Assembly (NCBI RefSeq): GCF_009834025.1
Contig: NZ_CP047156.1
Location: 806,001 to 870,000 of the forward strand
DNA from: Epidermidibacterium keratini
GTDB lineage: Bacteria > Actinomycetota > Actinomycetes > Mycobacteriales > Antricoccaceae
Direction of reading: 5' to 3'
DNA: 64,000 bases
How positions within the stretch are numbered: the stretch's first letter is position 1; each line of letters opens with the position of its first letter. A program made the translations under genes and the position numbers. Shown piece by piece: positions 1 to 64,000 of the stretch. The notes beneath the pieces are model-generated. The model was given only the letters and a program-made list of their open reading frames with translations, was not told where the DNA came from and did not search any database.

Positions 1-392
1 GCGATCGCCAGCTGCTTGAGGTTTCGCGGGTCCTTGATCAGCGTGCCGGCGACGAAGATCGCGAGTGCGGTCTGCAAGAAGCCTTCAAGCTCGGTGAATC
101 CCCCGAAGTCGCCCAGCAGCATGTCGGAGAAGACCAGCTCACCGAGCGGCGCTCCGATGGCCACCCAAAACGGGTTGAGCAGCGCGGCGAGAACCACTGC
201 GATGAAGGAGAAGTACGACACCCCGATATCGAAGGGCCCAGCCTCAATGGCCGGGATGATCTGGCAGACCAAGTCGCCGACGCCGTACAGCGTCATCGAC
301 AGGACCAGGATCATCAGCTTCTGCGAACCGGACAGCGAATCACCTCCGGTCAGTCGGCCACGGAAGTCGTTGGCGGCATCGGGAATGGACAT
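1..392 (-). CDS. Multi-pass membrane protein, N-terminal part (cut by window edge)
   Basis: The frame starts at ATG (392-390), preceded by a GAAAGGTG ribosome binding site, and runs off the left edge without a stop, so about 130 residues are visible. After a polar N-terminus (about 20 residues) there are three hydrophobic segments at roughly residues 22-44, 52-78 and 98-115. The even spacing and absence of a signal peptide resemble substrate-binding S components of ECF-type vitamin transporters, but no diagnostic motif is visible, so this is only a suggestion. It is transcribed away from the tandem HAD gene and is separated from it by 24 bases, so both may share one transcript. Confidence 0.7.
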   Translation of the reverse strand, partial: MSIPDAANDFRGRLTGGDSLSGSQKLMILVLSMTLYGVGDLVCQIIPAIEAGPFDIGVSYFSFIAVVLAALLNPFWVAIGAPLGELVFSDMLLGDFGGFTELEGFLQTALAIFVAGTLIKDPRNLKQLAI

Positions 393-416
393 GTCGGGCA
401 CCTTTCGAAGGAGAGT

Positions 417-2126
417 TCACCGGTCGGTGGCAAGTGCAAATGACTCGGACACGGCGGGTTGCCCTTGGGGCAAACCCGCCGCAAAGGGACGGAGGTGAAG
501 GACGTCGATCAGCTCTGACATCTCGTCGATGACGAGATCGGGACGCTGCGGAGAGGCAGGATCGGCGAGGACCGCATCGAGTTCTGCGTCAGGGACGCTT
601 CCGCCGCGGACGATCACCGCGGTGCCGATGCCGCCTTCGCGGGCGCAGACGACGTCGTTGGCTGGCTTGTCTCCGACGAAGACGGCGCGGGCCGGGTCGG
701 CGCAAAGGGCGCGGCAGGCGGTGACCGCGACTAGCGGATCGGGTTTGCGGCGGCCGAGCTCGTCGGAATAGACGCTGACACCCACCAGGTCTGCCAGTCC
801 GTAGGCCGCGAGTTTGCGGCGTACGCCGTGTCCGCTGACCGTGTTCGAGACGATTCCGATCGGTACGCCGGCCGCATGCGCAGCGGCACACAGCTCAGCC
901 ACCCCCGGCCGGATCGTCGAGGTCGACTTGGCCACGCCCCACGCCGCGCTCAGCGCATGGGCCTCGGCACGCAGCCACGCGCGCACGCCCGTCGCGCTCC
1001 CGGCGAGCCTGGACTCGATGGCAGCTCCCGCGAGCTCGACCCAGTACGTCGCCGGGTCGATCTCGACGACTGCGTCGCCGTCGGTCTCGGCATGGTGCGC
1101 CCGCTTCCACTCCCGGTGCGCAGTGAGCGTCTGCGCGATCGCGTCCTCGGCATCGACATCCGAGAGCTGCCACCCCGCGCGACGCAGATCCGCGGCGAGG
1201 CGATGGGCGAAGGCCCGGCGGCCGGCATGGTCGGTGACGGAGGTTGAGATGACGCCGCCGTGATCGAGCAGGATCGCGCTCGGCAGCTCACTGTCGCCCG
1301 CTAGCTTCGGCTCCGCAGCTGCCTGGAAAGGGCCGGGTCTGGTGGCACGCAGGAGCTCGACCAGTTCCTGCGGGGTGTCGTACACGCCGTCGGGGACGTC
1401 CGCGACCGGAAACGGAACACGCTCAGTGGAGTGGTGGCGGGTGAGGAAGACTGCACCGACTCCGGCCCGGCGGGCGCACGCGACGTCGCGGTCGAAGGTG
1501 TCCCCGACGTACCACGCGCGCGATGCCGTCGTACCAAGCGCGTGTGCGGCGAGCTCGATGATGTCCGGGTTCGGCTTGCGGATACCGACCTCGTCCGAAT
1601 ACACCTGCACGGCGAAGTGCTCGGCGAGGCCGTGCTCCTCGACCAGCCGGCGGTGCGCGCGCCCGCCGTGCGCGTTGGAGACGATTCCGACCGGGACATC
1701 GAGCTCGGCGGCGAGAGCGAGCAGCTCACGCACGCCCGGCCGTACGGCGTGCTCGTTGCTCGCCTGCGTGATCCACTCTTGAAGCTCCGGCGCCTCCCCC
1801 GCCAGCACCTCCCGCGCGGCTGCCGGCAGCGGCGAGGCATAGAAGTCGCGCCAGATCTCACGATGGGTCAGCTCGCGCGGGTGGAGGCGGCGGCTGGCGG
1901 CGTTCTTCCAATCTTTGAGCGCCTTCTTACCGCCCTGCAGGACGGGCACCAGCTCGTGCGCGGGAATGTCGTGCCCGGCGCGGGCGAGCAGCTCGGCGAC
2001 GTGGTCGGCAAACTCGGCGATCGCCTCGGGCCGCTTGGTCGTCTCGAAGACGACACCTCCGAAATCGAGCAGCAGGGCCTCGGGACGAGTAGTGAGATTT
2101 GGCGCCGTCGACGTAGTCACGGTCAT
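417..2126 (-). CDS. Tandem HAD-superfamily hydrolase (two fused HAD domains)
   Basis: The 569-residue protein holds two complete HAD modules, roughly residues 16-263 and 283-560. Each has motif I (LLLDFGG with Asp21; ILLDHGG with Asp288), a Ser-Asn motif II (IVSNAHGG and IVSNTVSG), a motif III Lys (RKPNPD, RRKPDP) and a motif IV GD (YVGDTFDRD, FVGDKPANDV). Both motif I sequences lack the usual second Asp (DxD reads DFG and DHG), as in dehalogenase/epoxide-hydrolase-like HADs, so phosphatase activity is uncertain. I chose ATG 2126 because longer versions overlap the divergent LacI gene and its promoter region. Single-domain HADs are about 200-230 residues, so this is a duplication and fusion. 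A divergent LacI regulator and a palindrome between the two suggest joint control, possibly by a sugar or sugar phosphate. Confidence 0.85.
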   Translation of the reverse strand: MTVTTSTAPNLTTRPEALLLDFGGVVFETTKRPEAIAEFADHVAELLARAGHDIPAHELVPVLQGGKKALKDWKNAASRRLHPRELTHREIWRDFYASPLPAAAREVLAGEAPELQEWITQASNEHAVRPGVRELLALAAELDVPVGIVSNAHGGRAHRRLVEEHGLAEHFAVQVYSDEVGIRKPNPDIIELAAHALGTTASRAWYVGDTFDRDVACARRAGVGAVFLTRHHSTERVPFPVADVPDGVYDTPQELVELLRATRPGPFQAAAEPKLAGDSELPSAILLDHGGVISTSVTDHAGRRAFAHRLAADLRRAGWQLSDVDAEDAIAQTLTAHREWKRAHHAETDGDAVVEIDPATYWVELAGAAIESRLAGSATGVRAWLRAEAHALSAAWGVAKSTSTIRPGVAELCAAAHAAGVPIGIVSNTVSGHGVRRKLAAYGLADLVGVSVYSDELGRRKPDPLVAVTACRALCADPARAVFVGDKPANDVVCAREGGIGTAVIVRGGSVPDAELDAVLADPASPQRPDLVIDEMSELIDVLHLRPFAAGLPQGQPAVSESFALATDR

Positions 2127-2196
2127 CGAAGGTAGGAAGCGGGCGGTACAGAACGGGGCCGATTGCGCGACGCGAAGGTGAACGCCGGGCAATTTT

Positions 2197-2210
2197 CTGG
2201 AACGTTCTAG
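2197..2210. promoter_or_regulatory. Palindromic LacI-type operator candidate
   Basis: CTGGAACGTTCTAG is symmetric at 12 of 14 positions around a central CpG, the hallmark of LacI/GalR operators. It lies in the 127-base gap between the tandem HAD gene and the divergent LacI gene, 44 bases before the GTG start of the regulator. Confidence 0.5.
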
Positions 2211-2253
2211 TTCGACGCGCTGCGCGGTTGTCGGGTCGGGTAAGAATGACACC

Positions 2254-3270
2254 GTGACGTTCCCGGAGCATGCCGCCTCGCGCGCCCGCAGCGCGCGGCC
2301 CACCATCGTCGATGTCGCCAGTCGAGCCGGCGTGTCGAAGTCGCTGGTCTCGCTCGCGCTGCGCGGCGACCCCGGGGTTGGCGCCGCGACGAGAGAGCGG
2401 ATCGTGCAGGTGGCCGAGGAGATCGGCTACCGGCCGCACGTGCTTGCCCGGGCCCTTCGCGAGCGCCGTACTCGTCGGGTCGGGGTGATCTTGGCGAGCC
2501 TGGACAACCCGTACCACACCGAGGTCGCCGCAGCAGTCGAGGACGCCGCCGAGAAGGCGCAGCTCTCGGTGCTGCTGGCGCACGGCAAGCGGACGAGCGG
2601 CCAGATGGAAGAGCGCATCAATGCACTGCTCGATCTCAATCTGGACGGCATCGTCGTCGTCTCGTCCTGGGCGCCGCCGGAGATGCTGCAGGCCGCCGCG
2701 CGCCGAGCGCCGGTGGTGATGATCGGGCGCTCCACCGAGGCGGTCGACGGGATCGACTCGGTCAACAACGACGACGAAGCCGGCGCAGCGCTCGCCGTCG
2801 ACCATCTAGCGGCGGCGGGACATTCGAAGATCCTGCACGTCAACTCCTCGCCGCGGCCGGCAGGGTTGGCCAGGCGCCAAGGTTACGAAGCCGCGATGCG
2901 TGCGCATGGCTTAGAGGCGCACATCCGAGTCACGTCTCGCGGACCCGACGGCGCCCTCGAGCCCGACCTGGCGGCGGCGCTGGCCGAGGGGTACGACGCA
3001 GTGTTCGCGCGCAATGACGTCGAGGCCGCCGACGTACTCGACTACGCGTGGGACCACGACATCGCCGTACCCGACGAGCTGGCGGTGGTGGGCTACGACG
3101 ACTCGATGCTGGCCCGGCGTACTCGGCCGCGGCTCACCAGCGTCCATCAGCCCCGCGCCGACATGGGTGCGCGCGCGGTTGAGCTGTTACTGGAGCGGAT
3201 CGATGGCCGTTCGGAGGATTATCACGAAGTCCACGCCCCTCGTCTCGTCGTGCGCGAAAGTGCCCCGTGA
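2254..3270 (+). CDS. LacI-family transcriptional regulator
   Basis: The 338-residue protein has an N-terminal LacI helix-turn-helix (about residues 16-36, TIVDVASRAGVSKSLVSLAL) and hinge to residue 65, then a type-1 periplasmic-binding-protein-like sensor domain (about 72-330) with the typical VGVILASLDNPY opening and a C-terminal VVGYDDSMLA stretch. The start is GTG 2254; the nearby ATG at 2246 closes after two codons. The ligand is unknown, most likely a sugar or related small molecule by family. It is divergent from the tandem HAD gene, with a CpG-centred palindrome between them, so autoregulation plus control of the HAD gene is the simplest reading. Confidence 0.9.
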   Translation: MTFPEHAASRARSARPTIVDVASRAGVSKSLVSLALRGDPGVGAATRERIVQVAEEIGYRPHVLARALRERRTRRVGVILASLDNPYHTEVAAAVEDAAEKAQLSVLLAHGKRTSGQMEERINALLDLNLDGIVVVSSWAPPEMLQAAARRAPVVMIGRSTEAVDGIDSVNNDDEAGAALAVDHLAAAGHSKILHVNSSPRPAGLARRQGYEAAMRAHGLEAHIRVTSRGPDGALEPDLAAALAEGYDAVFARNDVEAADVLDYAWDHDIAVPDELAVVGYDDSMLARRTRPRLTSVHQPRADMGARAVELLLERIDGRSEDYHEVHAPRLVVRESAP

Positions 3271-3418
3271 CGGCGGCCGGCCGCCGGTCAATGGCCGTCC
3301 GGCCCGCCGGATTACGCATCTCACGTTTGTGATTGCCCGGGCGTCTTCAGGATGCAAGACCAGAGCGAGCAACTGGAGGCAGCGGCATGAGCGCAAAGAA
3401 GATTCAGTCGGCCGACCC

Positions 3419-3532
3419 TGGCGCGAGCGCGTCGAGTCGGCCGACTGGTCGGCCGTGACGCGGCACCGGGTGTCCGCGATCCGGTCGGGAGAGCGGCACA
3501 CGCTCGCACTCGTCTTCCACGATGCTGCTTGA
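3419..3532 (+). pseudogene. Possible 3' remnant of a 2OG-Fe(II) oxygenase gene
   Basis: The 324-base gap between the LacI and MarR genes holds no intact gene. The last 37 codons of one plus-strand frame end with RHRVSAIRSGERHTLALVFH, which resembles the closing strand of 2-oxoglutarate/Fe(II) oxygenases (HRV...G.R..L..WFH). The upstream part of that frame overlaps lacI and is not oxygenase-like, so this would be a decayed tail. The iron ligands are not present. Similarity is judged by eye over a short stretch. Confidence 0.3.
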
Positions 3533-3594
3533 GCCAGCACCGACGATAAGCACCGCTCCGCGGTTCGACGACGCTTCGACTTCTTTGACAGAGC

Positions 3595-4053
3595 TCAGTT
3601 GCTGTCGTCGGCGTTGCTCGCGTCCGCTGCCGGCTCGAGCACCTTGCGAAGTAGCTGCACGAACTGGCTTTGCTCCTCGGGGGTGAGCCCAGATGCCGCG
3701 TTCCGGGCGAACTCGAAGGAGGTTTCGAACTCGGTGTTCAGCGCATCACCAGCGGCCGTGCGCTTGAGGATCCGAGAGCGTCGATCTTCGGGATTGGCGC
3801 TTCGTTCGATCAGTTCGCGGGCCTCCAGGCGCGACACGATCTGCGTGATGTTGGATGCGTCGCACCCCAGTTCGTCAGCGAGGTCGCGCATTCCGCGTGG
3901 TGCAGCAACTCGGCCTAGGACGCACGCCTGGGCGACGGTCAGGTCGTGCTGCGCCGCTGCTGTTTCGTAGGCACGGTCGTAGGCGTCTACGAAGTCGAAC
4001 ATGGCGCGCTCGGCTTCGGATGACGGCGTCGCGGGACCAGACGGGATAGCCAC
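3595..4053 (-). CDS. MarR-family transcriptional regulator
   Basis: A winged-helix protein of 152 residues. The core DLADELGCDASNITQIVSRL is the recognition helix region and RSANPEDRRSRIL is the wing with the conserved DRR motif of MarR proteins. The frame stays open to a TTG at 4089, but that codon lies inside the operator palindrome; GTG 4053 is preceded by GGAG at suitable distance and is preferred. It is divergent from the oxidoreductase operon that starts at 4166. Two inverted repeats with the same half-site lie between them, so it is probably a repressor of the operon released by an electrophile or phenolic compound, as is common for MarR-OYE pairs. The inducer is not predictable. Confidence 0.88.
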   Translation of the reverse strand: MAIPSGPATPSSEAERAMFDFVDAYDRAYETAAAQHDLTVAQACVLGRVAAPRGMRDLADELGCDASNITQIVSRLEARELIERSANPEDRRSRILKRTAAGDALNTEFETSFEFARNAASGLTPEEQSQFVQLLRKVLEPAADASNADDSN

Positions 4054-4073
4054 GGGTCCATCGTACTCCGACT

Positions 4074-4092
4074 TACTTGATTGCCTCAAGTA
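4074..4092. promoter_or_regulatory. MarR operator candidate 1
   Basis: A perfect inverted repeat, TACTTGA, 5 bases, then TCAAGTA, lies just upstream of the marR start. The same half-site and spacer recur at 4110-4128, which supports binding by one dimeric regulator. Confidence 0.6.
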
Positions 4093-4103
4093 GCAGTGTT
4101 AGC

Positions 4104-4134
4104 GTGAAGTACTTGATCTACTCAAGCACTTCAC
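4104..4134. promoter_or_regulatory. MarR operator candidate 2 (extended palindrome)
   Basis: The core TACTTGA, 5 bases, TCAAGCA matches operator 1 at 13 of 14 arm positions. It sits in a longer palindrome whose 13-base arms (GTGAAGTACTTGA and TCAAGCACTTCAC) pair at 12 of 13 positions. It ends 31 bases before the ATG of the ene-reductase gene, a position where bound repressor would block that promoter. Confidence 0.6.
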
Positions 4135-4165
4135 CGCGACTCACTGCATCGGAGATCTCAACATC

Positions 4166-5254
4166 ATGAGCTCACTGTTCGATCCCATCAGCCTCGGCGG
4201 GCTGGATCTGTCCAACCGACTCTTCATGGCACCGATGACCCGCAGCCGCGCGACTGCCGACGGGGTCGTCACCGCCCTCACCGCCGAGTACTACGCGCAG
4301 CGTGCAGGCGCGGGCCTCATCATCAGCGAGAGCACTCAACCCAGCGTGATCGGACAGGGGTACGTTTACACGCCTGGTCTACACACCTCCGAGCAGGCGG
4401 AGGCATGGCGGTCCGTCACCGACGCGGTGCATGCGAAGGGCGGACGCATCTTCGCCCAGCTGACCCATACCGGCCGCATCGGGCACCCCTCGCTCTATGC
4501 CGACGGCGATTTGCCGGTTGCACCGTCGGCGATCGCTTCCGGCGAGAAGTTGTTCACCGGCGAAGGGTTCCTCGATCACCCGGTGCCGCATGAGCTCACG
4601 AGCGACGAGATTCACGCGACGACCGAGAGCTTCGTGTCGGCGGCGCGAAATGCCATCTCGGCCGGTTTCGACGGGGTGGAACTCCATGGCGCGAACGGCT
4701 ACCTCGTGCACCAGTTCCTCGCCGATAACACCAACGTCCGAAGAGATGAGTACGGCGGCTCGAATTCGGGGCGCATTCGCTTTGCCGTCGAGGTCGCGTC
4801 CGCGGTCGCAAGCGCAATCGGCGCGGAACGCACGGGCATCCGGCTCTCGCCGGGGAGCAGCTTCAACAACGTCGTCGAGAATGACCCCGCGCCGGTATAT
4901 CTTGCCTTGCTGAGTGTGCTTGCCGAACTAGAGCTCGGATACGTACACCTAGTAGAGCTCGGCGACCGCGAACTGACGAAGAAGCTACGTGCCGCATGGC
5001 CGGGGGTCTTCATCCTCAACCCACATCCGACGCCGGAAGCCTTCCCCGCCACACCGGAAACCGCCGCCGAGGCGGTGGAGTCCGGGGTCGCCGATGCCGT
5101 CGCCCTCGCGGCGGCATGGCTGGCGAACCCCGACCTCGACGCGCGTATTCGCCAGGGCGGCCCGTACAACAAACCGGACTCGGCAACTTTCTACGGTGGC
5201 GATCACATCGGCTACACCGACTACCCCGCTCTCCACATGGGATCAGTCGCATGA
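4166..5254 (+). CDS. Old Yellow Enzyme family alkene reductase
   Basis: An FMN-dependent ene-reductase (362 residues, normal for the family). It reduces activated C=C bonds of enones, maleimides or nitro compounds with NAD(P)H. Visible landmarks are the N-terminal NRLFMAPMTRSRA segment, AQLTHTGR near residue 98, the HGANGYL motif (His174, Asn177, Tyr179; the His/Asn pair binds the substrate carbonyl), and the NTNVRRDEYGGS flavin-binding segment. It is the first gene of a three-gene operon divergent from marR; its stop overlaps the next start (ATGA). The genes behind it also encode NAD(P)-linked proteins, which fits an electrophile detoxification unit. Confidence 0.93.
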   Translation: MSSLFDPISLGGLDLSNRLFMAPMTRSRATADGVVTALTAEYYAQRAGAGLIISESTQPSVIGQGYVYTPGLHTSEQAEAWRSVTDAVHAKGGRIFAQLTHTGRIGHPSLYADGDLPVAPSAIASGEKLFTGEGFLDHPVPHELTSDEIHATTESFVSAARNAISAGFDGVELHGANGYLVHQFLADNTNVRRDEYGGSNSGRIRFAVEVASAVASAIGAERTGIRLSPGSSFNNVVENDPAPVYLALLSVLAELELGYVHLVELGDRELTKKLRAAWPGVFILNPHPTPEAFPATPETAAEAVESGVADAVALAAAWLANPDLDARIRQGGPYNKPDSATFYGGDHIGYTDYPALHMGSVA

Positions 5255-6117
5255 CCACCCGCACCATTCTGGTCACCGGTGCCCGCGGCAAGACCGGGCG
5301 TGAAGTGCTGCGGCAACTCTCCACGCAGCGTGACGTCGAAGTCATTGCCGGGTCGTCCCGACCCGAGCTTGTGCTCCGCGCGAATTCTGTCCGACCTGTC
5401 GCATTCGACTGGAATGTGCCAGCGACATGGGAGGTGGCAGCGGCTCGCGCTGATGCGATCTACCTAATGCGCCCAGACCTCCCCAATGCGGCGGCACTGA
5501 CCTCCGGGCTCATCGCGCTGCGCCCGGATGCGCACATCGTGCTGCTTTCCGAGCAGAGCGCCGAGATGGATGCTCACGACGGCTGGGTCCGGGGAGTCGA
5601 GGAAGCGGTCGCCGCCACCCGGGCAAGCTGGACCATCCTCCGTCCGTCCTGGTTCCACCAAGACCTCACCGACCCACGGCACTTTCTGGCCTCGATCCAA
5701 AGTCACGACAAGCTCGTCATGCCCTCCGGCGGGGCGCCCATCGCCTGGGTGGATGCACGCGACATCGCCGCGGTCGCCATGTCGGCGCTGCTTGACCCCG
5801 AGACACATCGGGGACATCGACACGCCATCACCGGACCTGAGGGCGTCACGCTCCAGGAGGTCGCAAAGCGCGTTTCGGCGGCTAGCGGAACTGCAATCAC
5901 GGCCGTCGACCAGCCGCTCTCTGAAGTGCTGGACGGCCTGGACTCATGGATCGCAGAAGTCCTCGAAAGTCTCTATACGCGGGTCCAGAGCGGAGGATTC
6001 GGTGAACTCACCGACACGGTGCAAGCCATCACGGGTGCTAAGCCTCGTTCTCTCGAGACGTTCATCCGCGAGAACCGCGCCGAATGGACGCCGCATGTTG
6101 TCAAGGACGGCCGGTAG
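5251..6117 (+). CDS. NmrA-like NAD(P)-binding protein (atypical SDR)
   Basis: A 288-residue Rossmann protein whose N-terminus TILVTGARGKTGREVL holds the GxxGKTG dinucleotide-binding motif typical of NmrA/quinone-reductase-2-like atypical SDRs. The usual YxxxK catalytic pair is not evident, so it may be a redox sensor or an enzyme of the AzoR/QOR2 type. The ATG overlaps the stop of the ene-reductase gene, indicating translational coupling. A TRASWTILRPSWFHQDL segment matches the conserved central region of the family. The function in this operon is inferred from its neighbours only. Confidence 0.85.
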   Translation: MTTRTILVTGARGKTGREVLRQLSTQRDVEVIAGSSRPELVLRANSVRPVAFDWNVPATWEVAAARADAIYLMRPDLPNAAALTSGLIALRPDAHIVLLSEQSAEMDAHDGWVRGVEEAVAATRASWTILRPSWFHQDLTDPRHFLASIQSHDKLVMPSGGAPIAWVDARDIAAVAMSALLDPETHRGHRHAITGPEGVTLQEVAKRVSAASGTAITAVDQPLSEVLDGLDSWIAEVLESLYTRVQSGGFGELTDTVQAITGAKPRSLETFIRENRAEWTPHVVKDGR

Positions 6118-6120
6118 AGC

Positions 6121-7056
6121 ATGCGGTCGATCGTCGTAGATGCGTCCGGGCCACATCGCTTGGCTGTGCGCGACGTCCCCGAAGCGACTCCGAACCCGCA
6201 ACAGGTGGTTGTTCGCGTCGAGTCGATCTCACTGAACCAGGGTGAGCTTCGGTATGCGATGACGGGAGCTTCGGATGGCGCGCGTCCGGGGTGGGACTTC
6301 GCGGGAACCGTCGAGCGCGTTCCTCAGACCGGACAAGGGCCGGCCGAAGGAACCCGTGTTGTCGGCTACGCCAACGGGGGCGCTTGGTCAGAGCGCGTAT
6401 GCGTCTCACCGGAGCATGTCAGCGTGCTTCCAGATGACGTGACGACGAACGTGGCTTCGACGCTTCCCATCGCTGGACTCACCGCACTGTGGTCTCTTGC
6501 TGAGGGTGGGATGCTCGCCGGACAGAGAGTGCTCATCACCGGCGCGTCTGGGGGTGTCGGGCACATGGCGGTGCAACTCGCGGCCGCATCCGGCGCGCAC
6601 GTCGTCGGCGCGGTTCGGCGCGAGTCCCAGCAAGAGCCAGTCATTCAGGACGGTGCCAGCACCGTCATCGTGACTGAGGAACTCGCAGAAGCGTCGGCAC
6701 ACGGCCCGTTTGATCTGATACTCGAATCAGTGGGTGGTGCTGTGCTCGCGAACGCTCTGAACGCGCTCACCCGCGAAGGAGTCTGTGTCAGCTTCGGGAA
6801 CTCCAGCAAGACAGCCACAGTCCTCGAACCGGAGGCGTACATGCTGGGAAGGACACGCATGGTCGGCTTCTTTCTCCTCCCCCTGTTCGAGCACCGATCG
6901 GTCAGCCAAGGGGTCGATCGGCTGATCCGACTCGTCACAGCGGGAGACCTTCGTCCGAGGATCGGCGCGCAAGCACCCTGGGATCAGATCGGAGAAGTGG
7001 CAGAACGATTCATGCGCCGAGAGATTTCCGGCAAGGCAGTGCTGATCCTGGACTGA
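6121..7056 (+). CDS. Zinc-independent MDR-family NADP-dependent oxidoreductase (quinone reductase-like)
   Basis: A 311-residue medium-chain dehydrogenase/reductase. The GroES-like half (about 1-115) has SLNQGELRYAMTG and GWDFAGTVERV, and the Rossmann half has LITGASGGVGHMAVQLA (glycine motif at 141-147). The cysteine-rich structural-zinc lobe and catalytic-zinc ligands of alcohol dehydrogenases are absent, as in quinone oxidoreductases. It starts 3 bases after the NmrA-like gene and is the last gene of the MarR-controlled operon. It probably reduces quinones or enones with NADPH. Confidence 0.88.
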   Translation: MRSIVVDASGPHRLAVRDVPEATPNPQQVVVRVESISLNQGELRYAMTGASDGARPGWDFAGTVERVPQTGQGPAEGTRVVGYANGGAWSERVCVSPEHVSVLPDDVTTNVASTLPIAGLTALWSLAEGGMLAGQRVLITGASGGVGHMAVQLAAASGAHVVGAVRRESQQEPVIQDGASTVIVTEELAEASAHGPFDLILESVGGAVLANALNALTREGVCVSFGNSSKTATVLEPEAYMLGRTRMVGFFLLPLFEHRSVSQGVDRLIRLVTAGDLRPRIGAQAPWDQIGEVAERFMRREISGKAVLILD

Positions 7057-7368
7057 ACCGGGCCATCAAGACTAGTCCCGGCAATCGAACTGACGCACGG
7101 TCAAGCAGCCGGTGCTGACCGCGAAAAAGTCATGCTGTCGCAGTGCTCGCCGCAGGGCTGGTCATGCTGTCACGGTTCGCCTTGCGAGTGTCACCCTCGC
7201 AATCACTGCCCTCGCCACACGGAAACGTCGCAACCGGCATGCCGCAGATAGTGCCCGACTGTGAGCGACCACACCGGTCATGCCGCAGTCAGCAGCGGGA
7301 CCCCGGCCTTTGACCACTAACGAGACGGCGCCGACCGTCGAAGGGCGACGAGCGGCCGCAAGGCACCG
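7057..7368. other. 312-base gap at the left edge of the accessory island
   Basis: No convincing gene. It contains four related repeats described separately. The chromosomal operon ends here and recombinase debris begins at 7369, so the island boundary is probably inside this gap. Confidence 0.5.
7129..7295. repeat. Four imperfect GTCATGCYGYMRC-type repeats
   Basis: Related direct repeats start near 7129 (GTCATGCTGTCGCAGT), 7161 (GTCATGCTGTCACGGT), 7236 (GGCATGCCGCAGATAGT) and 7276 (GTCATGCCGCAGTCAG). The first two are 32 bases apart, the last two 40. They could be the leftover multiply repeated end of an insertion sequence or binding sites of a lost regulator. Confidence 0.4.
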
Positions 7369-8112
7369 GTGAACGAACTCACCACACTGAGCATGATCGG
7401 CCCGCTGCCTGAGCGGCCGGCGGCATGGAAGAGCTCGTCGACATCCTCACCGACCTCGACCCTCGACTACCTCTACGCAAAAGCCGAACCGCCGAACGCC
7501 GCATCCCTCAACCAAGCGCTCTTCAAGCGCATCGTCATCGACGACGACGAACGAGTCACCTACGAGCCAACCGACGCCGTCGCATGCGTATTCGCCCACC
7601 TCGACGCGGAGGTGGCAGACGGCAGGACCCCGGAAACGAACCTGCCCCGCGATTACGCGGGGCAGGTTTCGAATTTCTCGACTTATGTGGGCATCTTGGG
7701 GCGTCACTCAAAACTGATTGCTCTAGCGACGTCGGATGAGCTCAAACTGAGCGAGCGACTTGACGCACCACCGAACCCAACGAGTCGACGGACCAGTTTC
7801 AGACTCGGCCGCGCTGAGACAGCGAACATCGCGCGGCGTTACGGTCAAGGAGACGTCGTTGCGCGGATCGCCGAAGACTCGGGTGTCTCACCTGGCACGG
7901 TGCGGCGAATCGCTACCAATGCGGGTATCAAATTGCGGGCGTCCCGGGTGACCGCGATGGAGGCAGACCAGATGATGGCCCTCGCCGACGACGGATTCAG
8001 CCTGAACGAGATAGCCCGCCGCGTGGGACGGTCCCCGCACACAGTGCGACGTGTGGTTCGGAAAACTCGTCCGACAATCGGGCACTCGAGCGATCCCCGA
8101 CCATTCCGGTGA
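7369..8112 (+). pseudogene. Large serine recombinase C-terminal remnant fused to a two-HTH module
   Basis: The frame begins with LYAKAEPPNAASLNQALFKR and continues IVIDDDERVTYEP, the pattern of the last 80-100 residues of large serine recombinases (compare LYSRLDDDGRAQLNEAVFEH in the intact copy at 29308). The catalytic, recombinase and zinc-ribbon domains are missing, so this is a 5'-truncated gene and the GTG at 7369 is not meaningful as a start. A strong hairpin lies inside it (7639-7668). The downstream half carries two helix-turn-helix motifs (DVVARIAEDSGVSPGTVRRI and SLNEIARRVGRSPHTVRRV) like the C-terminal DNA-binding domains of small resolvase-type recombinases. The same fusion occurs at 9790-10563. 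Confidence 0.6.
7639..7668 (+). terminator. Strong hairpin in recombinase tail
   Basis: Arms AACCTGCCCCGCG and CGCGGGGCAGGTT pair perfectly (13 bp) around an ATTA loop and are followed by TTCGAATTTC. It looks like an intrinsic terminator lying inside the open frame. Hairpins occupy the equivalent place in the other two recombinase tails (10044-10075 and 30926-30959). Confidence 0.55.
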
Positions 8113-8411
8113 ACCTCGGGCTCGGCGCGCTACCGCGACCGTCCGTACTGCGAGTCGAGCGTGGACATCGGCGTGTCACGCGCCGTCGCGAGGCCCTCTC
8201 TGGTAATGCAAAGCCGCGACAGGGTAACGTGGGAGGTCTGATTCGAGTTCTTGCGCACGGCGTGTCGGTAGACGAGTCCTAAGCACGTAGCCAAGAGAGC
8301 GGTACGATCGGGCCACCAGAGTTACACCAGTGTATTTTCGCAGGTCAACGGGCGAAACCGCACGCCGATTGCTTGACATGGAGGGGTTAAAGTTGTTCAC
8401 TGAGGCCAGTC
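8113..8411. other. 299-base gap without a recognised gene
   Basis: Nothing convincing is seen. A TTGACA at about 8374 could be a -35 box for the gene at 8412, but there is no matching -10 box at proper spacing. Confidence 0.4.
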
Positions 8412-8780
8412 ATGGAACACGTGTACGACCCTCCAAGAGAGGTCCAAGAGACTCCCGAGCCAATCGAAGATCAGGATCACGATCGTTGCCCGGAGTGCGG
8501 GCACGAGTTGGACTTGCCCCCACCTCCAACCATCCGCGCGCTTGGATCGATCGGAACGGGAATCGACATGCCCACTAGAGTTCGGTCCGCGCGAAGAGAG
8601 ACCTCGCCGATCGTGGTCCCCATCGAACGGTCGAAACCGATTGATCGAGCCAACGAGCTTGTTCGGATTGGTCAAGAAATTCGTAAGAAACGAATGCGCC
8701 CAGCGCGCGGCTTTCGCCGAAAGGTCTACCCTCTCGGTCGTCCAGGGTTTTCAACTGGAGAGAGTTACTCGAATCCCTAG
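8412..8780 (+). CDS. Small hypothetical protein with a CxxC zinc-ribbon-like motif
   Basis: A 122-residue protein, no family recognised. An acidic, proline-rich N-terminus is followed by DRCPECGHELDLPPPP (one CPxCG knuckle at about residues 27-32, usual in rubredoxin/zinc-ribbon proteins, with no second pair visible). The C-terminus is strongly basic, which suggests nucleic-acid contact or a decayed gene. An AGG about 9 bases before ATG 8412 serves as ribosome binding site. It converges with the minus-strand frame that ends at 8777. It lies among mobile-element remnants. Confidence 0.45.
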   Translation: MEHVYDPPREVQETPEPIEDQDHDRCPECGHELDLPPPPTIRALGSIGTGIDMPTRVRSARRETSPIVVPIERSKPIDRANELVRIGQEIRKKRMRPARGFRRKVYPLGRPGFSTGESYSNP

Positions 8781-9343
8781 GCGGGTGTGACGTCGATCTC
8801 CGGATCTGCGATCTCCTGCGCGATGGCTTCAAGCATTTCAATCAGTGTCTTCGTGTCACGTCGGCGGCGCGGTGACAGGAAACTTTCGTCCTGCTCGGTC
8901 ATCGATGACAATACGATCGACCCAACCGGAAGAACTCCACCGATGACAACCTCTAATTCACCAGGATCTTCTGAGGTCTGAATTTCGACATCGAACTCGT
9001 CTTCGTAGTCTGGCGGCCTGAACCACACAGGCACAGCCAGGTAGGACTTCCATCTGTCGTCGTCAACTCCGGCTGTCCAATACGTCGCGCAGCCTCTGGT
9101 GAAGGCCTGTACAGCCGCGATAGGTGAGTCTGAACGAAGGGGAGTTTTGCGAATCGTTAGCGGATCGCTCCACGTGCCTACCGAGGACGCCCAGAGGGCA
9201 AGTTCTCTGTTCGTTTCCGGGTGCCAACGCAGCCAAAGCTCGAGTTTGAGACGTTCTCCCGGCAGGCCGCCGAACTTGGTACGGATGCCCGGCTCGGCTT
9301 GAACACGGGCAGAATCGGCTCGCTTACCTAGCCTTGTCGGTCG
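8777..9343 (-). pseudogene. Protein-like frame of about 188 codons without a normal start
   Basis: From a TGA at 9346-9344 down to the TAG at 8777 this frame is open and has protein-like composition (KLELWLRWHPETNRELALWA, GVDDDRWKSYLAVPVWFRPP, GGVLPVGSIVLSSMTEQDES). The first usable codon is GTG 9034, which would leave only 85 residues and discard the tryptophan-rich half. No ATG, GTG or TTG lies between 9343 and 9035. The frame is -1 relative to the gene at 9328-9774, whose stop overlaps it by 16 bases. It may be the second half of a gene split by an indel, be expressed through a rare start such as CTG, or be reached by frameshifting. The family is not recognised. Confidence 0.5.
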
Positions 9344-9774
9344 TCACCTCGCACGGGACGGAGATCAGGAGCAGTGATTTCGGTCCGCATGTCGTCGTGG
9401 TAGATCGAGAGGCCGATGACTGAGCCTGCGAGGGCACGATCTTCCAGGTCACGGATCAGGCTGGCCGCTACCGGATCTTCCGAGAGAGACCCGGCAAGGA
9501 GGGCTATGTGAGCACGGATCACCTGTGGGCCACGCGAGACAACTGGGGTTCGTCCGTCTAGCGTGTCGAGGACCAACTGCCCGACGCCTGGATGCACCTC
9601 TACCGTGTCGGGATATCGCGCCTCAAGCATCGCAAACCATCCGGTGGCTATGACCTTGGCTGCTTCTTCGGCGTCGCAGTCGGGATGATCTCCTCGTTGC
9701 ATCGAGGAGGGGAACTTGAGCACTGGCTTGATCGAATCAGCCTTGTGATTCATGGAGTTCCGCTCATGATCCAT
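9328..9774 (-). CDS. Hypothetical protein, possibly the first half of a split gene
   Basis: A 148-residue soluble protein of unknown family. Recognisable stretches are CDAEEAAKVIATGWFAMLEA, VGQLVLDTLDGRTPVVSRGP and IYHDDMRTEITAPDLRPV; the composition is acidic. ATG 9774 lies inside a perfect palindrome (9773-9786); ATG 9753 (MNHKADS) is an alternative about 7 codons on. Its stop overlaps the beginning of the startless frame 8777-9343, which lies -1 to it, so the two may be one gene broken by a frameshift, or a coupled pair. Confidence 0.5.
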   Translation of the reverse strand: MDHERNSMNHKADSIKPVLKFPSSMQRGDHPDCDAEEAAKVIATGWFAMLEARYPDTVEVHPGVGQLVLDTLDGRTPVVSRGPQVIRAHIALLAGSLSEDPVAASLIRDLEDRALAGSVIGLSIYHDDMRTEITAPDLRPVRGDDRQG

Positions 9775-9786
9775 CTAGCACTAGAT
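9773..9786. promoter_or_regulatory. Perfect 14-base palindrome at a start codon
   Basis: ATCTAG, CA, CTAGAT (plus strand) covers the start codon of the minus-strand gene at 9774. It also sits directly at the edge of the recombinase-element remnant that begins about 9790. It could be an operator or a junction scar. Confidence 0.35.
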
Positions 9787-9789
9787 TAG

Positions 9790-10563
9790 CACACCTGTGC
9801 GCGTACCGACGTCACGTTCGACGAAGCGCTGCGGGTGGCTGAGCTGCAGGCCACGCTGCTGCACGAGCTCATTGGAGGCGGCGAGGGCATTATCGAGGCC
9901 GCCATTGCTGACCTGCCGCGTATCCGCATCGTTCGTGAAGCCATCGCCAGCATCGGCAGCAGTCACTGGATCCTGGAGGCGGCGAAGGTCTACCGGCGGA
10001 TTGAGGAAAAGTCCCCGGAGACGGCCGAAAACCCGCCAAACGGAGAATCGGTCTCCCTCGCGGAAGACCGATTCTTGAAACCCCGATTAGCCTACGTGCT
10101 GTTGGCCGGTGGTTTGAGTAAGACACTCATGGTGGCCCTATCGAGTGTTGATACAAACAAATGGACACCTCTGTTGGCGCGGGACTGGGAGCCCTCCCCG
10201 TCGGCTCAACCTGCGCCTGACTATGAACGAAGGGGCCCACTTCGTCAACGGCAAAAACGCCTGACCCCTGAGCAGGTCGCAGCGATGGCCGAGCGCTACC
10301 GCGAGGGCGCCAACGTCAACGAGCTCGCTGCTGAGTTCCGGTGCGCTCGGCAAACAGTGGCCCTCCGGTTGAAGGAGCACGGGGTGGTCATGCGCAACCA
10401 GCCTGCTACTGCCGAGGAGATCGCCCGGGTCATCGAGCTGTACGCATCGGGCCTCTCCCTGGTCGGTGTCGCCGAGCGCACCCGGTTCTCACCGAAGTCG
10501 GTGCTGAATTACCTGCGGGCCGAAGGCGTCCAGCTGCGGGACACTCACGGTCGAGACCGCTAG
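9790..10563 (+). pseudogene. Deleted ImmA/IrrE-recombinase remnant fused to a two-HTH module
   Basis: One frame joins three pieces. From 9797, VTFDEALRVAELQATLLHEL and AAIADLPRIRIVREAIASIG match the N-terminal half of the intact ImmA/IrrE protein at 28655 (SFAEALRTAELQAALLHECL; AAIANLPRIRIARETLASVG). It stops at SSHW and switches to LEAAKVYRRI...RLAYVLLAGGLSKTLMV, which matches the last 50 residues of the intact recombinase (ITEAATVYRRI...LSDVLLASGLSKNVMV). So an internal deletion of about 2 kb relative to the intact element removed the HEXXH motif and nearly all of the recombinase. The rest (about 10240-10563) holds two HTH motifs ending RDTHGRDR, a tail seen in resolvase-like DNA-binding domains. 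No start precedes it (TAG at 9787). Confidence 0.7.
10044..10075 (+). terminator. Hairpin in recombinase-remnant tail
   Basis: Arms AGAATCGGTCT and AGACCGATTCT pair perfectly over 11 bp around a 10-base loop, followed by TGAAA. It corresponds in position and partly in sequence to the hairpin at 30926-30959 in the intact recombinase gene. Confidence 0.5.
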
Positions 10564-10569
10564 GGGCAG

Positions 10570-13410
10570 TTACGGGGCCTCGGTCGCACGTAGTGCTGCC
10601 ACTCGCTGGTCAAGATCCACCTCGCCGCGTTCGCCCATCTCGTTCATTAGTGCGATCGCGTCCTGAGTCAACTGATCGTCGCCCGCATCCATCGCTGCGG
10701 CAAGTACTGGAGCGAGCGCATGATGGGTCAGATCCCAGTGGTCCCGGTGGTGCGTTTCAGCGGGCTTCAGCAGGAGTCGAAGGACCTCGAGTGCGTCCTG
10801 CGGATGCGCAGGTGCCGCTTCCGCCAGCTGTTCGCCGATCATCCCGTGTGTTTCGAGCTCTGGATCGAGCGAGATGGCTTGCTTGAGGCGGGTCAACCAC
10901 CAATCCGCCCCGAACTTGCCACACGTGACAAACCAGTAGAAGTCCATGAGTTCGGCGCTGTCCTCGGGGTGTCCTGCCACGTGCGCAGCCCGCTCGTCCC
11001 AAAGTTCCGCGAGGCGGTCCCGGAACACGTCGTCCACCTTGTCGGCCCGAAGGAAGCTCCATGCAACGTGGCCGATCGCGTCGCCTCGCACGTCAGCAGG
11101 TGCGACTGAATAGAACGCCACGCGCAGCGGGTCGGCGTGATCGATGTGGCCTCGGATAACCGCCTGAACGACCCATTGGCCGATTCGGGCTTTCGGAGTG
11201 TCCTGATCGCCCCACCCGACGGCGATCTCGTCGGCTTCTCCGAGGGCGGCGATCATCGATCCGCTCAGACGCCGGTACAGCGCCGGGTGGTAGTAGTGCA
11301 TCGCAATCGCCGTGGTCAGCGCGATCTGCTGCCCGCGGTCGAGTGACGCTTCCGACCCGAAGTAGGTCTCGAAGTGCATGTCCAGCCATTCGGGGGCACG
11401 GTCATGGAGGCGCCCGAGGGCCTCCCCAACTACCGCCCGCGATGCGCCGCGCGGGTCCTGTCGGCCAAGTTCGCGTTCAAGGGACTCTGCGGCCGATGCG
11501 TACCAACTAGCCGCCGGTCCGTGGGTAACAAGGTGCAGGAGTCCGCGAACCATGTTTGGCCACTGCCAATTCAACGACGTGGTGAGCGGATCCATGCCGG
11601 ACTCGTTCGAAGACTCGTAATTGGCGTAGTCATTCCACGCGACTTCGTCTTCTGAGGTCTCGATGAGGAGACTCGCGATCTGCCTGAGAGCGTCCGCCGG
11701 GATCCGGTCACTGCTCTTGACCTTCGCGAACTCTTCGAGGATTCCTACCGCCGCTTGCTTGGCTCCCCGGAAGTCTGCGTCGTCGTCGAGGCGCCCCCCC
11801 TCGACGGGAAAGTCGGACGCGTATCCGTGGCTGACTACGTAGGAGACCGCCGCGACCACAGCCCCCCATGGAAGGTCGAGGTCCGCCTTAAATGCGGCCT
11901 CCCAGCCGCTCAGCACAGCCCGGATATAGGTCGGGCGCAGCCGCTCAGCGAAACCGGTTGCGTCGCCGAGCGCAAGGGGGTTCGCCGTAAGCACAGCGCT
12001 CAGGACCCGGCCTTGGCCTTCGTGTGACGGTTCCGCAGTCCACCGATCACCCGAGTCGTGCCAGCTCTCTAGGTGTGCAAGCAGCTCGGTCGGGCTCATG
12101 GCAGCCATGGCGTCTTGGTCGAGCGGGCTGTTCGGCCCTGTCCACGATGTCATTTCGAATGCGGGCGCAAGGGGACGCTCGATGACACCGCGAGATGCGT
12201 CGAGATCGTCGAGCTGAGCTTGCAGCACCGGAGGCAGATGATCCCGCCCAATTCCCGCGAGCACTTGGTGCCGCCAGGTCTCGTCCCAGCGCTGAAGCGA
12301 CTCATCGATCGACTCGCTGCTTTCGCCGCGGTCAGCCATGTTCTTGCGAATGCGTGCCGACGAGTCGGCGGTGAAGTGACCCTCGTTGATCACTTCGACA
12401 AGTACGTCGGCAGCTGAGCGTGCGACAAGCGCCTTTGCTAGCGCGACGAACTCAAGACGCGCGCCCTGATCACGACACAGCGGCTTGGCCAGCAAATCTC
12501 CACCCATCGAAACCAGCTTCCTCACGAGGTGCGGGTCAGCGGCTTCTTCGAGCGCGTGGGCCATCGAGTACATCGCGATGCGCTGCGCAATAAGGATTTC
12601 GTTCTTCTCGAAGAGTCGCCACGTCGTGTCGGGATCAGTGCCGAAGTCGCGCTTCGCCAAGTCGCGCACGCAGTCGATCAGTGCATCTTCGATGTCCCGA
12701 TGCCCATCGCCACGAGTGGCCACAGTTGACCGACTGAAGCCACTGTGGTCGAAGGTGTCGCTGACGGACTTCTTGATCCGCTCGTACTGAGTCAGCCACG
12801 GCAGGACGGTCTTCAGCCCATTGCTCCCGAGGGCATTGGCCACGCGCGGGAGTTCATGGGAGTACCAGTAGGCCTTGAGCTCGACGACTGGGTCCCGTGC
12901 GTCGTCCTCAGCGTCACGTGGCCGGAACAAGGTGTTGGCGAAGGTGATGCCGTACTTTTGCCCACCTTCCAGAAGGTTGACGGCAAACGAAACCAGGTCT
13001 CGCGGGTCCGTCCTCCAGCCAAGCCCTCCCGCCTCGGTCCAGGCCTGGACAAGCGGCTTTAGGCGAGCCGCCTGGTCTGCGGGAACCTTCGCGCCGATGA
13101 CGAACGCCGCCCTACGCACCCAAGAGTTTGCAGTCGATTCAAGGCTGAGAAGGACGTCGATGACCTGGCTTGGGGCTTCTTCAGCCACGTTCAGCAGGTA
13201 GCTGACTTCTGGCCAGAAGACGTCCTTGATGTAGCCGTCGCCGGTCGCCTCGGGCTCAGGCGGATTCGTGAATACGTTGAGGTCAGCTAGCGGCTTCACC
13301 CAGTTCGGGTTCTTGAGACCTTCATAGAACACCCTCCGAAGTTGATAGGTCGTCAACCGACGGACAGCTGCCTCCACCTCCGCGGTCGTCGGTACGGCGT
13401 AGTCGCTCAT
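10570..13410 (-). CDS. Large uncharacterised protein coupled to the type I R-M operon
   Basis: A 946-residue soluble protein with no signal peptide or membrane segment. The sequence is rich in Leu/Ala/Trp helices. An N-terminal stretch (FWPEVSYLLNVAEEAP and WVRRAAFVIGAKVPADQAAR, about residues 66-118) has the look of HEAT-like helical repeats found in large bacterial defence proteins. No Walker A, HEXXH, HNH or PD-ExK motif was seen by eye. The start ATG overlaps the stop of the 222-residue gene upstream (ATGA), so it is the fifth and last gene of the hsdM-hsdS-hsdR operon. The coupling suggests a partner or safeguard of restriction, such as an effector scaffold, but the activity is unknown. 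It ends 6 bases from the convergent remnant at 10563. Confidence 0.8.
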   Translation of the reverse strand: MSDYAVPTTAEVEAAVRRLTTYQLRRVFYEGLKNPNWVKPLADLNVFTNPPEPEATGDGYIKDVFWPEVSYLLNVAEEAPSQVIDVLLSLESTANSWVRRAAFVIGAKVPADQAARLKPLVQAWTEAGGLGWRTDPRDLVSFAVNLLEGGQKYGITFANTLFRPRDAEDDARDPVVELKAYWYSHELPRVANALGSNGLKTVLPWLTQYERIKKSVSDTFDHSGFSRSTVATRGDGHRDIEDALIDCVRDLAKRDFGTDPDTTWRLFEKNEILIAQRIAMYSMAHALEEAADPHLVRKLVSMGGDLLAKPLCRDQGARLEFVALAKALVARSAADVLVEVINEGHFTADSSARIRKNMADRGESSESIDESLQRWDETWRHQVLAGIGRDHLPPVLQAQLDDLDASRGVIERPLAPAFEMTSWTGPNSPLDQDAMAAMSPTELLAHLESWHDSGDRWTAEPSHEGQGRVLSAVLTANPLALGDATGFAERLRPTYIRAVLSGWEAAFKADLDLPWGAVVAAVSYVVSHGYASDFPVEGGRLDDDADFRGAKQAAVGILEEFAKVKSSDRIPADALRQIASLLIETSEDEVAWNDYANYESSNESGMDPLTTSLNWQWPNMVRGLLHLVTHGPAASWYASAAESLERELGRQDPRGASRAVVGEALGRLHDRAPEWLDMHFETYFGSEASLDRGQQIALTTAIAMHYYHPALYRRLSGSMIAALGEADEIAVGWGDQDTPKARIGQWVVQAVIRGHIDHADPLRVAFYSVAPADVRGDAIGHVAWSFLRADKVDDVFRDRLAELWDERAAHVAGHPEDSAELMDFYWFVTCGKFGADWWLTRLKQAISLDPELETHGMIGEQLAEAAPAHPQDALEVLRLLLKPAETHHRDHWDLTHHALAPVLAAAMDAGDDQLTQDAIALMNEMGERGEVDLDQRVAALRATEAP

Positions 13411-14075
13411 GACTGGGCCTCTACAGTCTTCCGATTTGCGGAGGTGAGGATGTCCTCGATGAGGCTCTTGTTCTCGAAGAAGGCCGATCTCATGGCGTCG
13501 ACGTGGTCGTCGAAGATGCCGATCTTCGCCGCAAGCTCCTCATCGGTCGGCAAGTCGGCCTCGGACTTGTCCCTCAAATGGCCCCACCTGACGAAATATT
13601 CACTCAGGTCACGCCACTCCTTGACGGCAGGTGCCTTGGGATTTCCATCATCTGTGAGGAAGGCGGCAAGAGAACTCAGACGACGTCGATCCTCGTAACT
13701 CGCCGTATCGATGAGCCGCGACAGCGCCATCGCTGCTGGCTTCGGCACGGGGACGTTTTCGGCTTCTTGAGTCAGATCCATGTCCGGGTGGTCGATGCGC
13801 AGTTGCGGGAGAGCGCGCACCTGGACTGACGCCGGGACGTAACCATCGACCTCGTCCTGGCTTGCAGCCCCTTTGCCGAGAAGAGCTGCGGTTGGGAGTC
13901 GATTCATGACCTCTCTCATCGAGTGGCAGATGAGCAAGATCCTTGTCCGCTCGTGACCAGCGTCCGGCTTCGCGCCCAGCATTGATGTTGCAGCGCGATA
14001 TGTGCTGGCGAGGTCGGGCTTCTTATCCTCCAGCCAGTCGGCGATCGCTTGGCGCCGGGCGTCGCCCGCGTTCAT
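13407..14075 (-). CDS. Uncharacterised protein coupled to hsdR
   Basis: A 222-residue, mostly helical, soluble protein with no recognised family. Notable stretches are ARRQAIADWLEDKKPDLAST at the N-terminus, RTRILLICHSMREVMNRLP (about residues 43-61) and LSEYFVRWGHLRDKSE. The His- and Arg-bearing helices recall small HEPN-like helical proteins, but the diagnostic RxxxxH spacing is not present, so I do not assign that. Its ATG overlaps the hsdR stop (TGATG) and its stop overlaps the next start (ATGA), so its expression is tied to restriction subunit synthesis. Confidence 0.78.
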   Translation of the reverse strand: MNAGDARRQAIADWLEDKKPDLASTYRAATSMLGAKPDAGHERTRILLICHSMREVMNRLPTAALLGKGAASQDEVDGYVPASVQVRALPQLRIDHPDMDLTQEAENVPVPKPAAMALSRLIDTASYEDRRRLSSLAAFLTDDGNPKAPAVKEWRDLSEYFVRWGHLRDKSEADLPTDEELAAKIGIFDDHVDAMRSAFFENKSLIEDILTSANRKTVEAQS

Positions 14076-17000
14076 CAGTCGCCCGATCCTGCGCTCAGCC
14101 CGAAGAAGCGGTCGAAGAACTCCCCAAGGCGGGTAAGCACGCGCTGCTTCTTCTCGCCGTGGCTGCCGCCTGCGGAGAAGCGGGAGGCGGGCGGAAGGAT
14201 CTTGGTGATCGCGGTGCCGGTGGTTGGGATCGAGCCGTCGCGGAAGGCATGGTCGACGAACGCTCGTGTCTCGTCAGGCTTGAGGTTCTCGTCGGTGATG
14301 ATCGCCTCGAGCTCGGCGGTGCGCTGGGCTTGGATGTAGGCGCGCCATTCCTCGTCGATCTCGCCTGATGCGGAGACACGGTCGACGAAGTCGAGAATGA
14401 GGTCCTTCTTGTTGCGCAGGGTCGGGCTGGAATCGACGGAGCGCTGGATGTCCATGAGGGCCGACATTTCCTTGTCGGCTCCGTTGCCTCGCGCTTCGCG
14501 CCACTTGGCGACGAGCATGAGGATGTAGTCAACGTTGATCTCGACCTGCTTGATCAGCTCGATCTCGAAGACGACGTCATCGTTGATCGCTTCCTTCTCG
14601 CTCTCGCCTTCCCTGCGGAACTCGGCGTAGAGGTTGAGGTAGATGCTGCGGTAGTCCTGCATCTGGCGGGCGGTGATGATTTCGTTGCCTGCGAAGTCGT
14701 CGAACGACGTCAGGATGTTCTGCAGGCGCAGGATCGCGCCGAGGAGGGCGATGAACTCCTTCTGCGCGGTCTCGCCAACGATCGGCTCACCCAGCGGGAA
14801 CTTCTTCAACAACTCGGTGGCCCTGTCGGCGTACTCGTCGTAGTACTCGGCGTATGGCTTGAGCAGCACAATGCCGCGGGCGTCCTTGTTGCCGAACAGG
14901 GCGATGGCGTCGTTGGTCTCTTCCTCCAGGTCACGGAAGGAGACGATGTTGCCGTAGGTCTTGACCGAGTTGAGGATGCGGTTGGTGCGCGAGTAGGCCT
15001 GGATCAAGCCGTGGTTCACGAGCCGCTTGTCGACGAACAACGTGTTCATCGTGGTGGCGTCGAAGCCGGTCAGGAACATATTGACCACGATGACGAGGTC
15101 GATCTCGCGGTTCTTCAGCCGGAGCGACAGGTCCTTGTAGTAGTTCTGGAACTTGTCGGCCGAGGTGTCGTAGCTGGTGCCGAAGAGCTTGTTGTAGTCC
15201 TTGATCGCCTCGTCGAGGAAGTCGCGTGAGGACTGGTCGAGTGAGCTGGTTTCGAAGCCTTCTTCGTCGAGGTAGTCGTCGCCGACGTCCTCGTTCGCGG
15301 CGTAGGAGAAGATCGTGGCGACCTTGAGGCGCTGGTCGGGCAGGAGGTCTTCCTGCTGCTTCTTGAACTCCAGGTAGTAGCGCTTCGCGGCCTCGATTGA
15401 CGCGGTGGCGAAGATGGCGTTGAAGCCCTTCACGCGGCTGGCCTGCTTGAGCTCGGAGACCTTGTTGCGGCTGCCGACCACGTCCGCGACGTTGGTCACC
15501 ACCGCGTAGTCGTACCCCTGTGTCCGCTTGGTCTTCTGCTCGAAGTGCTCGAGCGTGTAAGCGGTGACCTGGCGGAGGCGCTCCGGGTCGAGGAGCGCTC
15601 GCTCGGTATCGATGGCACTGACCTGCTTGTCGCCGACGCTGTCGGGCACCTTGACGGTGTTGACGTAGTCGATGCGGAACGGCAGGACGTTCTTGTCGTT
15701 GATCGCGTCCACGATCGTGTAGGTGTGGATCGCCATCTGGTGATCCGCAGGCGGGCAGCCCGCGGGGTCGCCGTGCTGGTAGCAGCCGAACGCTTGCGGC
15801 GTGGTGCGTAGGCTCGGGTTGCCGCCGCTGGATGAGTTGACCGCGAAGATCGGCGTGCCGGTGAACCCGAAGATGTTGTATCGCTTGAACGACTTCGTGA
15901 TCGCGGTGTGCATGTCGCCGAACTGGGACCGGTGACACTCGTCGAAGATCAGGACGATGTGGCCGTCGTAGATCGCGTGGCCCTTGTTCGCGTTGATGAA
16001 CGTCGCAAGCTTCTGGATCGTGGTGATGATGATCTTCGCGCTCGGATCCTCGAGCTGCTTCTTCAGCACTGAGGTCGAGGTGTTGGAGTTGGCCGCGCCC
16101 TTCTCGAAGCGGTCGTACTCGCGCATGGTCTGGTAGTCGAGATCCTTGCGGTCGACCACGAACAGCACCTTGTCGACGCTTTCCATCCGTGACGCGAGTT
16201 GCGCGGTCTTGAATGAGGTCAGCGTCTTGCCGGACCCGGTCGTGTGCCAGACGTAGCCGCCCGCGCTGACGGTGCCGAGCTGCTTGTAGTTCGTGGCGAT
16301 CTCGATCTTCTGGATCACCCGCTCGGTGGCGACGATCTGGTACGGACGCATCACCAGCAGAAGCCGGTCGGCGGTGAGTACGCAGTACTTCGTCAGGACG
16401 TTGAGCAGCGAGTGCTTCGCGAAGAAGGTCTTGGTGAAGCCGGTCAGGTCTTGGATCGGGCGGTTCGCAGCGTCGGCCCACCAAGAGGTGAACTCGAACG
16501 AGTTCGAGGTCTTCTTGCCGCGATTGGCGCCCGTCGCTTCCTTCACGTGCTGGAAGCGCGTGGTGTTCGAGTAGTACTTGGTGAGCGTGCCGTTGCTGAT
16601 CACGAACAGCTGGACGTACTCAAAGAGGCCGGAGCCTGCCCAAAAGCTGTCGCGTTGGTACCGGTCGATCTGGTTGAACGCCTCGCGGATGTCGACGCCT
16701 CGTCGCTTGAGCTCTACATGGACGAGCGGGAGTCCATTGACAAGAATCGTGACGTCGTAGCGGTTGGAGCGGCGCGCCCCGCCGTCGCCTTGCCCGATCT
16801 CGTACTGGTTGATGACCTGCAGCCGGTTGTTGTGGATGTTGGTCTTGTCGATGAGCTGGACGTTCTTGGTCGTCCCGTCGTCGCGCTTCAGAACCTGGAC
16901 ATGGTCCTCTTGGATGCGGACCGTCTTCTCGACGATGCCGTCGTTCGCTCCGGCGACCTTCTCGCTGAAGAACCGTTCCCACTCGGTATCGCTGAACGTG

Positions 17001-17233
17001 ATCCCGTTCAGTGCTTCCAACTGGGAACGGAGGTTCGCGACAAGCTGCGCCTCGGTCGTGATCGGGAGGTAGTCGAACGCCTGCCCCTGCAGAAGCTTGA
17101 CCAGCTCGCGCTCTAGATCGGCCTCAGACTGGTACGAGGTCGCAGACGCCGCGTCCGGCACGAACTCAGCAACAACCGTGCTCTCAGAGGACACGGCGAT
17201 CGGCTCGTAGCGCATCACCTTCGACTCGCTCAT
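14075..17233 (-). CDS. hsdR: Type I restriction enzyme, HsdR endonuclease/translocase subunit
   Basis: A 1052-residue motor and nuclease subunit of a type I restriction-modification complex. It cleaves unmodified DNA after ATP-driven translocation. The PD-(D/E)xK nuclease lies near the N-terminus (Asp160 in RYDVTILVNG; Glu174 and Lys176 in HVELKRRG), with a following QxxxY motif (Gln188-Tyr192). The SF2 helicase motor has Walker A TGSGKT (332-337), DECH box (431-434), FGFTGTP (456-461) and late motifs FLTGFD and QAYSRTNR. All key residues are present, so it should be active. Its ATG overlaps the hsdS stop and its stop overlaps the next gene, so HsdR is translated third in the operon, after the protective methylase subunits. 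Confidence 0.96.
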   Translation of the reverse strand: MSESKVMRYEPIAVSSESTVVAEFVPDAASATSYQSEADLERELVKLLQGQAFDYLPITTEAQLVANLRSQLEALNGITFSDTEWERFFSEKVAGANDGIVEKTVRIQEDHVQVLKRDDGTTKNVQLIDKTNIHNNRLQVINQYEIGQGDGGARRSNRYDVTILVNGLPLVHVELKRRGVDIREAFNQIDRYQRDSFWAGSGLFEYVQLFVISNGTLTKYYSNTTRFQHVKEATGANRGKKTSNSFEFTSWWADAANRPIQDLTGFTKTFFAKHSLLNVLTKYCVLTADRLLLVMRPYQIVATERVIQKIEIATNYKQLGTVSAGGYVWHTTGSGKTLTSFKTAQLASRMESVDKVLFVVDRKDLDYQTMREYDRFEKGAANSNTSTSVLKKQLEDPSAKIIITTIQKLATFINANKGHAIYDGHIVLIFDECHRSQFGDMHTAITKSFKRYNIFGFTGTPIFAVNSSSGGNPSLRTTPQAFGCYQHGDPAGCPPADHQMAIHTYTIVDAINDKNVLPFRIDYVNTVKVPDSVGDKQVSAIDTERALLDPERLRQVTAYTLEHFEQKTKRTQGYDYAVVTNVADVVGSRNKVSELKQASRVKGFNAIFATASIEAAKRYYLEFKKQQEDLLPDQRLKVATIFSYAANEDVGDDYLDEEGFETSSLDQSSRDFLDEAIKDYNKLFGTSYDTSADKFQNYYKDLSLRLKNREIDLVIVVNMFLTGFDATTMNTLFVDKRLVNHGLIQAYSRTNRILNSVKTYGNIVSFRDLEEETNDAIALFGNKDARGIVLLKPYAEYYDEYADRATELLKKFPLGEPIVGETAQKEFIALLGAILRLQNILTSFDDFAGNEIITARQMQDYRSIYLNLYAEFRREGESEKEAINDDVVFEIELIKQVEINVDYILMLVAKWREARGNGADKEMSALMDIQRSVDSSPTLRNKKDLILDFVDRVSASGEIDEEWRAYIQAQRTAELEAIITDENLKPDETRAFVDHAFRDGSIPTTGTAITKILPPASRFSAGGSHGEKKQRVLTRLGEFFDRFFGLSAGSGD

Positions 17234-18399
17234 GCGGCGACCTCAGCGAAAGTCAGCAATTTGTCCCGGTAGTACTCGTACTGCTGGCGACGGGCCTGTA
17301 GTTCAGCGGGAAGACCTTCGGTCAGGCTGTTGGTAAGTGCCTCGAACCTGTCAAGGATCTCGACAATCTTCTTCTGCTCAGCGATTGGTGGAACCGGGAC
17401 AACGACGGACTTCACGATGTCCGCGTTGAGGTTCTGCACCGTCCCACTACCGGCACGCCGCGCGAACTCGGACTGGACCGTCTTGGATCGCAGCAAGTGG
17501 TACAAGAAGTCAGGAACAAACGACTCGGCAAAGTCGCTGATCGCCAGCCATCCGTCGTGGATACAGCCTTCGATCTGCGAGATGTACGGACGGCCGAAGC
17601 TCATCGAGTTCGACATCACGAAGTCGCCCGGCCGCACTCGACGCGACTTCTGGGCGCCTTCCGGCGTGACGTACTGCGCGGTCTTGGTAATGAACTTGTC
17701 TCCCGCAGGGACGTCGCCGATCTTGATCCATGGAACACCACTCTCGGCGTCCGTGAGGAACGACTGGATCGGACGAGGCGAAGCCCCTCGAACAATCGAG
17801 GCGAGATCACCCATCGGAATCCTCCGTACCCCCCCCGCTTCAGGGAAGGTCAGAAGCGTGTCCCGGTAGTGGGCATACTGCTGGCGCCGCGCTTCTAGCT
17901 CCGCTTCTAGCTCCGCTTCTAGCTCCGTGAACGCGTCCAATACCTTCACGATCTCGCGCTGCACCTCGACCGGCGGCACTGCGATCCGGAAGTCAGTGAT
18001 CATAGGCTTGCGGATCGAGGTCACGGTCGCGTTCACGGCCTTAGCCAAGATGAACCTCTTAAAGTTGGCGCGGAAGAAGTAGTACGCGTACTTCGCGGAC
18101 ACGTCGTCAGCCTTGAAGGCGATCCGATACGCCCGCTGATGCAGGGCGTACTTACCGTTGACGTAGTGAAAGATGTCCCCGACTCCACCCTCGCCAGGAA
18201 TCAAGACGGCTTCCTCGTCGAACTCGAATGAGTCCTTGCGCATCACGTCCTTCGAGCGCACGTAGAACGGGTACTCGCCATCCTCGGTCGCGTCCTTCCG
18301 GTCGCTGCTTCCAGTACCAACCGCAGCGATCTCGCCGACCGACCGGAATGGGACACCGCCGGGACAGTGCTCGCGGAGCAGGTCGTCGATGCGGCTCAC
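17230..18399 (-). CDS. hsdS: Type I restriction-modification specificity subunit HsdS
   Basis: A 389-residue specificity subunit. It has two target recognition domains (about residues 1-140 and 185-340) each followed by a conserved helical spacer: LDAFTELEAELEAELEAR with RRQQYAHYRD (about 154-180), and LDRFEALTNSLTEGLPAELQ with RRQQYEYYRD near the C-terminus. The two halves recognise the two parts of a bipartite DNA site. The central spacer contains three LEAE-type units encoded by three perfect 12-bp repeats (17890-17925). The start is GTG 18399, overlapping the hsdM stop (GTGA). HsdS joins HsdM to make the methyltransferase and HsdR to make the restriction complex. Confidence 0.95.
   Translation of the reverse strand: MSRIDDLLREHCPGGVPFRSVGEIAAVGTGSSDRKDATEDGEYPFYVRSKDVMRKDSFEFDEEAVLIPGEGGVGDIFHYVNGKYALHQRAYRIAFKADDVSAKYAYYFFRANFKRFILAKAVNATVTSIRKPMITDFRIAVPPVEVQREIVKVLDAFTELEAELEAELEARRQQYAHYRDTLLTFPEAGGVRRIPMGDLASIVRGASPRPIQSFLTDAESGVPWIKIGDVPAGDKFITKTAQYVTPEGAQKSRRVRPGDFVMSNSMSFGRPYISQIEGCIHDGWLAISDFAESFVPDFLYHLLRSKTVQSEFARRAGSGTVQNLNADIVKSVVVPVPPIAEQKKIVEILDRFEALTNSLTEGLPAELQARRQQYEYYRDKLLTFAEVAA
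17890..17925 (-). repeat. Three perfect 12-bp repeats in the hsdS spacer
   Basis: CGCTTCTAGCTC occurs three times without a gap or mismatch (plus-strand reading). Because 12 is a multiple of 3, loss or gain keeps the frame and changes the helical spacer by 4 residues. In the EcoR124 family a change of 4-residue repeat number in the same location alters the spacing between the two half-sites. Confidence 0.85.
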
Positions 18400-19961
18400 G
18401 TGGCACTCTCCAGGTCGGCCACGATCGCGTCGATCTGCGTGCGCAACTCGGCCTGACGCGCCACGATCCCGGCGATCCGCGCGTTCAGTTCGGTGATATC
18501 GATGGCCTCACGGGTGTCCGCGGCCTCAACCCAGGAGGTCACAGAAAGGTTGTAGTTTTTCTCAGCGATCTGCTCGGTCGGGATGACGGCGCTGAAGTGT
18601 TCGATCGTTTCGCGCTTGGTGTACTCCTCGAGGATCTTCTGCTGATGCTCGGGCAGGAGCTTGTTCTTGTTTCCGACGCGCTTGAACTCGGCGGAGGCGT
18701 TGATGAAGAGCACCGAACTGTCCTTGCGAGACTTCTTGAGCACGAGGATGCAGGTCTGGATCGTGGTGCCGAAGAACAAGTCGGGAGGGAGTTGAATGAC
18801 CGTGTCGACGTAGTTGTTGTCGATCAGGTACTTGCGGATCTTCTGCTCGGCTCCGCCTCGGTACATAACTCCGGGGAACTCGACGATGGCCGCTGTGCCG
18901 TTGACCGCTAGCCAGTTGAGCATGTGCATCGTGAATGCCAGGTCGGCGTAGCCCTTCGGGGCGAGCACGCCTGCGGGCGCGAACCTTGGGTCGTTGATCA
19001 ACAGTGGATTGGCGTCGCCTTCCCACTTGATCGAGTACGGCGGGTTGGACACGATCGCCTCGAACGGCTCATCGTCCCAATGCGCCGGGTCAGTCAGCGT
19101 GTCGCCGTGGGCTATGTCGAACTTCTCGTAGTTGATGTCGTGTAGGAACATGTTGATCCGCGCGAGGTTGTAAGTGGTCAGGTTGATCTCCTGACCGTAG
19201 AAGCCCTGCCGAACGTTGTCCTTGCCCAGGACCTTGGCGAACTTCAGCAGCAATGATCCCGAGCCAACGGCGGGGTCATAGACCTTGTTGACCTTCGTCT
19301 TGCCAATCACCGTGATGCGCGCCAGTAACTCAGAGACCTCCTGCGGCGTGTAGTACTCACCACCCGACTTCCCAGCCTGCGAGGCGTACATCTGCATGAG
19401 GTATTCGTATGCATCGCCGAAAAGGTCGATCGAGTTATCCTCGAAGTTGCCCAGCGGCAGGTCGCCAATCGCGTCGAGCAGTTTGACGAGCTTCTGGTTG
19501 CGTTTGGCGACCGTGTTGCCGAGCTTGCTGCTGTTGACGTCGAGGTCGTCGAAGAGACCTTTCAGGTCGTCTTCGCTGTCGGTACCGATGGCAGAGCCTT
19601 CAATGTTCTTGAAGACTCGCTCCAGCGTTTCGTTCAGGTTGTCGTCTTGTGCCGCACGGGCACGCACGTTCTGGAACAACTCCGAAGGCAGGATGTAGAA
19701 GCCTTTTTCGCTGACCGTCTCTTTGCGTCCGAACTCCGCATCTGCGTCGGGAAGCTTGGTGTAGTCGAAGGTGGCATCACCGGCTTCGTGCTCGCCCTTG
19801 TTGACGTAGGCGGCGAGGTTCTCTGACACAAAGCGGTAGAAGAGCATGCCGAGTACGTAGGATTTGAAGTCCCAGCCATCGACGGACCCTCGCAGGTCGT
19901 TGGCAATCCGCCAGATGGTTTTGTGTAGCTCAGCTCGCTGAGTCTCTTTCGACATCGCCAT
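18396..19961 (-). CDS. hsdM: Type I restriction-modification methyltransferase HsdM
   Basis: A 521-residue N6-adenine DNA methyltransferase subunit. An N-terminal helical domain (about 5-150, WRIANDLRGSVDGWDFKSYV) precedes the SAM-binding motif I DPAVGSGSLL (about 229-238) and the catalytic motif IV NPPY (306-309). GGEYYTPQEVSELLARI just before motif I is the classical HsdM signature. The frame opens at TTG 19964, but ATG 19961 has GAGAGG at good spacing. It is the first gene of the five-gene operon. The 190-base gap upstream (19965-20154) is A/T-richer than its surroundings and probably holds the promoter. Confidence 0.95.
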   Translation of the reverse strand: MAMSKETQRAELHKTIWRIANDLRGSVDGWDFKSYVLGMLFYRFVSENLAAYVNKGEHEAGDATFDYTKLPDADAEFGRKETVSEKGFYILPSELFQNVRARAAQDDNLNETLERVFKNIEGSAIGTDSEDDLKGLFDDLDVNSSKLGNTVAKRNQKLVKLLDAIGDLPLGNFEDNSIDLFGDAYEYLMQMYASQAGKSGGEYYTPQEVSELLARITVIGKTKVNKVYDPAVGSGSLLLKFAKVLGKDNVRQGFYGQEINLTTYNLARINMFLHDINYEKFDIAHGDTLTDPAHWDDEPFEAIVSNPPYSIKWEGDANPLLINDPRFAPAGVLAPKGYADLAFTMHMLNWLAVNGTAAIVEFPGVMYRGGAEQKIRKYLIDNNYVDTVIQLPPDLFFGTTIQTCILVLKKSRKDSSVLFINASAEFKRVGNKNKLLPEHQQKILEEYTKRETIEHFSAVIPTEQIAEKNYNLSVTSWVEAADTREAIDITELNARIAGIVARQAELRTQIDAIVADLESAT

Positions 19962-20154
19962 CAACGCGCCTCTCGCGCTGGTGGGATGTCCGTGTAACTC
20001 TGACCGCTGTTCATTATGACCTCAATTTTAACAAACTTCGAACACTTGTACGAGGATGGTTAGTTTTCGCCGTTTCTCGGTCGAATCATCACACCCATCA
20101 ACGACATTTGCATCGAAGACACACGCGGCGGGGAAGGTCCGGCGGCGTGGCGAG

Positions 20155-21000
20155 TCAGACGACCCATCCCTCCGGTAGGGACATGTGACTCGGGGCATCT
20201 GTGCTATCCCAGTATTGCTGCGTGCGGGCCGAGACGAGATCACCGGAAGCGGGCTTGTCGAGTGACCACCGCAGACTCACGTCTACGGTCCTGTCGGGGA
20301 AGGTGCGTGTCTGTACCCAGATTCGTGGATCTGCAGTCGACGCCATGAACTGCCAGCGAGGTGCAACCGGCATTGGCCAGTGGATTCGAAAGGTGATCAT
20401 CGCGCCATAGTCCACTGCGCTCATATCAAGCGGTTGCTTCAGCGCCAACGTCTGGCTGTAGGTCTCCTGATTGTCGAAGGTGTCGCGATGCTGCGTGAGG
20501 TCGACGTCGATCTCTTCGCCGTTGATGTCGATGATCGGGGCGCGCCAGGATTCTTGCTCGCGATAGAAGCGACATATCAGATCCGCGGCGTTGCCGGACT
20601 GAAAGACCGTCACGACGACGCGCGGACGAGCGAGTGGTGCACGGTCGCGAATGATTCGAGCGAGTTCCCGGATGCCGTCATCGCTGCGCCGCCTGGGCGT
20701 ACGGGTGGCTTCCAGATGGAACTCTGCACAGTATTGCCAGAGCCGCTGGTCGAGCGTCTCACGGCCAATCCCCCACCCAGCGGTGTAGAAGAACGCCCCG
20801 ATTTTCGACTCCGGGTCGGTGCCGTGGGTTTCTCGTAGCCGTTCGAGCTCTGACCAGGCTTGAGAGACGCTGCCGTTACCGAGATAGTCCACGATCTCAT
20901 CGCAGGTCGCGATCCGACTCTCGTCGGGAATCCCGGCGCCGGTGCGAATCGCGCGCAGTTCGACCTCGACTCGATCTCGCGCGGGGTCGTGCTTCGCCAT
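20155..21000 (-). CDS. Hypothetical protein between the hsd operon and the mobile element
   Basis: A 281-residue soluble protein of unknown family. An N-terminal helical half (AWSELERLRETHGTDPESKI, YTAGWGIGRETLDQRLWQYC) precedes a beta-rich, tryptophan-rich C-terminal half (ITFRIHWPMPVAPRWQFMAS). The frame begins at GTG 21006; ATG 21000 follows an AGGG at 7 bases and is preferred. It is transcribed toward hsdM, 190 bases away, so it could lie on the same transcript, but it is more likely separate. It is divergent from the small-protein operon at 21128. Its place suggests it belongs to the island. Confidence 0.65.
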   Translation of the reverse strand: MAKHDPARDRVEVELRAIRTGAGIPDESRIATCDEIVDYLGNGSVSQAWSELERLRETHGTDPESKIGAFFYTAGWGIGRETLDQRLWQYCAEFHLEATRTPRRRSDDGIRELARIIRDRAPLARPRVVVTVFQSGNAADLICRFYREQESWRAPIIDINGEEIDVDLTQHRDTFDNQETYSQTLALKQPLDMSAVDYGAMITFRIHWPMPVAPRWQFMASTADPRIWVQTRTFPDRTVDVSLRWSLDKPASGDLVSARTQQYWDSTDAPSHMSLPEGWVV

Positions 21001-21127
21001 GGTCACGCCCTGTCAGTTTTGTGTCAGTGACGAGAGATGGCCTCGTCGGTTTGAATCGTAAGTGTCACCGAGTCCGGATCACACCGGGCCGGTGACGTTG
21101 TCATTCACACCTGGTCAAGGAGAGGTC

Positions 21128-21424
21128 ATGTTCGATATCGAACGCCGGCACACGGGCGAGTTGTCGTCAGTGCCTGAGTCGTTTACGAAGCGCGAAGGAC
21201 GTGCGCTCGTCGCCCGTCAGAACGCCGCGATTTCTGAGGGAATCGTGTCCAACACTCGCGTGCAAGCCCGCGGGATAGTCGCTGCCACCGGCGTGCAGCT
21301 CACCGGGATGCTGAGCCGAGAAGCGTTGTTCCAAGCACAAGGCGATCCGGAGGCGTATCGCCGCTGCGGCACGGTCGTTGATGCGTTCGCACTGTTCTCT
21401 GCGAACGAGGTGCGCAAGCCATGA
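21128..21424 (+). CDS. Small hypothetical element protein (98 aa)
   Basis: First gene of a four-gene run of small overlapping genes. ATG 21128 is preceded by AAGGAGAGG at ideal distance; a longer frame from 21062 lacks one. The protein is soluble, with a helical middle (REGRALVARQNAAISEGIVS) and no recognised motif. It overlaps the next start (ATGA). In actinobacterial mobilisable elements such small genes often stand ahead of the transfer ATPase. The function is unknown. Confidence 0.65.
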   Translation: MFDIERRHTGELSSVPESFTKREGRALVARQNAAISEGIVSNTRVQARGIVAATGVQLTGMLSREALFQAQGDPEAYRRCGTVVDAFALFSANEVRKP

Positions 21425-21621
21425 GTGCTCAGACCTGCCAACCCGAGGAAACTCCCGTGCACATCGAGGTCGTTGCCGTGGTCGCTCACTGCGTCACCGA
21501 ACTCGAGCAGATTGGCCGGGCCGCTGAGTTGACAACGCCAGCGGTCGCTCGGGCTGTTGAGCGTGTCGCGCAGCAGATCGCCGGAACGGTCATTGACCGC
21601 CTCCGGGAGTGGCCATCATGA
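21421..21621 (+). CDS. Small hypothetical element protein (66 aa)
   Basis: A 66-residue, acidic, helical protein (VVAHCVTELEQIGRAAELTT, VERVAQQIAGTVIDRLREW) with no family recognised. Both ends overlap its neighbours by ATGA, so it is translationally coupled to the 98-residue protein before it and the membrane protein after it. Confidence 0.6.
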   Translation: MSAQTCQPEETPVHIEVVAVVAHCVTELEQIGRAAELTTPAVARAVERVAQQIAGTVIDRLREWPS

Positions 21622-21893
21622 GCAGTCTCGGAGCGGCACTGGGTAACTTCGCCCTTCTACTCCTCATCTTCGCTGGCTTCCTCGTCGTCGGCTTCGCGAT
21701 CTGGTGGGCCTGGTGCACCGCATACGACCTATTCACGCGCATCTGGGAGGAGTACGTGGTTGGGCCGCGACGCCGTCGTGCTGAACAGGCCGAGGAGCTG
21801 GCACGGATCCGCCGCGACGCGGGCGAGCGCATCGATCGACTACACCAGGCCTTCCAGGTTGCCAGCGATGAGATCCGCAGGCGCAGTCCGTGA
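21618..21893 (+). CDS. Single-pass membrane protein with coiled-coil tail (91 aa)
   Basis: A hydrophobic segment at about residues 9-33 (FALLLLIFAGFLVVGFAIWW) is followed by a charged helical tail (RRRRAEQAEELARIRRDAGE), suggesting a membrane anchor with a cytosolic coiled coil. ATG 21618 overlaps the previous stop and has GGGAG 8 bases upstream. It may help position the transfer ATPase at the membrane; this is inferred from the context only. Confidence 0.65.
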   Translation: MSSLGAALGNFALLLLIFAGFLVVGFAIWWAWCTAYDLFTRIWEEYVVGPRRRRAEQAEELARIRRDAGERIDRLHQAFQVASDEIRRRSP

Positions 21894-22063
21894 GGCGCTC
21901 ATCAGGCGGACTCGTGGCGAGTGCATGGTCACTAGTCCTAGCTGGAATAGGTCTGTATCTAGTCGGCACCTTGTTGGCCTCGGTGTGGTGGGTGCTGGTG
22001 CTCACTGCGCTCACGCTCCTCGGCATCTGTGCAGGTGCCTGGTGGCTGTGGCGGCGCTGGTAG
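21890..22063 (+). CDS. Short two-segment membrane protein (57 aa)
   Basis: A frame of 57 codons starting at GTG 21890 that overlaps the previous stop (GTGA). Two hydrophobic segments (VASAWSLVLAGIGLYLVGTL and VWWVLVLTALTLLGICAGAW) are joined by a very short turn, and the C-terminus is WLWRRW. It is the last of the four small coupled genes. The overlap and the membrane character are the evidence that it is real. Confidence 0.6.
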   Translation: MRRSSGGLVASAWSLVLAGIGLYLVGTLLASVWWVLVLTALTLLGICAGAWWLWRRW

Positions 22064-22209
22064 CCGCGACGTTGTCTGCGCGAGTGTCTATTTCACAACT
22101 GCCGAGCGATAACTGATCGCCTCGTGGTGGCCGTGTTCCGGTCGCTGTTGTGGAATCCGCGCATCGTCTTCACAAGCACATTCGGATGCGTCATAACTAG
22201 ACGCATTGC

Positions 22210-22225
22210 CTTGCATTTGCGCAAG
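22210..22225. promoter_or_regulatory. Element operator candidate A (CTTGC-N6-GCAAG)
   Basis: CTTGCATTTGCGCAAG has 5-base inverted arms. It matches the site at 28176-28191 in 15 of 16 positions and, with the following 4 bases, in 18 of 20. It lies 36 bases before the start of the transfer operon at 22262. The XRE regulator of the element is the likely ligand. Confidence 0.5.
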
Positions 22226-22261
22226 TGCAACCCCATCAACCGACATGAAAGGAGGCGCGCT

Positions 22262-22519
22262 ATGCCCACGTCACAGAACCATCCAGATCCCGGAGAGCCG
22301 GATTTCAAGTACAGCCGTGTGCGTGGCGAGCGTCGCTCGTCACAGCGCGAACGTGCGCGCCGAGCCCGTGTTAATACAGGCAGCTCGTCCGGGGCGAAAC
22401 GTCTAGTTGTTCGCTCGAAGCTGCGCCAGCAACCCGATATGCGAAAGATCGCTCGCGCTGTCATCGACCTCGCGCAAGCCGACGAACGCCAGTTTGGCGA
22501 TCCGGAGGCACGGTCATGA
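22262..22519 (+). CDS. Small basic element protein (85 aa)
   Basis: ATG 22262 follows AAAGGAGG at optimal spacing. The protein is strongly basic (ERRSSQRERARRARVNTG, AKRLVVRSKLRQQPDMRK), then has a short helical end (IARAVIDLAQADERQFG). Such basic small proteins may bind DNA, but no fold is recognised. It opens the main transfer operon, and its stop overlaps the start of the TraG-like gene (ATGA). Confidence 0.6.
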   Translation: MPTSQNHPDPGEPDFKYSRVRGERRSSQRERARRARVNTGSSSGAKRLVVRSKLRQQPDMRKIARAVIDLAQADERQFGDPEARS

Positions 22520-24660
22520 GTTCGAGTTCGTGGGTTTGGCGCGAACTGGCCCTGCCTTCGCGCATCGATCCGAGCGCTGCCACAGATGCGCTCACGGCGC
22601 TAGCTGGTCTGCCGGGACATCCGTTGGTCGCCCTTGAAGCGATTGGCCGGGACGGCACGGTCGAGTGGCGCCTGGGCGCTCGGACGGATGTCTACCGCGC
22701 AGTGGTAGCGGCATTCCGTGCGCACATTCCGAGCTTGCGTGATGAAGCGGGTCAACAAGTGGACTCCGTCAGCCAGGTTACGTCCGTGCGGCTACCAGCT
22801 AGCCGCCGCTGGCCACTCAATCACCACGGCACCGCACCTGCCATCCGTGGATTGCTCTCGGTGTTCGCATCGACCACGCCAACAGAGTCGCTACGGATCC
22901 AGGTGCTACTCGGTCCGCGCTCCCATCCCTCACGAACGCCGAAGAATGGCACTGGCGGCTACCGCACTCCAGAGTCGGTATCCAAGAAGGCAAAAGAGAC
23001 ACGATTCGCCTGTGAAATCCGCATTGGCGCGAGTGCCGCAAGTCCGACCCGAGTTCGGAGCCTCATCAACCAGGCGGCGGCGGCGCTGCGGGCGCTCGAC
23101 GCGCCCGGTAATCACCTGCATCTTGTTCGGCGTCATGTGGCGGCGTTCGACGGCGCCCGTGCGCCGTGGCTGTGGCGCGTGACGTTGTCGGCCGCAGAGC
23201 TAGCGGCCTTTACCGGCTGGCCTATCGCCGATGCGACGGCCGGGCCACTTCCAGCCGTGCCACCGACTCATCCCGCTACGCTGGTCGCAACGTCCGCAGT
23301 CGCGAGATCTGGCCGCATTCTCGGTGACAGTCCGCTGCAGCGCGACCGACCAATTGCGATCAGCCAGGACGACAGCAGCCGGCATCTGCACGTCCTCGGC
23401 CCAACAGGCGTCGGCAAGAGCTCGCTGCTGGGCAACCTTGCGCTCCAAGACATCGAGGCCGGTCAAGGCGCCGTCGTTGTCGACCCCAAGTACGACCTCA
23501 TTCGCGATCTACTAGAACGGATCCCCGAGCACCGTCGAGACGACGTCGTCGTCCTCGACCCGACCGACCCGTCCCCTATTGGATTGCAACCCCTCGGCGG
23601 ACACGATGCGTTGTCTGCCGACTTATCTGCCGACGTCATCCTCGGCGTCTTCCACTCGCTCTACCGAGACTCATGGGGACCGCGGACCCACGACATCTTG
23701 CATGCCGCCCTGCTCACGCTGGCTCGACGAGGTGACGCATCGCTGGTCATGGTGCCGCTGCTGCTCACCAATCCTGGCCTTCGCCGTTCGATCACTGGGC
23801 GCATTGCCAGGAATGATCCGATGGGTCTTGGCACGTTCTGGGCCTGGTACGAACAGCTCTCCGACGCCGAGCGCTCGCAGACCATTGCGCCGCTGATGAA
23901 CAAGCTGCGCAGCGTCCTGCTCCGTCCAGGCCTTCGCGGCATCTTCGGACAACGCGCTCCGCGCTTCGCGCTGGGCGACGTCTTCAGCAAGCGCCGCATC
24001 CTGCTCGTAGCGCTGCGCAAAGACGCCATAGGCGATGAAGCCGCGCACTTGCTCGGCTCGTTGGTTGTCTCCTTCGTCTGGCAGGCCGCCAAGGCTCGCA
24101 CCGCCGTGCCGCAGCACGCTCGCATGCCCGTATCGATCGTGCTCGACGAGTTCCAAGACGTAGTACGCCTTCACGGCGACGTCAGCGATGCGCTAGCACA
24201 AGCCCGCTCACTCGGCGTCTCGTTCACCCTGGCACATCAGTACCTCAAGCAGGTGCCGCAGTCTCTGCGCGACGCGGTCACGGGCACCGTCCGTTCGCGC
24301 GTCGTATTTAGCACCAACAGCAGCGACGCCCGCGAGCTGGCTGCCACCACCGAACAGCTCCAGGCCGAGGACTTCCGCGCGCTGCCGCGATTCCAGGCAT
24401 ACGCCCAACTCCTCGCCGGCGGTTCGCCGCAAGGCTGGTGCTCGCTCCAGACTCGCCCACTGCCCTCACCGTGCAGCAACGCAACCGAGCTACTGCAGCA
24501 TTCACGATCCAGCTACGGGCAACCGCTCAGCGATGTCGAGGCCGACCTGCTCGAATTCATCCAGCCCGCAGCGAACGCGCCCGCCCAACAATTCGGCCGC
24601 CGACGGAACCCATTCAATCCGAACGATCAATCCGCATCCACGAAAGGAGACGCCTCATGA
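22516..24660 (+). CDS. VirD4/TraG-like conjugative coupling ATPase
   Basis: A 714-residue P-loop ATPase. Walker A GPTGVGKS lies at 295-302 in a HLHVLGPTGVGKSSLLGN context, Walker B IVLDEFQD at 541-548, and VVVDPKYDLI (about 320-329) matches the type IV coupling-protein/HerA-FtsK group. The N-terminal 280 residues are family-specific and have no obvious transmembrane helices, so membrane attachment may come from the small membrane proteins upstream. It should pump element DNA during transfer. Both ends overlap neighbours (ATGA), so it is part of a coupled operon with the replication-relaxation gene. Confidence 0.85.
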   Translation: MSSSSWVWRELALPSRIDPSAATDALTALAGLPGHPLVALEAIGRDGTVEWRLGARTDVYRAVVAAFRAHIPSLRDEAGQQVDSVSQVTSVRLPASRRWPLNHHGTAPAIRGLLSVFASTTPTESLRIQVLLGPRSHPSRTPKNGTGGYRTPESVSKKAKETRFACEIRIGASAASPTRVRSLINQAAAALRALDAPGNHLHLVRRHVAAFDGARAPWLWRVTLSAAELAAFTGWPIADATAGPLPAVPPTHPATLVATSAVARSGRILGDSPLQRDRPIAISQDDSSRHLHVLGPTGVGKSSLLGNLALQDIEAGQGAVVVDPKYDLIRDLLERIPEHRRDDVVVLDPTDPSPIGLQPLGGHDALSADLSADVILGVFHSLYRDSWGPRTHDILHAALLTLARRGDASLVMVPLLLTNPGLRRSITGRIARNDPMGLGTFWAWYEQLSDAERSQTIAPLMNKLRSVLLRPGLRGIFGQRAPRFALGDVFSKRRILLVALRKDAIGDEAAHLLGSLVVSFVWQAAKARTAVPQHARMPVSIVLDEFQDVVRLHGDVSDALAQARSLGVSFTLAHQYLKQVPQSLRDAVTGTVRSRVVFSTNSSDARELAATTEQLQAEDFRALPRFQAYAQLLAGGSPQGWCSLQTRPLPSPCSNATELLQHSRSSYGQPLSDVEADLLEFIQPAANAPAQQFGRRRNPFNPNDQSASTKGDAS

Positions 24661-25607
24661 TGCGACACACTTCCCTGATCCTCACCGCGCCGCTCGCCTA
24701 CCCGTTCGGCTATTCGGACATTCGCTCGATCTGGCCGGTCAGCTGCCTAAGCGCTGCTTTAGCGGTGCCGAATGACCGAGGCCATTCGGCCTCGGAAGCC
24801 CATAAGGTTTCACGCCTGGGTCACCGACGAGCGGATCACCTGCGGGCAACCCTCAGCGAGCGTGACTGGCGGATACTGCAGCGACTCGGTGAGCACGGCT
24901 TCCTCACCACCGATCAAGTGCAGCGCTTTGTCTTTACCGACCACGCATCACCCGCCACGGCTACTCGCTCGACCCGGCGCACACTAAGCCGCCTGGAACG
25001 GCACCAGCTCATCGTCCGCCTCGCGCGTCAGCAAGGCGGTCCCTATGGCGGGAGCCATCCGGCCTCGTGGCAATTATCCAGCGGCGGCGCTCGATTGCTT
25101 CGCGGTACCGAGAAACACCGAGCGACCCGACCGTCCGTGCGCTGGCTCGCTCACTGCCTCGCCACGGCCGAGACTCACCTGCACGTACGCGAGTGCGCCC
25201 GGAGCCACCGGCTCAGCGTGGACCTCACCGTCGAACCAGACGCGTGGCGGCACTACCTCGGCCATGGCGGACAACGTCTCACGCTCAAGCCCGACCTGCT
25301 GGTTCGGCTGCGTGGGGAAGATACCGACGGCAGCTTCGACGACTGGTGGTTCATCGAGGTTGACCTCGGCACCGAGAGCCTGCCGACCGTTATCAATAAA
25401 TGCGGCCAGTACGCCGCCTACTGCGCATCAGGATCCTGGGACGACTCGTTCGGCGTCATGCCGCGCGTCCTCTGGGTCACCGACAAGCAACGCCGCGTAG
25501 ACCAGATCAGACAGTCCATCGCCCGGAAACGCTCGCTCGCTGACGGCTTATTCAGCACTTCGACACTCGCCAACCTCAGCGACTACCTCGACGGGAGTGC
25601 GACATGA
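24657..25607 (+). CDS. Replication-relaxation family protein
   Basis: A 316-residue protein of the replication-relaxation type found in actinobacterial plasmids and integrative elements. A winged-helix region (about 55-125: LSERDWRILQRLGEHGFLTT and RRTLSRLERHQLIVRLARQ) is followed by an alpha/beta domain containing KPDLLVRL and WWFIEVDLGTESLPTVINK, a nuclease-like Asp...Glu-x-Asp arrangement that is only suggestive. ATG 24657 overlaps the previous stop and has AAAGGAGA upstream; longer frames run into the ATPase gene. It probably acts at the origin of transfer or replication. Confidence 0.75.
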   Translation: MMRHTSLILTAPLAYPFGYSDIRSIWPVSCLSAALAVPNDRGHSASEAHKVSRLGHRRADHLRATLSERDWRILQRLGEHGFLTTDQVQRFVFTDHASPATATRSTRRTLSRLERHQLIVRLARQQGGPYGGSHPASWQLSSGGARLLRGTEKHRATRPSVRWLAHCLATAETHLHVRECARSHRLSVDLTVEPDAWRHYLGHGGQRLTLKPDLLVRLRGEDTDGSFDDWWFIEVDLGTESLPTVINKCGQYAAYCASGSWDDSFGVMPRVLWVTDKQRRVDQIRQSIARKRSLADGLFSTSTLANLSDYLDGSAT

Positions 25608-26179
25608 CCGGCTATCGCACCATCCTGGCCGACCCACCCTGGGACATAGAACAACGCGGCGGACGCGGTGCCGAGCACCACTACGACCTCATGACTCTCG
25701 ACCGCATTGTCCATATGCCCGTGAGCGACTTGGCAGCCGAGGACGCGCACCTTTGGCTGTGGGTCACCAATGCGACGCTGCGGCACGGCTACGACGTGGC
25801 CGAAGCCTGGGGCTTCACCGTCCGATCGCCGCTCACGTGGGTCAAGTTCAGACTGGGCCTCGGCAACTACCTGCGCAACAGCACCGAGCATCTACTGTTC
25901 GCGACCCGTGGTCGAGCGCCCGTCCAGTTCCGTTCGCAGCCGACCTGGATTCAAGCACCCGTTCAAGATCACTCGCATAAGCCGGAAGAGCAGTACGCCC
26001 TGATCGAGCGGATCTCGCCCGGCCCCTACCTCGAATTGTTCGCGCGCAGGCCACCACCGCAGGGCCACGACCGGCCGCGTTGGCATGTCTGGGGCAACCA
26101 GATTGACAGTGACATCCAGATCCCTGGCTACCGGGTGCCCAGCGACTCACACAACCAACCGAGAGGAGGAACACCATGA
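25604..26179 (+). CDS. MT-A70 family adenine methyltransferase
   Basis: A 191-residue N6-adenine methyltransferase. The catalytic DPPW lies at residues 10-13 (TILADPPWDIEQRGG). HLWLWVTNATLRHGYDVAEA, TWVKFRLGLGNYLRNSTEHL and PYLELFARR follow in the order usual for MT-A70 proteins of phages and plasmids. It is encoded in the transfer operon with 4-base overlaps on both sides. Self-methylation of element DNA to evade host restriction is a reasonable role given the type I system nearby and the antirestriction gene directly downstream. Confidence 0.88.
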   Translation: MTGYRTILADPPWDIEQRGGRGAEHHYDLMTLDRIVHMPVSDLAAEDAHLWLWVTNATLRHGYDVAEAWGFTVRSPLTWVKFRLGLGNYLRNSTEHLLFATRGRAPVQFRSQPTWIQAPVQDHSHKPEEQYALIERISPGPYLELFARRPPPQGHDRPRWHVWGNQIDSDIQIPGYRVPSDSHNQPRGGTP

Positions 26180-26688
26180 CCGAACACCAACAACGCCGAG
26201 ATCCCGCCCCCGAGGGCGACGCACGTCCGCCAGAACGCGACCGCTCCCGGCCGATGCCCCGACCGGGCGTATGGGTCGCCGACCACCCTGGCGCGCTCGT
26301 TGGCTGGTGGCACGAAGCCCACGGCACGACCGAGGAAGTTGCCGCACGTATCGCCGGACGACTCATCCTCGACACCGTCGACTTCGACGGTTTCACCGTC
26401 CGACCCGACGAACGACCTGAGACCGTGGCAGCCGTCGCCAACGGAATCCGGCAGCACGGCCTAGCCTTCGCCGCCTGGGCCGAGTTCCACGACGCCGACC
26501 CCGCCATGCTCACGAGCTTCGCCGAGCACTACCTCGGCCACTACGACGACCCGGCCTCGATGCATGGTGCTATCCAGCGGGTCCGAGAAGCCGACAGGCA
26601 GACCGCGAACGAGACCGAGCTCCTGTTCCTCGATGCGCCAAAGGGCGGGACATACCTGTTTGCAGGGCCTGAGCACGAGAACCCGTGA
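26176..26688 (+). CDS. ArdA-like antirestriction protein
   Basis: A 170-residue acidic protein. After a charged 28-residue lead, PRPGVWVADHPGALVGWW and the FDGFTVRPDERPETVAAVAN, QHGLAFAAWAEF and HYLGHYDD stretches follow the order and spacing of ArdA antirestriction proteins (GxW..., ExxxxVxxxAxxI, GEAFAAW, YxGxYDS). ArdA proteins mimic B-form DNA and block type I restriction enzymes. The acidic composition agrees. It is the last gene of the transfer operon, with ATGA overlap to the MT-A70 gene. The assignment is by pattern, not by a search. Confidence 0.75.
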   Translation: MTEHQQRRDPAPEGDARPPERDRSRPMPRPGVWVADHPGALVGWWHEAHGTTEEVAARIAGRLILDTVDFDGFTVRPDERPETVAAVANGIRQHGLAFAAWAEFHDADPAMLTSFAEHYLGHYDDPASMHGAIQRVREADRQTANETELLFLDAPKGGTYLFAGPEHENP

Positions 26689-26818
26689 GCCACTGTGGCA
26701 TCACCTGCACCTTGACAGCTCAATAGGAACAGGCCTTCACGGACAGAGTCCCAAACCAGCGGCGAAAGAGAGCAGGCCATTGCTAGATTCCTGATATCTA
26801 CCGAGTTAGGGGTTCGCC

Positions 26819-27253
26819 ATGGGGAGTCGCTGGGACGAAGTAAAGCGAGAACTTGGCATCAATCTACGAGCGGGCTTCCAGGCCCGACGAGACCCGGGTG
26901 GTGCGAACTACAGCAACATTCGCGACCGCGCTGCCGAGATCCGTGATGAGAAGAATGCCCGAGCGGCACGCCTTCGGCTTGAGCAGCAGACGGCTTACTG
27001 GGAACAGAAGCTGGGCGGTGGAAAACGCGGCACGATCAAGAGCGTATTCAAACCCGACCTGGGATATACCGACATCTACTACAACGGTGTTGGAAAGCCC
27101 GACGGGCCGGGACACGGCCACATCCGCGTATTCGAAGACGGCACGGAGACGATCGTCCGCGAGCCCTATGATCCTACGGGTGGTCACCCAGCAAAGCGTG
27201 AGGCCACTCTGATGGATGACTGGCTCAATGATCGCCGTGAGCCTGGTAACTAG
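26819..27253 (+). CDS. Hypothetical element protein (144 aa)
   Basis: A soluble 144-residue protein. The N-terminal third is a charged helix (RDRAAEIRDEKNARAARLRL) and the rest is beta-like (TIKSVFKPDLGYTDIYYNGV, GHIRVFEDGTETIVREPYD). No family recognised. ATG 26819 follows a G-rich stretch 6-9 bases upstream. Its stop overlaps the stop of the convergent gene at 27250. It stands 130 bases after the transfer operon and may have its own promoter. Confidence 0.55.
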   Translation: MGSRWDEVKRELGINLRAGFQARRDPGGANYSNIRDRAAEIRDEKNARAARLRLEQQTAYWEQKLGGGKRGTIKSVFKPDLGYTDIYYNGVGKPDGPGHGHIRVFEDGTETIVREPYDPTGGHPAKREATLMDDWLNDRREPGN

Positions 27254-27549
27254 ATCTCGAAGCGCTCGAGAATTACGACGCGCACATGTCGCCACTGCCT
27301 GCGGGCTGATTCGAGATCGGTCTCGTCTTCAAGCGCTAGAAGAGTGACTTGAATATCTTCGCACGCGTCATCCGCACTGAAGTTGGCGCCTAACGCGCTT
27401 AACTCCAGAGCGAGCTCTTCGCTTCGTTCCAAAGTCGAAAAGTCGGGAACACGGTCGATCCTCGCCGAAATCAGGCGCGCAATCTTCAGGTCCGAGGATG
27501 GTCCGTGCGGTTCGATCTGCTGTTCGCTCTCCAAGTCGATGTCGCTCAT
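27250..27549 (-). CDS. Hypothetical acidic protein (99 aa)
   Basis: An acidic helical protein (SEELALELSALGANFSADDA, VTLLALEDETDLESARRQW) without a recognised family. I chose ATG 27549 over the upstream GTG at 27561. It converges with the gene at 26819-27253 and overlaps its end by 4 bases. It is the only minus-strand gene within the element, so it may be cargo rather than a transfer function. Confidence 0.5.
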   Translation of the reverse strand: MSDIDLESEQQIEPHGPSSDLKIARLISARIDRVPDFSTLERSEELALELSALGANFSADDACEDIQVTLLALEDETDLESARRQWRHVRVVILERFEI

Positions 27550-27729
27550 TATGCCCTGCACTATGAATCATTCGTCCTAGAAGTCAAGCCCTCTCACTCC
27601 TCGGGGGCATGCGACCGCAAAGTGATGGCAGTTGCCTTCGCCGGTCGCACCACCCTGAGGAGTAGGTGGTCGGTCTTGCGCGCTTCGTCGTGCAGATCGG
27701 AGATATGCCTCAGAAAGGAGGACGGATAC

Positions 27730-27999
27730 ATGAGCAAGGAAGTCAAGACTCTGGCGCTGCGGCTGGAGCCAGCCCGGCATGCACGGTTGGTCATGTTGGC
27801 TCGGTTGACCGAGACCACGGTCGCGGATCTGATCCGCGCCGCGATCGATACCCAGTTGACCGCGCTGGCAGCAGACCCAGACGTCGCGGCTAAAGCCGAG
27901 GCAGCTTCTGCCGCCATTCAGGCGGACGCTGCCGAACAGCAGGCCGCGCTTCAAGAGCTATTCGGCTCACCGAAGTCGCGTCGCACGCGGCAGGGCTAA
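27730..27999 (+). CDS. Ribbon-helix-helix-like small regulator (89 aa)
   Basis: ATG 27730 is preceded by AAAGGAGG. The N-terminus SKEVKTLALRLEPARHARLV followed by LARLTETTVADLIRAAID has the beta strand, helix, turn, helix pattern of CopG/Arc-type regulators. The Ala-rich tail is probably a helical extension. Such proteins repress plasmid replication, transfer or toxin-antitoxin operons; which one here is unknown. Confidence 0.65.
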   Translation: MSKEVKTLALRLEPARHARLVMLARLTETTVADLIRAAIDTQLTALAADPDVAAKAEAASAAIQADAAEQQAALQELFGSPKSRRTRQG

Positions 28000-28140
28000 A
28001 CCGACTCGCTCCAACCCCTCCGCTCCGGCAGGCGCTTCCACTACGAATGCGGTCCATCGCAACGTGTGATGGATGGTCGTGGGAGCCCTGCCGGGCACAC
28101 ATTTCGACAACACGGCGCGGCAGGAATCGTCGATCTGACA

Positions 28141-28169
28141 GGCACTTTGGAAGTGATGTAGAAAGTGCC
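28141..28169. promoter_or_regulatory. Perfect 8-base inverted repeat upstream of the XRE gene
   Basis: GGCACTTT and AAAGTGCC are separated by 13 bases, about 70 bases before the XRE start at 28241. It could be an operator or an RNA hairpin in the leader. The 241-base gap 28000-28240 holds no gene, only this and the CTTGC-N6-GCAAG site. Confidence 0.4.
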
Positions 28170-28175
28170 GATTCG

Positions 28176-28191
28176 CTTGCATTCGCGCAAG
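28176..28191. promoter_or_regulatory. Element operator candidate B (CTTGC-N6-GCAAG)
   Basis: CTTGCATTCGCGCAAG is nearly identical to the site at 22210-22225 ahead of the transfer operon. Here it stands 49 bases before the XRE gene, so a self-regulated switch controlling transfer genes is plausible. A TATAAA at 28222 could be the -10 box. Confidence 0.5.
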
Positions 28192-28240
28192 TTCAGAGCG
28201 AAAATGGACCAGGAATCCAAGTATAAATAGAAAGTAGCGC

Positions 28241-28621
28241 ATGCAACAATCCGATCTCACCAAGCTCGCCGACCTGATCTCGCGCACCCGGCGCGCCGCC
28301 GGGATGACCCGCGCCGAGCTCGCCCGCCAGACCGGGGTCGCCGGATCAACGATCACTCGGATCGAAGAGGCCCAGTTCTGCCCAAGAGCGGAAACGCTGG
28401 CCACGATCGGCAAAGTGCTGGACATCCCGGTCAGCGACCTGTTCGCCGCCGCGGACTGGCTGCAAGACAACGAACTGCCGAGTTTCGCCCCATACCTACG
28501 CACCAAGTACCGGGATCTGCCCGCTGATGCCCGGCAGGAGATCGAAGACACGTTCGCGGGCATCGCCAAAAAATACGGCTACGACGCATCCGGACCGGCA
28601 CCCGGCGATGACGAAACCTAA
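28241..28621 (+). CDS. XRE-family transcriptional regulator
   Basis: A 126-residue protein with an XRE helix-turn-helix at about residues 10-62 (MTRAELARQTGVAGSTITRI and AETLATIGKVLDIPVSDLFA), followed by a short acidic tail (about 75-126). Immediately downstream is an ImmA/IrrE-type protease gene. In ICEBs1-like elements the protease degrades the XRE repressor after damage or signalling and so releases excision genes. The same pairing, next to the recombinase gene, suggests it is the master switch of this element. Two inverted repeats lie upstream. Confidence 0.88.
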   Translation: MQQSDLTKLADLISRTRRAAGMTRAELARQTGVAGSTITRIEEAQFCPRAETLATIGKVLDIPVSDLFAAADWLQDNELPSFAPYLRTKYRDLPADARQEIEDTFAGIAKKYGYDASGPAPGDDET

Positions 28622-28654
28622 ATATGTAAATCTCACCCCGAAAGGAGACGCCCC

Positions 28655-29311
28655 ATGAACCAGACTCATCACCATCCATCAACCCTGCGGCGTCTCCGGT
28701 CCGTCATCCCGGCCACGCGTAGCGACGTCAGTTTCGCCGAAGCGCTTCGTACTGCCGAGCTGCAAGCCGCGCTGCTGCACGAGTGCCTTGACCACGGCGA
28801 CGGAATCACCGAGGCGGCGATCGCCAACCTGCCGCGCATCCGCATTGCCCGCGAGACACTCGCGAGCGTCGGCAGCAGCCACTGGAATGGCCGCGAATGG
28901 GTCATCTGCCTGAACGCCCAAGATCCGCTCACTCGGCAGCGGTTCACGCTGCTCCATGAGCTCAAACACATCATCGACCACGGCAACTCGCGCGTCCTCT
29001 ATCGAGGCGACATGTACCGCACGCGGGAGGTCCAGGCCGAAGTAGCAGCCGACTACTTCGCCGGATGCGCGCTCGTCCCCAAGCGTGAACTGAAACGCGC
29101 CTGGGGCAACGGGCTACAGCGCCCGGAGCAGCTCGCAGAGCACTTCGGGGTCAGCATCCAGGCTATCGAGGTACGCCTCGACCAGACCGGCCTGAGCCGC
29201 GTCGTGGACCACGTGCTCGCGCCACGGTGCGCCCGACCCATCTACACGCCGCGCGGCTACCGGCAACGCTTCCGCACCGCACTGCGCTACCCAGCAAGGA
29301 GTCCGGCATGA
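28655..29311 (+). CDS. ImmA/IrrE-family metallopeptidase
   Basis: A 218-residue zinc peptidase. HELKHIIDH at 101-109 gives the HEXXH motif (His101, Glu102, His105), and VQAEVAADYFAGCALVPKRE supplies the downstream Glu zinc ligand typical of the family. ATG 28655 has AAAGGAGA upstream. It follows the XRE gene by 33 bases and its stop overlaps the recombinase start (ATGA). The likely role is cleavage of the XRE repressor. Its N-terminal half has a close copy in the remnant at 9790. Confidence 0.9.
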   Translation: MNQTHHHPSTLRRLRSVIPATRSDVSFAEALRTAELQAALLHECLDHGDGITEAAIANLPRIRIARETLASVGSSHWNGREWVICLNAQDPLTRQRFTLLHELKHIIDHGNSRVLYRGDMYRTREVQAEVAADYFAGCALVPKRELKRAWGNGLQRPEQLAEHFGVSIQAIEVRLDQTGLSRVVDHVLAPRCARPIYTPRGYRQRFRTALRYPARSPA

Positions 29312-31104
29312 GCCCGAAACAGGCCAAAGCGATGCGCGCCGTGGTCTACCTCCGCGTCTCGACACCCAAGCAGATGCACACCGCCGTCGACATCGACGCC
29401 GACGGTAACTCCATCGCCACCCAGCGCGAATACACCGGCAGGCGAGCCACCGAACTCGGCGCTGTCATCGATCGCGAGTTCGTCGAGCCCGGCAACTCAG
29501 CCCAGTCGATCGACAAGCGCCCCGTCTTTCGCGACCTACTGAAGTATGTCGCTGAAACACCGGGTATCGACTACGTCATCATTTACATGCGCTCTCGCGC
29601 CTTCCGTAACCTCGGCGATGCGGTCATCACCAAACAACGCCTCGCCGCGCTCGGTGTCAAGCTCATCAGCGCTAAAGAGAACTTCGGTGACGGGTACATG
29701 GCCGATGCGATGGAAGCCGTCACCGACATCTTCAATGAACTCGAATCCCGCCGCAACGGCGAAGACATCAAGACCAAAATGCGGCACAAAGCCCTCGCCG
29801 GTGGCTACAACGGACGCGCCAAAATCGGCTACCTCAACGCCCGAGAAAGCGACAACGGGCGCCTGTTCAACACCATCGCCATCGACCCAGAACGCGCCCC
29901 GCTCATCCGCCAGATGTTCGAGCTGTATGCCAGCGGCGACTACTCAATCATCGACCTGCGTGATGCATCGGAGGAGCTCGGACTCACCCAACGACCCACA
30001 CCGAAAATCCCCTACCCCCGGCCGCTGGTGAAAAGCAACGTGCACAAGATGCTCTCGGACCCCTTCTACGCCGGATGGGTCACCGTCGACGGCCAACTGA
30101 TCCCCGGCCGCCACGAAGCCATCGTCAGCCAAGCGTTGTTCGATCGCGTCCAGCAAGTCATCGCCAACCGCTCGCAACGCGGTAAACGCGACCGCATCCT
30201 CTACCACTACCTCAAAGGCACCCTGCGCTGCGGACGCTGCGCCACAGCAGGACGCACCAGCCGACTCGTCTACACCGAAAACATCGGCCGCAACGGCACC
30301 CGGTACGGCTACTACTTCTGCATGGGACGCCAACGCAAAACCTGCAACCTACCCCACCTGGCCGTGGCCGCCGTCGAACACGCCATCGAGCTGCACTACC
30401 GCACCCTGCCAGTACCCGAGAACTTCGTCGAGCACATCGAACACACGATCCACGACGCCCTTCACGAGCACCTGACCACTACCGAACAACTACACACCTC
30501 GCTCCGCCACCGACTCGCACGCCTCGATGCCCGCGAAGCCCGGCTGATCGACCTCGCTGCAGACGGCGCACTCAGCCGCCAGAAAATCACCCAGCGCGCC
30601 AACGACATCGCGCTCGAGCGAGCCAGAATCCAGGCTCGCCTCGACGAAACCAGCGCTGACCTTGAGGTCGGCGCCGAACGACTCCGGCACGCCATACAAC
30701 TCGCCAGCAGCGTTGACAATCTCTACAGCCGACTGGACGACGACGGCCGAGCCCAGCTCAACGAAGCCGTCTTCGAACACATCGAGATCGACCAGAGTGA
30801 GTACGAAACCAGCGTCACACGCCACCAGCTCACCGAGACATTCGAAGAAATCACCGAAGCCGCGACGGTCTACCGCAGAATCGGCCAAACAGCACCGCGC
30901 GAAGGGGTAGACCAGGACATAACAAAATCGGCCTCCCGCGAAGACGCGGAAGACCGATTAGCAAATCCGAAACTTTCGGACGTTCTTCTAGCCTCTGGTT
31001 TGAGTAAGAACGTCATGGTGGAGCTAAGGGGACTCGAACCCCTGACCCCCTGCATGCCATGCAGGTGCGCTACCAGCTGCGCCATAGCCCCAAGTGCGAC
31101 TTAA
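29308..31104 (+). CDS. Large serine recombinase (integrase)
   Basis: A large serine integrase. The resolvase domain has the nucleophile Ser18 in VVYLRVSTPKQM and the YMRSRAFRNLGD region. The recombinase domain (about 165-290) contains TKMRHKALAGGYNGRAKIGY, and the zinc ribbon has CGRC and CMGRQRKTC (about 309-348), followed by a coiled coil (about 390-480). ATG 29308 overlaps the ImmA stop and has AAGGAG; an in-frame upstream extension to 29227 overlaps the ImmA gene and is rejected. The last 30 codons read backwards through tRNA-Ala, so the stop at 31104 is supplied by the chromosome; the C-terminus would differ in the excised form. Confidence 0.93.
   Translation: MSPKQAKAMRAVVYLRVSTPKQMHTAVDIDADGNSIATQREYTGRRATELGAVIDREFVEPGNSAQSIDKRPVFRDLLKYVAETPGIDYVIIYMRSRAFRNLGDAVITKQRLAALGVKLISAKENFGDGYMADAMEAVTDIFNELESRRNGEDIKTKMRHKALAGGYNGRAKIGYLNARESDNGRLFNTIAIDPERAPLIRQMFELYASGDYSIIDLRDASEELGLTQRPTPKIPYPRPLVKSNVHKMLSDPFYAGWVTVDGQLIPGRHEAIVSQALFDRVQQVIANRSQRGKRDRILYHYLKGTLRCGRCATAGRTSRLVYTENIGRNGTRYGYYFCMGRQRKTCNLPHLAVAAVEHAIELHYRTLPVPENFVEHIEHTIHDALHEHLTTTEQLHTSLRHRLARLDAREARLIDLAADGALSRQKITQRANDIALERARIQARLDETSADLEVGAERLRHAIQLASSVDNLYSRLDDDGRAQLNEAVFEHIEIDQSEYETSVTRHQLTETFEEITEAATVYRRIGQTAPREGVDQDITKSASREDAEDRLANPKLSDVLLASGLSKNVMVELRGLEPLTPCMPCRCATSCAIAPSAT
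30926..30959. terminator. Hairpin in the integrase 3' region
   Basis: Arms AATCGGCCTCCCGCG and CGCGGAAGACCGATT pair at 13 of 15 positions around AAGA; on the minus-strand transcript the two others are G-U pairs. Equivalent hairpins sit in the two recombinase remnants. It may stop antisense transcription coming from the tRNA side, or be part of the attachment region. Confidence 0.4.
31016..31091 (-). tRNA. tRNA-Ala (GGC)
   Basis: A 76-base tRNA with encoded CCA. The acceptor stem GGGGCTA pairs with TAGCTCC and contains the G3-U70 pair that identifies alanine tRNA. The anticodon loop ATGGCAT gives anticodon GGC, and the T arm contains GGTTCGAGTCC. It is transcribed toward the serine recombinase and serves as the element's attachment site at its 3' end. 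Confidence 0.97.
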
Positions 31105-31156
31105 CACTCTACCTCCCCCGGCCGGTCGCGCGCACGCGGGGTCCTACGGTGGTGGC

Positions 31157-31762
31157 ATGACGTCGCGCTGGCAGGAATTGACCGGTGGCGCCTCGGGCGA
31201 GCGGTACGCCGCCGCGATGGCCGCACGTGCCAAAACCGGCGCCGACATGCACGGCGAAGCGAGCTTCGTCGCCGACCGAATCGCTGCTCCGGCACGCATT
31301 CTCGATGCCGGCTGCGGGACCGGTCGCGTCGGCATACGGCTGGCTGAGCTGGGGTACGACGTCGGCGGCGTCGACCTCGATGAGTCCATGCTCGCCGTCG
31401 CGCGGCGTACCGCCCCGCACATCGACTGGGTGCGCAGCGACCTCGCCGAGTACGCCGATCCGGACGGGTTCGATGCGATCATCTGCGCCGGAAACGTCAT
31501 CCCGTTGCTGGCCGACGGAGCGCTGGATACAACCATGCGGCAGCTCGCTTCGCAATCACGCCCGAACGGCACCGCCATCTTCGGGTTCGGGCTCGATGCG
31601 GCGCACCTGCCGGCCGGGTGCGACCCGACGCCGCTTGCCGACTTCGATGCGGCCACCGAACTTGCAGGGCTGCAGACCGTCGAGCGTTACGCGAGCTGGG
31701 ATGGTGCGGCGTACTCCCCCGACGCCGGCTATGCGGTCACGGTGAGCAAACGAATCCGCTGA
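31157..31762 (+). CDS. Class I SAM-dependent methyltransferase
   Basis: A 201-residue methyltransferase with motif I ARILDAGCGTGRVGIRLAEL (about residues 43-62), an acidic motif II end (GGVDLDESML) and IDWVRSDLAEY. The substrate is not predictable. ATG 31157 is used; a frame opening 63 bases earlier would run into the tRNA region. It is the first chromosomal protein gene to the right of the element attachment site, with its own short upstream region. Confidence 0.88.
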   Translation: MTSRWQELTGGASGERYAAAMAARAKTGADMHGEASFVADRIAAPARILDAGCGTGRVGIRLAELGYDVGGVDLDESMLAVARRTAPHIDWVRSDLAEYADPDGFDAIICAGNVIPLLADGALDTTMRQLASQSRPNGTAIFGFGLDAAHLPAGCDPTPLADFDAATELAGLQTVERYASWDGAAYSPDAGYAVTVSKRIR

Positions 31763-31919
31763 TCGGTCTGTGCATCGCGCTCAACAGCCGACACAATGCA
31801 GGAACCCGAACCACGTTGTGTGCCGTCTGTGAAGGTGCACAACGCACCACCTGATCCCTCAATACGCACCTTCACCATCACCCGCTGGCCGACCGCCAGC
31901 TCATTCATTGGAGCCCACG

Positions 31920-32807
31920 ATGGACTACAGCGACGACTCGAGCACCGACACCAGCTACGGCGCTGCGCCCGACGAGTACTACGACACCGACGGCAACGGC
32001 ATCGACGACGCGGTGGTCATGGATACCGACGGCAACGGCGTCTACGACACCGCGGCACTCGACACCAACGAAGACGGCATCATCGACGCGGTCGTCTACG
32101 ACTACAACGAAGACGGCGTCGTCGACGAGACCGTCACCGACTACAACCAGGACGGGTACGCCGACAGCTCGTCCAGCTCTTCCGACTCGAGCGGATCGGG
32201 CGACACCAGCGGCGGCCCGTCGGGTACGCCGACCGGCGCCGGCGCGGTGAGCACGTCGGAAGACCAGTACTACGACACCAACTACGACGGCCAGGTCGAC
32301 ACCGTCGTGACCGACACCGACGGCAACGGCGTGTACGACGCCGCGGTCTACGACACCGACGGCAACGGGGTCGCTGACACGGTCGCCTATGACAGCGACG
32401 AAAACGGCGTCGTGGATACCGTCGGCTTTGACTACAACGAAGACGGCGTCGTCGATGAGGTTGTCACCGACTACAACGAGGACGGGTACGCCGACAGCTC
32501 GTCCAGCTCCAGCTCCTCATCGGGCTCCTCCTCCGATACGTCGTACTCCGATGCGTCGTACTCCGACTCGTCCGCCTCCGCGAGTGCATCGGGCGGCGCG
32601 AGCGAGCAGTACTACGACCTCGATGGCGATGGCGTTGCTGACACGGTCGTGGTCGACTCCGACGCCAACGGCACCTACGACACCGTCGGGATGGACACCA
32701 ACGGTGATGGCGTCGTTGACACCGCGGTCTACGACTACAACGAAGACGGCGTCGCTGATGAGACGGTGACCGACTACGACGGCGACGGGTACGCCGACAA
32801 GTCCTGA
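31920..32807 (+). CDS. Acidic DxDGDGxxD repeat protein, 16 calcium-binding-type repeats
   Basis: A 295-residue, extremely acidic protein made of about 16 copies of D-x-[DN]-x-[DN]-G-x-x-D (for example DTDGNGVYD, DYNEDGVVD) with a 13-residue period. They fall in three blocks of five or six, each ending in a DYxxDGYAD unit, separated by serine-rich linkers (SSSSSSDSSGSGDTSGG). This matches the calcium-binding loops of EF-hands, dockerins and thrombospondin type-3 repeats. No signal peptide, anchor or enzymatic domain is visible. ATG 31920 has GGAG 6 bases upstream. It is followed by a strong terminator and a paralogue at 32996. Secretion by an unknown route or intracellular calcium buffering are both possible. 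Confidence 0.85.
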   Translation: MDYSDDSSTDTSYGAAPDEYYDTDGNGIDDAVVMDTDGNGVYDTAALDTNEDGIIDAVVYDYNEDGVVDETVTDYNQDGYADSSSSSSDSSGSGDTSGGPSGTPTGAGAVSTSEDQYYDTNYDGQVDTVVTDTDGNGVYDAAVYDTDGNGVADTVAYDSDENGVVDTVGFDYNEDGVVDEVVTDYNEDGYADSSSSSSSSSGSSSDTSYSDASYSDSSASASASGGASEQYYDLDGDGVADTVVVDSDANGTYDTVGMDTNGDGVVDTAVYDYNEDGVADETVTDYDGDGYADKS

Positions 32808-32828
32808 TCGCACGCGCATGATGATCCC

Positions 32829-32870
32829 GCTGCCGCCTGGCCGTTATCGGCCGGGCGGCAGCGCTTTGTT
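32829..32870 (+). terminator. Intrinsic terminator after the first repeat protein
   Basis: A 15-bp stem (GCTGCCGCCTGGCCG with CGGCCGGGCGGCAGC, one G-U pair) with a TTAT loop is followed by GCTTTGTT. Confidence 0.85.
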
Positions 32871-32995
32871 ACCGGAACGCGTCGAAATCGGCCAAAGGAT
32901 TGTGGAACTGCAAGCCCGCGTGACAGCGTCTTTACCACGCATCACCTAACCCGCCGCCTACGCGGCATTTATTCCACGAATTCCAGGAGCACACT

Positions 32996-33580
32996 ATGAG
33001 CGCCAACGGCAGCAGCGACCCGACCACGTGGCATTACAACAACGACCCGAGCGCGGTCGCCTTTGACGGCAACGGCGACGGCGTCGCCGACGAGATCCAG
33101 GTCGACAACAACGGCGATGGCTGGGTCGACGAAGTTCGGATCGACAACGACGGTGACGGGGTGTACGACGAGATCCTGCTCGACACCGACGGCGACGGCC
33201 AGTTCGACTACTCGAACTACCCGCTGGCAGACACCACCGCCCCCGAGGTGACCGATCCCGACGCCCCAACTGACAGCTCGACGAGCGACGTGTCGACGGA
33301 CAGCCCTAACCCCGGGCCCGGCCCGGACGGCCCCGGAGCCTACGGCGCATGGGGCAGCGAGGGCGCGTCGAACTTCTACGACGCCGACGGTGACGGCTAC
33401 GCCGAGGCGGCCAGCTACGACACCGACGGCGACGGGCAGGTCGATGTCGTGACCTACGACAACGACGGTGACGGCATCCAGGACACGGCGGCGTACGACT
33501 TCGATGGCGATTCGCAGCCGGACGCCTACGAGTACGACTACGACGGCGACGGTTCGGTCGACGACACCACCATCGCCTAG
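32996..33580 (+). CDS. Acidic DxDGDGxxD repeat protein, 9 repeats (paralogue)
   Basis: A 194-residue paralogue of the preceding protein. Four repeats (DGNGDGVAD, DNNGDGWVD, DNDGDGVYD, DTDGDGQFD) and five repeats (from DADGDGYAE to DYDGDGSVD) flank a Pro/Gly/Ser/Thr linker (TDSPNPGPGPDGPGAYGAWG). One unit has lost a glycine (DFDGDSQPD). There is no signal peptide. An AGGAG sequence stands before ATG 32996. Each paralogue has its own terminator-like hairpin downstream, so they are probably separate transcripts. Confidence 0.85.
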   Translation: MSANGSSDPTTWHYNNDPSAVAFDGNGDGVADEIQVDNNGDGWVDEVRIDNDGDGVYDEILLDTDGDGQFDYSNYPLADTTAPEVTDPDAPTDSSTSDVSTDSPNPGPGPDGPGAYGAWGSEGASNFYDADGDGYAEAASYDTDGDGQVDVVTYDNDGDGIQDTAAYDFDGDSQPDAYEYDYDGDGSVDDTTIA

Positions 33581-33611
33581 CGCTCATCGCCTAGCCTTAT
33601 CCGCAACCTCT

Positions 33612-33645
33612 GATCGCCGCCTGGCCGCAAGGTCGGGCGGCGATC
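33612..33645 (+). terminator. Hairpin after the second repeat protein
   Basis: GATCGCCGCCTGGCC pairs with GGTCGGGCGGCGATC over 15 bp (two G-U pairs) with a GCAA tetraloop. There is no T-run behind it, but the position 32 bases after the stop fits a terminator. Confidence 0.65.
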
Positions 33646-33711
33646 GTCATGGGCGACCGCCGCCGGCGAGATAAGCGACCCGCGGCTTCGGTCCGCCCGC
33701 CGTCCCCGCCG

Positions 33712-34176
33712 TCACGCCCCAGCCCCGTCGCGCGAGTCCCCGCGGAGGATCCCGACCACTTTCGTGAGGCCTTCGATCGTGGCCGCATACTCGTCGTCGG
33801 TGAGATCGGCTCGCATCTCGCTATGCGCTGACCCGTTGTTGGCCTGGGCAGTCGCCAACAACGCGGCTCCTCGTTCAGTGATCACAAGGATGCCACCGCT
33901 TTCTCGTACCGCATTCCGCTCTATGAGGTCAGCGATCTCGTCACCGACGTCACGACCCTCCTCGTTGTCGCTGTACGGCTGAAGCTCGTCGACCAGCTGC
34001 TCGATGCTCCAGGACCGCGACCCGCTGGCAACGCGACCGAGTACCCACCATTGAGGTTGAGTGAGACCGGCCTCTGCGAGGGACCGAATGAGGCGGTCGG
34101 AAATCAGTCGGTAGGCCTCGCCGGCCCAATATCCGATCGGCTGGCCTACGAGCTCACTCTTGGTGCGGCTATTCAC
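33712..34176 (-). CDS. MarR-like winged-helix regulator
   Basis: A 154-residue protein. The helical start GQPIGYWAGEAYRLISDRLI, QWWVLGRVASG and a wing region (IERNAVRESGGILVITERGA) fit MarR-like regulators, and TERG occurs at the usual wing position. The start is GTG 34176 with AAGGAGA at 5 bases. Its upstream region contains an imperfect inverted repeat (34213-34235). No divergent target gene stands next to it (the next gene, 34291, is on the same strand), so autoregulation is the only visible relationship. Confidence 0.78.
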   Translation of the reverse strand: MNSRTKSELVGQPIGYWAGEAYRLISDRLIRSLAEAGLTQPQWWVLGRVASGSRSWSIEQLVDELQPYSDNEEGRDVGDEIADLIERNAVRESGGILVITERGAALLATAQANNGSAHSEMRADLTDDEYAATIEGLTKVVGILRGDSRDGAGA

Positions 34177-34212
34177 AGGACTCTCCTTGTTGACGATGAT
34201 TCTGTGAAGAAG

Positions 34213-34235
34213 TCAACTCCATCAAGTGGACTTGA
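34213..34235. promoter_or_regulatory. Operator candidate for the MarR-like gene
   Basis: TCAACTCC and GGACTTGA form inverted arms (7 of 8 match) around 7 bases, 37 bases before the GTG start. Its size is typical of a MarR-family operator. Confidence 0.4.
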
Positions 34236-34290
34236 GGTCAAATCCGCCGCCGGGCGACTCCGCGCCTACCAGGGTCATGCCCGGCCACAG

Positions 34291-34683
34291 CTAGCCGTCG
34301 AGCTGAGCGATCAGCCGCTTGCCGGCGGTATGCCGATATGAGGTCTCGATCAGCTCTGCCACCTCCTGCCAGTCGGGCTCGGCCGCGCGGAAGTTCAGCC
34401 CGAGCCACCCACTTGGCCCGTAGTACGCCGGCGTGAAGAATCGCTCCTCCGACAGCAGCGCTGGACGCTCAACCTCGTCGGGGATAAAAAGCACCGACTG
34501 CGCGTAGGCGTCGCTGGAATGCTCGCCCTTGACGATTCCGCCGAAAACGGCAAACACCTTCTTCGTGTAGAAGTTCGGATGCCCGTGCGAGACCTTTTCT
34601 GCGGCGCCCGGCAGCGCGAGGCAGATCTCGCGCAGTCGCGCGAGATACGGATCGTCTTCGTCGTACCGCTTCGGATGTGCCAT
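34291..34683 (-). CDS. MmcQ/YjbR family protein
   Basis: A 130-residue protein of the MmcQ/YjbR DNA-binding-like fold family: LREICLALPGAAEKVSHGHP and FYTKKVFAVFGG near the N-terminus, and FFTPAYYGPSGWLGLNFRAA toward the C-terminus. ATG 34683 is chosen because longer frames run into the divergent hydrolase gene's leader. Biological role of the family is poorly known. Confidence 0.88.
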   Translation of the reverse strand: MAHPKRYDEDDPYLARLREICLALPGAAEKVSHGHPNFYTKKVFAVFGGIVKGEHSSDAYAQSVLFIPDEVERPALLSEERFFTPAYYGPSGWLGLNFRAAEPDWQEVAELIETSYRHTAGKRLIAQLDG

Positions 34684-34787
34684 GCCCGCAGCGTACGAAC
34701 TCACGGCGACATTCGCCCAGCCACGCATCAAACGCACCCGGCCACCGTGGCAGGGTAGGAGCACAACCCCATCACCGCGGAGGCCCC

Positions 34788-37043
34788 ATGTCCCAACCCA
34801 CCGCCCTCACCATCGACGTACTCGACGCGCCCGTCTCGATCTACCGCGACGACTGGTCGATCGCGCATGCCCAGGCACAGACCGTCACGGACGCCTTCGT
34901 CGCACAGGGCTACCTGCACGCCGCGGACCGCATGTGGCACATGGACTCAGCCCGCAAGCAGATGGAGGGCCGCTGGGCGGAGTGGGTCGGACCGGCCGGG
35001 GTCGAGCTCGACAAGCTGAACCGTCGTGTCGGCGCTGCCCAGGCATCCCGTCGCGACTACGCCGCACTGGGCAACGAAGCGCGCCAGATGTGTGACGCGT
35101 ACGCCGCCGGCGTCAACGCCTGGATCGCGCAGACGGAGCGGCCGCTGGAGTACCAGCTGCTGGAAACCGAGATCGAGCCGTGGGAAGGCTGGCACTGTGT
35201 CGCCGCGATGCGCCAACGCGGTTTTCTCATCGGCTCTCTCGCGTTCAAGCTCTGGCGCGCCGCATGTGTCGGCGTGCTCGCTCCCGAACAGATCGCCAAG
35301 CTCCGGTGGGACGACGGCGGCACCGACCGGTTGCTGCTGCCGCCGGGCACCGACGCACAACGGTGGATCGCCTCGTTGGCTGAGCTCGCTCCCGCCATCG
35401 ACGCTGTGCGCGAAGTTCTCCCGAAAGACGCGACGGGAGGCGGCAGCAACAACTGGGCAGTCAGCGGCACGCGTACGGCGAGTGGGAAGCCTTTGATGGC
35501 AGGTGATCCGCATCGGCTCTTTGACATGCCGAGCATGTATCACCAGATGCACCTGGCATGCGCCGAGTTCGATGTCATCGGGCTGACAATCCCTGGGGTG
35601 CCTGGCTTCCCGCACTTTGCGCACAGCGCCAACGTCGCGTGGGGTGTCACCATCGCCTTCACCGACCAGCACGACGTATTTGTCGAGCGATTCGATGCCG
35701 ATGGCCGCTACCTCTACCGCGACGAGTGGTACGACGCCGAACGCAGCACCGAGGCCATTGTCGTGCGTGGCGGCGATGACGTTGACGTCGACATCGTGCG
35801 CACGCGTCATGGCGCGGTCGTGGCGGGTGAGACCACCGACGCTAGCGCCCTCGCCTTGTTGTCCATCCAGTTCGACCGCGAAGACCACTCCGTCGACTGC
35901 CTGCTGCCAATGCTGCGCGCCGGCGATGTCGACTCGTTCTACGACTCGACGCGCGGCTGGGGAATCATCGACCACAACCTCGTCGCCGCCGACACCTCCG
36001 GCAACATCGGGCATCTCGTGCGCGCGCTAGTGCCGCGGCGACCTGCGATCAACGGATGGCTGCCGGTTCCGGGCTGGGGCGGCGACTACGACTGGGACGG
36101 CGTGATTGCCTTCGAGGACATGCCGCGCGTCACCAATCCTGAGCGTGGCTATATCGCCACGGCCAACAACCGGGTGACTGACCGGATCCCGTCGACCGGC
36201 GACTACTTCTGCACCGACGCGCATCCGCCGTACCGCTGTCGACGGATCGAAGAGCTGCTCGATCCGCTTTCTGAAGCCACGATCGCCGATATGTCTGCGA
36301 TCCATCGCGACTCGTTCAGCTCCGCGGCTCGCGCGGTGGTAGATCGCATCCTGGGAGTCCCGGACCTAGATGACACAGTGCGGTCGCTGTTGAGCGACTG
36401 GGACGCGCGGTTGGAGCCCGACTCAGCTGCTGCTGCGGCGTACTCGCAGCTGCGCTGGCGGCTCGCGCGGATCGTCACCGACCTGTCGGGGATGAGCGCC
36501 GCCGCCTCCGGCGAGATCAACGCGGTTCCGCCAGGGACAGGCCCCGTCGACAAGATGTGGTTCATGCTGCCGGGCTTGTTGCGCACCGACGACGAGTCCT
36601 TCCTCGGTGGTCGCACTTGGGACGGCGTGATCGCCGAGGCGGCCGCCGGCGTGGCCACCAACAAGACCTGGAGCGAGGAGCATGTGACGCTTCTCGTTCA
36701 TCCGCTCGCTGCAATGTTTCCCGACGCGGGACTGAGCCCTGCCGGCATTGGTGTCGGTGGAGACAACGAGACGGTGTGGGCCAACAGCTGCGCCGCACCG
36801 GTCGCACCGCGCGCGTCATCCGGATCGGTTGCCCGCTATGCCTTCGATCTTGCCGACTGGGAACGCAGTGGATGGGTCGTGCTGAGCGGCGTATCCGGCG
36901 ATCCGCGCAGCGAGCACTATCGCGACCAGCACGAACCGTGGTCGCGCTGTCAGCTCGTGCCGATGCCCTACTCGTGGTCAGAGATCACCGAACGCTTCCC
37001 TCTGGCCGAGACCCTTGACCCGACGGAGGCTTCCGATGGCTGA
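34788..37043 (+). CDS. Penicillin acylase family protein (Ntn hydrolase)
   Basis: A 751-residue Ntn-type amidohydrolase. Autocatalytic cleavage before Ser220 (TGGGSNNWAVSG) would free the N-terminal serine nucleophile. Other conserved stretches are GYLHAADRMWHMDSARKQME in the alpha chain, PLMAGDPHRLFDMPSMYHQM, GVPGFPHFAHSANVAWGVTI and ATANNRVTDRI. No signal peptide is visible (the N-terminus is MSQPTALTIDVLDAP), so it would be cytoplasmic, unlike classical periplasmic penicillin acylases; acyl-homoserine-lactone acylase or another amidase activity is possible. ATG 34788 has CGGAGG upstream. Its end overlaps the VOC gene by 8 bases. Confidence 0.9.
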   Translation: MSQPTALTIDVLDAPVSIYRDDWSIAHAQAQTVTDAFVAQGYLHAADRMWHMDSARKQMEGRWAEWVGPAGVELDKLNRRVGAAQASRRDYAALGNEARQMCDAYAAGVNAWIAQTERPLEYQLLETEIEPWEGWHCVAAMRQRGFLIGSLAFKLWRAACVGVLAPEQIAKLRWDDGGTDRLLLPPGTDAQRWIASLAELAPAIDAVREVLPKDATGGGSNNWAVSGTRTASGKPLMAGDPHRLFDMPSMYHQMHLACAEFDVIGLTIPGVPGFPHFAHSANVAWGVTIAFTDQHDVFVERFDADGRYLYRDEWYDAERSTEAIVVRGGDDVDVDIVRTRHGAVVAGETTDASALALLSIQFDREDHSVDCLLPMLRAGDVDSFYDSTRGWGIIDHNLVAADTSGNIGHLVRALVPRRPAINGWLPVPGWGGDYDWDGVIAFEDMPRVTNPERGYIATANNRVTDRIPSTGDYFCTDAHPPYRCRRIEELLDPLSEATIADMSAIHRDSFSSAARAVVDRILGVPDLDDTVRSLLSDWDARLEPDSAAAAAYSQLRWRLARIVTDLSGMSAAASGEINAVPPGTGPVDKMWFMLPGLLRTDDESFLGGRTWDGVIAEAAAGVATNKTWSEEHVTLLVHPLAAMFPDAGLSPAGIGVGGDNETVWANSCAAPVAPRASSGSVARYAFDLADWERSGWVVLSGVSGDPRSEHYRDQHEPWSRCQLVPMPYSWSEITERFPLAETLDPTEASDG

Positions 37044-37383
37044 CCTGACACCACGCGGCGTACTCGTAAGCGTCGACGATCTTGACGCTGCTCTTCAGCT
37101 ATATCAGGGAACTTTGGGCATGAGCCTGGACTTCTCCGACGGCTCTCACTTTGCTCAGCTGTCCAAGGACGGGTTCCGGATCTCGCTCGCCACGGCAGAC
37201 GACCATCCCGCGCCGGGCAGCACGGCGGTGATGATGAAGTCAGACCACGTCGCCGACGCGGTGCAGCAGCTCGTCGATGCCGGCGCTGAAGTGGTCAGCG
37301 ACGTCGCCGAGGGGCGCGATGAGGTGCGCGGGGTCGTCCGGACGCCCGGCGGCGCGGTGCTCGTGGTGTACGGCGCCGCGTAG
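37036..37383 (+). CDS. VOC (glyoxalase/bleomycin resistance) family protein
   Basis: A 115-residue VOC-fold protein: RGVLVSVDDLDAALQLYQGT at the N-terminus and VRTPGGAVLVVYG at the C-terminus, with two beta-alpha-beta-beta-beta units between. The usual metal ligands (His/Glu) are not all evident. It is translationally coupled to the penicillin-acylase-type gene by an 8-base overlap, so it may act on or protect against the same class of compound. Confidence 0.85.
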   Translation: MADLTPRGVLVSVDDLDAALQLYQGTLGMSLDFSDGSHFAQLSKDGFRISLATADDHPAPGSTAVMMKSDHVADAVQQLVDAGAEVVSDVAEGRDEVRGVVRTPGGAVLVVYGAA

Positions 37384-37409
37384 TCGCTGGCCGCCGGCCG
37401 CGCAGCTCG

Positions 37410-38297
37410 CTATCTAGGGATGCGCTCGGCGACCGGATGACTGTACTGATGCACGTCCCTGAGCAGTGCGATGATCTCCTTCGGCTCCATGCCGGTCGGG
37501 TAGATGCAGGGCACGGAGATCCCGGCATCGGCGTACTCGCCCATGCGTGCGGCGATCGCCTCGGCATCGGGGACGACGCAGGTGTTGGTCACGACCGACT
37601 CGACGGTGTCGAGCCCTTGCCCGGCGAAGTGCCGGGCGTAGTTGGGCAGGTTGTCGTGATAGTTGCGCGCGTCAAACTCGACCGCGTCTGCCGGGCCAGT
37701 GCGCACAAACAGCACCGTCGAGAAGCTGTCGTTGCCAGCATCGGCCGCGTGGGCCCTCAGCGCGTCGGTCGTCGTACGCGCGGCATCGACGGTCAGCCAG
37801 TTCAAGATGATGCCGTCCGACTCCCGGGCAGCGAGCGCACTCATCTTCGGCCCGAGAGCACCGATCATGACTGGGAAGCCACTACCGTACGGCGCGCTCG
37901 CCGACAACTCGCGAAGTTCGGCGGTATAGCTGCGCAGATGCTCAAGCGCACGCTCAGGATAGGGCAGCCCCTTCGACTCCAGCGCGCCCTGGTGAGAGAC
38001 GCCGATGCCGAGGATGAACCGGCCGCCGCTCTGCTCGTTGATCGCGACCGACTGAAGTCCCATGAGCCTCGAGACTCGGATCGGCGTCGAAGCGATTCCG
38101 GGGCCCACCCGCATCGTCTCGGTGTGGTGCAGCGCCGCTGCGGCGCTAATGAACGGGTCGCGTCCCGAGTCGAGTCCGAGCACGCCGGTCTCCGGCAGGA
38201 ACAGGTGCGTGATGCCGTGCTTCTCCGCTGCTGCAGCGATCTTGGCGATCGAGCTCGACGGTAGGTCCTTCAACACAAGTCCGAGTCCGCGTTCCAC
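37410..38297 (-). CDS. LLM-class (luciferase-like) F420-type oxidoreductase
   Basis: A 295-residue TIM-barrel flavin/F420 oxidoreductase. It has THLFLPETGVLGLDSGRDPF, GPGIASTPIRVSRLMGLQSV and the RFILGIGVSH motif typical of mycobacterial and actinobacterial F420-dependent LLM proteins. It starts at GTG 38297 with AAGGAG 6 bases upstream. The substrate is unknown. It converges with the VOC gene. Confidence 0.88.
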   Translation of the reverse strand: MERGLGLVLKDLPSSSIAKIAAAAEKHGITHLFLPETGVLGLDSGRDPFISAAAALHHTETMRVGPGIASTPIRVSRLMGLQSVAINEQSGGRFILGIGVSHQGALESKGLPYPERALEHLRSYTAELRELSASAPYGSGFPVMIGALGPKMSALAARESDGIILNWLTVDAARTTTDALRAHAADAGNDSFSTVLFVRTGPADAVEFDARNYHDNLPNYARHFAGQGLDTVESVVTNTCVVPDAEAIAARMGEYADAGISVPCIYPTGMEPKEIIALLRDVHQYSHPVAERIPR

Positions 38298-38356
38298 GAC
38301 GCACTCCTTCCGCTACCAAAGACGTTACGCCCGAGCGCTAGTGCAACGATAGGGAA

Positions 38357-38710
38357 ATGGCTACTTACAGTGTGAACAACGCAGGCGTCGAGCACGCCCG
38401 AAAGCTGATCACCGAGGGTAAGTACAACCTCGACGAGGAATGGACCGAGGCCCGGCCCGACGCCAAAGACGAAAACGAGGCCCTCGACGAAGAGGGCTGG
38501 GCAGCCTACGGGCGCTGGTTCCTGGCCATCAACGACAAGCATGCGAATCCACAGACCAAGTCGCACTACGGCTTTCCATTTGGCGACTTCGAGTTGCTTT
38601 ACCGCAGCGCGTTGATTGCCGCCGAGTCACGCGCCGGCGAGTGGGATCACGGCGACATCGAACGTGCCGCGCGCGACCTGCTGACGGAGCTCGATAAAGC
38701 CGGTAGCTAG
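38357..38710 (+). CDS. Small conserved-looking protein (117 aa)
   Basis: A soluble acidic protein: ARKLITEGKYNLDEEWTEAR, EEGWAAYGRWFLAINDKHAN and KSHYGFPFGDFELLYRSAL, ending in a helical AARDLLTELDKAGS. No enzymatic motif. It is divergent from the LLM gene (59 bases) and convergent with tmRNA. The composition and codon usage look like a genuine chromosomal gene, but I cannot name a function. Confidence 0.75.
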   Translation: MATYSVNNAGVEHARKLITEGKYNLDEEWTEARPDAKDENEALDEEGWAAYGRWFLAINDKHANPQTKSHYGFPFGDFELLYRSALIAAESRAGEWDHGDIERAARDLLTELDKAGS

Positions 38711-38743
38711 CGGCTAACTCACGACAATTCCCACTGCGCTCAA

Positions 38744-38784
38744 CAAAACGTCCCGCGGCACCCTCGCTTCGCTTCGGGCACCGC
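38744..38784 (-). terminator. Intrinsic terminator of ssrA
   Basis: On the minus strand GCGGTGCCC pairs with GGGTGCCGC (two G-U pairs) around a 12-base loop and is followed by GGACGTTTTG. It lies 13 bases after the 3' end of the tmRNA. Confidence 0.75.
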
Positions 38785-38796
38785 AGCGCACTTTTG

Positions 38797-39164
38797 TGGA
38801 GGTGGCGGGAATTGAACCCGCGTCCTTCAGCGGTTTGACAGGGCTTCTCCGGGCGCAGTGCACAGGGTCTCTACTCGGCCCCTGGATTCACGTGCACAAG
38901 ATCCAGTGACAGGCCCAGTCGCTGTTTGATGTCCCGCACGACCCCGCGACCGGGTCGATTGGTGATCCTCCTAGTCGATGCCAGGATCCGGGTCGGAGGC
39001 CTCCCGGGCTGACAGACTCGCCGGCTGCTTAGGCAGCGAGGGCGAAGTCGCGCTGATTAGATTCGGCGCTTATTGGTTTACGACGCATGGTTTACGAGAT
39101 CATCGTCGCCTTCCTCGGCCCGCTTCACCTGTCGCGACGTCTGAAGTCGAGACCATTCACCCCC
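38797..39164 (-). ncRNA. ssrA: tmRNA
   Basis: The 5' end GGGGGTGAATGGTCTCGACT and the 3' TGGCGGGAATTGAACCCGC (plus-strand reading of the T arm) form the alanyl-tRNA-like domain; GGGGGTG pairs with CACCTCC. The tag reading frame runs from GCC at 39067 to TAA at 39029 and encodes AESNQRDFALAA, similar to the mycobacterial tag and with the conserved ALAA degradation signal. CCA is not encoded (the sequence after the discriminator A is CA). It works with SmpB (46932) in ribosome rescue. Ends are placed by pairing, so they may be off by one or two bases. Confidence 0.95.
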
Positions 39165-39302
39165 GTGATGGGGTGACGCTGGTGAGCGTCATACATCCCT
39201 ATGCAGTTGTGAAACCACCATTCTACGCAGATTGAGCGCACGGCAGCCACCAGTTATTCCATCGCGCTTGCTGCCGTGCAGCCGCGGTGTCACGATCGAA
39301 AG

Positions 39303-39893
39303 ATGCGCGGCGTGCGAGCAGTGACGATCGGCGGTCTCGCGCTCATCCTGGCCGCGTGCAGCTCGGCAGACTCACCGGAACAACCGAAGCCAAGTTCGCC
39401 CAGCCAGGCCACCACCGCGACCGGATCGACCGGCGTGAGCTGTGACGACATCGGTGACGGCACCATTCCGCCCGATAGCGCCTTCACGATCATCGACGAC
39501 GCGGTCGCACTGCCCTCGACCGGCGATCCCGCGCGGCAGGTCACCCAGCCGGAGCCCGCCGCGGCATCGACCAACGGCGAGGTCGACCCCGCAACCGATT
39601 GGTACTGGGCCAAGATCCCGCTGATCATTCGTTCTGGCCACGAGATCACACTCTCGGCGGCCGAAACAACCCTCGTCATGGGCTGGGGCAGCGGCCCAAC
39701 CAACCCGCGCTCATCGGTCAGTGCCAACTGCACCTCCGATGCCGAATGGCTGGTAATTCCAGGCGGATTCTGGGTCTCGCAACCCGGCTGTTACAACGTC
39801 GATGTGTCGGTTGACGGCGCAGCTGCACAGCGCGTCGAAATTGGGATCGGCGCACCATGCCAAGGACAGCAGCCGCCAGTCGCGGCCAACTGA
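39303..39893 (+). CDS. Lipoprotein
   Basis: A 196-residue exported protein with a lipoprotein signal: MRGVRAVTIGGLALILAACS, with the lipobox LAAC and Cys19 as the lipidated residue. A Ser/Pro/Thr-rich linker follows, then a beta-rich domain (about 45-190) with four cysteines. No family is recognised. ATG 39303 is used since an upstream GTG would spoil the signal peptide. Its stop abuts the convergent bkd E2 gene. Confidence 0.82.
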   Translation: MRGVRAVTIGGLALILAACSSADSPEQPKPSSPSQATTATGSTGVSCDDIGDGTIPPDSAFTIIDDAVALPSTGDPARQVTQPEPAAASTNGEVDPATDWYWAKIPLIIRSGHEITLSAAETTLVMGWGSGPTNPRSSVSANCTSDAEWLVIPGGFWVSQPGCYNVDVSVDGAAAQRVEIGIGAPCQGQQPPVAAN

Positions 39894-41210
39894 TCAGAGC
39901 TCGGCAAGTGCCGACATCGGGTTCTCGATGCAGTCGGCGACAAACCGCAGGAAGCCACCGGCAACCCCGCCGTCACATACCCGGTGATCGAACGCGATCG
40001 TGAGCTGGCTGATCCGGCGTACGACGATCTCGCCGTCGACCACCCACGGGCGCTCGATAATCCGACCCATACCGAGGATCGCCGCCTCTGGGTGGTTGAT
40101 GATCGCGGCCGAGCCGTCGACGCCGAAGACCCCGTAGTTGTTGACCGTGAACGTGCCGCCGGACATCTCGGCCGGCGTGAGCTCTCCGGCACGGGCTCGT
40201 TCAGTGCGCTCCCCCATCGCAGCCGACAGCTCGCGCAGCGACATCCGCTCCGCTCCAGCGACGACGGGTACGACGAGCCCGCGGTCGGTCTGAGCGGCGA
40301 AGCCCAGACCGATCGCCGAGTGCTGCACAATCTCATCGCCCTCAACGCGGGAGTTGAGCTGCGGATACCGACGCAAACCGGCGACGGCAAACCGCGACAG
40401 CATCGCCAGCACGCTCACCGGTCGCTCTGGCGAATGGATCGCCCGACGTGCTTCCATCAACCCCGTGGCATCGACGTCGACCCAGACGGTTGCTTCTGGG
40501 ATCTCCCTGCGGGACTGGGAAAACTTGTCGGCTGCGAACTTGCGAGCGCCGGTCAGCTTGATCCGCTGCACGCCTGGATCGCCTGCGTTCGTAGCAGCCG
40601 CCGAGGGCTCGGCGGAGTGCCGCTGCGCGATCGCTCGCTCGACGTCCGCCCGACGGATGACGTCGCCGTCGGCGGGTGCCAGCTCAGCGAGGTCGACGCC
40701 GGCATCGCGTGCGAGGCGGCGTACGACGGGCGAGATCACGCCAGGACGCAGGGCGGTGACGCTCGCCGCGGCCGGGTCTGGGACGGGTGCCTCAGCAGGA
40801 GCGACGGTCTCGCTTGAACTCAACACCGAGGCACGGTGACGCCGCCGGCGACGCGGTCCCTCTTCGGGCGTGCCGTAGCCGATCAGCACGTTGCCGCTGC
40901 CGCTCGACGCGGCGCCGTTGCCGCTCGCATGCGCACCGGCGGTCACCACGCCGGGCTCGCGGAAGCCCTCGGCGCCGACGGTCTCGATCGTGATGAGGGG
41001 CGCGCCCACGGCGAGGGTCTCGCCCTCGGCGCAATGCAGCTCGCGGACGATCCCGGCAAACGGGACCGGCACCTCGACCGCGGCCTTGGCGGTCTCCACC
41101 TCGACGACCATCTGGTCGAGCGTGACCTCGTCGCCGACCTTCACGAACCACTGCAGCACCTGCGCCTCGGCGAGGCCTTCACCGAGATCGGGCAGCATGA
41201 ACACGCCCAT
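39894..41210 (-). CDS. bkdC: Branched-chain 2-oxoacid dehydrogenase E2 (dihydrolipoyl acyltransferase)
   Basis: A 438-residue E2 core enzyme. The lipoyl domain (about 1-80) has the lipoylated Lys42 in VEVETAKAAVEV, a peripheral-subunit-binding domain is at about 160-200 (SPVVRRLARDAGVDLAEL), and the C-terminal catalytic domain has the active-site FDHRVCDGG. The start ATG overlaps the E1-beta stop (TGATG). It is the third gene of the E1-alpha/E1-beta/E2 operon, which makes branched-chain acyl-CoA from Val, Leu and Ile. No E3 gene is in the window. Confidence 0.92.
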   Translation of the reverse strand: MGVFMLPDLGEGLAEAQVLQWFVKVGDEVTLDQMVVEVETAKAAVEVPVPFAGIVRELHCAEGETLAVGAPLITIETVGAEGFREPGVVTAGAHASGNGAASSGSGNVLIGYGTPEEGPRRRRRHRASVLSSSETVAPAEAPVPDPAAASVTALRPGVISPVVRRLARDAGVDLAELAPADGDVIRRADVERAIAQRHSAEPSAAATNAGDPGVQRIKLTGARKFAADKFSQSRREIPEATVWVDVDATGLMEARRAIHSPERPVSVLAMLSRFAVAGLRRYPQLNSRVEGDEIVQHSAIGLGFAAQTDRGLVVPVVAGAERMSLRELSAAMGERTERARAGELTPAEMSGGTFTVNNYGVFGVDGSAAIINHPEAAILGMGRIIERPWVVDGEIVVRRISQLTIAFDHRVCDGGVAGGFLRFVADCIENPMSALAEL

Positions 41211-42220
41211 CAGTAGGCCCCCTGCTCGCTCACCGGCTGGTCGTCCCACTGCAGCCGGTCGACCGCGTCGAGGATCCGGTCGACGCTGGGCAGGTGGTGT
41301 TCCTCAAGTTTCGGTGGCGGATAAGGGATATCCCAGCCGGTGACACGCAAGATCGGCGCGTGCAGATGATGGAAGCACTGCTCGGTCACCCGAGCAACGA
41401 CCTCGGCGCCGTACCCGCCGAACCGCGATGCCTCGTGCACGACGACCGCGCGACCAGTACGCCGCACAGACTCGGCCACAGTCGCATCGTCAAACGGTGA
41501 CAGCGTGCGCAGGTCGATGACCTCCAGTGAGCGCCCCTCGTCCTCGGCGGCATTCGCCGCGTCGAGCGCGGTGGCCACCGTCCCGCCGTAGGTAAGGATC
41601 GTGACGTCGTCACCGGCGCGGCGTACGACGGCCTGAGCCATATCGCCCGCGGACTCACCGACGGCACCCTTGCTCCAGTAGCGGCGCTTCGGCTCCAGGA
41701 ACACGATGGGGTCGGGAGCCGAGATCGCCTGGCGCAGCAGGTGATATGCGTCGTTGGCATCACTCGGCGTGATCACCTTCAGTCCCGGCGTGTGGGTGTA
41801 GTAGGCCTCGGATGAGTCGCAGTGGTGCTCGACACCGCCGATGCCGCCGCCATACGGGATCCGGATGACCATCGGCAGTGACACGGCGCCGCGGGTGCGG
41901 TTGCGCAGCTTTGCGACGTGGCTGGTGATCTGCTCGAAGGCCGGGTAGGCAAACGCGTCGAACTGCATTTCCACGACCGGGCGCATGCCGTTCATTGCCA
42001 TGCCGATCGCAGTGCCGACAATGCCGGACTCGGCGAGCGGGGTGTCAAAGACCCGCTGTTCGCCGAAGCGCTCGGTCAGCCCGTCAGTGATGCGGAAGAC
42101 ACCGCCCAGCGGCCCGACATCCTCACCGAACACCAGCACCGACTCGTCGGACTCCAACGAGTCAGCAAGCGCCCGGTTCAGGGCGCCGGCCATCGTCAGC
42201 TCTTCGGTAGCGGTGGTCAC
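41210..42220 (-). CDS. bkdB: Branched-chain 2-oxoacid dehydrogenase E1 beta subunit
   Basis: A 336-residue transketolase-like beta subunit: ALADSLESDESVLVFGEDVG, GIVGTAIGMAMNGMRPVVEM, and a C-terminal domain with VVVHEASRFGGYGAEVVARV. It forms the heterotetrameric thiamine-diphosphate E1 with the product of the gene before it. The ATG overlaps the E1-alpha stop by 4 bases. PPKLEEHHLPSVDRILDAVD at the end matches the branched-chain type rather than pyruvate. Confidence 0.93.
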   Translation of the reverse strand: MTTATEELTMAGALNRALADSLESDESVLVFGEDVGPLGGVFRITDGLTERFGEQRVFDTPLAESGIVGTAIGMAMNGMRPVVEMQFDAFAYPAFEQITSHVAKLRNRTRGAVSLPMVIRIPYGGGIGGVEHHCDSSEAYYTHTPGLKVITPSDANDAYHLLRQAISAPDPIVFLEPKRRYWSKGAVGESAGDMAQAVVRRAGDDVTILTYGGTVATALDAANAAEDEGRSLEVIDLRTLSPFDDATVAESVRRTGRAVVVHEASRFGGYGAEVVARVTEQCFHHLHAPILRVTGWDIPYPPPKLEEHHLPSVDRILDAVDRLQWDDQPVSEQGAY

Positions 42221-43302
42221 GAGGCAAGCTCCTCGCGCAACATTGCCTGCTGAGCAGCCAATGCCGGCGTCATCTCGGCGTACACATGCTCGAAGATCGT
42301 GCTGGGGTCGAGCTCGTCGTCGGCGTTCAACGCGTCACGAGTTGTCGCGGCCAGCTCCTCCCCTGCCGCCGTAAAACTCGCGGCGAGCGGGTCGTCGAGT
42401 ACGCCGCGATCGGTCAGATAGACCCGCAGCCGTTCGATCGGGTCGCGCGCGAGCCACTGCGTGACCTCGTCGGACTGGCGATAGCGCGTCGCGTCGTCGG
42501 CGTTGGTGTGCGCTTCCATGCGGTAGGTCATCGCCTCGATCAGGCTGGGTCCGTTGCCCTCGAGTGCGTGATCCATCGCCTGGGTGATCGCGTCGTACAC
42601 CGCGGCGACGTCGTTGCCATCGACCTTGGCCGACCGTACGCCGTACCCGATGCCCTTGAAGGCCAGCGACGGTGCGGCGGTCTGCTTCGAGAGCGGAACG
42701 CTGATCGCGTAGCCGTTGTTCTGGACGAGGAAGATCACCGGGACCCGCCACACAGCGGCAAAGTTGAGTGCCTCGTGGGTGTCGCCCTCGCTCGTCGCAC
42801 CATCGCCGAGCAGCACCAGCGCGACCGCGTCGTCGCCCTTGAGGCGAGCCGCGTGTGCGAGGCCAACGGCGTGCAGCGTGTTGGTCGCCAGCGGCGTGCA
42901 CTGGGCGCCGCAGTTGTACTCATACGGGTCGTAGCCAGAGTGCCAGCCGCCGGAGAGCAACGTGAGCACCTCAGGCGCGGGTACGCCGCGGCTGACCAGG
43001 GCGACGCTGTCGCGGTACGTCGGAAACAGCCAGTCCTGCTCACGAAGCGCCAACGCAGCGGCGACCTGGCACGCCTCCTGGCCACGAGAGGAGGGGTAGA
43101 CGGCGAGGCGACCCTGCTTGGTCAGCGCGGTGGCCTGGGCATCGAAGCGGCGACCGACCACCATCGCGCGGTAGAGCTCAAGGAGCGTCTGCTCGTCGGG
43201 CAGTTTGAGATCGCCACCGGTGACGGGGTGGCCGTCAGCGTCGATCAGCTGCAGCGCCTGCTCGGTGGGCAGTAGGTCGCGGGGGTCTGCGGTCGGGGTC
43301 AT
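42217..43302 (-). CDS. bkdA: Branched-chain 2-oxoacid dehydrogenase E1 alpha subunit
   Basis: A 361-residue E1 alpha subunit. The thiamine-diphosphate motif is LLGDGATSEGDTHEALNF...VQNN, and SRGQEACQVAAALAL and YRMEAHTNADDATRYR are typical of branched-chain E1. ATG 43302 has AGGAGG at 8 bases; the frame is open further upstream but that part lies in the promoter region. It is first in the bkd operon and divergent from the Lrp-family regulator at 43433. Confidence 0.93.
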   Translation of the reverse strand: MTPTADPRDLLPTEQALQLIDADGHPVTGGDLKLPDEQTLLELYRAMVVGRRFDAQATALTKQGRLAVYPSSRGQEACQVAAALALREQDWLFPTYRDSVALVSRGVPAPEVLTLLSGGWHSGYDPYEYNCGAQCTPLATNTLHAVGLAHAARLKGDDAVALVLLGDGATSEGDTHEALNFAAVWRVPVIFLVQNNGYAISVPLSKQTAAPSLAFKGIGYGVRSAKVDGNDVAAVYDAITQAMDHALEGNGPSLIEAMTYRMEAHTNADDATRYRQSDEVTQWLARDPIERLRVYLTDRGVLDDPLAASFTAAGEELAATTRDALNADDELDPSTIFEHVYAEMTPALAAQQAMLREELAS

Positions 43303-43432
43303 AGCCGAGCCTCCTGGGCAGCCGGGATGGCACACGAGTGTTCCCGACAGTCTGGTCAGGTGCAGGACAATGGTCCATGATTGATGGCGAACTGCCGACA
43401 TCTGGCAATCGAATCAGCGAAAGTCGCACATC

Positions 43433-43924
43433 ATGTCCGAGATACTCACGCGAAAATTGCCCGATCCCGGACAGACGTCCGGCATCGATGAGACCGACCG
43501 GCGCATCCTCGACGTACTGCGCGAAGACGGGCGGATCTCCGTGCGCGCGCTCGCCGATCGTCTGCACATCTCGCGCGCGTCGGCGTACGACCGGATCGAC
43601 CGCATGCGCGAGCGCGGCGTGATCTCCGGCTTCACCGCCGTGATCGACCCGGAGCGCTACGGCTACGGACTCGCGGCGTACATCTACCTGAAGATCAAGC
43701 AGCACTCGTGGAAGTCAGTACGCCGGCAGGTGCACGCGATCCCCGAAGTCGTGCACGGCTCGCTGGTCAGCGGCGACTCCGACCTGGTGCTGTTTGTGCG
43801 CACCGAGGACGCCAACGCACTGCGCGAGCTCGTGCTGAACAAGCTGCACTCGATCAGCGAGGTCATCGGCACCCAGACCGTGCTGGTGCTCGACGAGCTG
43901 CCCCACCCCTCCGAAGGCCTGTGA
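43433..43924 (+). CDS. Lrp/AsnC-family regulator (BkdR-like)
   Basis: A 163-residue Lrp/AsnC protein: N-terminal HTH (about 20-65, DETDRRILDVLREDGRISVR and ALADRLHISRASAYDRIDRM) and a C-terminal RAM ligand-binding domain (about 80-160). It is divergent from the bkd operon, the standard arrangement for BkdR, which senses branched-chain amino acids or 2-oxoacids. The 130-base gap between has no clean operator by eye. It ends 9 bases before a convergent gene. Confidence 0.9.
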   Translation: MSEILTRKLPDPGQTSGIDETDRRILDVLREDGRISVRALADRLHISRASAYDRIDRMRERGVISGFTAVIDPERYGYGLAAYIYLKIKQHSWKSVRRQVHAIPEVVHGSLVSGDSDLVLFVRTEDANALRELVLNKLHSISEVIGTQTVLVLDELPHPSEGL

Positions 43925-43933
43925 AATGAGAGA

Positions 43934-44620
43934 TCAGCCCCAGACCGTGGCGTCGGGCGCGACGAGAAAGCACTCGATATCACTTGCGAGCAGTTCGTCT
44001 GCGGCCGTCGTGCTGCACCCCACATAGCTCGCCTCCAGGTCGACGTCACTGATCACGATCCAGGAGCGATCTACCGGCCACCACATCCCGGGCCCGAGGC
44101 CCTGGTTGACCGGCCCATCAACGAAGCCGACGGCAGCCATCGCAAGCGGCGCTTGGAGCAGATACCAACCTCTACTACCAATGCTCACGTGCGCTCCGGC
44201 TGACATTGCCGGCGTCCGCGCACCCCAACCATCCCAGGTCGCGAAAACAGTGCTCGTCTGCAGGTCACCCCCACCCAACACTTCGATGAGCGGTACGATG
44301 ACCCCTGTGGGCAGATGGCCAGGGTCGGGTCCTGAAAGTCTGACCTCACTCGTCTCGATCGGCAGCCTCTTCGTGACCTCGCTGGGGAGTTCGGCCACTC
44401 GCCGCGACGGTCGTGGCACGTCCGCGAGGTCGAGGCCTGCCCTCGCCGCCACATCCGACCATCGCACCGACGCGCGCGCCTGTGCCCAGATCGGATGTGG
44501 GATCACCAGATACTTCTCGAAAACCCGAGGTACGAGGGAGTCCACCGTCCCGACTTCCGCCACCCGGCCACGTCGAATCCAGTCGGCGGCCTGATAGTCA
44601 GGAAGTGGTGCGAACTTCAT
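43934..44620 (-). CDS. Hypothetical cytosolic protein coupled to a secreted protein
   Basis: A 228-residue soluble protein of unknown family, rich in Trp, Val and Pro: LPDYQAADWIRRGRVAEVGT, VFEKYLVIPHPIWAQARASV, VFATWDGWGARTPAMSAGAH and DRSWIVISDVDLEASYVGCS. ATG 44620 overlaps the stop of the secreted-protein gene (TGATG), so the pair is made together. The pairing of a secreted protein with a coupled cytosolic one is reminiscent of effector and immunity pairs, but nothing else supports it. Confidence 0.65.
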   Translation of the reverse strand: MKFAPLPDYQAADWIRRGRVAEVGTVDSLVPRVFEKYLVIPHPIWAQARASVRWSDVAARAGLDLADVPRPSRRVAELPSEVTKRLPIETSEVRLSGPDPGHLPTGVIVPLIEVLGGGDLQTSTVFATWDGWGARTPAMSAGAHVSIGSRGWYLLQAPLAMAAVGFVDGPVNQGLGPGMWWPVDRSWIVISDVDLEASYVGCSTTAADELLASDIECFLVAPDATVWG

Positions 44621-45240
44621 CAAAGCGCGGGTGGCGGTCCGCACGCAAAGCCTTGCGCGAAAGTGTCAGATTCAACGTCGAAATCCAGCGACTGTGGCTC
44701 GAATCCCGGCGGCATCTGCACATGCCCTAGAGCGCGGCCCTGCCACTGATCTGTTGGTTGGTTGAAGCGGCATTCCTGCGCCGCCGTCCCGGTCACGTTG
44801 TTCTTGTCGTATGCGTGGGTCGGGTTCCAATAAAGCGACCACAAATTGTTTCGCGCGATGTCTACAGAACTATACATCCAAGGAACGTTGCCGTTGTTGT
44901 ATCCCGAACACTTCATCGTCGCGTGCACGTTCCACCGGTGCTGGAAACCTGGAGTTCCGGATTGGTGCGGATTGTCGATCTGAAAGTTGCAGGTTATCTC
45001 GTTGACGACGGTCACTGCTTCCGCCTTGGAGTAGTTCTCTGTCATGGCCGATGACGCGGACACCTGGATGCCTCCCTCGCTCCGTGACACCGCCGCTTCG
45101 CTGCCGTTCACAGAAGCCGTCCCCACACCATTCCCACCCGGCTTCGCAGGCCATGAGTCTTGGGCGCTAGCCGTGCCCGCCGGCGTAGCTAGCGATATCA
45201 GCGTCACAGCAGCGAGTACAGATCGTCTCATGTATTGCAC
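44620..45240 (-). CDS. Secreted protein of unknown function
   Basis: A 206-residue exported protein. MRRSVLAAVTLISLATPAGT followed by ASAQDS is a clear signal peptide with an ASA cleavage site. The mature part is polar and Asn/Trp-rich (HRWNVHATMKCSGYNNGNVP, MYSSVDIARNNLWSLYWNPT) with four cysteines that could form two disulfides. The start is uncertain: GTG 45240 is 6 bases after GGGAGGA; ATG 45231 gives the tighter signal peptide. No catalytic motif is recognised. Its stop overlaps the next gene. Confidence 0.72.
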   Translation of the reverse strand: MQYMRRSVLAAVTLISLATPAGTASAQDSWPAKPGGNGVGTASVNGSEAAVSRSEGGIQVSASSAMTENYSKAEAVTVVNEITCNFQIDNPHQSGTPGFQHRWNVHATMKCSGYNNGNVPWMYSSVDIARNNLWSLYWNPTHAYDKNNVTGTAAQECRFNQPTDQWQGRALGHVQMPPGFEPQSLDFDVESDTFAQGFACGPPPAL

Positions 45241-45268
45241 GTGCATTCCTCCCGAACAGAAACGGTTG

Positions 45269-45862
45269 CTACGCGAACTTCGCCTTCAGCGCCTCGATGC
45301 GATCGTGCAGCTTCTCTTTGCGCTCCTCGCGCTTCTGCTTGCGCAGCTCCTCGGCCGCCGCGTCGGCTGCTGCCTCGGCGGCGGCGTCCTGCGCCTCCAG
45401 CTCGGAGACGACCTCCTCGAGCGGACGGCGGGTGACCGTGCCGCCCATGCTGGCGACGTACTCGTCCAGTGCCGCAGTCGACGGCTCGTCGGTCTCGGCA
45501 ACGATCGCGTTGTGGCCCGGCGGCACCTGCCGACTGAGCTCGGCGAGCGCGGCGTCCTGATCACCGGCGCGTGCCGCATCGACAAGCGAACCGGCCGCGG
45601 CGCCAACGCCCCAGCCGAGCAGCACACCCAGCGGCCCGCCGAGTACGCCGATCACCATGCCGATCAGGCTGCCACCGGCGGTGCCCGCCGCGAACCGCGA
45701 GTCGGCGTGGTCCTCGACGGTCAGCCGGCCGTCCTTCCCGCGCTCCACCACAGCTGCGGCCACCACGTCAGAGCCAGCGTCGCCCAGTTTTGTCATTGCC
45801 TCGAACGTCTTTGCGTTGTCCGGAAAAGTAATGAGCACGGCGTACTTCGTGTCGTCGGCCAT
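45269..45862 (-). CDS. DUF1269-like membrane protein with glycine-rich hairpin
   Basis: A 197-residue protein. N-terminal ferredoxin-like part (KYAVLITFPDNAKTFEAMTK), then a glycine-rich hydrophobic region (AGTAGGSLIGMVIGVLGGPL and GVLLGWGVGAAAGSLVDAAR, about residues 60-100), an alpha/beta part, and a long charged C-terminal helix (EELRKQKREERKEKLHDRIE). This order fits DUF1269/YhjA-like proteins, membrane-associated and of unknown role. ATG 45862 has AAGGGG upstream. Confidence 0.8.
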   Translation of the reverse strand: MADDTKYAVLITFPDNAKTFEAMTKLGDAGSDVVAAAVVERGKDGRLTVEDHADSRFAAGTAGGSLIGMVIGVLGGPLGVLLGWGVGAAAGSLVDAARAGDQDAALAELSRQVPPGHNAIVAETDEPSTAALDEYVASMGGTVTRRPLEEVVSELEAQDAAAEAAADAAAEELRKQKREERKEKLHDRIEALKAKFA

Positions 45863-45964
45863 GAGAGTCCCCTTCTCGATCCCACCTGGTGCGCCCACTA
45901 TTGCGCGGTGACCCATCCAGGGCAACCACCGTTGAACGGTCAATATCTCCAGGTCAGAAGGCGA

Positions 45965-46888
45965 TCAGAGCGAGAGCTGGTTGGGGTTGGTGTCGGCGTC
46001 CGGGTTCAGCCGCATCAGCCGCGCGCCGTTGTCCCACAGCACCTTGCGTAGCCACTCGTCACCGAAGCCCAGGCGATCGAGCGCCTCCAGCTGATGGGCA
46101 TACGGATAGGGAATGTTCGGGAAGTCGCTGCCCAGCACGACCTTGTCGCCGAGCTCGGCCAACCGCCAGAGATAGGCATCCGGCAGCGGAGAGAACTCGT
46201 TGGTGAAGTCGGTCCCGGCCATCGTGGTGTCGAGGTGCACGTTGTCGTAGTCGAATGCGAGATCGGCGAAGGCGTCGTACTCGCTCATTCCGAGGTGCGC
46301 GATCACCAGCGTGAGCTTGGGGAACTTCTCCAGCAGCGCGCGGACCGGCTTCGGCCCGGTGAACTCCCCCGGCCGCGGCGCCGATCCGGCGTGCAGTATG
46401 ACGGGAGCGCCGGCCTCCTCGATCTGCGCCCACGCCGGGTCGAGCCGCTCGTCGTTGGGCGCGAAGACACCGACCTGCACGTGCATCTTGAACAGCCACG
46501 CACCCCGCGCTAACGCCTGGCGCACGTAACGCTCGACATCGTCCTCTGGATATAGCGTCGCACTGTGCACCGCATCCGGCACCCGCGCGGCAAAGTCCGC
46601 GCACCAGATGTTGAGCCATTCGGCCATGCCCGGCTTGTGCGGGTAGGCCAGTGAAGGGATGCCGCGTACGCCGAACGTGCGCAGCAGGTGCAGCCGCTGG
46701 TCCTCGGCGAGCCGGTAGTGCACCGGCCACGCGCGCCCGTAGTTTTGCTCGGCGTTATCGAAGTACGCCCACACCTTGGCGAGCATGCTCTCAGGCAGGA
46801 AGTGCACGTGGATGTCGGCGAGTCCGGGCAGTCCTAGCCGCTTCCAGTAGGCAGGGATCGCGCCGTCGCTCTTCGGGGGCTCGCTCAT
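45965..46888 (-). CDS. Amidohydrolase family protein (TIM-barrel metal hydrolase/decarboxylase-like)
   Basis: A 307-residue metal-dependent hydrolase of the amidohydrolase-2 type. It has ADIHVHFLPES (HxH near residue 26), VILHAGSAPRPGEF, LVIAHLGMSEYDAF and the closing LGSDFPNIPYPYAHQ with the catalytic Asp. In this subfamily the reactions include decarboxylation of aromatic or unsaturated acids. It lies 43 bases before smpB on the same strand, with its own AT-poor gap, so no functional link is implied. Confidence 0.88.
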   Translation of the reverse strand: MSEPPKSDGAIPAYWKRLGLPGLADIHVHFLPESMLAKVWAYFDNAEQNYGRAWPVHYRLAEDQRLHLLRTFGVRGIPSLAYPHKPGMAEWLNIWCADFAARVPDAVHSATLYPEDDVERYVRQALARGAWLFKMHVQVGVFAPNDERLDPAWAQIEEAGAPVILHAGSAPRPGEFTGPKPVRALLEKFPKLTLVIAHLGMSEYDAFADLAFDYDNVHLDTTMAGTDFTNEFSPLPDAYLWRLAELGDKVVLGSDFPNIPYPYAHQLEALDRLGFGDEWLRKVLWDNGARLMRLNPDADTNPNQLSL

Positions 46889-46931
46889 TCAGCCCAGCCT
46901 AGTAAGCCGGTGAGACGCCATTGCAGCCAGA

Positions 46932-47405
46932 TCAGCGGCCCTTGACCCGGCGGCCCATCTCGTTGCGGATCTCGCGTTGGGCGTCGCGCTTGGCGATGTC
47001 CTGGCGCTTGTCCCATTCTTTCTTGCCCTTGCCGATGCCGATCTCGACCTTGACCTTGCCGTCTTTGAAATACAGCGACAGCGGCACCAGCGCGAAGCCG
47101 CCCTCGTGGATCCGCTGGGCGATCTTGTCGATCTCCTTCGCGTGCAACAGCAGCTTGCGGGTACGCCGCGGCAGGTGGTTGGTCCACGACCCCTGCGTGT
47201 ACTCCGGGATGTGGAGCTGGTGCAGGAAAACCTCGCCGTGCTCGACCATCCCGAAGGCATCGCCGATGTTGGCGCGCCCCGCCCGCAGCGACTTGACCTC
47301 GGTACCCTGCAGCGCGATGCCAGCCTCGTAGGTATCGAGGATGTCGTAGTCGTGGCGGGCGCGACGGTTTGTCGCGATGACCTTCTGGCCCGACTCTTTT
47401 GGCAT
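46932..47405 (-). CDS. smpB: SsrA-binding protein SmpB
   Basis: A 157-residue Smp[56 protein letters not shown] and a basic C-terminal tail ([20 protein letters not shown]) that enters the ribosomal mRNA channel. ATG 47405 gives the usual length. It works with tmRNA (38797-39164), here 8 kb away rather than immediately adjacent. Confidence 0.96.
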
Positions 47406-47446
47406 AACGCTCCTTCGGCATCCAAACCCGGTGTGACCCAACTAGA

Positions 47447-47482
47447 GTGCCTCGACCCCGGATATAACCGGGGTCGAGGCAC
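47447..47482 (-). terminator. Terminator between ftsX and smpB
   Basis: GTGCCTCGACCCCGG and CCGGGGTCGAGGCAC form a perfect 15-bp stem with a 6-base loop (ATATAA on the plus strand). On the minus strand it is followed by TCTAGTT and lies 87 bases after the ftsX stop, before smpB. Confidence 0.85.
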
Positions 47483-47568
47483 ACTCGCCGGGTCAGCCAC
47501 GCATCACGCGTCGGGCCGCTCGACCATCGACGTACGGACATCGAGTATCGCGCAGTGGCGCAACCTGG

Positions 47569-48474
47569 TTACTGGCGGACGTAGAGGCGCAGCGTGATCC
47601 AGGCGGTGACGGCGGCAAGCAGCGCGCCGGTGCCGGCGATCAGCGGGGCGACGGCCCAGATGTCGCTGGCCGCGATGGCCGGGATCGTCCCGCTCTCCAC
47701 CAGGCTGGCGAAGGCTCCTTCGAACAGGAACCGCTTCAGCAAGAACAAGCCGCCGATCGCGAGCCCGGCGCCCAACAGCCCGGCGACCGCCGCCTCGATG
47801 ACGAACGGCACCTGGGTGTACCAGCGCGATGCGCCGACCAGACGCATGATGCCGGTCTCGGTCCGCCTGGTGAAGGCGGCTAGCTGCACGGTGTTGGATA
47901 TCAGCAGCAGCGCCGCGACCGCGCCTGCCACCGCAATCGCGATGGTCGCGTTTCTCATGCCGTTGAGCACAGAGAACAACCGGTCGAGTACGTCGCCGTC
48001 GTCGCGGACTTGGTCGACCCCCGGATCGAGCGCTCCGGAGTCGTTGGTGAACGCCTGCTCGATCACCTCGTAGCGCTCTGGGTTGACCAGGGTGACGCGG
48101 TACGACGCGGGGATCGCTTCCTTCGGGGTGTTCTCCACGAGGTCCTGCTGGGCCTCAAACTGCTTCTGGAACCGCTCGTAGGCCTGGTCCTTGGACTCGT
48201 AGAAGTAGTCCTGGACCTCGTCCTTGGAGGTGAGGTCATCGAGCTTGGCCTCGATCGCGGCCCGATCTGCGTCGGTCGCGTCCTCCCTGATGAAGATCGA
48301 GACCTGCACCTTGTCGTAGTAGATCTCTTTCATCGTGTTGATCTGGCGGGCGATCAGCAGGCCGGTCCCCAGCAGGCCGAGCGAGATCGCCGTCGTCAGA
48401 ATCATCGCGATCGTCATCGTCATGTTGCGACGCAGACCGATCGCGACTTCAGACAGAATGAACTTCAGGCGCAT
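47569..48474 (-). CDS. ftsX: Cell division protein FtsX
   Basis: A 301-residue ABC-type membrane subunit. The first membrane segment (about 20-43, MTMTIAMILTTAISLGLLGT) is followed by an extracellular loop (about 45-165, with VSIFIREDATDADRAAIEAK) and three C-terminal membrane segments (ATIAIAVAGAVAALLLISNT, FVIEAAVAGLLGAGLAIGGL, VAPLIAGTGALLAAVTAWIT). It pairs with FtsE to control peptidoglycan hydrolases (RipC type in actinobacteria) at the division site. It is 65 bases after ftsE. Confidence 0.95.
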   Translation of the reverse strand: MRLKFILSEVAIGLRRNMTMTIAMILTTAISLGLLGTGLLIARQINTMKEIYYDKVQVSIFIREDATDADRAAIEAKLDDLTSKDEVQDYFYESKDQAYERFQKQFEAQQDLVENTPKEAIPASYRVTLVNPERYEVIEQAFTNDSGALDPGVDQVRDDGDVLDRLFSVLNGMRNATIAIAVAGAVAALLLISNTVQLAAFTRRTETGIMRLVGASRWYTQVPFVIEAAVAGLLGAGLAIGGLFLLKRFLFEGAFASLVESGTIPAIAASDIWAVAPLIAGTGALLAAVTAWITLRLYVRQ

Positions 48475-48495
48475 GGGATCCTCATGGTCGGTGGT

Positions 48496-48521
48496 GCCGG
48501 CTACCCGTGCTGGTAGCCGGC
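48496..48521 (-). promoter_or_regulatory. Hairpin in the ftsE-ftsX gap
   Basis: GCCGGCTACC and GGTAGCCGGC form a perfect 10-bp stem with a 6-base loop, 22 bases before the ftsX ATG and after the ftsE stop. There is no T-run, so it is more likely an RNA stability or translation element than a terminator. Confidence 0.5.
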
Positions 48522-48539
48522 GTGAGATGGCTCGGGGGC

Positions 48540-49229
48540 TTAGCGGCCTACGCCGTACACGCCGCGGCTCTGGTCACGCATCAGCTGGCCGTTGTCCAGC
48601 TCGATCACGCGCCGGCGCATCGCGTCGACGATGTTGGAGTCGTGGGTGGCCATCAAGACGGTCGTGCCGGTGCGGTTGATCCGCTCCAGCAGCAGCATGA
48701 TGTCCTGGCTGGTCTCCGGGTCGAGGTTTCCGGTCGGCTCGTCAGCCAGCAGCACCAGCGGACGGTTGACGAACGCGCGGGCGATCGCCACGCGCTGCTG
48801 CTCGCCACCGGAGAGCTCATGCGGCATGCGGTCAGCCTTGCCCTCGAGCCCGACCAGGTCCAGCACCTCGGGCACGACCTTCTTGATCGTGTTCTTGGGC
48901 TTGTTGATCACCTGCAGCGCAAACGCGATGTTCTCGTAGACGGACTTGTTCTTGAGCAGGCGGAAGTCCTGGAAGACACAGCCCATCGTGCGGCGCAGCT
49001 TGGGCACCTGCCACTTGCTCATCCGGTTGAGGTGCTTGCCGGCGACGTGTACGTCGCCCTTGGAGGGCACCTCTTCGCGCAGCAGCAGCTGCAGGAACGT
49101 CGACTTGCCCGAACCGGACGGACCGATCAGGAAGACGAACTCTCCCTTGTCGATCTCGACGTTCACATCGTCGAGTGCAGGCCGGGTAGACGTCGAGTAG
49201 AACTTGCTGACGTTTTCAAGTCGAATCAC
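48540..49229 (-). CDS. ftsE: Cell division ATP-binding protein FtsE
   Basis: A 229-residue ABC ATPase of the canonical FtsE size when started at GTG 49229 ([15 protein letters not shown]). Walker [10 protein letters not shown] is at 36-44, the signature [14 protein letters not shown] at about 138-151, Walker [12 protein letters not shown] follows, then the H-loop [10 protein letters not shown] longer frame adds an unrelated 19-residue lead and is rejected. It drives FtsX at the septum. Confidence 0.95.
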
Positions 49230-49274
49230 AACGAAACATCGTAGCGCTGTCGTTATCAATTTGTAGTCAAGTGA

Positions 49275-49305
49275 GCGCTGTTCCACACAATCTGTGTGTT
49301 AGCGC
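49275..49305 (-). terminator. Possible terminator after the acyl-CoA dehydrogenase operon
   Basis: GCGCT and AGCGC plus CACACA and TGTGTG form a bulged hairpin overlapping the stop of the gene at 49299. It may separate this operon from ftsE. There is no clear T-run. Confidence 0.35.
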
Positions 49306-50423
49306 ACCGGGGTGGAGTACGCCGACCCGACCACGCGCAGGTGCACGTCGGTGCCGCCGAACATCACCTCGACCGCGAGTATCCGCTTGTAGAGGTGCCC
49401 GATCGCAAGCTCGTCGGTAGTGCCGATTCCCCCGTGGATCTGCACTGCCGATTCGCCGATCTCGCGCCCGAGCCGGCCGACCTGGGCCGCCAACACCGAC
49501 ACCTCAGTGGCGCTCGCTCGGCCGACCTCGGCGAGGGCAGCGGTGTAGAGCAGCGTGGCACGGGCCTTGGTGTATGCGAGCTTCATGTCGGCCATCCGGT
49601 GCGCGAGCACCTGGAAGCTCCCGATGGGTACGCCGAACTGCTGACGGGTGCTCGCGTAGTCGACGGTCTGGCGCAGCAGCGCCCCCATGCATCCGACGGC
49701 CTCGGCGGCCAGACCGATGACGGCGGTGCCGATGATGGAGTCGATCACCTCGCCGCGGGGGTCGGTCAGGATCAGCTCGGCCTGCGCCTGCTCGAAGCTC
49801 ACCGCACCTGCCGCACGACCGTCGATGGTGCGGTATTCGCGAACCCGCACCTGCGACTGGTCGGTCCGGACGAGGAAGAGCGCGAGGTCGCCGGCCGGCG
49901 TACGCGCGGTGACCACGAACGCCTCAGCCTGCCCCGCGCCGAGCACCAGCTCCTTGGCGCCGCTGAGCGTGTAGCGGCCGCCGGACTCCGAGGCGACGAG
50001 CGTGACGTCGCGCGCTGCCGGGGTGCCGTGCCCTTCCTCGTGAGCGAAGGCGACAACTACATCTGCGGCAACTAGGCGCTCCAGCAGCGAGGCGAGCTCC
50101 GAGTGCTCGCCGCCGCTCTTCAGCGCAGCCTCTAGCGCGCCGCCCGCGAGCACCGTGGCGGCGTACGGCTCGATGCACAGGTGCTCGCCCAGGATCTCGC
50201 TCGCAGCGACCACGTCCACGACGCTGCCGCCGAGACCGCCGACGTGCTCGCTGAATGGCAATGCCACCAGTCCGAACTCGGCGAGCTGGCTCCAGACCTC
50301 ACGCGACCACGGCGCGCCAGACCGCAGCAACTGCTGGCGTTTGTCGAACGCGTACTCCTTGTCCAGGTAGCGGGTGAGCGCGTCGCGCAGAGCCTGCTGT
50401 TCGCCGGTATAGGTGAGATCCAT
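49299..50423 (-). CDS. Acyl-CoA dehydrogenase (subunit-type)
   Basis: A 374-residue flavoprotein of the acyl-CoA dehydrogenase fold: LTYTGEQQALRDALTRYLDK, AYTKARATLLYTAALAEVGR and the C-terminal QIHGGIGTTDELAIGHLYKR. The catalytic-base region is diverged, and such shorter members often form heteromeric enzymes with a neighbouring, better-conserved subunit. That would be the 403-residue protein from the gene 4 bases upstream (50428). It is the third gene of an ECH-ACAD-ACAD operon. The substrate is unknown, possibly a steroid side-chain or branched acyl-CoA. Confidence 0.88.
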   Translation of the reverse strand: MDLTYTGEQQALRDALTRYLDKEYAFDKRQQLLRSGAPWSREVWSQLAEFGLVALPFSEHVGGLGGSVVDVVAASEILGEHLCIEPYAATVLAGGALEAALKSGGEHSELASLLERLVAADVVVAFAHEEGHGTPAARDVTLVASESGGRYTLSGAKELVLGAGQAEAFVVTARTPAGDLALFLVRTDQSQVRVREYRTIDGRAAGAVSFEQAQAELILTDPRGEVIDSIIGTAVIGLAAEAVGCMGALLRQTVDYASTRQQFGVPIGSFQVLAHRMADMKLAYTKARATLLYTAALAEVGRASATEVSVLAAQVGRLGREIGESAVQIHGGIGTTDELAIGHLYKRILAVEVMFGGTDVHLRVVGSAYSTPVR

Positions 50424-50427
50424 CGCG

Positions 50428-51639
50428 CTACCGCCTCCCCGGTGTGAGGCTGCGCGCGATCAGACCGCGCTGCACCTCGTTGGTTCCCGCATAGATCGTC
50501 GTGGCGCGACTGTTGAGGTAGTAGGGCATCGCGACGAGGTCGAGCTCAGACCCGAGCGGATCGACGCCGGAGGCCGGGTCGAGCGCGTCGAGCTGCAGCG
50601 GTACGCCGGCGATTCCGGCCACGCGGGTCATCAGGACCGTCACCTTCTGGGTCAGCTCGCTCAGCATCACCTTGTTCATCGACGGCATCGCCGGGTCAGC
50701 AGTCATCGGATGCTGGCTGAGGATGAGCATCTCCACATGGCCAAACGAGGCGATCTCTGCGGCCAGCTCACCGAGGTCGCGGGCAAACACCGGATCGTCG
50801 GCGAGTACGCCGCCCTGCGGTCCTGGTCGCTGAGCCGCCGCGTCCGCGATCTTCTCGAGATGGCGCTGCATGGTGGGCGCCTGCAGGGAGGCGCCCCGCT
50901 CGTAGGTGAGCAGGTGTTTGGAGATCGCCCAGCCGTCGTTCTCCTCCCCCACGCGACTGCTCTGCGGGACCCGCACGTCCTCGAAGAAGACTTCGCACTG
51001 CTCCTCTTCACCGGTGAGGTTGACGATCGGACGCACCTGCATGCCCGGGTAGTCCATCCGATCCAGCAGCAGGAAGGTGATCCCGGCCTGCTTCGGTCCG
51101 TCCGAGCTCGTGCGCACGAGCATGAACATGCGGTTGGCGCGGTGCGCGAGCGTGGTCCAAATCTTGCTGCCGTTGATGATGTAGTCATCGCCGTCGCGGA
51201 CAGCGGTCGTGCGCAGCGAGGCGAGATCTGATCCCGACCCGGGCTCGGAGTAGCCCTGGGTCCAGTAGTCCTCACCGTTGAGAATCCCTGGCAGATAACG
51301 CTTCTTTTGTTCCTCGCTGCCCTTGTCGATGATCAGCGGTCCAATCATCTTCAGCCCATTGGGCAGCAGTGGCGGCAGGTCGCGGCGCTGGTACTCCTCG
51401 GCAAACACGAGCCGCTGCTCGATGCTCCAGCCGGTGCCGCCGTACTCGACCGGCCAGCCCGGAGCGGCCCAACCCTTGTCGGCGAGGATCCGCTGCCAGG
51501 CCATGACCTGATCGAAGGGCGGGAAGACGCTCGTCGTACGCCGACCGGTACGCCGGATCTCTTCGGTCGGTGCCTGATCGAGGAACGCGGCGACGTCGGC
51601 GCGGAACTGCTCCAGCTCGGGGTCGGCGGAGATGTCCAC
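50428..51639 (-). CDS. Acyl-CoA dehydrogenase
   Basis: A 403-residue acyl-CoA dehydrogenase. ADKGWAAPGWPVEYGGTGWS, QGYSEPGSGSDLASLRTTAV (flavin/substrate-binding region) and GAGTNEVQRGLIA-type ending (IYAGTNEVQRGLIARSL) are all present, so this subunit looks fully functional. It starts at GTG 51639, overlapping the last base of the upstream hydratase stop (TAGTG). It probably forms a heteromer with the product of the next gene. Confidence 0.9.
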   Translation of the reverse strand: MDISADPELEQFRADVAAFLDQAPTEEIRRTGRRTTSVFPPFDQVMAWQRILADKGWAAPGWPVEYGGTGWSIEQRLVFAEEYQRRDLPPLLPNGLKMIGPLIIDKGSEEQKKRYLPGILNGEDYWTQGYSEPGSGSDLASLRTTAVRDGDDYIINGSKIWTTLAHRANRMFMLVRTSSDGPKQAGITFLLLDRMDYPGMQVRPIVNLTGEEEQCEVFFEDVRVPQSSRVGEENDGWAISKHLLTYERGASLQAPTMQRHLEKIADAAAQRPGPQGGVLADDPVFARDLGELAAEIASFGHVEMLILSQHPMTADPAMPSMNKVMLSELTQKVTVLMTRVAGIAGVPLQLDALDPASGVDPLGSELDLVAMPYYLNSRATTIYAGTNEVQRGLIARSLTPGRR

Positions 51640-52388
51640 TAGCTGCCCTTCTTGGTGAACGCAGCAATCCGCTCCTGATAGTCCGGTCCGCGGCCGGGAC
51701 TTTCCATGACCTCGTACTGCAGACCGGCATCGAGCTGGCCGCCGTCGGTCACGTCGATGAGCTGCTTGTTTGCCGCGTGCGAGAAGCCAGAGTTGGCAGC
51801 GATCTGCCGTCCGAGCTCGGCAATGTGATTCTCGAACTCGGCGGCAGGTACGGCGTACTCGGCAAGGCCGATGCGCACGGCCTCATCGGCGTCGAACATC
51901 GCGGCGGTAAACATCAACCGCTTGGCGGTGGCGGCGCCGACCCGGCGCGGCAGCCGCTGGCTCATGCCCCAGACCGGCGTGAGCGCCCACTTGGCGTGGG
52001 TGTCGCCGAAGCGCGCATCGTCTGCGGCCACGATGAAGTCGGCGGCGAGTGCGACCTCTAACGCGCCGGTGTAGCAGTGCCCATGCACCGCCGCGACGAC
52101 CGGCTTGGGAAGCTTCTCGAGCATCCGCAGGGTCTCGCTGTGCCAACCACGTGAGGGGACCTCTTCGCCGGTGGCGATGTCGGCAAGGTCGTGACCAGCC
52201 GAGAAGCAGCGGCCCGCGCCGCGGACGATCACGCAGCTGACCGTGTCGTCCTCGCGAAGGTCCTGGATGTGCTGGCGCAGCTCGCGAAACATGCCGACGG
52301 TCAGGGCGTTCAGCTTGTCGGGCCGGTTCAGGGTCAGCGTCGTTACGCCGTCGTGGTCATCGCGCAGCACGAGCTGCCGGTCGTTCAT
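51639..52388 (-). CDS. Enoyl-CoA hydratase/isomerase family protein
   Basis: A 249-residue crotonase: TLTLNRPDKLNALTVGMFRE, the oxyanion-hole RCFSAGHDLADI (GHDL) and GALEVALAADFIVAADDARF. The two catalytic glutamates of classical hydratases are not both obvious (HGHCYTGALEVAL lacks the first), so isomerase or related activity is possible. ATG 52388 heads the three-gene beta-oxidation operon. Upstream frames lack a ribosome binding site. Confidence 0.88.
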   Translation of the reverse strand: MNDRQLVLRDDHDGVTTLTLNRPDKLNALTVGMFRELRQHIQDLREDDTVSCVIVRGAGRCFSAGHDLADIATGEEVPSRGWHSETLRMLEKLPKPVVAAVHGHCYTGALEVALAADFIVAADDARFGDTHAKWALTPVWGMSQRLPRRVGAATAKRLMFTAAMFDADEAVRIGLAEYAVPAAEFENHIAELGRQIAANSGFSHAANKQLIDVTDGGQLDAGLQYEVMESPGRGPDYQERIAAFTKKGS

Positions 52389-52453
52389 GTCATTGCCTCC
52401 GCGGGATCGTCGCCGATTCTCCACATTGGCCGAACTTGACACTCGAGTCAAGT

Positions 52454-53446
52454 TCAGTGCACGAGCGGTGCGACGGGGCCGCGGAAGGTGCGGCGGTAGG
52501 CCGCCGGACTGAGTCCGGCATGGGTGCGCAGGTGGGCGCGCAGTGACGCCCCGGTGCCGAGTCCCGACTGCGCAGCGACGACCTCGACCGGAAGGTCAGT
52601 GCTTTCCAGAAGGTGCTGGGCGTGTGCGACGCGCTGGGTGATCAGCCAGGCGCCCGGTGACTGCCCCGTCTCGTCGCGAAACCGGCGGGCGAAGGTGCGA
52701 GCTGACATGTGCGCGTGCGTGGCAAGGCGCTGCACGGTGATCTCGGAGTCGAGGTTGCGCAGGGCCCACTCGCGAGCCGGGCCGGTGCTCTCGGCACGGC
52801 TGGTCGGGACAGCACGGTCGATGAACTGGGCCTGCCCGCCCTCACGCCAGGGCGGTACGACGCAGTAGCGGGCGACGGAGTTGGCCACGGCCGCACCGTG
52901 GTCGCGCCGGATGACATGCAGGCACAGGTCGACCCCGGACCCGAGCCCGGCGGAGGTCAGGATGTCGCCGTCGTCGACAAAGAGCACGTTCTCATCAAGG
53001 CGCACCTTGGGGTAAAGCTCGCGAAACGCCTGCGCCTTCGCCCAGTGTGTCGTCGCCGGCCGGCTATCGAGCAGTCCGGCGGCACCCAGCACAAACGCCC
53101 CGGTGCAGATCGACATGATCCGAGCCCCTGGCCGGATCTGGGCAAAGGCCGCCCTCAGCTCTGGCGGCAGTACGCCGCCGTACCGCGGCCCGCGGACCAT
53201 GGTCCCGGGCACGATCACCGTGTCTGCAGTGGCCAGCCACCGCGCGTCGTACTGCGGGACGATCTGGTAACCGGTTGGAGTCTGCAGCGGTTGCCGGTCG
53301 ATGCCCACGACCGCCGGCTCATACAGCGGCGCGCCGTCCTCACCGGTAGCAATCCCGAACAGCTGCGGCGCGATCACCAGGTCGAAGCCGATCACCGGGG
53401 CAATGCCGAGGACGGCAACTCGATGCGGCTTTGCAGGCTGCGTCAT
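52454..53446 (-). CDS. GlxA/AraC-family transcriptional regulator
   Basis: A 330-residue regulator. The N-terminal DJ-1/PfpI-like domain (about 8-190) contains ARIMSICTGAFVLGAAGLLD with a Cys at the nucleophile-elbow position, and the C-terminal AraC domain (about 225-325) has two HTH motifs (ITVQRLATHAHMSARTFARR and AQSGLGTGASLRAHL). ATG 53446 removes a spurious 96-residue Arg-rich extension. It is divergent from the MFS gene with TGCCAC-type palindromes between, so it probably controls that transporter. Confidence 0.9.
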   Translation of the reverse strand: MTQPAKPHRVAVLGIAPVIGFDLVIAPQLFGIATGEDGAPLYEPAVVGIDRQPLQTPTGYQIVPQYDARWLATADTVIVPGTMVRGPRYGGVLPPELRAAFAQIRPGARIMSICTGAFVLGAAGLLDSRPATTHWAKAQAFRELYPKVRLDENVLFVDDGDILTSAGLGSGVDLCLHVIRRDHGAAVANSVARYCVVPPWREGGQAQFIDRAVPTSRAESTGPAREWALRNLDSEITVQRLATHAHMSARTFARRFRDETGQSPGAWLITQRVAHAQHLLESTDLPVEVVAAQSGLGTGASLRAHLRTHAGLSPAAYRRTFRGPVAPLVH

Positions 53447-53475
53447 GTCCTGATTCTGGCACGCATTGCGGATCA

Positions 53476-53524
53476 TGCCACGGTTTGTGGCACGATCCTT
53501 GCAAAAAGGTGGCACTCTTGCCAC
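53476..53524. promoter_or_regulatory. Two TGCCAC/GTGGCA palindromes in the divergent promoter
   Basis: TGCCAC, 5 bases, GTGGCA (53476-53492) and GTGGCA, 4 bases, TGCCAC (53509-53524) use the same 6-base half-site in opposite order, 16 bases apart. Further TGGCAC half-sites flank them. They are probable binding sites of the GlxA-type regulator. Confidence 0.55.
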
Positions 53525-53560
53525 TTCTCGCCTTCCTCCCAGCGGCGCAGAGTGATCGGC

Positions 53561-54880
53561 ATGTCGCTGTCTTCGCCCACCGCGTCGCCCGCCCCCACCG
53601 CGGGCCGGCGCGGACCGCATCGCGCGTGGTACGTCGCGATCGTCACCTTCATCGCGCTGATCGGCGCCGCGGGTTTCCGGTCGGTGCCGAGCGTGCTGAT
53701 GGAGCCGCTCAACCGGGAGTTCGGGTGGTCGCACGGCACGATCGGTGCCGCGGTGTCGGTCAACCTGCTGCTGTTTGGGCTGTTCTCGCCGTTCGCCGCC
53801 GCCTTGATGGACCGCTTCGGCATCCGCCGAGTCGTCGCCACCGCGTTGCTGCTCATCGCCGTCGGCAGCGGGTTGACCGTCTTCATGACGAGCGCGTGGC
53901 AGCTGCTGCTGCTGTGGGGCGTGGTGATCGGGCTCGGCACCGGGTCGATCTCGATGGCCTTCATGGCCACGGTGGTGAGCCGCTGGTTCATTGCCCGCCG
54001 CGGACTCATCTCGGGAATCCTGACCGCGGCCGGCGCGACCGGGCAGCTCATCTTCCTGCCGCTGGTGGCCAACCTGGCGATGTCATATGGCTGGCGTGTC
54101 CCCGCGCTCGCGGTCGCGGGCGCGGCACTGCTCGTCGTACCCCTGGTCATCGTGTTCCTGCGCGACCACCCGCACGATGTCGGCCTGGAGGCGTACGGCG
54201 CGACCGAGGCCGAACCAACGCCCCCGCGATCGGTCGCTGCTGGCAGCAGTGCCCGTCGCGCGCTCGTCGCGCTGCGCGATGCGGCGCGGACCCGCACGTT
54301 CTGGTTCCTCGCAGCGGGTTTCGCGATCTGCGGCGCCTCGACCAACGGGCTCATCGGCACGCACTTCGTGCCCGCGGCGCACGATCACGGCATGCCGGCC
54401 ACGACGGCAGCCGGGCTGCTCGCGCTCATCGGGGTCTTCGACATCGGCGGCACGGTGCTGTCGGGCTGGCTCACCGACCGCGTCGACTCCCGGTGGCTAC
54501 TGGTCATCTACTACACGCTGCGCGGTGGATCGCTGCTATTGCTGCCATCTTTGCTTGGTCCGACGACGGAGCCACCGATCTGGGCCTTCATCATCTTCTA
54601 CGGACTCGACTGGGTGGCCACCGTGCCGCCGACGGTCGCGATCTGCCGGCAGCAGTTCGGTGACCGCGGACCGATCGTCTTCGGCTGGGTGTTTGCCTCG
54701 CATCAGATCGGCGCGGCGATTGCCGCGGTCGGCGCCGGTGTCATCCGGGATATCTCCGGCGCCTACACACTCGCCTTCATGATCGCCGGCGGTCTGTGCT
54801 TCGCAGCGGCGGTCATGTCCTACCTGATCCGCACGCCGTCTTCACCCGCCGCGGAGCTAGTAGCTGCGCGGGAGCTGTAG
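53561..54880 (+). CDS. Major facilitator superfamily transporter
   Basis: A 439-residue permease with 12 predicted hydrophobic segments in two halves, joined by a cytosolic loop (about 205-245, HDVGLEAYGATEAEPTPPRS). Between segments 2 and 3 is ALMDRFGIRRV, the MFS GxxxDRxGRR-like motif. It resembles monocarboxylate/oxalate-formate type MFS proteins. ATG 53561 is used; a GTG lies 9 bases upstream. The 3' end overlaps the convergent acyl-CoA dehydrogenase gene by 24 bases. A carboxylic acid substrate feeding the neighbouring acyl-CoA genes is plausible. Confidence 0.88.
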   Translation: MSLSSPTASPAPTAGRRGPHRAWYVAIVTFIALIGAAGFRSVPSVLMEPLNREFGWSHGTIGAAVSVNLLLFGLFSPFAAALMDRFGIRRVVATALLLIAVGSGLTVFMTSAWQLLLLWGVVIGLGTGSISMAFMATVVSRWFIARRGLISGILTAAGATGQLIFLPLVANLAMSYGWRVPALAVAGAALLVVPLVIVFLRDHPHDVGLEAYGATEAEPTPPRSVAAGSSARRALVALRDAARTRTFWFLAAGFAICGASTNGLIGTHFVPAAHDHGMPATTAAGLLALIGVFDIGGTVLSGWLTDRVDSRWLLVIYYTLRGGSLLLLPSLLGPTTEPPIWAFIIFYGLDWVATVPPTVAICRQQFGDRGPIVFGWVFASHQIGAAIAAVGAGVIRDISGAYTLAFMIAGGLCFAAAVMSYLIRTPSSPAAELVAAREL

Positions 54881-56038
54881 CTCGCGCTCGGCGATGTAGT
54901 TGAGCACCATCTGGTTGTTGACCGGCGCGATGCGCAGCAGCCGGCTCTCGGCCCAGAAGCGGCCGATGTGGTACTCGCGGGCAAAGGAGTAGCCGCCGAA
55001 GGTCTGCATCGCGTGGTCGGCACAGGCAAACGCAGCCTCGGAGGCGAGATACTTCGCAGCGTTAGCCATCGTCCCGACCTCACCCGCGCCTTTGGCGGCG
55101 TACTCGTCGGCAGCGTGATAGAGCACCTGTGCAGCACCGAGCAGCTCCAGGAACGACTTCGCCAGGGGGTGCGCGACCGCCTGGTTCTGCCCGATCGGCC
55201 GGTCGAAGATCTCGCGCTCCTTGGCATAGCGGGTCGCGTTCTCCAGCGCCCACCGGCCCATGCCCAGCGACTCCGACGCCAGCAGCAGCCGCTCACTGTT
55301 GAGGCTGTGCAGCAGGTGATAGAACCCGCGGCCCTTCTCCCCCACGATGTCGGCCTCGCTCAGCGGATGGTCGGAGAAAAACACCTCGGCCGAGGCGACC
55401 GCGTTGCGCGCGATCTTCTTGATCGGCTTGATGTCGACCGTGTCGGCTTTCAGGTCGGTCAGAAACAGGGTGAGCCCGCCAGCCTTCGGCTCGCCGTCGC
55501 CCGGGGTCGACGTACGTGCCAGCACCATGATCTTGTCGCCGCGCAGCGCGCCGGAGTTCCAGACTTTGCCGCCATTTAGCAGGTATTGGCCGTTGCCGAC
55601 GTCCTTGGCGAACGTGCGGATCTTCGACGTCTCGGTGCCGGCGTCCGGCTCGGTGACGCCAAACGTGACGTAAAGGTCGCCGGAGGCGATCTTCGGCAGC
55701 ACTTCGCGGCGCTGCTCCTCGGTGCCAAACGCGGTGATCGCCGCGAGGCTGAGCATCGGGATGTGGACCGTGCTGCAGGCGTTCATTGCGCCACCGGACG
55801 CTGCGACCTCCTCCAAGATCGCACACATATCTGCGATCTGGCCGCCGCCTCCGCCGTACTCTTCGGGGACGAGTACGCCGAGATAGCCGTTGTCGGCGAA
55901 GGTCCGGTAGAACTCCTCGGGAAACTCATCGTCCCAGTCGTGCTGTTCCCAATACTCAAGGGAAAACTTCGAGCACATCGCGCGGATCGACTCGCGAAGC
56001 TCGCGGTTGTCCTGTAGATGCGGGAACTGCACGGGCAT
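54857..56038 (-). CDS. Acyl-CoA dehydrogenase
   Basis: A 393-residue acyl-CoA dehydrogenase: GYLGVLVPEEYGGGGGQIAD, TFGVTEPDAGTETSKIRTFA, ERLLLASESLGMGRWALENA and AMQTFGGYSFAREYHIGRFW. This fourth beta-oxidation gene stands alone, between the MFS gene and prfB, 45 bases before prfB's stop region. Its 3' end overlaps the MFS gene. Confidence 0.92.
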   Translation of the reverse strand: MPVQFPHLQDNRELRESIRAMCSKFSLEYWEQHDWDDEFPEEFYRTFADNGYLGVLVPEEYGGGGGQIADMCAILEEVAASGGAMNACSTVHIPMLSLAAITAFGTEEQRREVLPKIASGDLYVTFGVTEPDAGTETSKIRTFAKDVGNGQYLLNGGKVWNSGALRGDKIMVLARTSTPGDGEPKAGGLTLFLTDLKADTVDIKPIKKIARNAVASAEVFFSDHPLSEADIVGEKGRGFYHLLHSLNSERLLLASESLGMGRWALENATRYAKEREIFDRPIGQNQAVAHPLAKSFLELLGAAQVLYHAADEYAAKGAGEVGTMANAAKYLASEAAFACADHAMQTFGGYSFAREYHIGRFWAESRLLRIAPVNNQMVLNYIAERELQLPRSY

Positions 56039-56083
56039 GCTGCTCTCCTTGGGTTGTGCGCCGGTCGGGGCTGGCCGGCGGTC

Positions 56084-57211
56084 TTATGCGTCGGCCGCGG
56101 CCTCGCTCTGGGTCTCACGGGAGCGGCGCCAGCGGATGCCGGCTTCGAGGAAGCCGTCGATATCGCCGTCGAGCACGCCCTGCGGGTTGCCGACCTCGTA
56201 GTCGGTGCGCAGGTCCTTGACCATCTGGTAGGGCTGCAGCACGTAGGAGCGCATCTGGTTGCCCCACGAGTTGCCGCCATCGCCCTTGAGTGCGTCGATC
56301 TTGGCCTGCTCTTCCTGACGCTGGCGCTCAAGCAGCTTGGCCTGCAGCACGTTCAGCGCGGTGGCCTTGTTTTGCAGCTGGGAACGCTCGTTCTGGCAGG
56401 AGACGACGATCCCAGATGGCAGGTGGGTGATGCGGACGGCGGAGTCGGTGGTGTTGACCCCCTGCCCGCCCGGGCCGCTGGCGCGGTAGACGTCGACGCG
56501 CAGGTCTTCATCAGGGATCTCGATCTCGTCGGTCTGCTCAGTGACCGGGACGACCTCGACACCGGCGAACGACGTCTGACGGCGGCCCTGGTTGTCGAAC
56601 GGCGAGATGCGCACGAGTCGATGGGTGCCCTGCTCGACCGAGAGAGTGCCGTAGGCGAACGGCGCGTGCACCACGAAGATGGTCGACTTGATGCCGGCCT
56701 CTTCGGCGTACGACGTCTCGTAGATCTCGGTCGAGTAGTCATGTGCCTCGGCCCAGCGCAGATACATGCGCTGCAGCATCTCCGCCCAGTCGGCCGCGTC
56801 GACGCCGCCGGCCTCTGAGCGGATCGTGACCAGTGCGTCGCGTTCGTCGTACTCGCCGGACAGCAGGGTGCGGACCTCGAGCTCGTCGATGGCTTTGCGC
56901 AGTGCTGCGACCTCGCCTTCGACCTCTGCCTTGGCGTCGGCATCGTCTTCGGCTTCGGCCAGCTCCAGCAGTACGCCGACGTCGTCGAGGCGGGTGCGGA
57001 TGTCTTCGGCGCGGCGCACTTCGGCCTGCAGCCGCGAGAGCCGGCTGGTCACCTGCTGCGCCGACTCGGGGTCGTCCCAGAGGTCCGGCTTGCCCGCCTG
57101 GGCCTCGAGATCGGCGATCTCGGCGCGCTTGCCGTCGAGGTCGAGGACCGACTCGATGCCACTCAGCGTGGAGTCGAGGTCGGCGAGTTCGGACGGCAGT
57201 TCAGGCGACAC
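56084..57211 (-). CDS. prfB: Peptide chain release factor 2
   Basis: A 375-residue RF2. The catalytic GGQ is at 248-250 ([18 protein letters not shown]), and the stop-codon recognition tripeptide SPF is at 203-205 ([13 protein letters not shown]), which identifies RF2 rather than RF1. The start is GTG 57211. There is no in-frame early TGA, so the autoregulatory frameshift known from many bacteria is absent, as usual in actinobacteria. Confidence 0.97.
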
Positions 57212-57276
57212 GAGTAACTACCCTACGTCGCGCCCGGATCTGTGGCACGCGGGGCATCTGCCCGCCGCACCAAAAC

Positions 57277-57315
57277 GCGAGGGGCACCGCACCTCGCTGG
57301 TGCGGTGCCCCTCGC
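57277..57315 (-). terminator. Terminator after the csbD-like gene
   Basis: GCGAGGGGCACCGCAC and GTGCGGTGCCCCTCGC form a perfect 16-bp stem with a 7-base loop; on the minus strand it is followed by GTTTTGG. It separates the csbD-like gene from prfB. Confidence 0.85.
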
Positions 57316-57354
57316 GGGCAGACTGCCGTGTTTGCTCAGGCGGTCGCGGTACGC

Positions 57355-57549
57355 CTACTTCTTGTCGCCGCCGAAGATGTCCTTGGCAGCGTCCTTGATC
57401 TTCTCGACGCCGCTCTTCGCGTCACCGGTCTTCTCCTGCGCTGCGCCTTCCGCGCGCATGGAGTCGTTACCCGTAGCGTTGCCGAGCTTCTCCTTGGCGC
57501 CGCCGACAACCTGGTCCTTCTTGGCATCAGCTTTGTCGTCGAGTCCCAT
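57355..57549 (-). CDS. CsbD family stress protein
   Basis: A 64-residue hydrophilic protein: MGLDDKADAKKDQVVGGAKE, KLGNATGNDSMRAEGAAQEK and EKIKDAAKDIFGG, the standard CsbD pattern. CsbD proteins are general-stress proteins of unknown mechanism. ATG 57549 follows AAGGAGA; a longer frame is rejected for this reason. Confidence 0.9.
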   Translation of the reverse strand: MGLDDKADAKKDQVVGGAKEKLGNATGNDSMRAEGAAQEKTGDAKSGVEKIKDAAKDIFGGDKK

Positions 57550-57688
57550 TGGATCTCCTTCGTATCCGCGACCACCAGACTCTCTGGTGTGCTGCCACCA
57601 CGCTAATACCGAACCTCTAGTCGTGGCCACGACCAATCCTCACGTTGATCAATTGTTATCGAAAGCGACGTCCCGATTCGGCGTGCCG

Positions 57689-58150
57689 TTATCCGATGAG
57701 TGGAGCGTCTGCGGCTGCCTCGACCGTCTGCGGGATCCCGCCGGGTGAGAAGACCTCGTCGAAGGGCACCTGCGCGACTTTGGCGCAGGTCACGACGACT
57801 CTGCCCGGAACAAAGCTCACCTGCACGCTCACCGCCGCTGCCTCACTTCCCCACGTGGCGACGATGTAGTCAGCCGCAGCAGCCCGAGCGGCTTGTTCGT
57901 CGAACGGCAGTGATCCTCCCGTAGGCGCTGCGGACCGCTCGATCCCGTCTGCCGCAGCGATCGCCGCACCATCGCATCCGGCCTGCAGCTCGCGCTGCGC
58001 AAGAAACGCCGCCGAGGCAACGACTCCGGCGATGAGCATGAGCCCGGCAACGATGAAGAACCCAATAATGAGTGGGATCGTTGATCCTCGTTCATCACGC
58101 CACTGCCTCGCGACGTCGATGCGAGCCCGGCGCATTCGTGAGCGACTCAT
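57689..58150 (-). CDS. TadG-like pilus assembly protein (Flp locus)
   Basis: A 153-residue protein. DERGSTIPLIIGFFIVAGLM starts with the RGS processing-like motif and a hydrophobic helix common to TadE/TadG pseudopilins, and a short periplasmic domain follows. Its ATG overlaps the stop of the upstream TadE-like gene. It is the last gene of the Tad operon. Confidence 0.75.
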   Translation of the reverse strand: MSRSRMRRARIDVARQWRDERGSTIPLIIGFFIVAGLMLIAGVVASAAFLAQRELQAGCDGAAIAAADGIERSAAPTGGSLPFDEQAARAAAADYIVATWGSEAAAVSVQVSFVPGRVVVTCAKVAQVPFDEVFSPGGIPQTVEAAADAPLIG

Positions 58151-58614
58151 CGGAAGTGGTCCATGGTCACGACGTAGCGACCCGTCGAGGTGTTCGTCGT
58201 GATGAACTCAGGGATGAGAGGCACGCGAATCGTCACCTGCACGCAGACCACGAACTGTTCGGCAGGTGCGAACGAGGGCGAGTAGCGGTCTCCTGAGTCT
58301 TCGCAGGATGCTGACGCCGGCGCGGCCCAGACCGCGACGTCGGTCGGGTCGATGCCCTGCGACTCGACGGCTAACGCGGCGGCGTACTCGGCGCGTGCGC
58401 CAGCGCCTGCGGGATCCGGTGCGGTGCCGTAGGCCCGACCGGCCTGGCGCGCGGCCTCGGTGGAGGCAAATACCGCGCGCTGGATCGCGGCGAACGCGAT
58501 GACGCCGTAGGTCAGCGGCACGAAGATCGCCACGGCGAGAATCACGAACTCGACGACCGCCGACCCGCGTTCACCTCGACGAAGGTGTTCCAGTTGTGCC
58601 GCCAGTCGCGTCAC
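58147..58614 (-). CDS. TadE/TadG-like pseudopilin
   Basis: A 155-residue protein with GERGSAVVEFVILAVAIFVP, the conserved TadE region (G-S-A-x-V-E-F then a hydrophobic helix), a periplasmic domain and two cysteines. GTG 58614 overlaps the stop of the previous gene (GTGA). Confidence 0.82.
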   Translation of the reverse strand: MTRLAAQLEHLRRGERGSAVVEFVILAVAIFVPLTYGVIAFAAIQRAVFASTEAARQAGRAYGTAPDPAGAGARAEYAAALAVESQGIDPTDVAVWAAPASASCEDSGDRYSPSFAPAEQFVVCVQVTIRVPLIPEFITTNTSTGRYVVTMDHFR

Positions 58615-59042
58615 TCGACGCCCTCCTTGACCGCCCGTCCGACAACCTCAATGGGCAGCACGTCACCCAAAGCACTTGCCAGCGAAGGAAAGTTGCCGAC
58701 ACAGCGCACCTCGACCTCCGTCAGGCCGTTGCTGCCGACGATCTCGCCCGAGGTGCATTCCAGCCCGGAGGCGGCACTCGGGGAGACGGCTGACGCGATG
58801 AGCTGTTTGGCGCGCTGCGAGCCCGCGGACGAGTCGATGTCGGCGTTCGCGGCATACCGCGCGGCAGCCTGCACGGAGGTCGCGGCTACATTGCGCTGGT
58901 GTAGGTAGATTCCAACCTGCAACACAGCTACGAACAGCGACGTCAACAGCACCGCGACCATGCTGAACTCGACGACACTGGCCCCGCGATCATCACGAAG
59001 GCGCGCCCGGCGGCTATTGGCCCGTGACGCTGTTGAGCGCAT
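58611..59042 (-). CDS. TadE-like pseudopilin
   Basis: A 143-residue protein with DRGASVVEFSMVAVLLTSLF, the same TadE motif as its neighbour, followed by VGIYLHQRNVAATSVQAAAR. ATG 59042 overlaps the end of the small pilin-like gene by 29 bases; no alternative start is better. Two consecutive TadE-like proteins plus one TadG-like protein are common in actinobacterial Tad loci. Confidence 0.82.
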   Translation of the reverse strand: MRSTASRANSRRARLRDDRGASVVEFSMVAVLLTSLFVAVLQVGIYLHQRNVAATSVQAAARYAANADIDSSAGSQRAKQLIASAVSPSAASGLECTSGEIVGSNGLTEVEVRCVGNFPSLASALGDVLPIEVVGRAVKEGVE

Positions 59043-59217
59043 TCTGAACCGCTTCGACGATCGCCTCGCGGAACGGGATCAAGATCGCGATGACGAGCGC
59101 CGCTGACATGACAACAACCATCACCCAGCCGGGCACGTCGCCACGTTCGGAGGTGCGGCGTACTCGTCCATGCGCGCTTAGAACCGCTGCTATTACGAGA
59201 AAGTAGAGACGGGTCAT
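59014..59217 (-). CDS. Flp-type pilin-like small membrane protein
   Basis: A 67-residue protein with SERGDVPGWVMVVVMSAALV, a G-x-x-x-G type processing region followed by a hydrophobic helix and a short amphipathic tail (FREAIVEAVQNALNSVTGQ). Its size and place between tadC and the tadE genes suggest that it is the major Flp pilin analogue. ATG 59217 has GGAGGA at 3-9 bases. Confidence 0.7.
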   Translation of the reverse strand: MTRLYFLVIAAVLSAHGRVRRTSERGDVPGWVMVVVMSAALVIAILIPFREAIVEAVQNALNSVTGQ

Positions 59218-59233
59218 GATTCCTCCGTGGTGC

Positions 59234-60169
59234 TCAACGCGACAGCTGGATGATCGAGAAAAGTCCGGGAAACAGGGCGAAGAGGACGGTCACCGGAAGC
59301 ACCAGGAAGACGACCGGTACGAGCATCGCGACTTCCTTGCGGCCACCGGCTTCCAAGAGCCGACGTTTGCCCTGCTCGCGCACGTCGGCGGCCTGAGCGC
59401 GCAGTACGTCGGCCAGCGGCGTGCCGCGTTCCATCGCGACGACGATGCCATCGATAAAGCGACTCAACGGCTCAAGCCGGCTTGCGTTTGCCATGCGCTC
59501 CAGCGACTCCGCGAGCGGCATACCGGTCTTCGCATCGGCAAGGGCGCGTTGAATCGAACGTCCGAGCTCGCCGCCGACCAGCCGCGACACTCGCTCAAGC
59601 GCGGCCTGCGGCGCCTCGCCAGCAGTCACGGCCAAGGCAAGAAGGTCTGCGACGACAGGAAACTCGGTGAGCATTCGCTCGTCGCGGCGGCGCACTTGCT
59701 GAGTCAGCCACCAGTCACGACCAAGCACGCCGCCTACCAGTCCAGCGACGGCGAGCAGCGCGATCGAGCCGACGACCACCTGCCCGCTCAGCAGCGACAT
59801 CACCGCGCCGACCAGCGCTCCGGTCGTCAGCCCGATCGCTGCCCACACGACCTGCTCAAACCGAATGTCCTCCACGGTGCGCTCGTCATCGAGCGCCACA
59901 AGCCGGCGGCGTACCGACTCCGAGCCGCCGACCCAGCGGTCGATGGCTGCCGCGATTCGACGCGCCTGTGGAGTGAGGCGGCCAAGTGTTCCGCGACCAC
60001 TCGCGTGGGTGGGTGCGATGAGCCGCGAGGGGCGAGGCGTCTCGCGCAGGTACGGCGCGATGCGGTCAGCGAGACTGATCGTGCGTGCCGGCGGCGCGCC
60101 GGTAATGATCAGCAGCAGTCCGCCGGCGGCTACAAGCCCAAGCAACGCCCCGAGCACGGTCATGGTCAT
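59234..60169 (-). CDS. tadC: Tad pilus membrane platform protein TadC
   Basis: A 311-residue type II secretion F-domain protein with membrane segments at about residues 3-22, 110-155 and 280-305. VSRLVGGELGRSIQRALADA and ANASRLEPLSRFIDGIVVAM match the TadC F domain. The ATG overlaps the tadB stop by 4 bases. Confidence 0.88.
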   Translation of the reverse strand: MTMTVLGALLGLVAAGGLLLIITGAPPARTISLADRIAPYLRETPRPSRLIAPTHASGRGTLGRLTPQARRIAAAIDRWVGGSESVRRRLVALDDERTVEDIRFEQVVWAAIGLTTGALVGAVMSLLSGQVVVGSIALLAVAGLVGGVLGRDWWLTQQVRRRDERMLTEFPVVADLLALAVTAGEAPQAALERVSRLVGGELGRSIQRALADAKTGMPLAESLERMANASRLEPLSRFIDGIVVAMERGTPLADVLRAQAADVREQGKRRLLEAGGRKEVAMLVPVVFLVLPVTVLFALFPGLFSIIQLSR

Positions 60170-61026
60170 CGCAGCACCCGCTCTTCTTCAGGCAGCCGGC
60201 CGATGCGCAGCATGATCCGGTAGGCGACGACGCAGACGACCGCTCCGGCGAGCAAGATCGCCAGCCCGACGGGAGTGTCGTATGCCGCCAGGGTGGTCGA
60301 CTGACTGCCCAGCAACAACAGGACCAACCACGGCGCGGCGACGGCAAGTCGCGCTCCGTTGATCGTCGCCTGCTTGCGCGACTCGATCTCGGCCCTCACC
60401 CGTCCCTCTTCGCGCAGGAACCGCGACAGGGTGCGCAGGACGGTACCGAGCTCGGCACCGCCAACCTCGCGGGTCACCCGAAGAGTCTCGATAACTCTGT
60501 CGCCAATGGGATCTGCCAGTCGCGCCTTGAGCGCATCGAGGCAGTCCGAGAACCGGCCACTGGCACGGTAGTCTGATCCGAAAGCCTCGAATGCCGGTCG
60601 AAGCGCGACCGGCCCGCGATGCGACAGCGCGCTGAGCGCCTCCGGAATCGACAGACCCGCGCGCACTGCGGAGGTCAGGTGGTCGATCGCCTCAGGCCAT
60701 ACCTCACGAAGATCGCTGCGACGCTTGGTGCGCAGCCGGCGTACGACGGCAACCGGCAAAGCGAATCCGCCGATGGCAAACACGGTCGCTATGACGACCG
60801 AGCGCGTGACCAAGAGGATCAGCAGCCCAATGACGAACCCGGACGCTAGCTGCAGCAGCCAGAGATGAGTGTTGGTGAGAGAACCCAATCCCGCGTCGGC
60901 CAGTAGGTCCGTCCGTCGACGACCAATCGCCGTACCCCGCCGTTCGCGTGGCCGCTCGGGAACCGCGATTGCCCACCAGATAAGCAAAAGTCCGACGCCG
61001 GCGACCAGGCCCAGCAGCGCGCCCAT
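60166..61026 (-). CDS. tadB: Tad pilus membrane platform protein TadB
   Basis: A 286-residue F-domain protein: N-terminal helix (GLVAGVGLLLIWWAIAVPER), VWPEAIDHLTSAVRAGLSIP, ALSALSHRGPVALRPAFEAF and VLRTLSRFLREEGRVRAEIE. It partners TadC as the inner-membrane platform driven by TadA. ATG 61026 overlaps the tadA stop (TGATG). Confidence 0.88.
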   Translation of the reverse strand: MGALLGLVAGVGLLLIWWAIAVPERPRERRGTAIGRRRTDLLADAGLGSLTNTHLWLLQLASGFVIGLLILLVTRSVVIATVFAIGGFALPVAVVRRLRTKRRSDLREVWPEAIDHLTSAVRAGLSIPEALSALSHRGPVALRPAFEAFGSDYRASGRFSDCLDALKARLADPIGDRVIETLRVTREVGGAELGTVLRTLSRFLREEGRVRAEIESRKQATINGARLAVAAPWLVLLLLGSQSTTLAAYDTPVGLAILLAGAVVCVVAYRIMLRIGRLPEEERVLR

Positions 61027-62270
61027 CAGCTTGGCCCGGTGCTCATCAGTCGGGCCAGGTCGATGCCGGCGCGGTGGTAGCGCTCGGCGTGCGGCGGGAA
61101 CCCGGTTGCCCGCTCCAGCTGTTCCCCGTTACTCGCCGTGCGCGTGACAAACAGGTCCGTCGTCTCGACAACGTTTCCTTCGGTGCGGCCGGACAGCCCA
61201 AGAATCTCAGTGACGCGGCGGTTGCCGTGCCCGTCATGGCGCAGGTGGACAACGATGTCGATCGCCGTGGCGACGGTGGGTACGACGAACGCGGCCGAGA
61301 TGTTTTCTCCCGCGAGCAACGGCAGAGTGCAGAGTTTGGCGATCGCCTCACGCGCGGAGTTCGCGTGCAGTGAGCACGCACCCGGCAGACCGGAGTTGAG
61401 GGCGATGAGCATGTCGAGCGACTCGTCTTGCCTGACCTCCCCAATCACGATCCGGCTCGGGCGCATCCGCAGCGACTCCTTGACGAGCCGGCGCATCGAG
61501 ATCTCGCCGCTGCCTTCCAGACTCGCCTGCCGGGTCTGCATCCCAATGACATCAGGCTTTCTGATCTGCAACTCGAAGACCTCTTCGACGGTGACGATGC
61601 GCTCTTTGGCCGGGATCGAGTTGCTGAGGGCGTTCAACAGGGTGGTCTTGCCGCTTTGGGTGCCGCCGGCGACGATCACGTTGAGCCCAGCGATCATGGT
61701 CGCCTCGAGGAACGCCGCGGCGTGCGGGGTCAGCGTCCCGAGCGTCACCAGTTCAGTCAGCGAGTGAGCGCGCACGATGAACTTGCGAATGTTGACCGAC
61801 ATGTGGCGGCGCGTGATGTCCGGGATCACGACGTGCAACCGCGAGCCGTCGGGCATAAGCGCATCGACAAACGGGCTCGACAGGTCGATCCGCCGTCCCG
61901 ACGTACGCAGCATGCGTTCGACAAGATCCTCAAGCTGCTTCTCGCGCAGTACGACGGTCGTCAGCTCGCTCACCCCGCGACGGGCGGCGAACACCCGATC
62001 CGGTGAGTTGATCCAGATCTCCTCGACCTCGGGATCATCCAGCAGTGGCTGGATTGGGCCGAATCCGGCAACGGTGTTGACGACCGACTTGGCCAGCGCT
62101 GCTGGATCAGAAATCGGCGGCAGGGCCGAGCTCAAGGCGCGATCGCCGTAGTCGGCGATCACCTCGTCGACGAGCATGCGCACGGCCTCGACATCGGCGA
62201 GCGGATCGAGTCCGCGCCGCCGGATCAGCTCGCGGACCTCTGAGTCCACGACTTCGAGCGCTACCGTCAC
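61026..62270 (-). CDS. tadA: Tad pilus secretion ATPase TadA (CpaF family)
   Basis: A 414-residue type II/IV secretion ATPase. EEIWINSPDRVFAARRG leads into the nucleotide-binding domain with Walker A VAGGTQSGKTTLLNALS, the Asp box region IVTVEEVFELQI and Walker B-like SRIVIGEVRQDESLDML. GTG 62270 follows GGGGA; the frame extends 128 codons further upstream, but that part is Arg/Cys-rich and has no homology character. It is the first gene of the seven-gene tad operon and powers pilus assembly. Confidence 0.93.
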   Translation of the reverse strand: MTVALEVVDSEVRELIRRRGLDPLADVEAVRMLVDEVIADYGDRALSSALPPISDPAALAKSVVNTVAGFGPIQPLLDDPEVEEIWINSPDRVFAARRGVSELTTVVLREKQLEDLVERMLRTSGRRIDLSSPFVDALMPDGSRLHVVIPDITRRHMSVNIRKFIVRAHSLTELVTLGTLTPHAAAFLEATMIAGLNVIVAGGTQSGKTTLLNALSNSIPAKERIVTVEEVFELQIRKPDVIGMQTRQASLEGSGEISMRRLVKESLRMRPSRIVIGEVRQDESLDMLIALNSGLPGACSLHANSAREAIAKLCTLPLLAGENISAAFVVPTVATAIDIVVHLRHDGHGNRRVTEILGLSGRTEGNVVETTDLFVTRTASNGEQLERATGFPPHAERYHRAGIDLARLMSTGPS

Positions 62271-62491
62271 TGTGCGTCCCCAACCGGTTGGCTCTGGGTG
62301 AGTTTTCTGTGTGCTAGCACCATAGGTACTCGACAGGGATCTGCCAACCGGTTGTCCACAGGCCCGAAAAATTGGCATCACCTGCGATTTCAGCGCTCTG
62401 CACCCACTGGCACCACGGGCCACACCTGTTACCGCCGGCGAAATCCGGCACGCCATGGCACAGACCCGGCCGCACCCTCCACAATGGCCGC

Positions 62492-63052
62492 ATGACACAG
62501 TGCGCCGTACCGCAGCCGCCCGCCTTGCATCCCGCACTTGCGAGCCGACGTAGTCCGGACGTGTTTGATGCGGGGGCTGAGGTCTCGCCAGCGGAAGTCG
62601 ACGTACTGCTCGACGCGGCGCGGTTGGCACCGTCGGCCGGAAACTCGCAGCCATGGCGGTTCATCGTCGGCCGGCGCGACGACCCGGTGCACAGGCGGAT
62701 CGCCGCTCACCTCGCGCCCAGCTCCGCGCGGTGGGCACCCGGTGCATCGCTGCTCGTCGTCAACCTCGCGCAGGTGTATGTCGAAGACACCACCGACTGG
62801 CCGTACTCGGAGTTCTCGCACTATGACCTCGGGCAGGCCGTGGCGCACATGACGATCCAAGGGCTAGCGATGGGACTGGACTCCCACCAGTTCCGCGCGT
62901 TCGATCGAGCCGGCGTGGCCGCGGAGTTCGGCGTACCCGACCATTGGGAGGTCACGTCCATGACCGCGATAGGGCGAGCACCGCTACGTGCTGCGAACGC
63001 TGTCCAAGTTCGTGCCTCGCGCGAGGAAGTTACGTGGGCCAGGGATAGCTAG
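62492..63052 (+). CDS. Nitroreductase family protein
   Basis: A 186-residue FMN-dependent nitroreductase-like protein: LASRRSPDVFDAGAEVSPAE, LLDAARLAPSAGNSQPWRFI (the SxxNxQPW flavin motif) and YDLGQAVAHMTIQGLAMGLD. It probably reduces nitro or quinone compounds with NAD(P)H. ATG 62492 is chosen. It is divergent from tadA (221-base gap, with no clear elements) and abuts the epimerase pseudogene. Confidence 0.88.
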   Translation: MTQCAVPQPPALHPALASRRSPDVFDAGAEVSPAEVDVLLDAARLAPSAGNSQPWRFIVGRRDDPVHRRIAAHLAPSSARWAPGASLLVVNLAQVYVEDTTDWPYSEFSHYDLGQAVAHMTIQGLAMGLDSHQFRAFDRAGVAAEFGVPDHWEVTSMTAIGRAPLRAANAVQVRASREEVTWARDS

Positions 63053-63969
63053 TCACTTCAGGATCGTCGCGATTCCGTCGCGGTACGACGTGACCTTGAA
63101 GTCGGGAAATCGTCGAGCGAACTTCGATGAGTCGAAGATATTGTCGGCGGCGTACCGCGGCAGCAGCTCGGACGCCTCCTTGAGCTGACTGTTGATCAAC
63201 GCGCCGAGCTTGAACGCGGCGAGCGGGACCTTCGAGTAGGGCACCTTGCGCCCGAGCAACTCGGAGGCGATCTCGATGATTCCCTTATAGGTCAGGCGAT
63301 TCGGGTCGACCGGCAGGTGCCACGTCTGTCCGTATGCGTCGGGCGCGTTGCCCAGAAGCGCCATTCGCGACTGGCATCCGGGGTCCAGATCAGCGTCCGG
63401 AGCGTATTGTCCTTAAGCGGCACCAGCGCCCGCTTTCCGGCTTTGATGCGATCGAAGATCACCGAGTTGGTGAGGCTCTTGGTATTGCCCGGCCCGTAGA
63501 ACTCCGGCGCTCGGCACACCACCGCATCAATCGTCTCTGCCGCCATCTCGGCGAGCAGCATCGTGGCGATCTCGGCGCGCACCGTCGCCTTACGTCCGAC
63601 CGGATCGAACTTCGTCTCTTCGGTTTGCGTCTGCGACGTCCGGGGATACATGTAGGTGTTGTCGAAGAAGACCAGCTTGCAGTCGTGACCCCGGCACGCC
63701 GCGATGACATTGGCCATCATCGTTGGAAACTGACGCTCCCACAGCGCCGAGTCCATCGGCAAACCCACTGTCAGATAAGCGATCTCGCTACCGGCGACGG
63801 CCGCGCTGGTCGCCTCGGCGTCCATCAGGTCGGCCGTGAAGAGCTGGTCGGTGTCGTTGACCTTGCGTGGGTTGCGGCTCACCAGCCGGATGTCGTGGGT
63901 GAAGTTGCGGTACAGGTCGCGGGTGAGCTCGTCGGCGATCTGACCGTTTGCGCCAAGGACCGTCTGCAC
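63053..63969 (-). pseudogene. NAD-dependent epimerase-like gene with one frameshift
   Basis: Reading from ATG 63969 (MQTVLGANGQIADELTRDLY, an NAD-binding GxxGxxA start) the frame is good to TLRTLIWTPDASR at about 63367, then degenerates to REWRFWATRPTHTDRRG. The expected continuation MALLGNAPDAYGQTWHLPVD is found in another frame and runs to the stop at 63053. A single indel around 63360-63372 accounts for it; an error in the sequence is as likely as a true mutation. The intact protein would be about 305 residues, the usual size. The family handles nucleotide sugars or similar substrates. Confidence 0.85.
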
Positions 63970-64000
63970 GGTGATGCCTCCAGGAAGTGACGACTGAAGC

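Follow-up and report, generated by a model that had tools for sequence, protein, structure and literature searches.

The window, i.e. the 64,000-nucleotide stretch of Epidermidibacterium keratini DNA that was analysed, contains two forward-strand open reading frames (7369-8112 and 9790-10563) in which a recombinase-like end with a hairpin (7639-7668 and 10044-10075, respectively) is followed by two HTH motifs. The HTH motifs of both frames gave matches to HTH families of the resolvase type and related ones (HTH_7, HTH_23). A first-pass annotation had taken both frames for tails of large serine recombinases fused to a two-HTH module. The tails, the hairpins and the HTHs are present; however, 9802-9969 in the second frame is the 5' part of an ImmA/IrrE-type (Peptidase_M78) protease gene and not recombinase (71% over 56 aa to the open reading frame at 28655-29311). 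The recombinase tail of this frame is restricted to 9970-10131 (48% over 56 aa to the intact recombinase at 29308-31104), and the protease fragment was joined in frame to it by a deletion. Both pieces were assigned to a relic element 1. In the first frame, 7462-8079 aligned with the fused gene of L244, which is intact and 724 aa long, at residues 494-714 (35%, E 1e-23), and the alignment passed through hairpin, core and module unbroken. From this alignment and the hairpin, 7369-7686 was assigned to relic 0, a large serine recombinase gene of which a decayed 3' end is left; it forms the recombinase-side attP half-site.

Core 1 at the first junction (GTGGGCATC, 7687-7695, forward strand) agrees in position with the cores of both half-site sets described below. 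Core 2 at the second junction (GTGGCCCTA, 10132-10140, forward strand) was placed by end alignment and half-site comparison. HTH scores and a module profile support module 1 (7687-8112, forward strand), the left end of relic element 1, and module 2 (10132-10563, forward strand), the left end of an intact element. In the own genome the profile scored strongly at the two junctions only (E 4e-42 and 2e-30; the next match had 9e-6). The modules share 25% identity, bearing out the earlier statement that the HTH parts differ in sequence. The recombinase ends of relic 1 and of the intact element aligned up to GTGG and then diverged, the former into the HTH module, the latter into a tRNA. A DNA search of the own genome had a sole second match of 46 nt.

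The intact element extends from 10132 to about 31017 (20.9 kb). As cargo it carries a type I restriction-modification system on the reverse strand (HsdR 14075-17233, HsdS 17230-18399, HsdM 18396-19964), followed on the forward strand by a coupling-protein-like gene (TrwB_AAD_bind, 22516-24660) and a Replic_Relax gene (24438-25607), both candidate transfer genes. Its last genes, all on the forward strand, are an XRE regulator (28241-28621), the ImmA/IrrE-type protease (28655-29311) and the large serine recombinase (29308-31104, Pfam); homologues of the XRE and ImmA/IrrE-type genes are also located upstream of the recombinase in G041. The intact recombinase frame crosses core 3 (GTGGAGCTA, 31018-31026, forward strand; end alignment and half-site comparison) into the antisense strand of tRNA-Ala (GGC) (31016-31091, reverse strand), the target of the array, from which the final codons are taken. 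From left to right the window runs from the most decayed to the intact element. The interval 7369-10563 which had been singled out for comment contains both junctions, but is too short since the array continues to the recombinase and tRNA-Ala. An empty site was not found when the left flanks of the window and of G042 were compared with relatives, because these flanks are not syntenic. One gene of the G002 left flank recurs in G004, about 9 kb from the tRNA of G004. A terminator-like hairpin of 15 pairs (30926-30959, reverse strand) is in a position to terminate the transcript of tRNA-Ala. The idea that such hairpins generally terminate tRNAs was discarded: only that at 30926-30959 was convincing in the window, and a deliberately narrow scan of other recombinase ends yielded 0 of 20, against 5 of 63 shuffles.

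The domain composition of the proteins was examined by Pfam and structure prediction. Resolvase and Recombinase domains were above the Pfam cut-off in the window recombinase and in the fused proteins L193 and L046; Zn_ribbon was above it in L193 and L046 and below in the window recombinase (20.8 vs 25.3). The predicted structure of L185 had a mean pLDDT of 75.6 and a pTM of 0.38, which makes its domain arrangement unreliable. Its best structural matches were serine integrase complexes (E 1.5e-17). The model contains two long helices (380-473, coiled coil), a stretch with pLDDT below 50 (538-603) in which the core codon is residue 552, and thereafter two three-helix domains. According to Pfam and the L185 model, the core leaves all body domains on the same side. 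Purifying selection acts on the module (dN/dS 0.16-0.42 in the 10 of 11 pairs for which it was computable).

Next, the surroundings in relatives were inspected. Among 61 genomes, the own included, the first protein had matches in 9 and the second in 16. Nineteen contigs contained a module; 12 had a downstream tRNA, and in all 12 the first such tRNA lay on the opposite strand, its 3' end pointing to the module. As in the window, a recombinase gene or fragment was located between module and tRNA and ended at the tRNA in G041, G050, G020, G032 and G057:C26 (Ala, Val, Ser, Ala and Met, respectively). In a class-wide sample the module was present in at least 46 of 394 genomes, a lower bound with at most ten candidates scored per genome. 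Forty stretches were taken from the 70 listed module places of this sample, some stretches holding two places. Sixteen had a tRNA in at most 20 kb downstream, the first one being on the opposite strand in 15; the exception was L143. A recombinase against a tRNA was also seen in G275, G103, G141, G005 and G004.

The intact 728-aa recombinase+HTH protein of L046 was then used as a query and retrieved 62 loci, nearly all in actinobacterial records. Among 62 recombinase matches reaching profile position 500, 46 had a tRNA within 250 nt and all 46 faced its 3' end; in 14 there was none within this distance, 7 of these 14 lying no further than 216 nt from a contig end, and two continued into a module. 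The frame passed into the tRNA in 45 of the 46 tRNA-adjacent ends. Automatic placement gave phase 0 in 44; L214 was frameshifted, and L216 was unplaced by the script although its translation reads through. The distance from a conserved motif to the core took twelve values between 56 and 96 aa, and the frame was kept nonetheless. The targets were tRNA-Val(TAC) (17), Lys(TTT) (7), Val(CAC), Ala(TGC) and Ala(CGC) (5 each), Ala(GGC) (4) and Val(GAC), Arg(CCT) and His(GTG) (one each). With Ser, Pro and Met from other stretches this amounts to eight tRNA identities. From 32 of the 62 loci 29 genomes were reached, and all 29 contained a module; this figure was obtained with another profile and threshold than the 46 of 394 and includes G479, which was originally found through its module; the pairing of module and recombinase was checked for part of the recombinases.

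Whether the join is an attachment core had been proposed as a check of the first-pass annotation. The outcome was positive: the switch point is GTGG or a tRNA-specific variant of it. Ten closely related recombinases (45 pairs) averaged 91% identity in the 300 bp preceding the core; beyond the core, where they run into different tRNAs, the mean was 35%. Starting at the core, Intrasporangium L224 and genome G004 were 100% identical over 1000 bp, as against 28% in the 200 bp preceding it. In a tRNA-Pro element GTCGGGCTG was found at both ends. The module-side core fitted the own tRNA better than those of other elements, and 1 of 20,000 shuffles was as good. Counted from the core, module end and tRNA agree in just 5-8 of their first 8 bases.

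If the start of the module is the other attP half, it should be the inverted-repeat partner of the recombinase end. In set 1, i.e. 14 elements in which both cores could be placed by hand, recombinase end and module start matched best at shift 7 (10.07 of 17), compared with 3.2-5.8 at other shifts, 5.0 for a left-flank control and 7.75 for modules of other elements; the recombinase end matched the tRNA at shift 2 (9.36). Set 2 (13 pairs tried, 11 elements scored; L218 was not scored and L226 not placed) gave 10.09 at shift 7 for the module and 9.0 at shift 2 for the tRNA, with secondary values of 7.36 (shift 8) and 6.91 (shift 5); the flank control reached 5.82. Because of the hand-placed cores and related families in the sets, the elements behind these values are not fully independent. 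Left out of set 1 for want of a clear arm were G002, G006, G020, G042, G054, G057:C18, L120, L123, L133, L142-L144, L150, L151, L153 and L155. The core of G032 had been set one base early, by arithmetic giving best shifts of 9 and 4 instead of 7 and 2. Outliers of set 2 were kept, namely the tRNA match of G416 and the module match of L212, both at shift 8, and the module match of L213 at shift 5. Shuffling the module arms 2000 times gave no value above 6.5 of 17 at any shift. In both sets the tRNA (attB) motif was 5 bp nearer to the core than the attP motif. According to a published study, the motif of the serine integrase zinc domain shifts inward by 5 bp from attP to attB (PMC3783163).

In six genes recombinase and HTH module are in one frame (L046, L185, L193, L243, L244 and L245). 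A further recombinase at a tRNA was present on the same contig in G004, Gulosibacter (L193/L211), Sediminivirga and Leucobacter wl10 (L245/L220); in Sediminivirga two fused genes are followed by a recombinase and tRNA-Ala. As judged from the sequences, these arrays and the order of decay in the window fit a scheme in which each newcomer inserts at the tRNA. On plasmids, none of 705 records with a match covered 80% of the fused protein. A phage collection searched with the module only had no match to module 2, and an 899-aa open frame before the module in G462 had no recombinase match.

The ends, frames, half-sites, tandem fusions and the selection on the module were observed directly. Taken together, both open reading frames very probably span points at which integrative elements, lined up in tandem at the 3' end of tRNA-Ala, meet one another, with attP in frame inside a recombinase gene that is split on integration. 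Each element would encode one long recombinase, in which a flexible linker connects the catalytic, recombinase, zinc-ribbon and coiled-coil parts with two HTH domains at the end. The attP would be located in frame within the DNA for the linker and attB would be the antisense of the tRNA 3' end; therefore, recombination between them would split the gene. After integration the body would occupy one end and take its new tail from the antisense tRNA, and the HTH module would be left at the opposite end, where the core codon, usually GTG, opens its frame. The next element to arrive would again insert at the tRNA, push the older elements outward and join the older body in frame to its own module. 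The layout of the window would then read: relic 0 body end/module 1, relic 1 body end/module 2 and intact body/tRNA-Ala. The 'separate events' proposed for the two fusions hold only as two successive element junctions. Otherwise the module is a regular part of the recombinase gene. The first-pass annotation was to fall if the modules proved to be ordinary members of the recombinase with no junction; they do belong to it in this way, yet a junction exists, the element's own attP.

An alternative is that the module is a separate small gene, e.g. for an excision factor, located beside attP, the common frame being incidental or only an aid to translation. In support, most modules in integrated elements stand alone with open frames and modules are under selection. 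Against it, 45 of 46 recombinases keep the frame across the core although their tails vary in length, and six one-frame genes exist. Furthermore, the upstream flanks of stand-alone modules vary from host to host and, therefore, no fixed promoter travels with them. We consider this alternative improbable. A second alternative, in line with the preferred targets suggested in the first-pass annotation, is that the two-HTH genes belong to the resident chromosome and attract integration. The join indeed is an att core at which the module begins exactly. However, modules move with element DNA between hosts and are at the end opposite to the recombinase, whereas the recombinases abut tRNAs; on the mobility and the differing upstream flanks chromosomal targets were rejected, with next to no probability left for them. 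Equally implausible is chance read-through into neighbouring HTH genes after loss of stops and frames: relics 0 and 1 are decayed, and in relic 1 an internal deletion joins the protease start to the recombinase end, yet the same read-through occurs in intact, conserved genes, including the 724-aa gene to which the first frame aligns through hairpin and join.

The body of the split recombinase corresponds to that of large serine integrases (phiC31, Bxb1, Listeria LI/A118 and SPbeta type), with the same Resolvase, Recombinase and zinc-ribbon parts. The L185 model resembles their complexes best, and the attP and attB half-sites differ by the published 5 bp. Unlike in those integrases, there is an extra C-terminal two-HTH module, attP is in frame inside the gene and tRNAs are the targets. 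Classical tRNA islands with a tyrosine integrase have a displaced tRNA fragment at the far end and rebuild the tRNA from the element; the elements here lack this arrangement. In the integration-dependent immunity of mycobacteriophages attP is inside a coding gene and integration alters the C-terminus; in that system it is the repressor gene that contains attP, and a tyrosine integrase carries out the reaction. According to one report, the archaeal suicidal (SSV-type) integrases carry the recombination site within their own gene, which is split on integration (PMC8371274). In this they agree with the present elements. The SSV-type enzymes are tyrosine recombinases inactivated by the split, whereas here Pfam and fold indicate a serine recombinase of which, judged from sequence, the whole catalytic body would stay together and an accessory module would be lost. 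The accessible portion of another report describes actinobacterial serine-recombinase elements in tRNA genes (a Mycobacterium tRNA-Leu group and phage phiRSM1 at tRNA-Ser) as rare; that portion mentions neither a split gene nor an HTH module (PMC3218068). Compared with what is given there, the present elements extend over eight tRNA identities and many genera. No report of the arrangement was found in the open-access literature; subscription papers and preprints were mostly outside this coverage and an earlier description is possible.

The full-length protein presumably is made from the excised circle, and loss of the module presumably alters what the enzyme does. Most likely integration is aided by the module and the element becomes locked in once the module is gone, or the module, once free, has a part of its own in excision. 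Module loss may affect direction control, our leading guess, target choice or a role in transfer. It is conceivable, if somewhat short of an even chance, that integration is a direction switch: the full-length enzyme, available from the circle or a tandem junction only, would integrate, and removal of the tail by its own reaction would leave a different enzyme, locked or excising, with the freed module perhaps acting in trans. On this view, an array that contains an intact fused gene would represent a re-armed element. Directionality control by self-truncation becomes directly testable. The elements would be a bacterial, serine-type counterpart of recombinase genes that are split on integration, with eight tRNA identities in many actinobacteria. 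The elements point to serine integrases which recognise the tRNA T arm and are of interest as tools, and precise ends were obtained for the islands and their restriction cargo.

The two-HTH modules in the window, which lie at the end of an integrated element opposite its recombinase, were compared with the NCBIfam model of Cbp1, a CRISPR repeat-binding protein. Module 1 (7687-8112) scored 40 bits and module 2 (10132-10563) 31 bits, both far under the family cut-off of 140 bits. The match reads as a multi-HTH build in common with Cbp1 and not as membership of the family. A stand-alone module was seen on plasmid NZ_CP012698.1 of Microbacterium sp. No. 7 (locus L177, 14866-15315), where it adjoins a gene annotated as a site-specific integrase. 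Judged by name, none of the annotated recombinases in this stretch of the plasmid is of the serine type.

In Knoellia koreensis less than 1 kb separates module and recombinase (loci L247 and L217, apparently one contig). The recombinase tail resembles an antisense tRNA-Lys; tRNA calling at the tail returned none. Perhaps this is a minimal or decayed element.

Tandem repeats of a unit of about 117 bp are placed ahead of the tRNA in genome G042 (contig C115; locus L049, about 10440-10675), and the unit includes the 3' end of tRNA-Ala as a partial copy. At the opposite end, in locus L032 of the same contig, a stretch resembling this repeat stands immediately ahead of the module. In Mycetocola reblochoni two consecutive copies of a Val-Cys-Gly tRNA cluster adjoin the recombinase (locus L188, 11659-13524).

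The type I restriction genes of the window are adjoined by minus-strand genes for two proteins of 946 and 222 amino acids (10570-14075). Neither protein had a Pfam match, and the sole PADLOC result for the pair was a weak Dsr1 match of the 946-residue protein (E = 4e-4). The two are possibly undescribed defence genes. On its tRNA side the array of integrated elements is flanked by two adjacent ORFs with many acidic DxDGDG-like repeats (31908-33580); in relatives, DNA related to this segment was found several kb away from the same tRNA.
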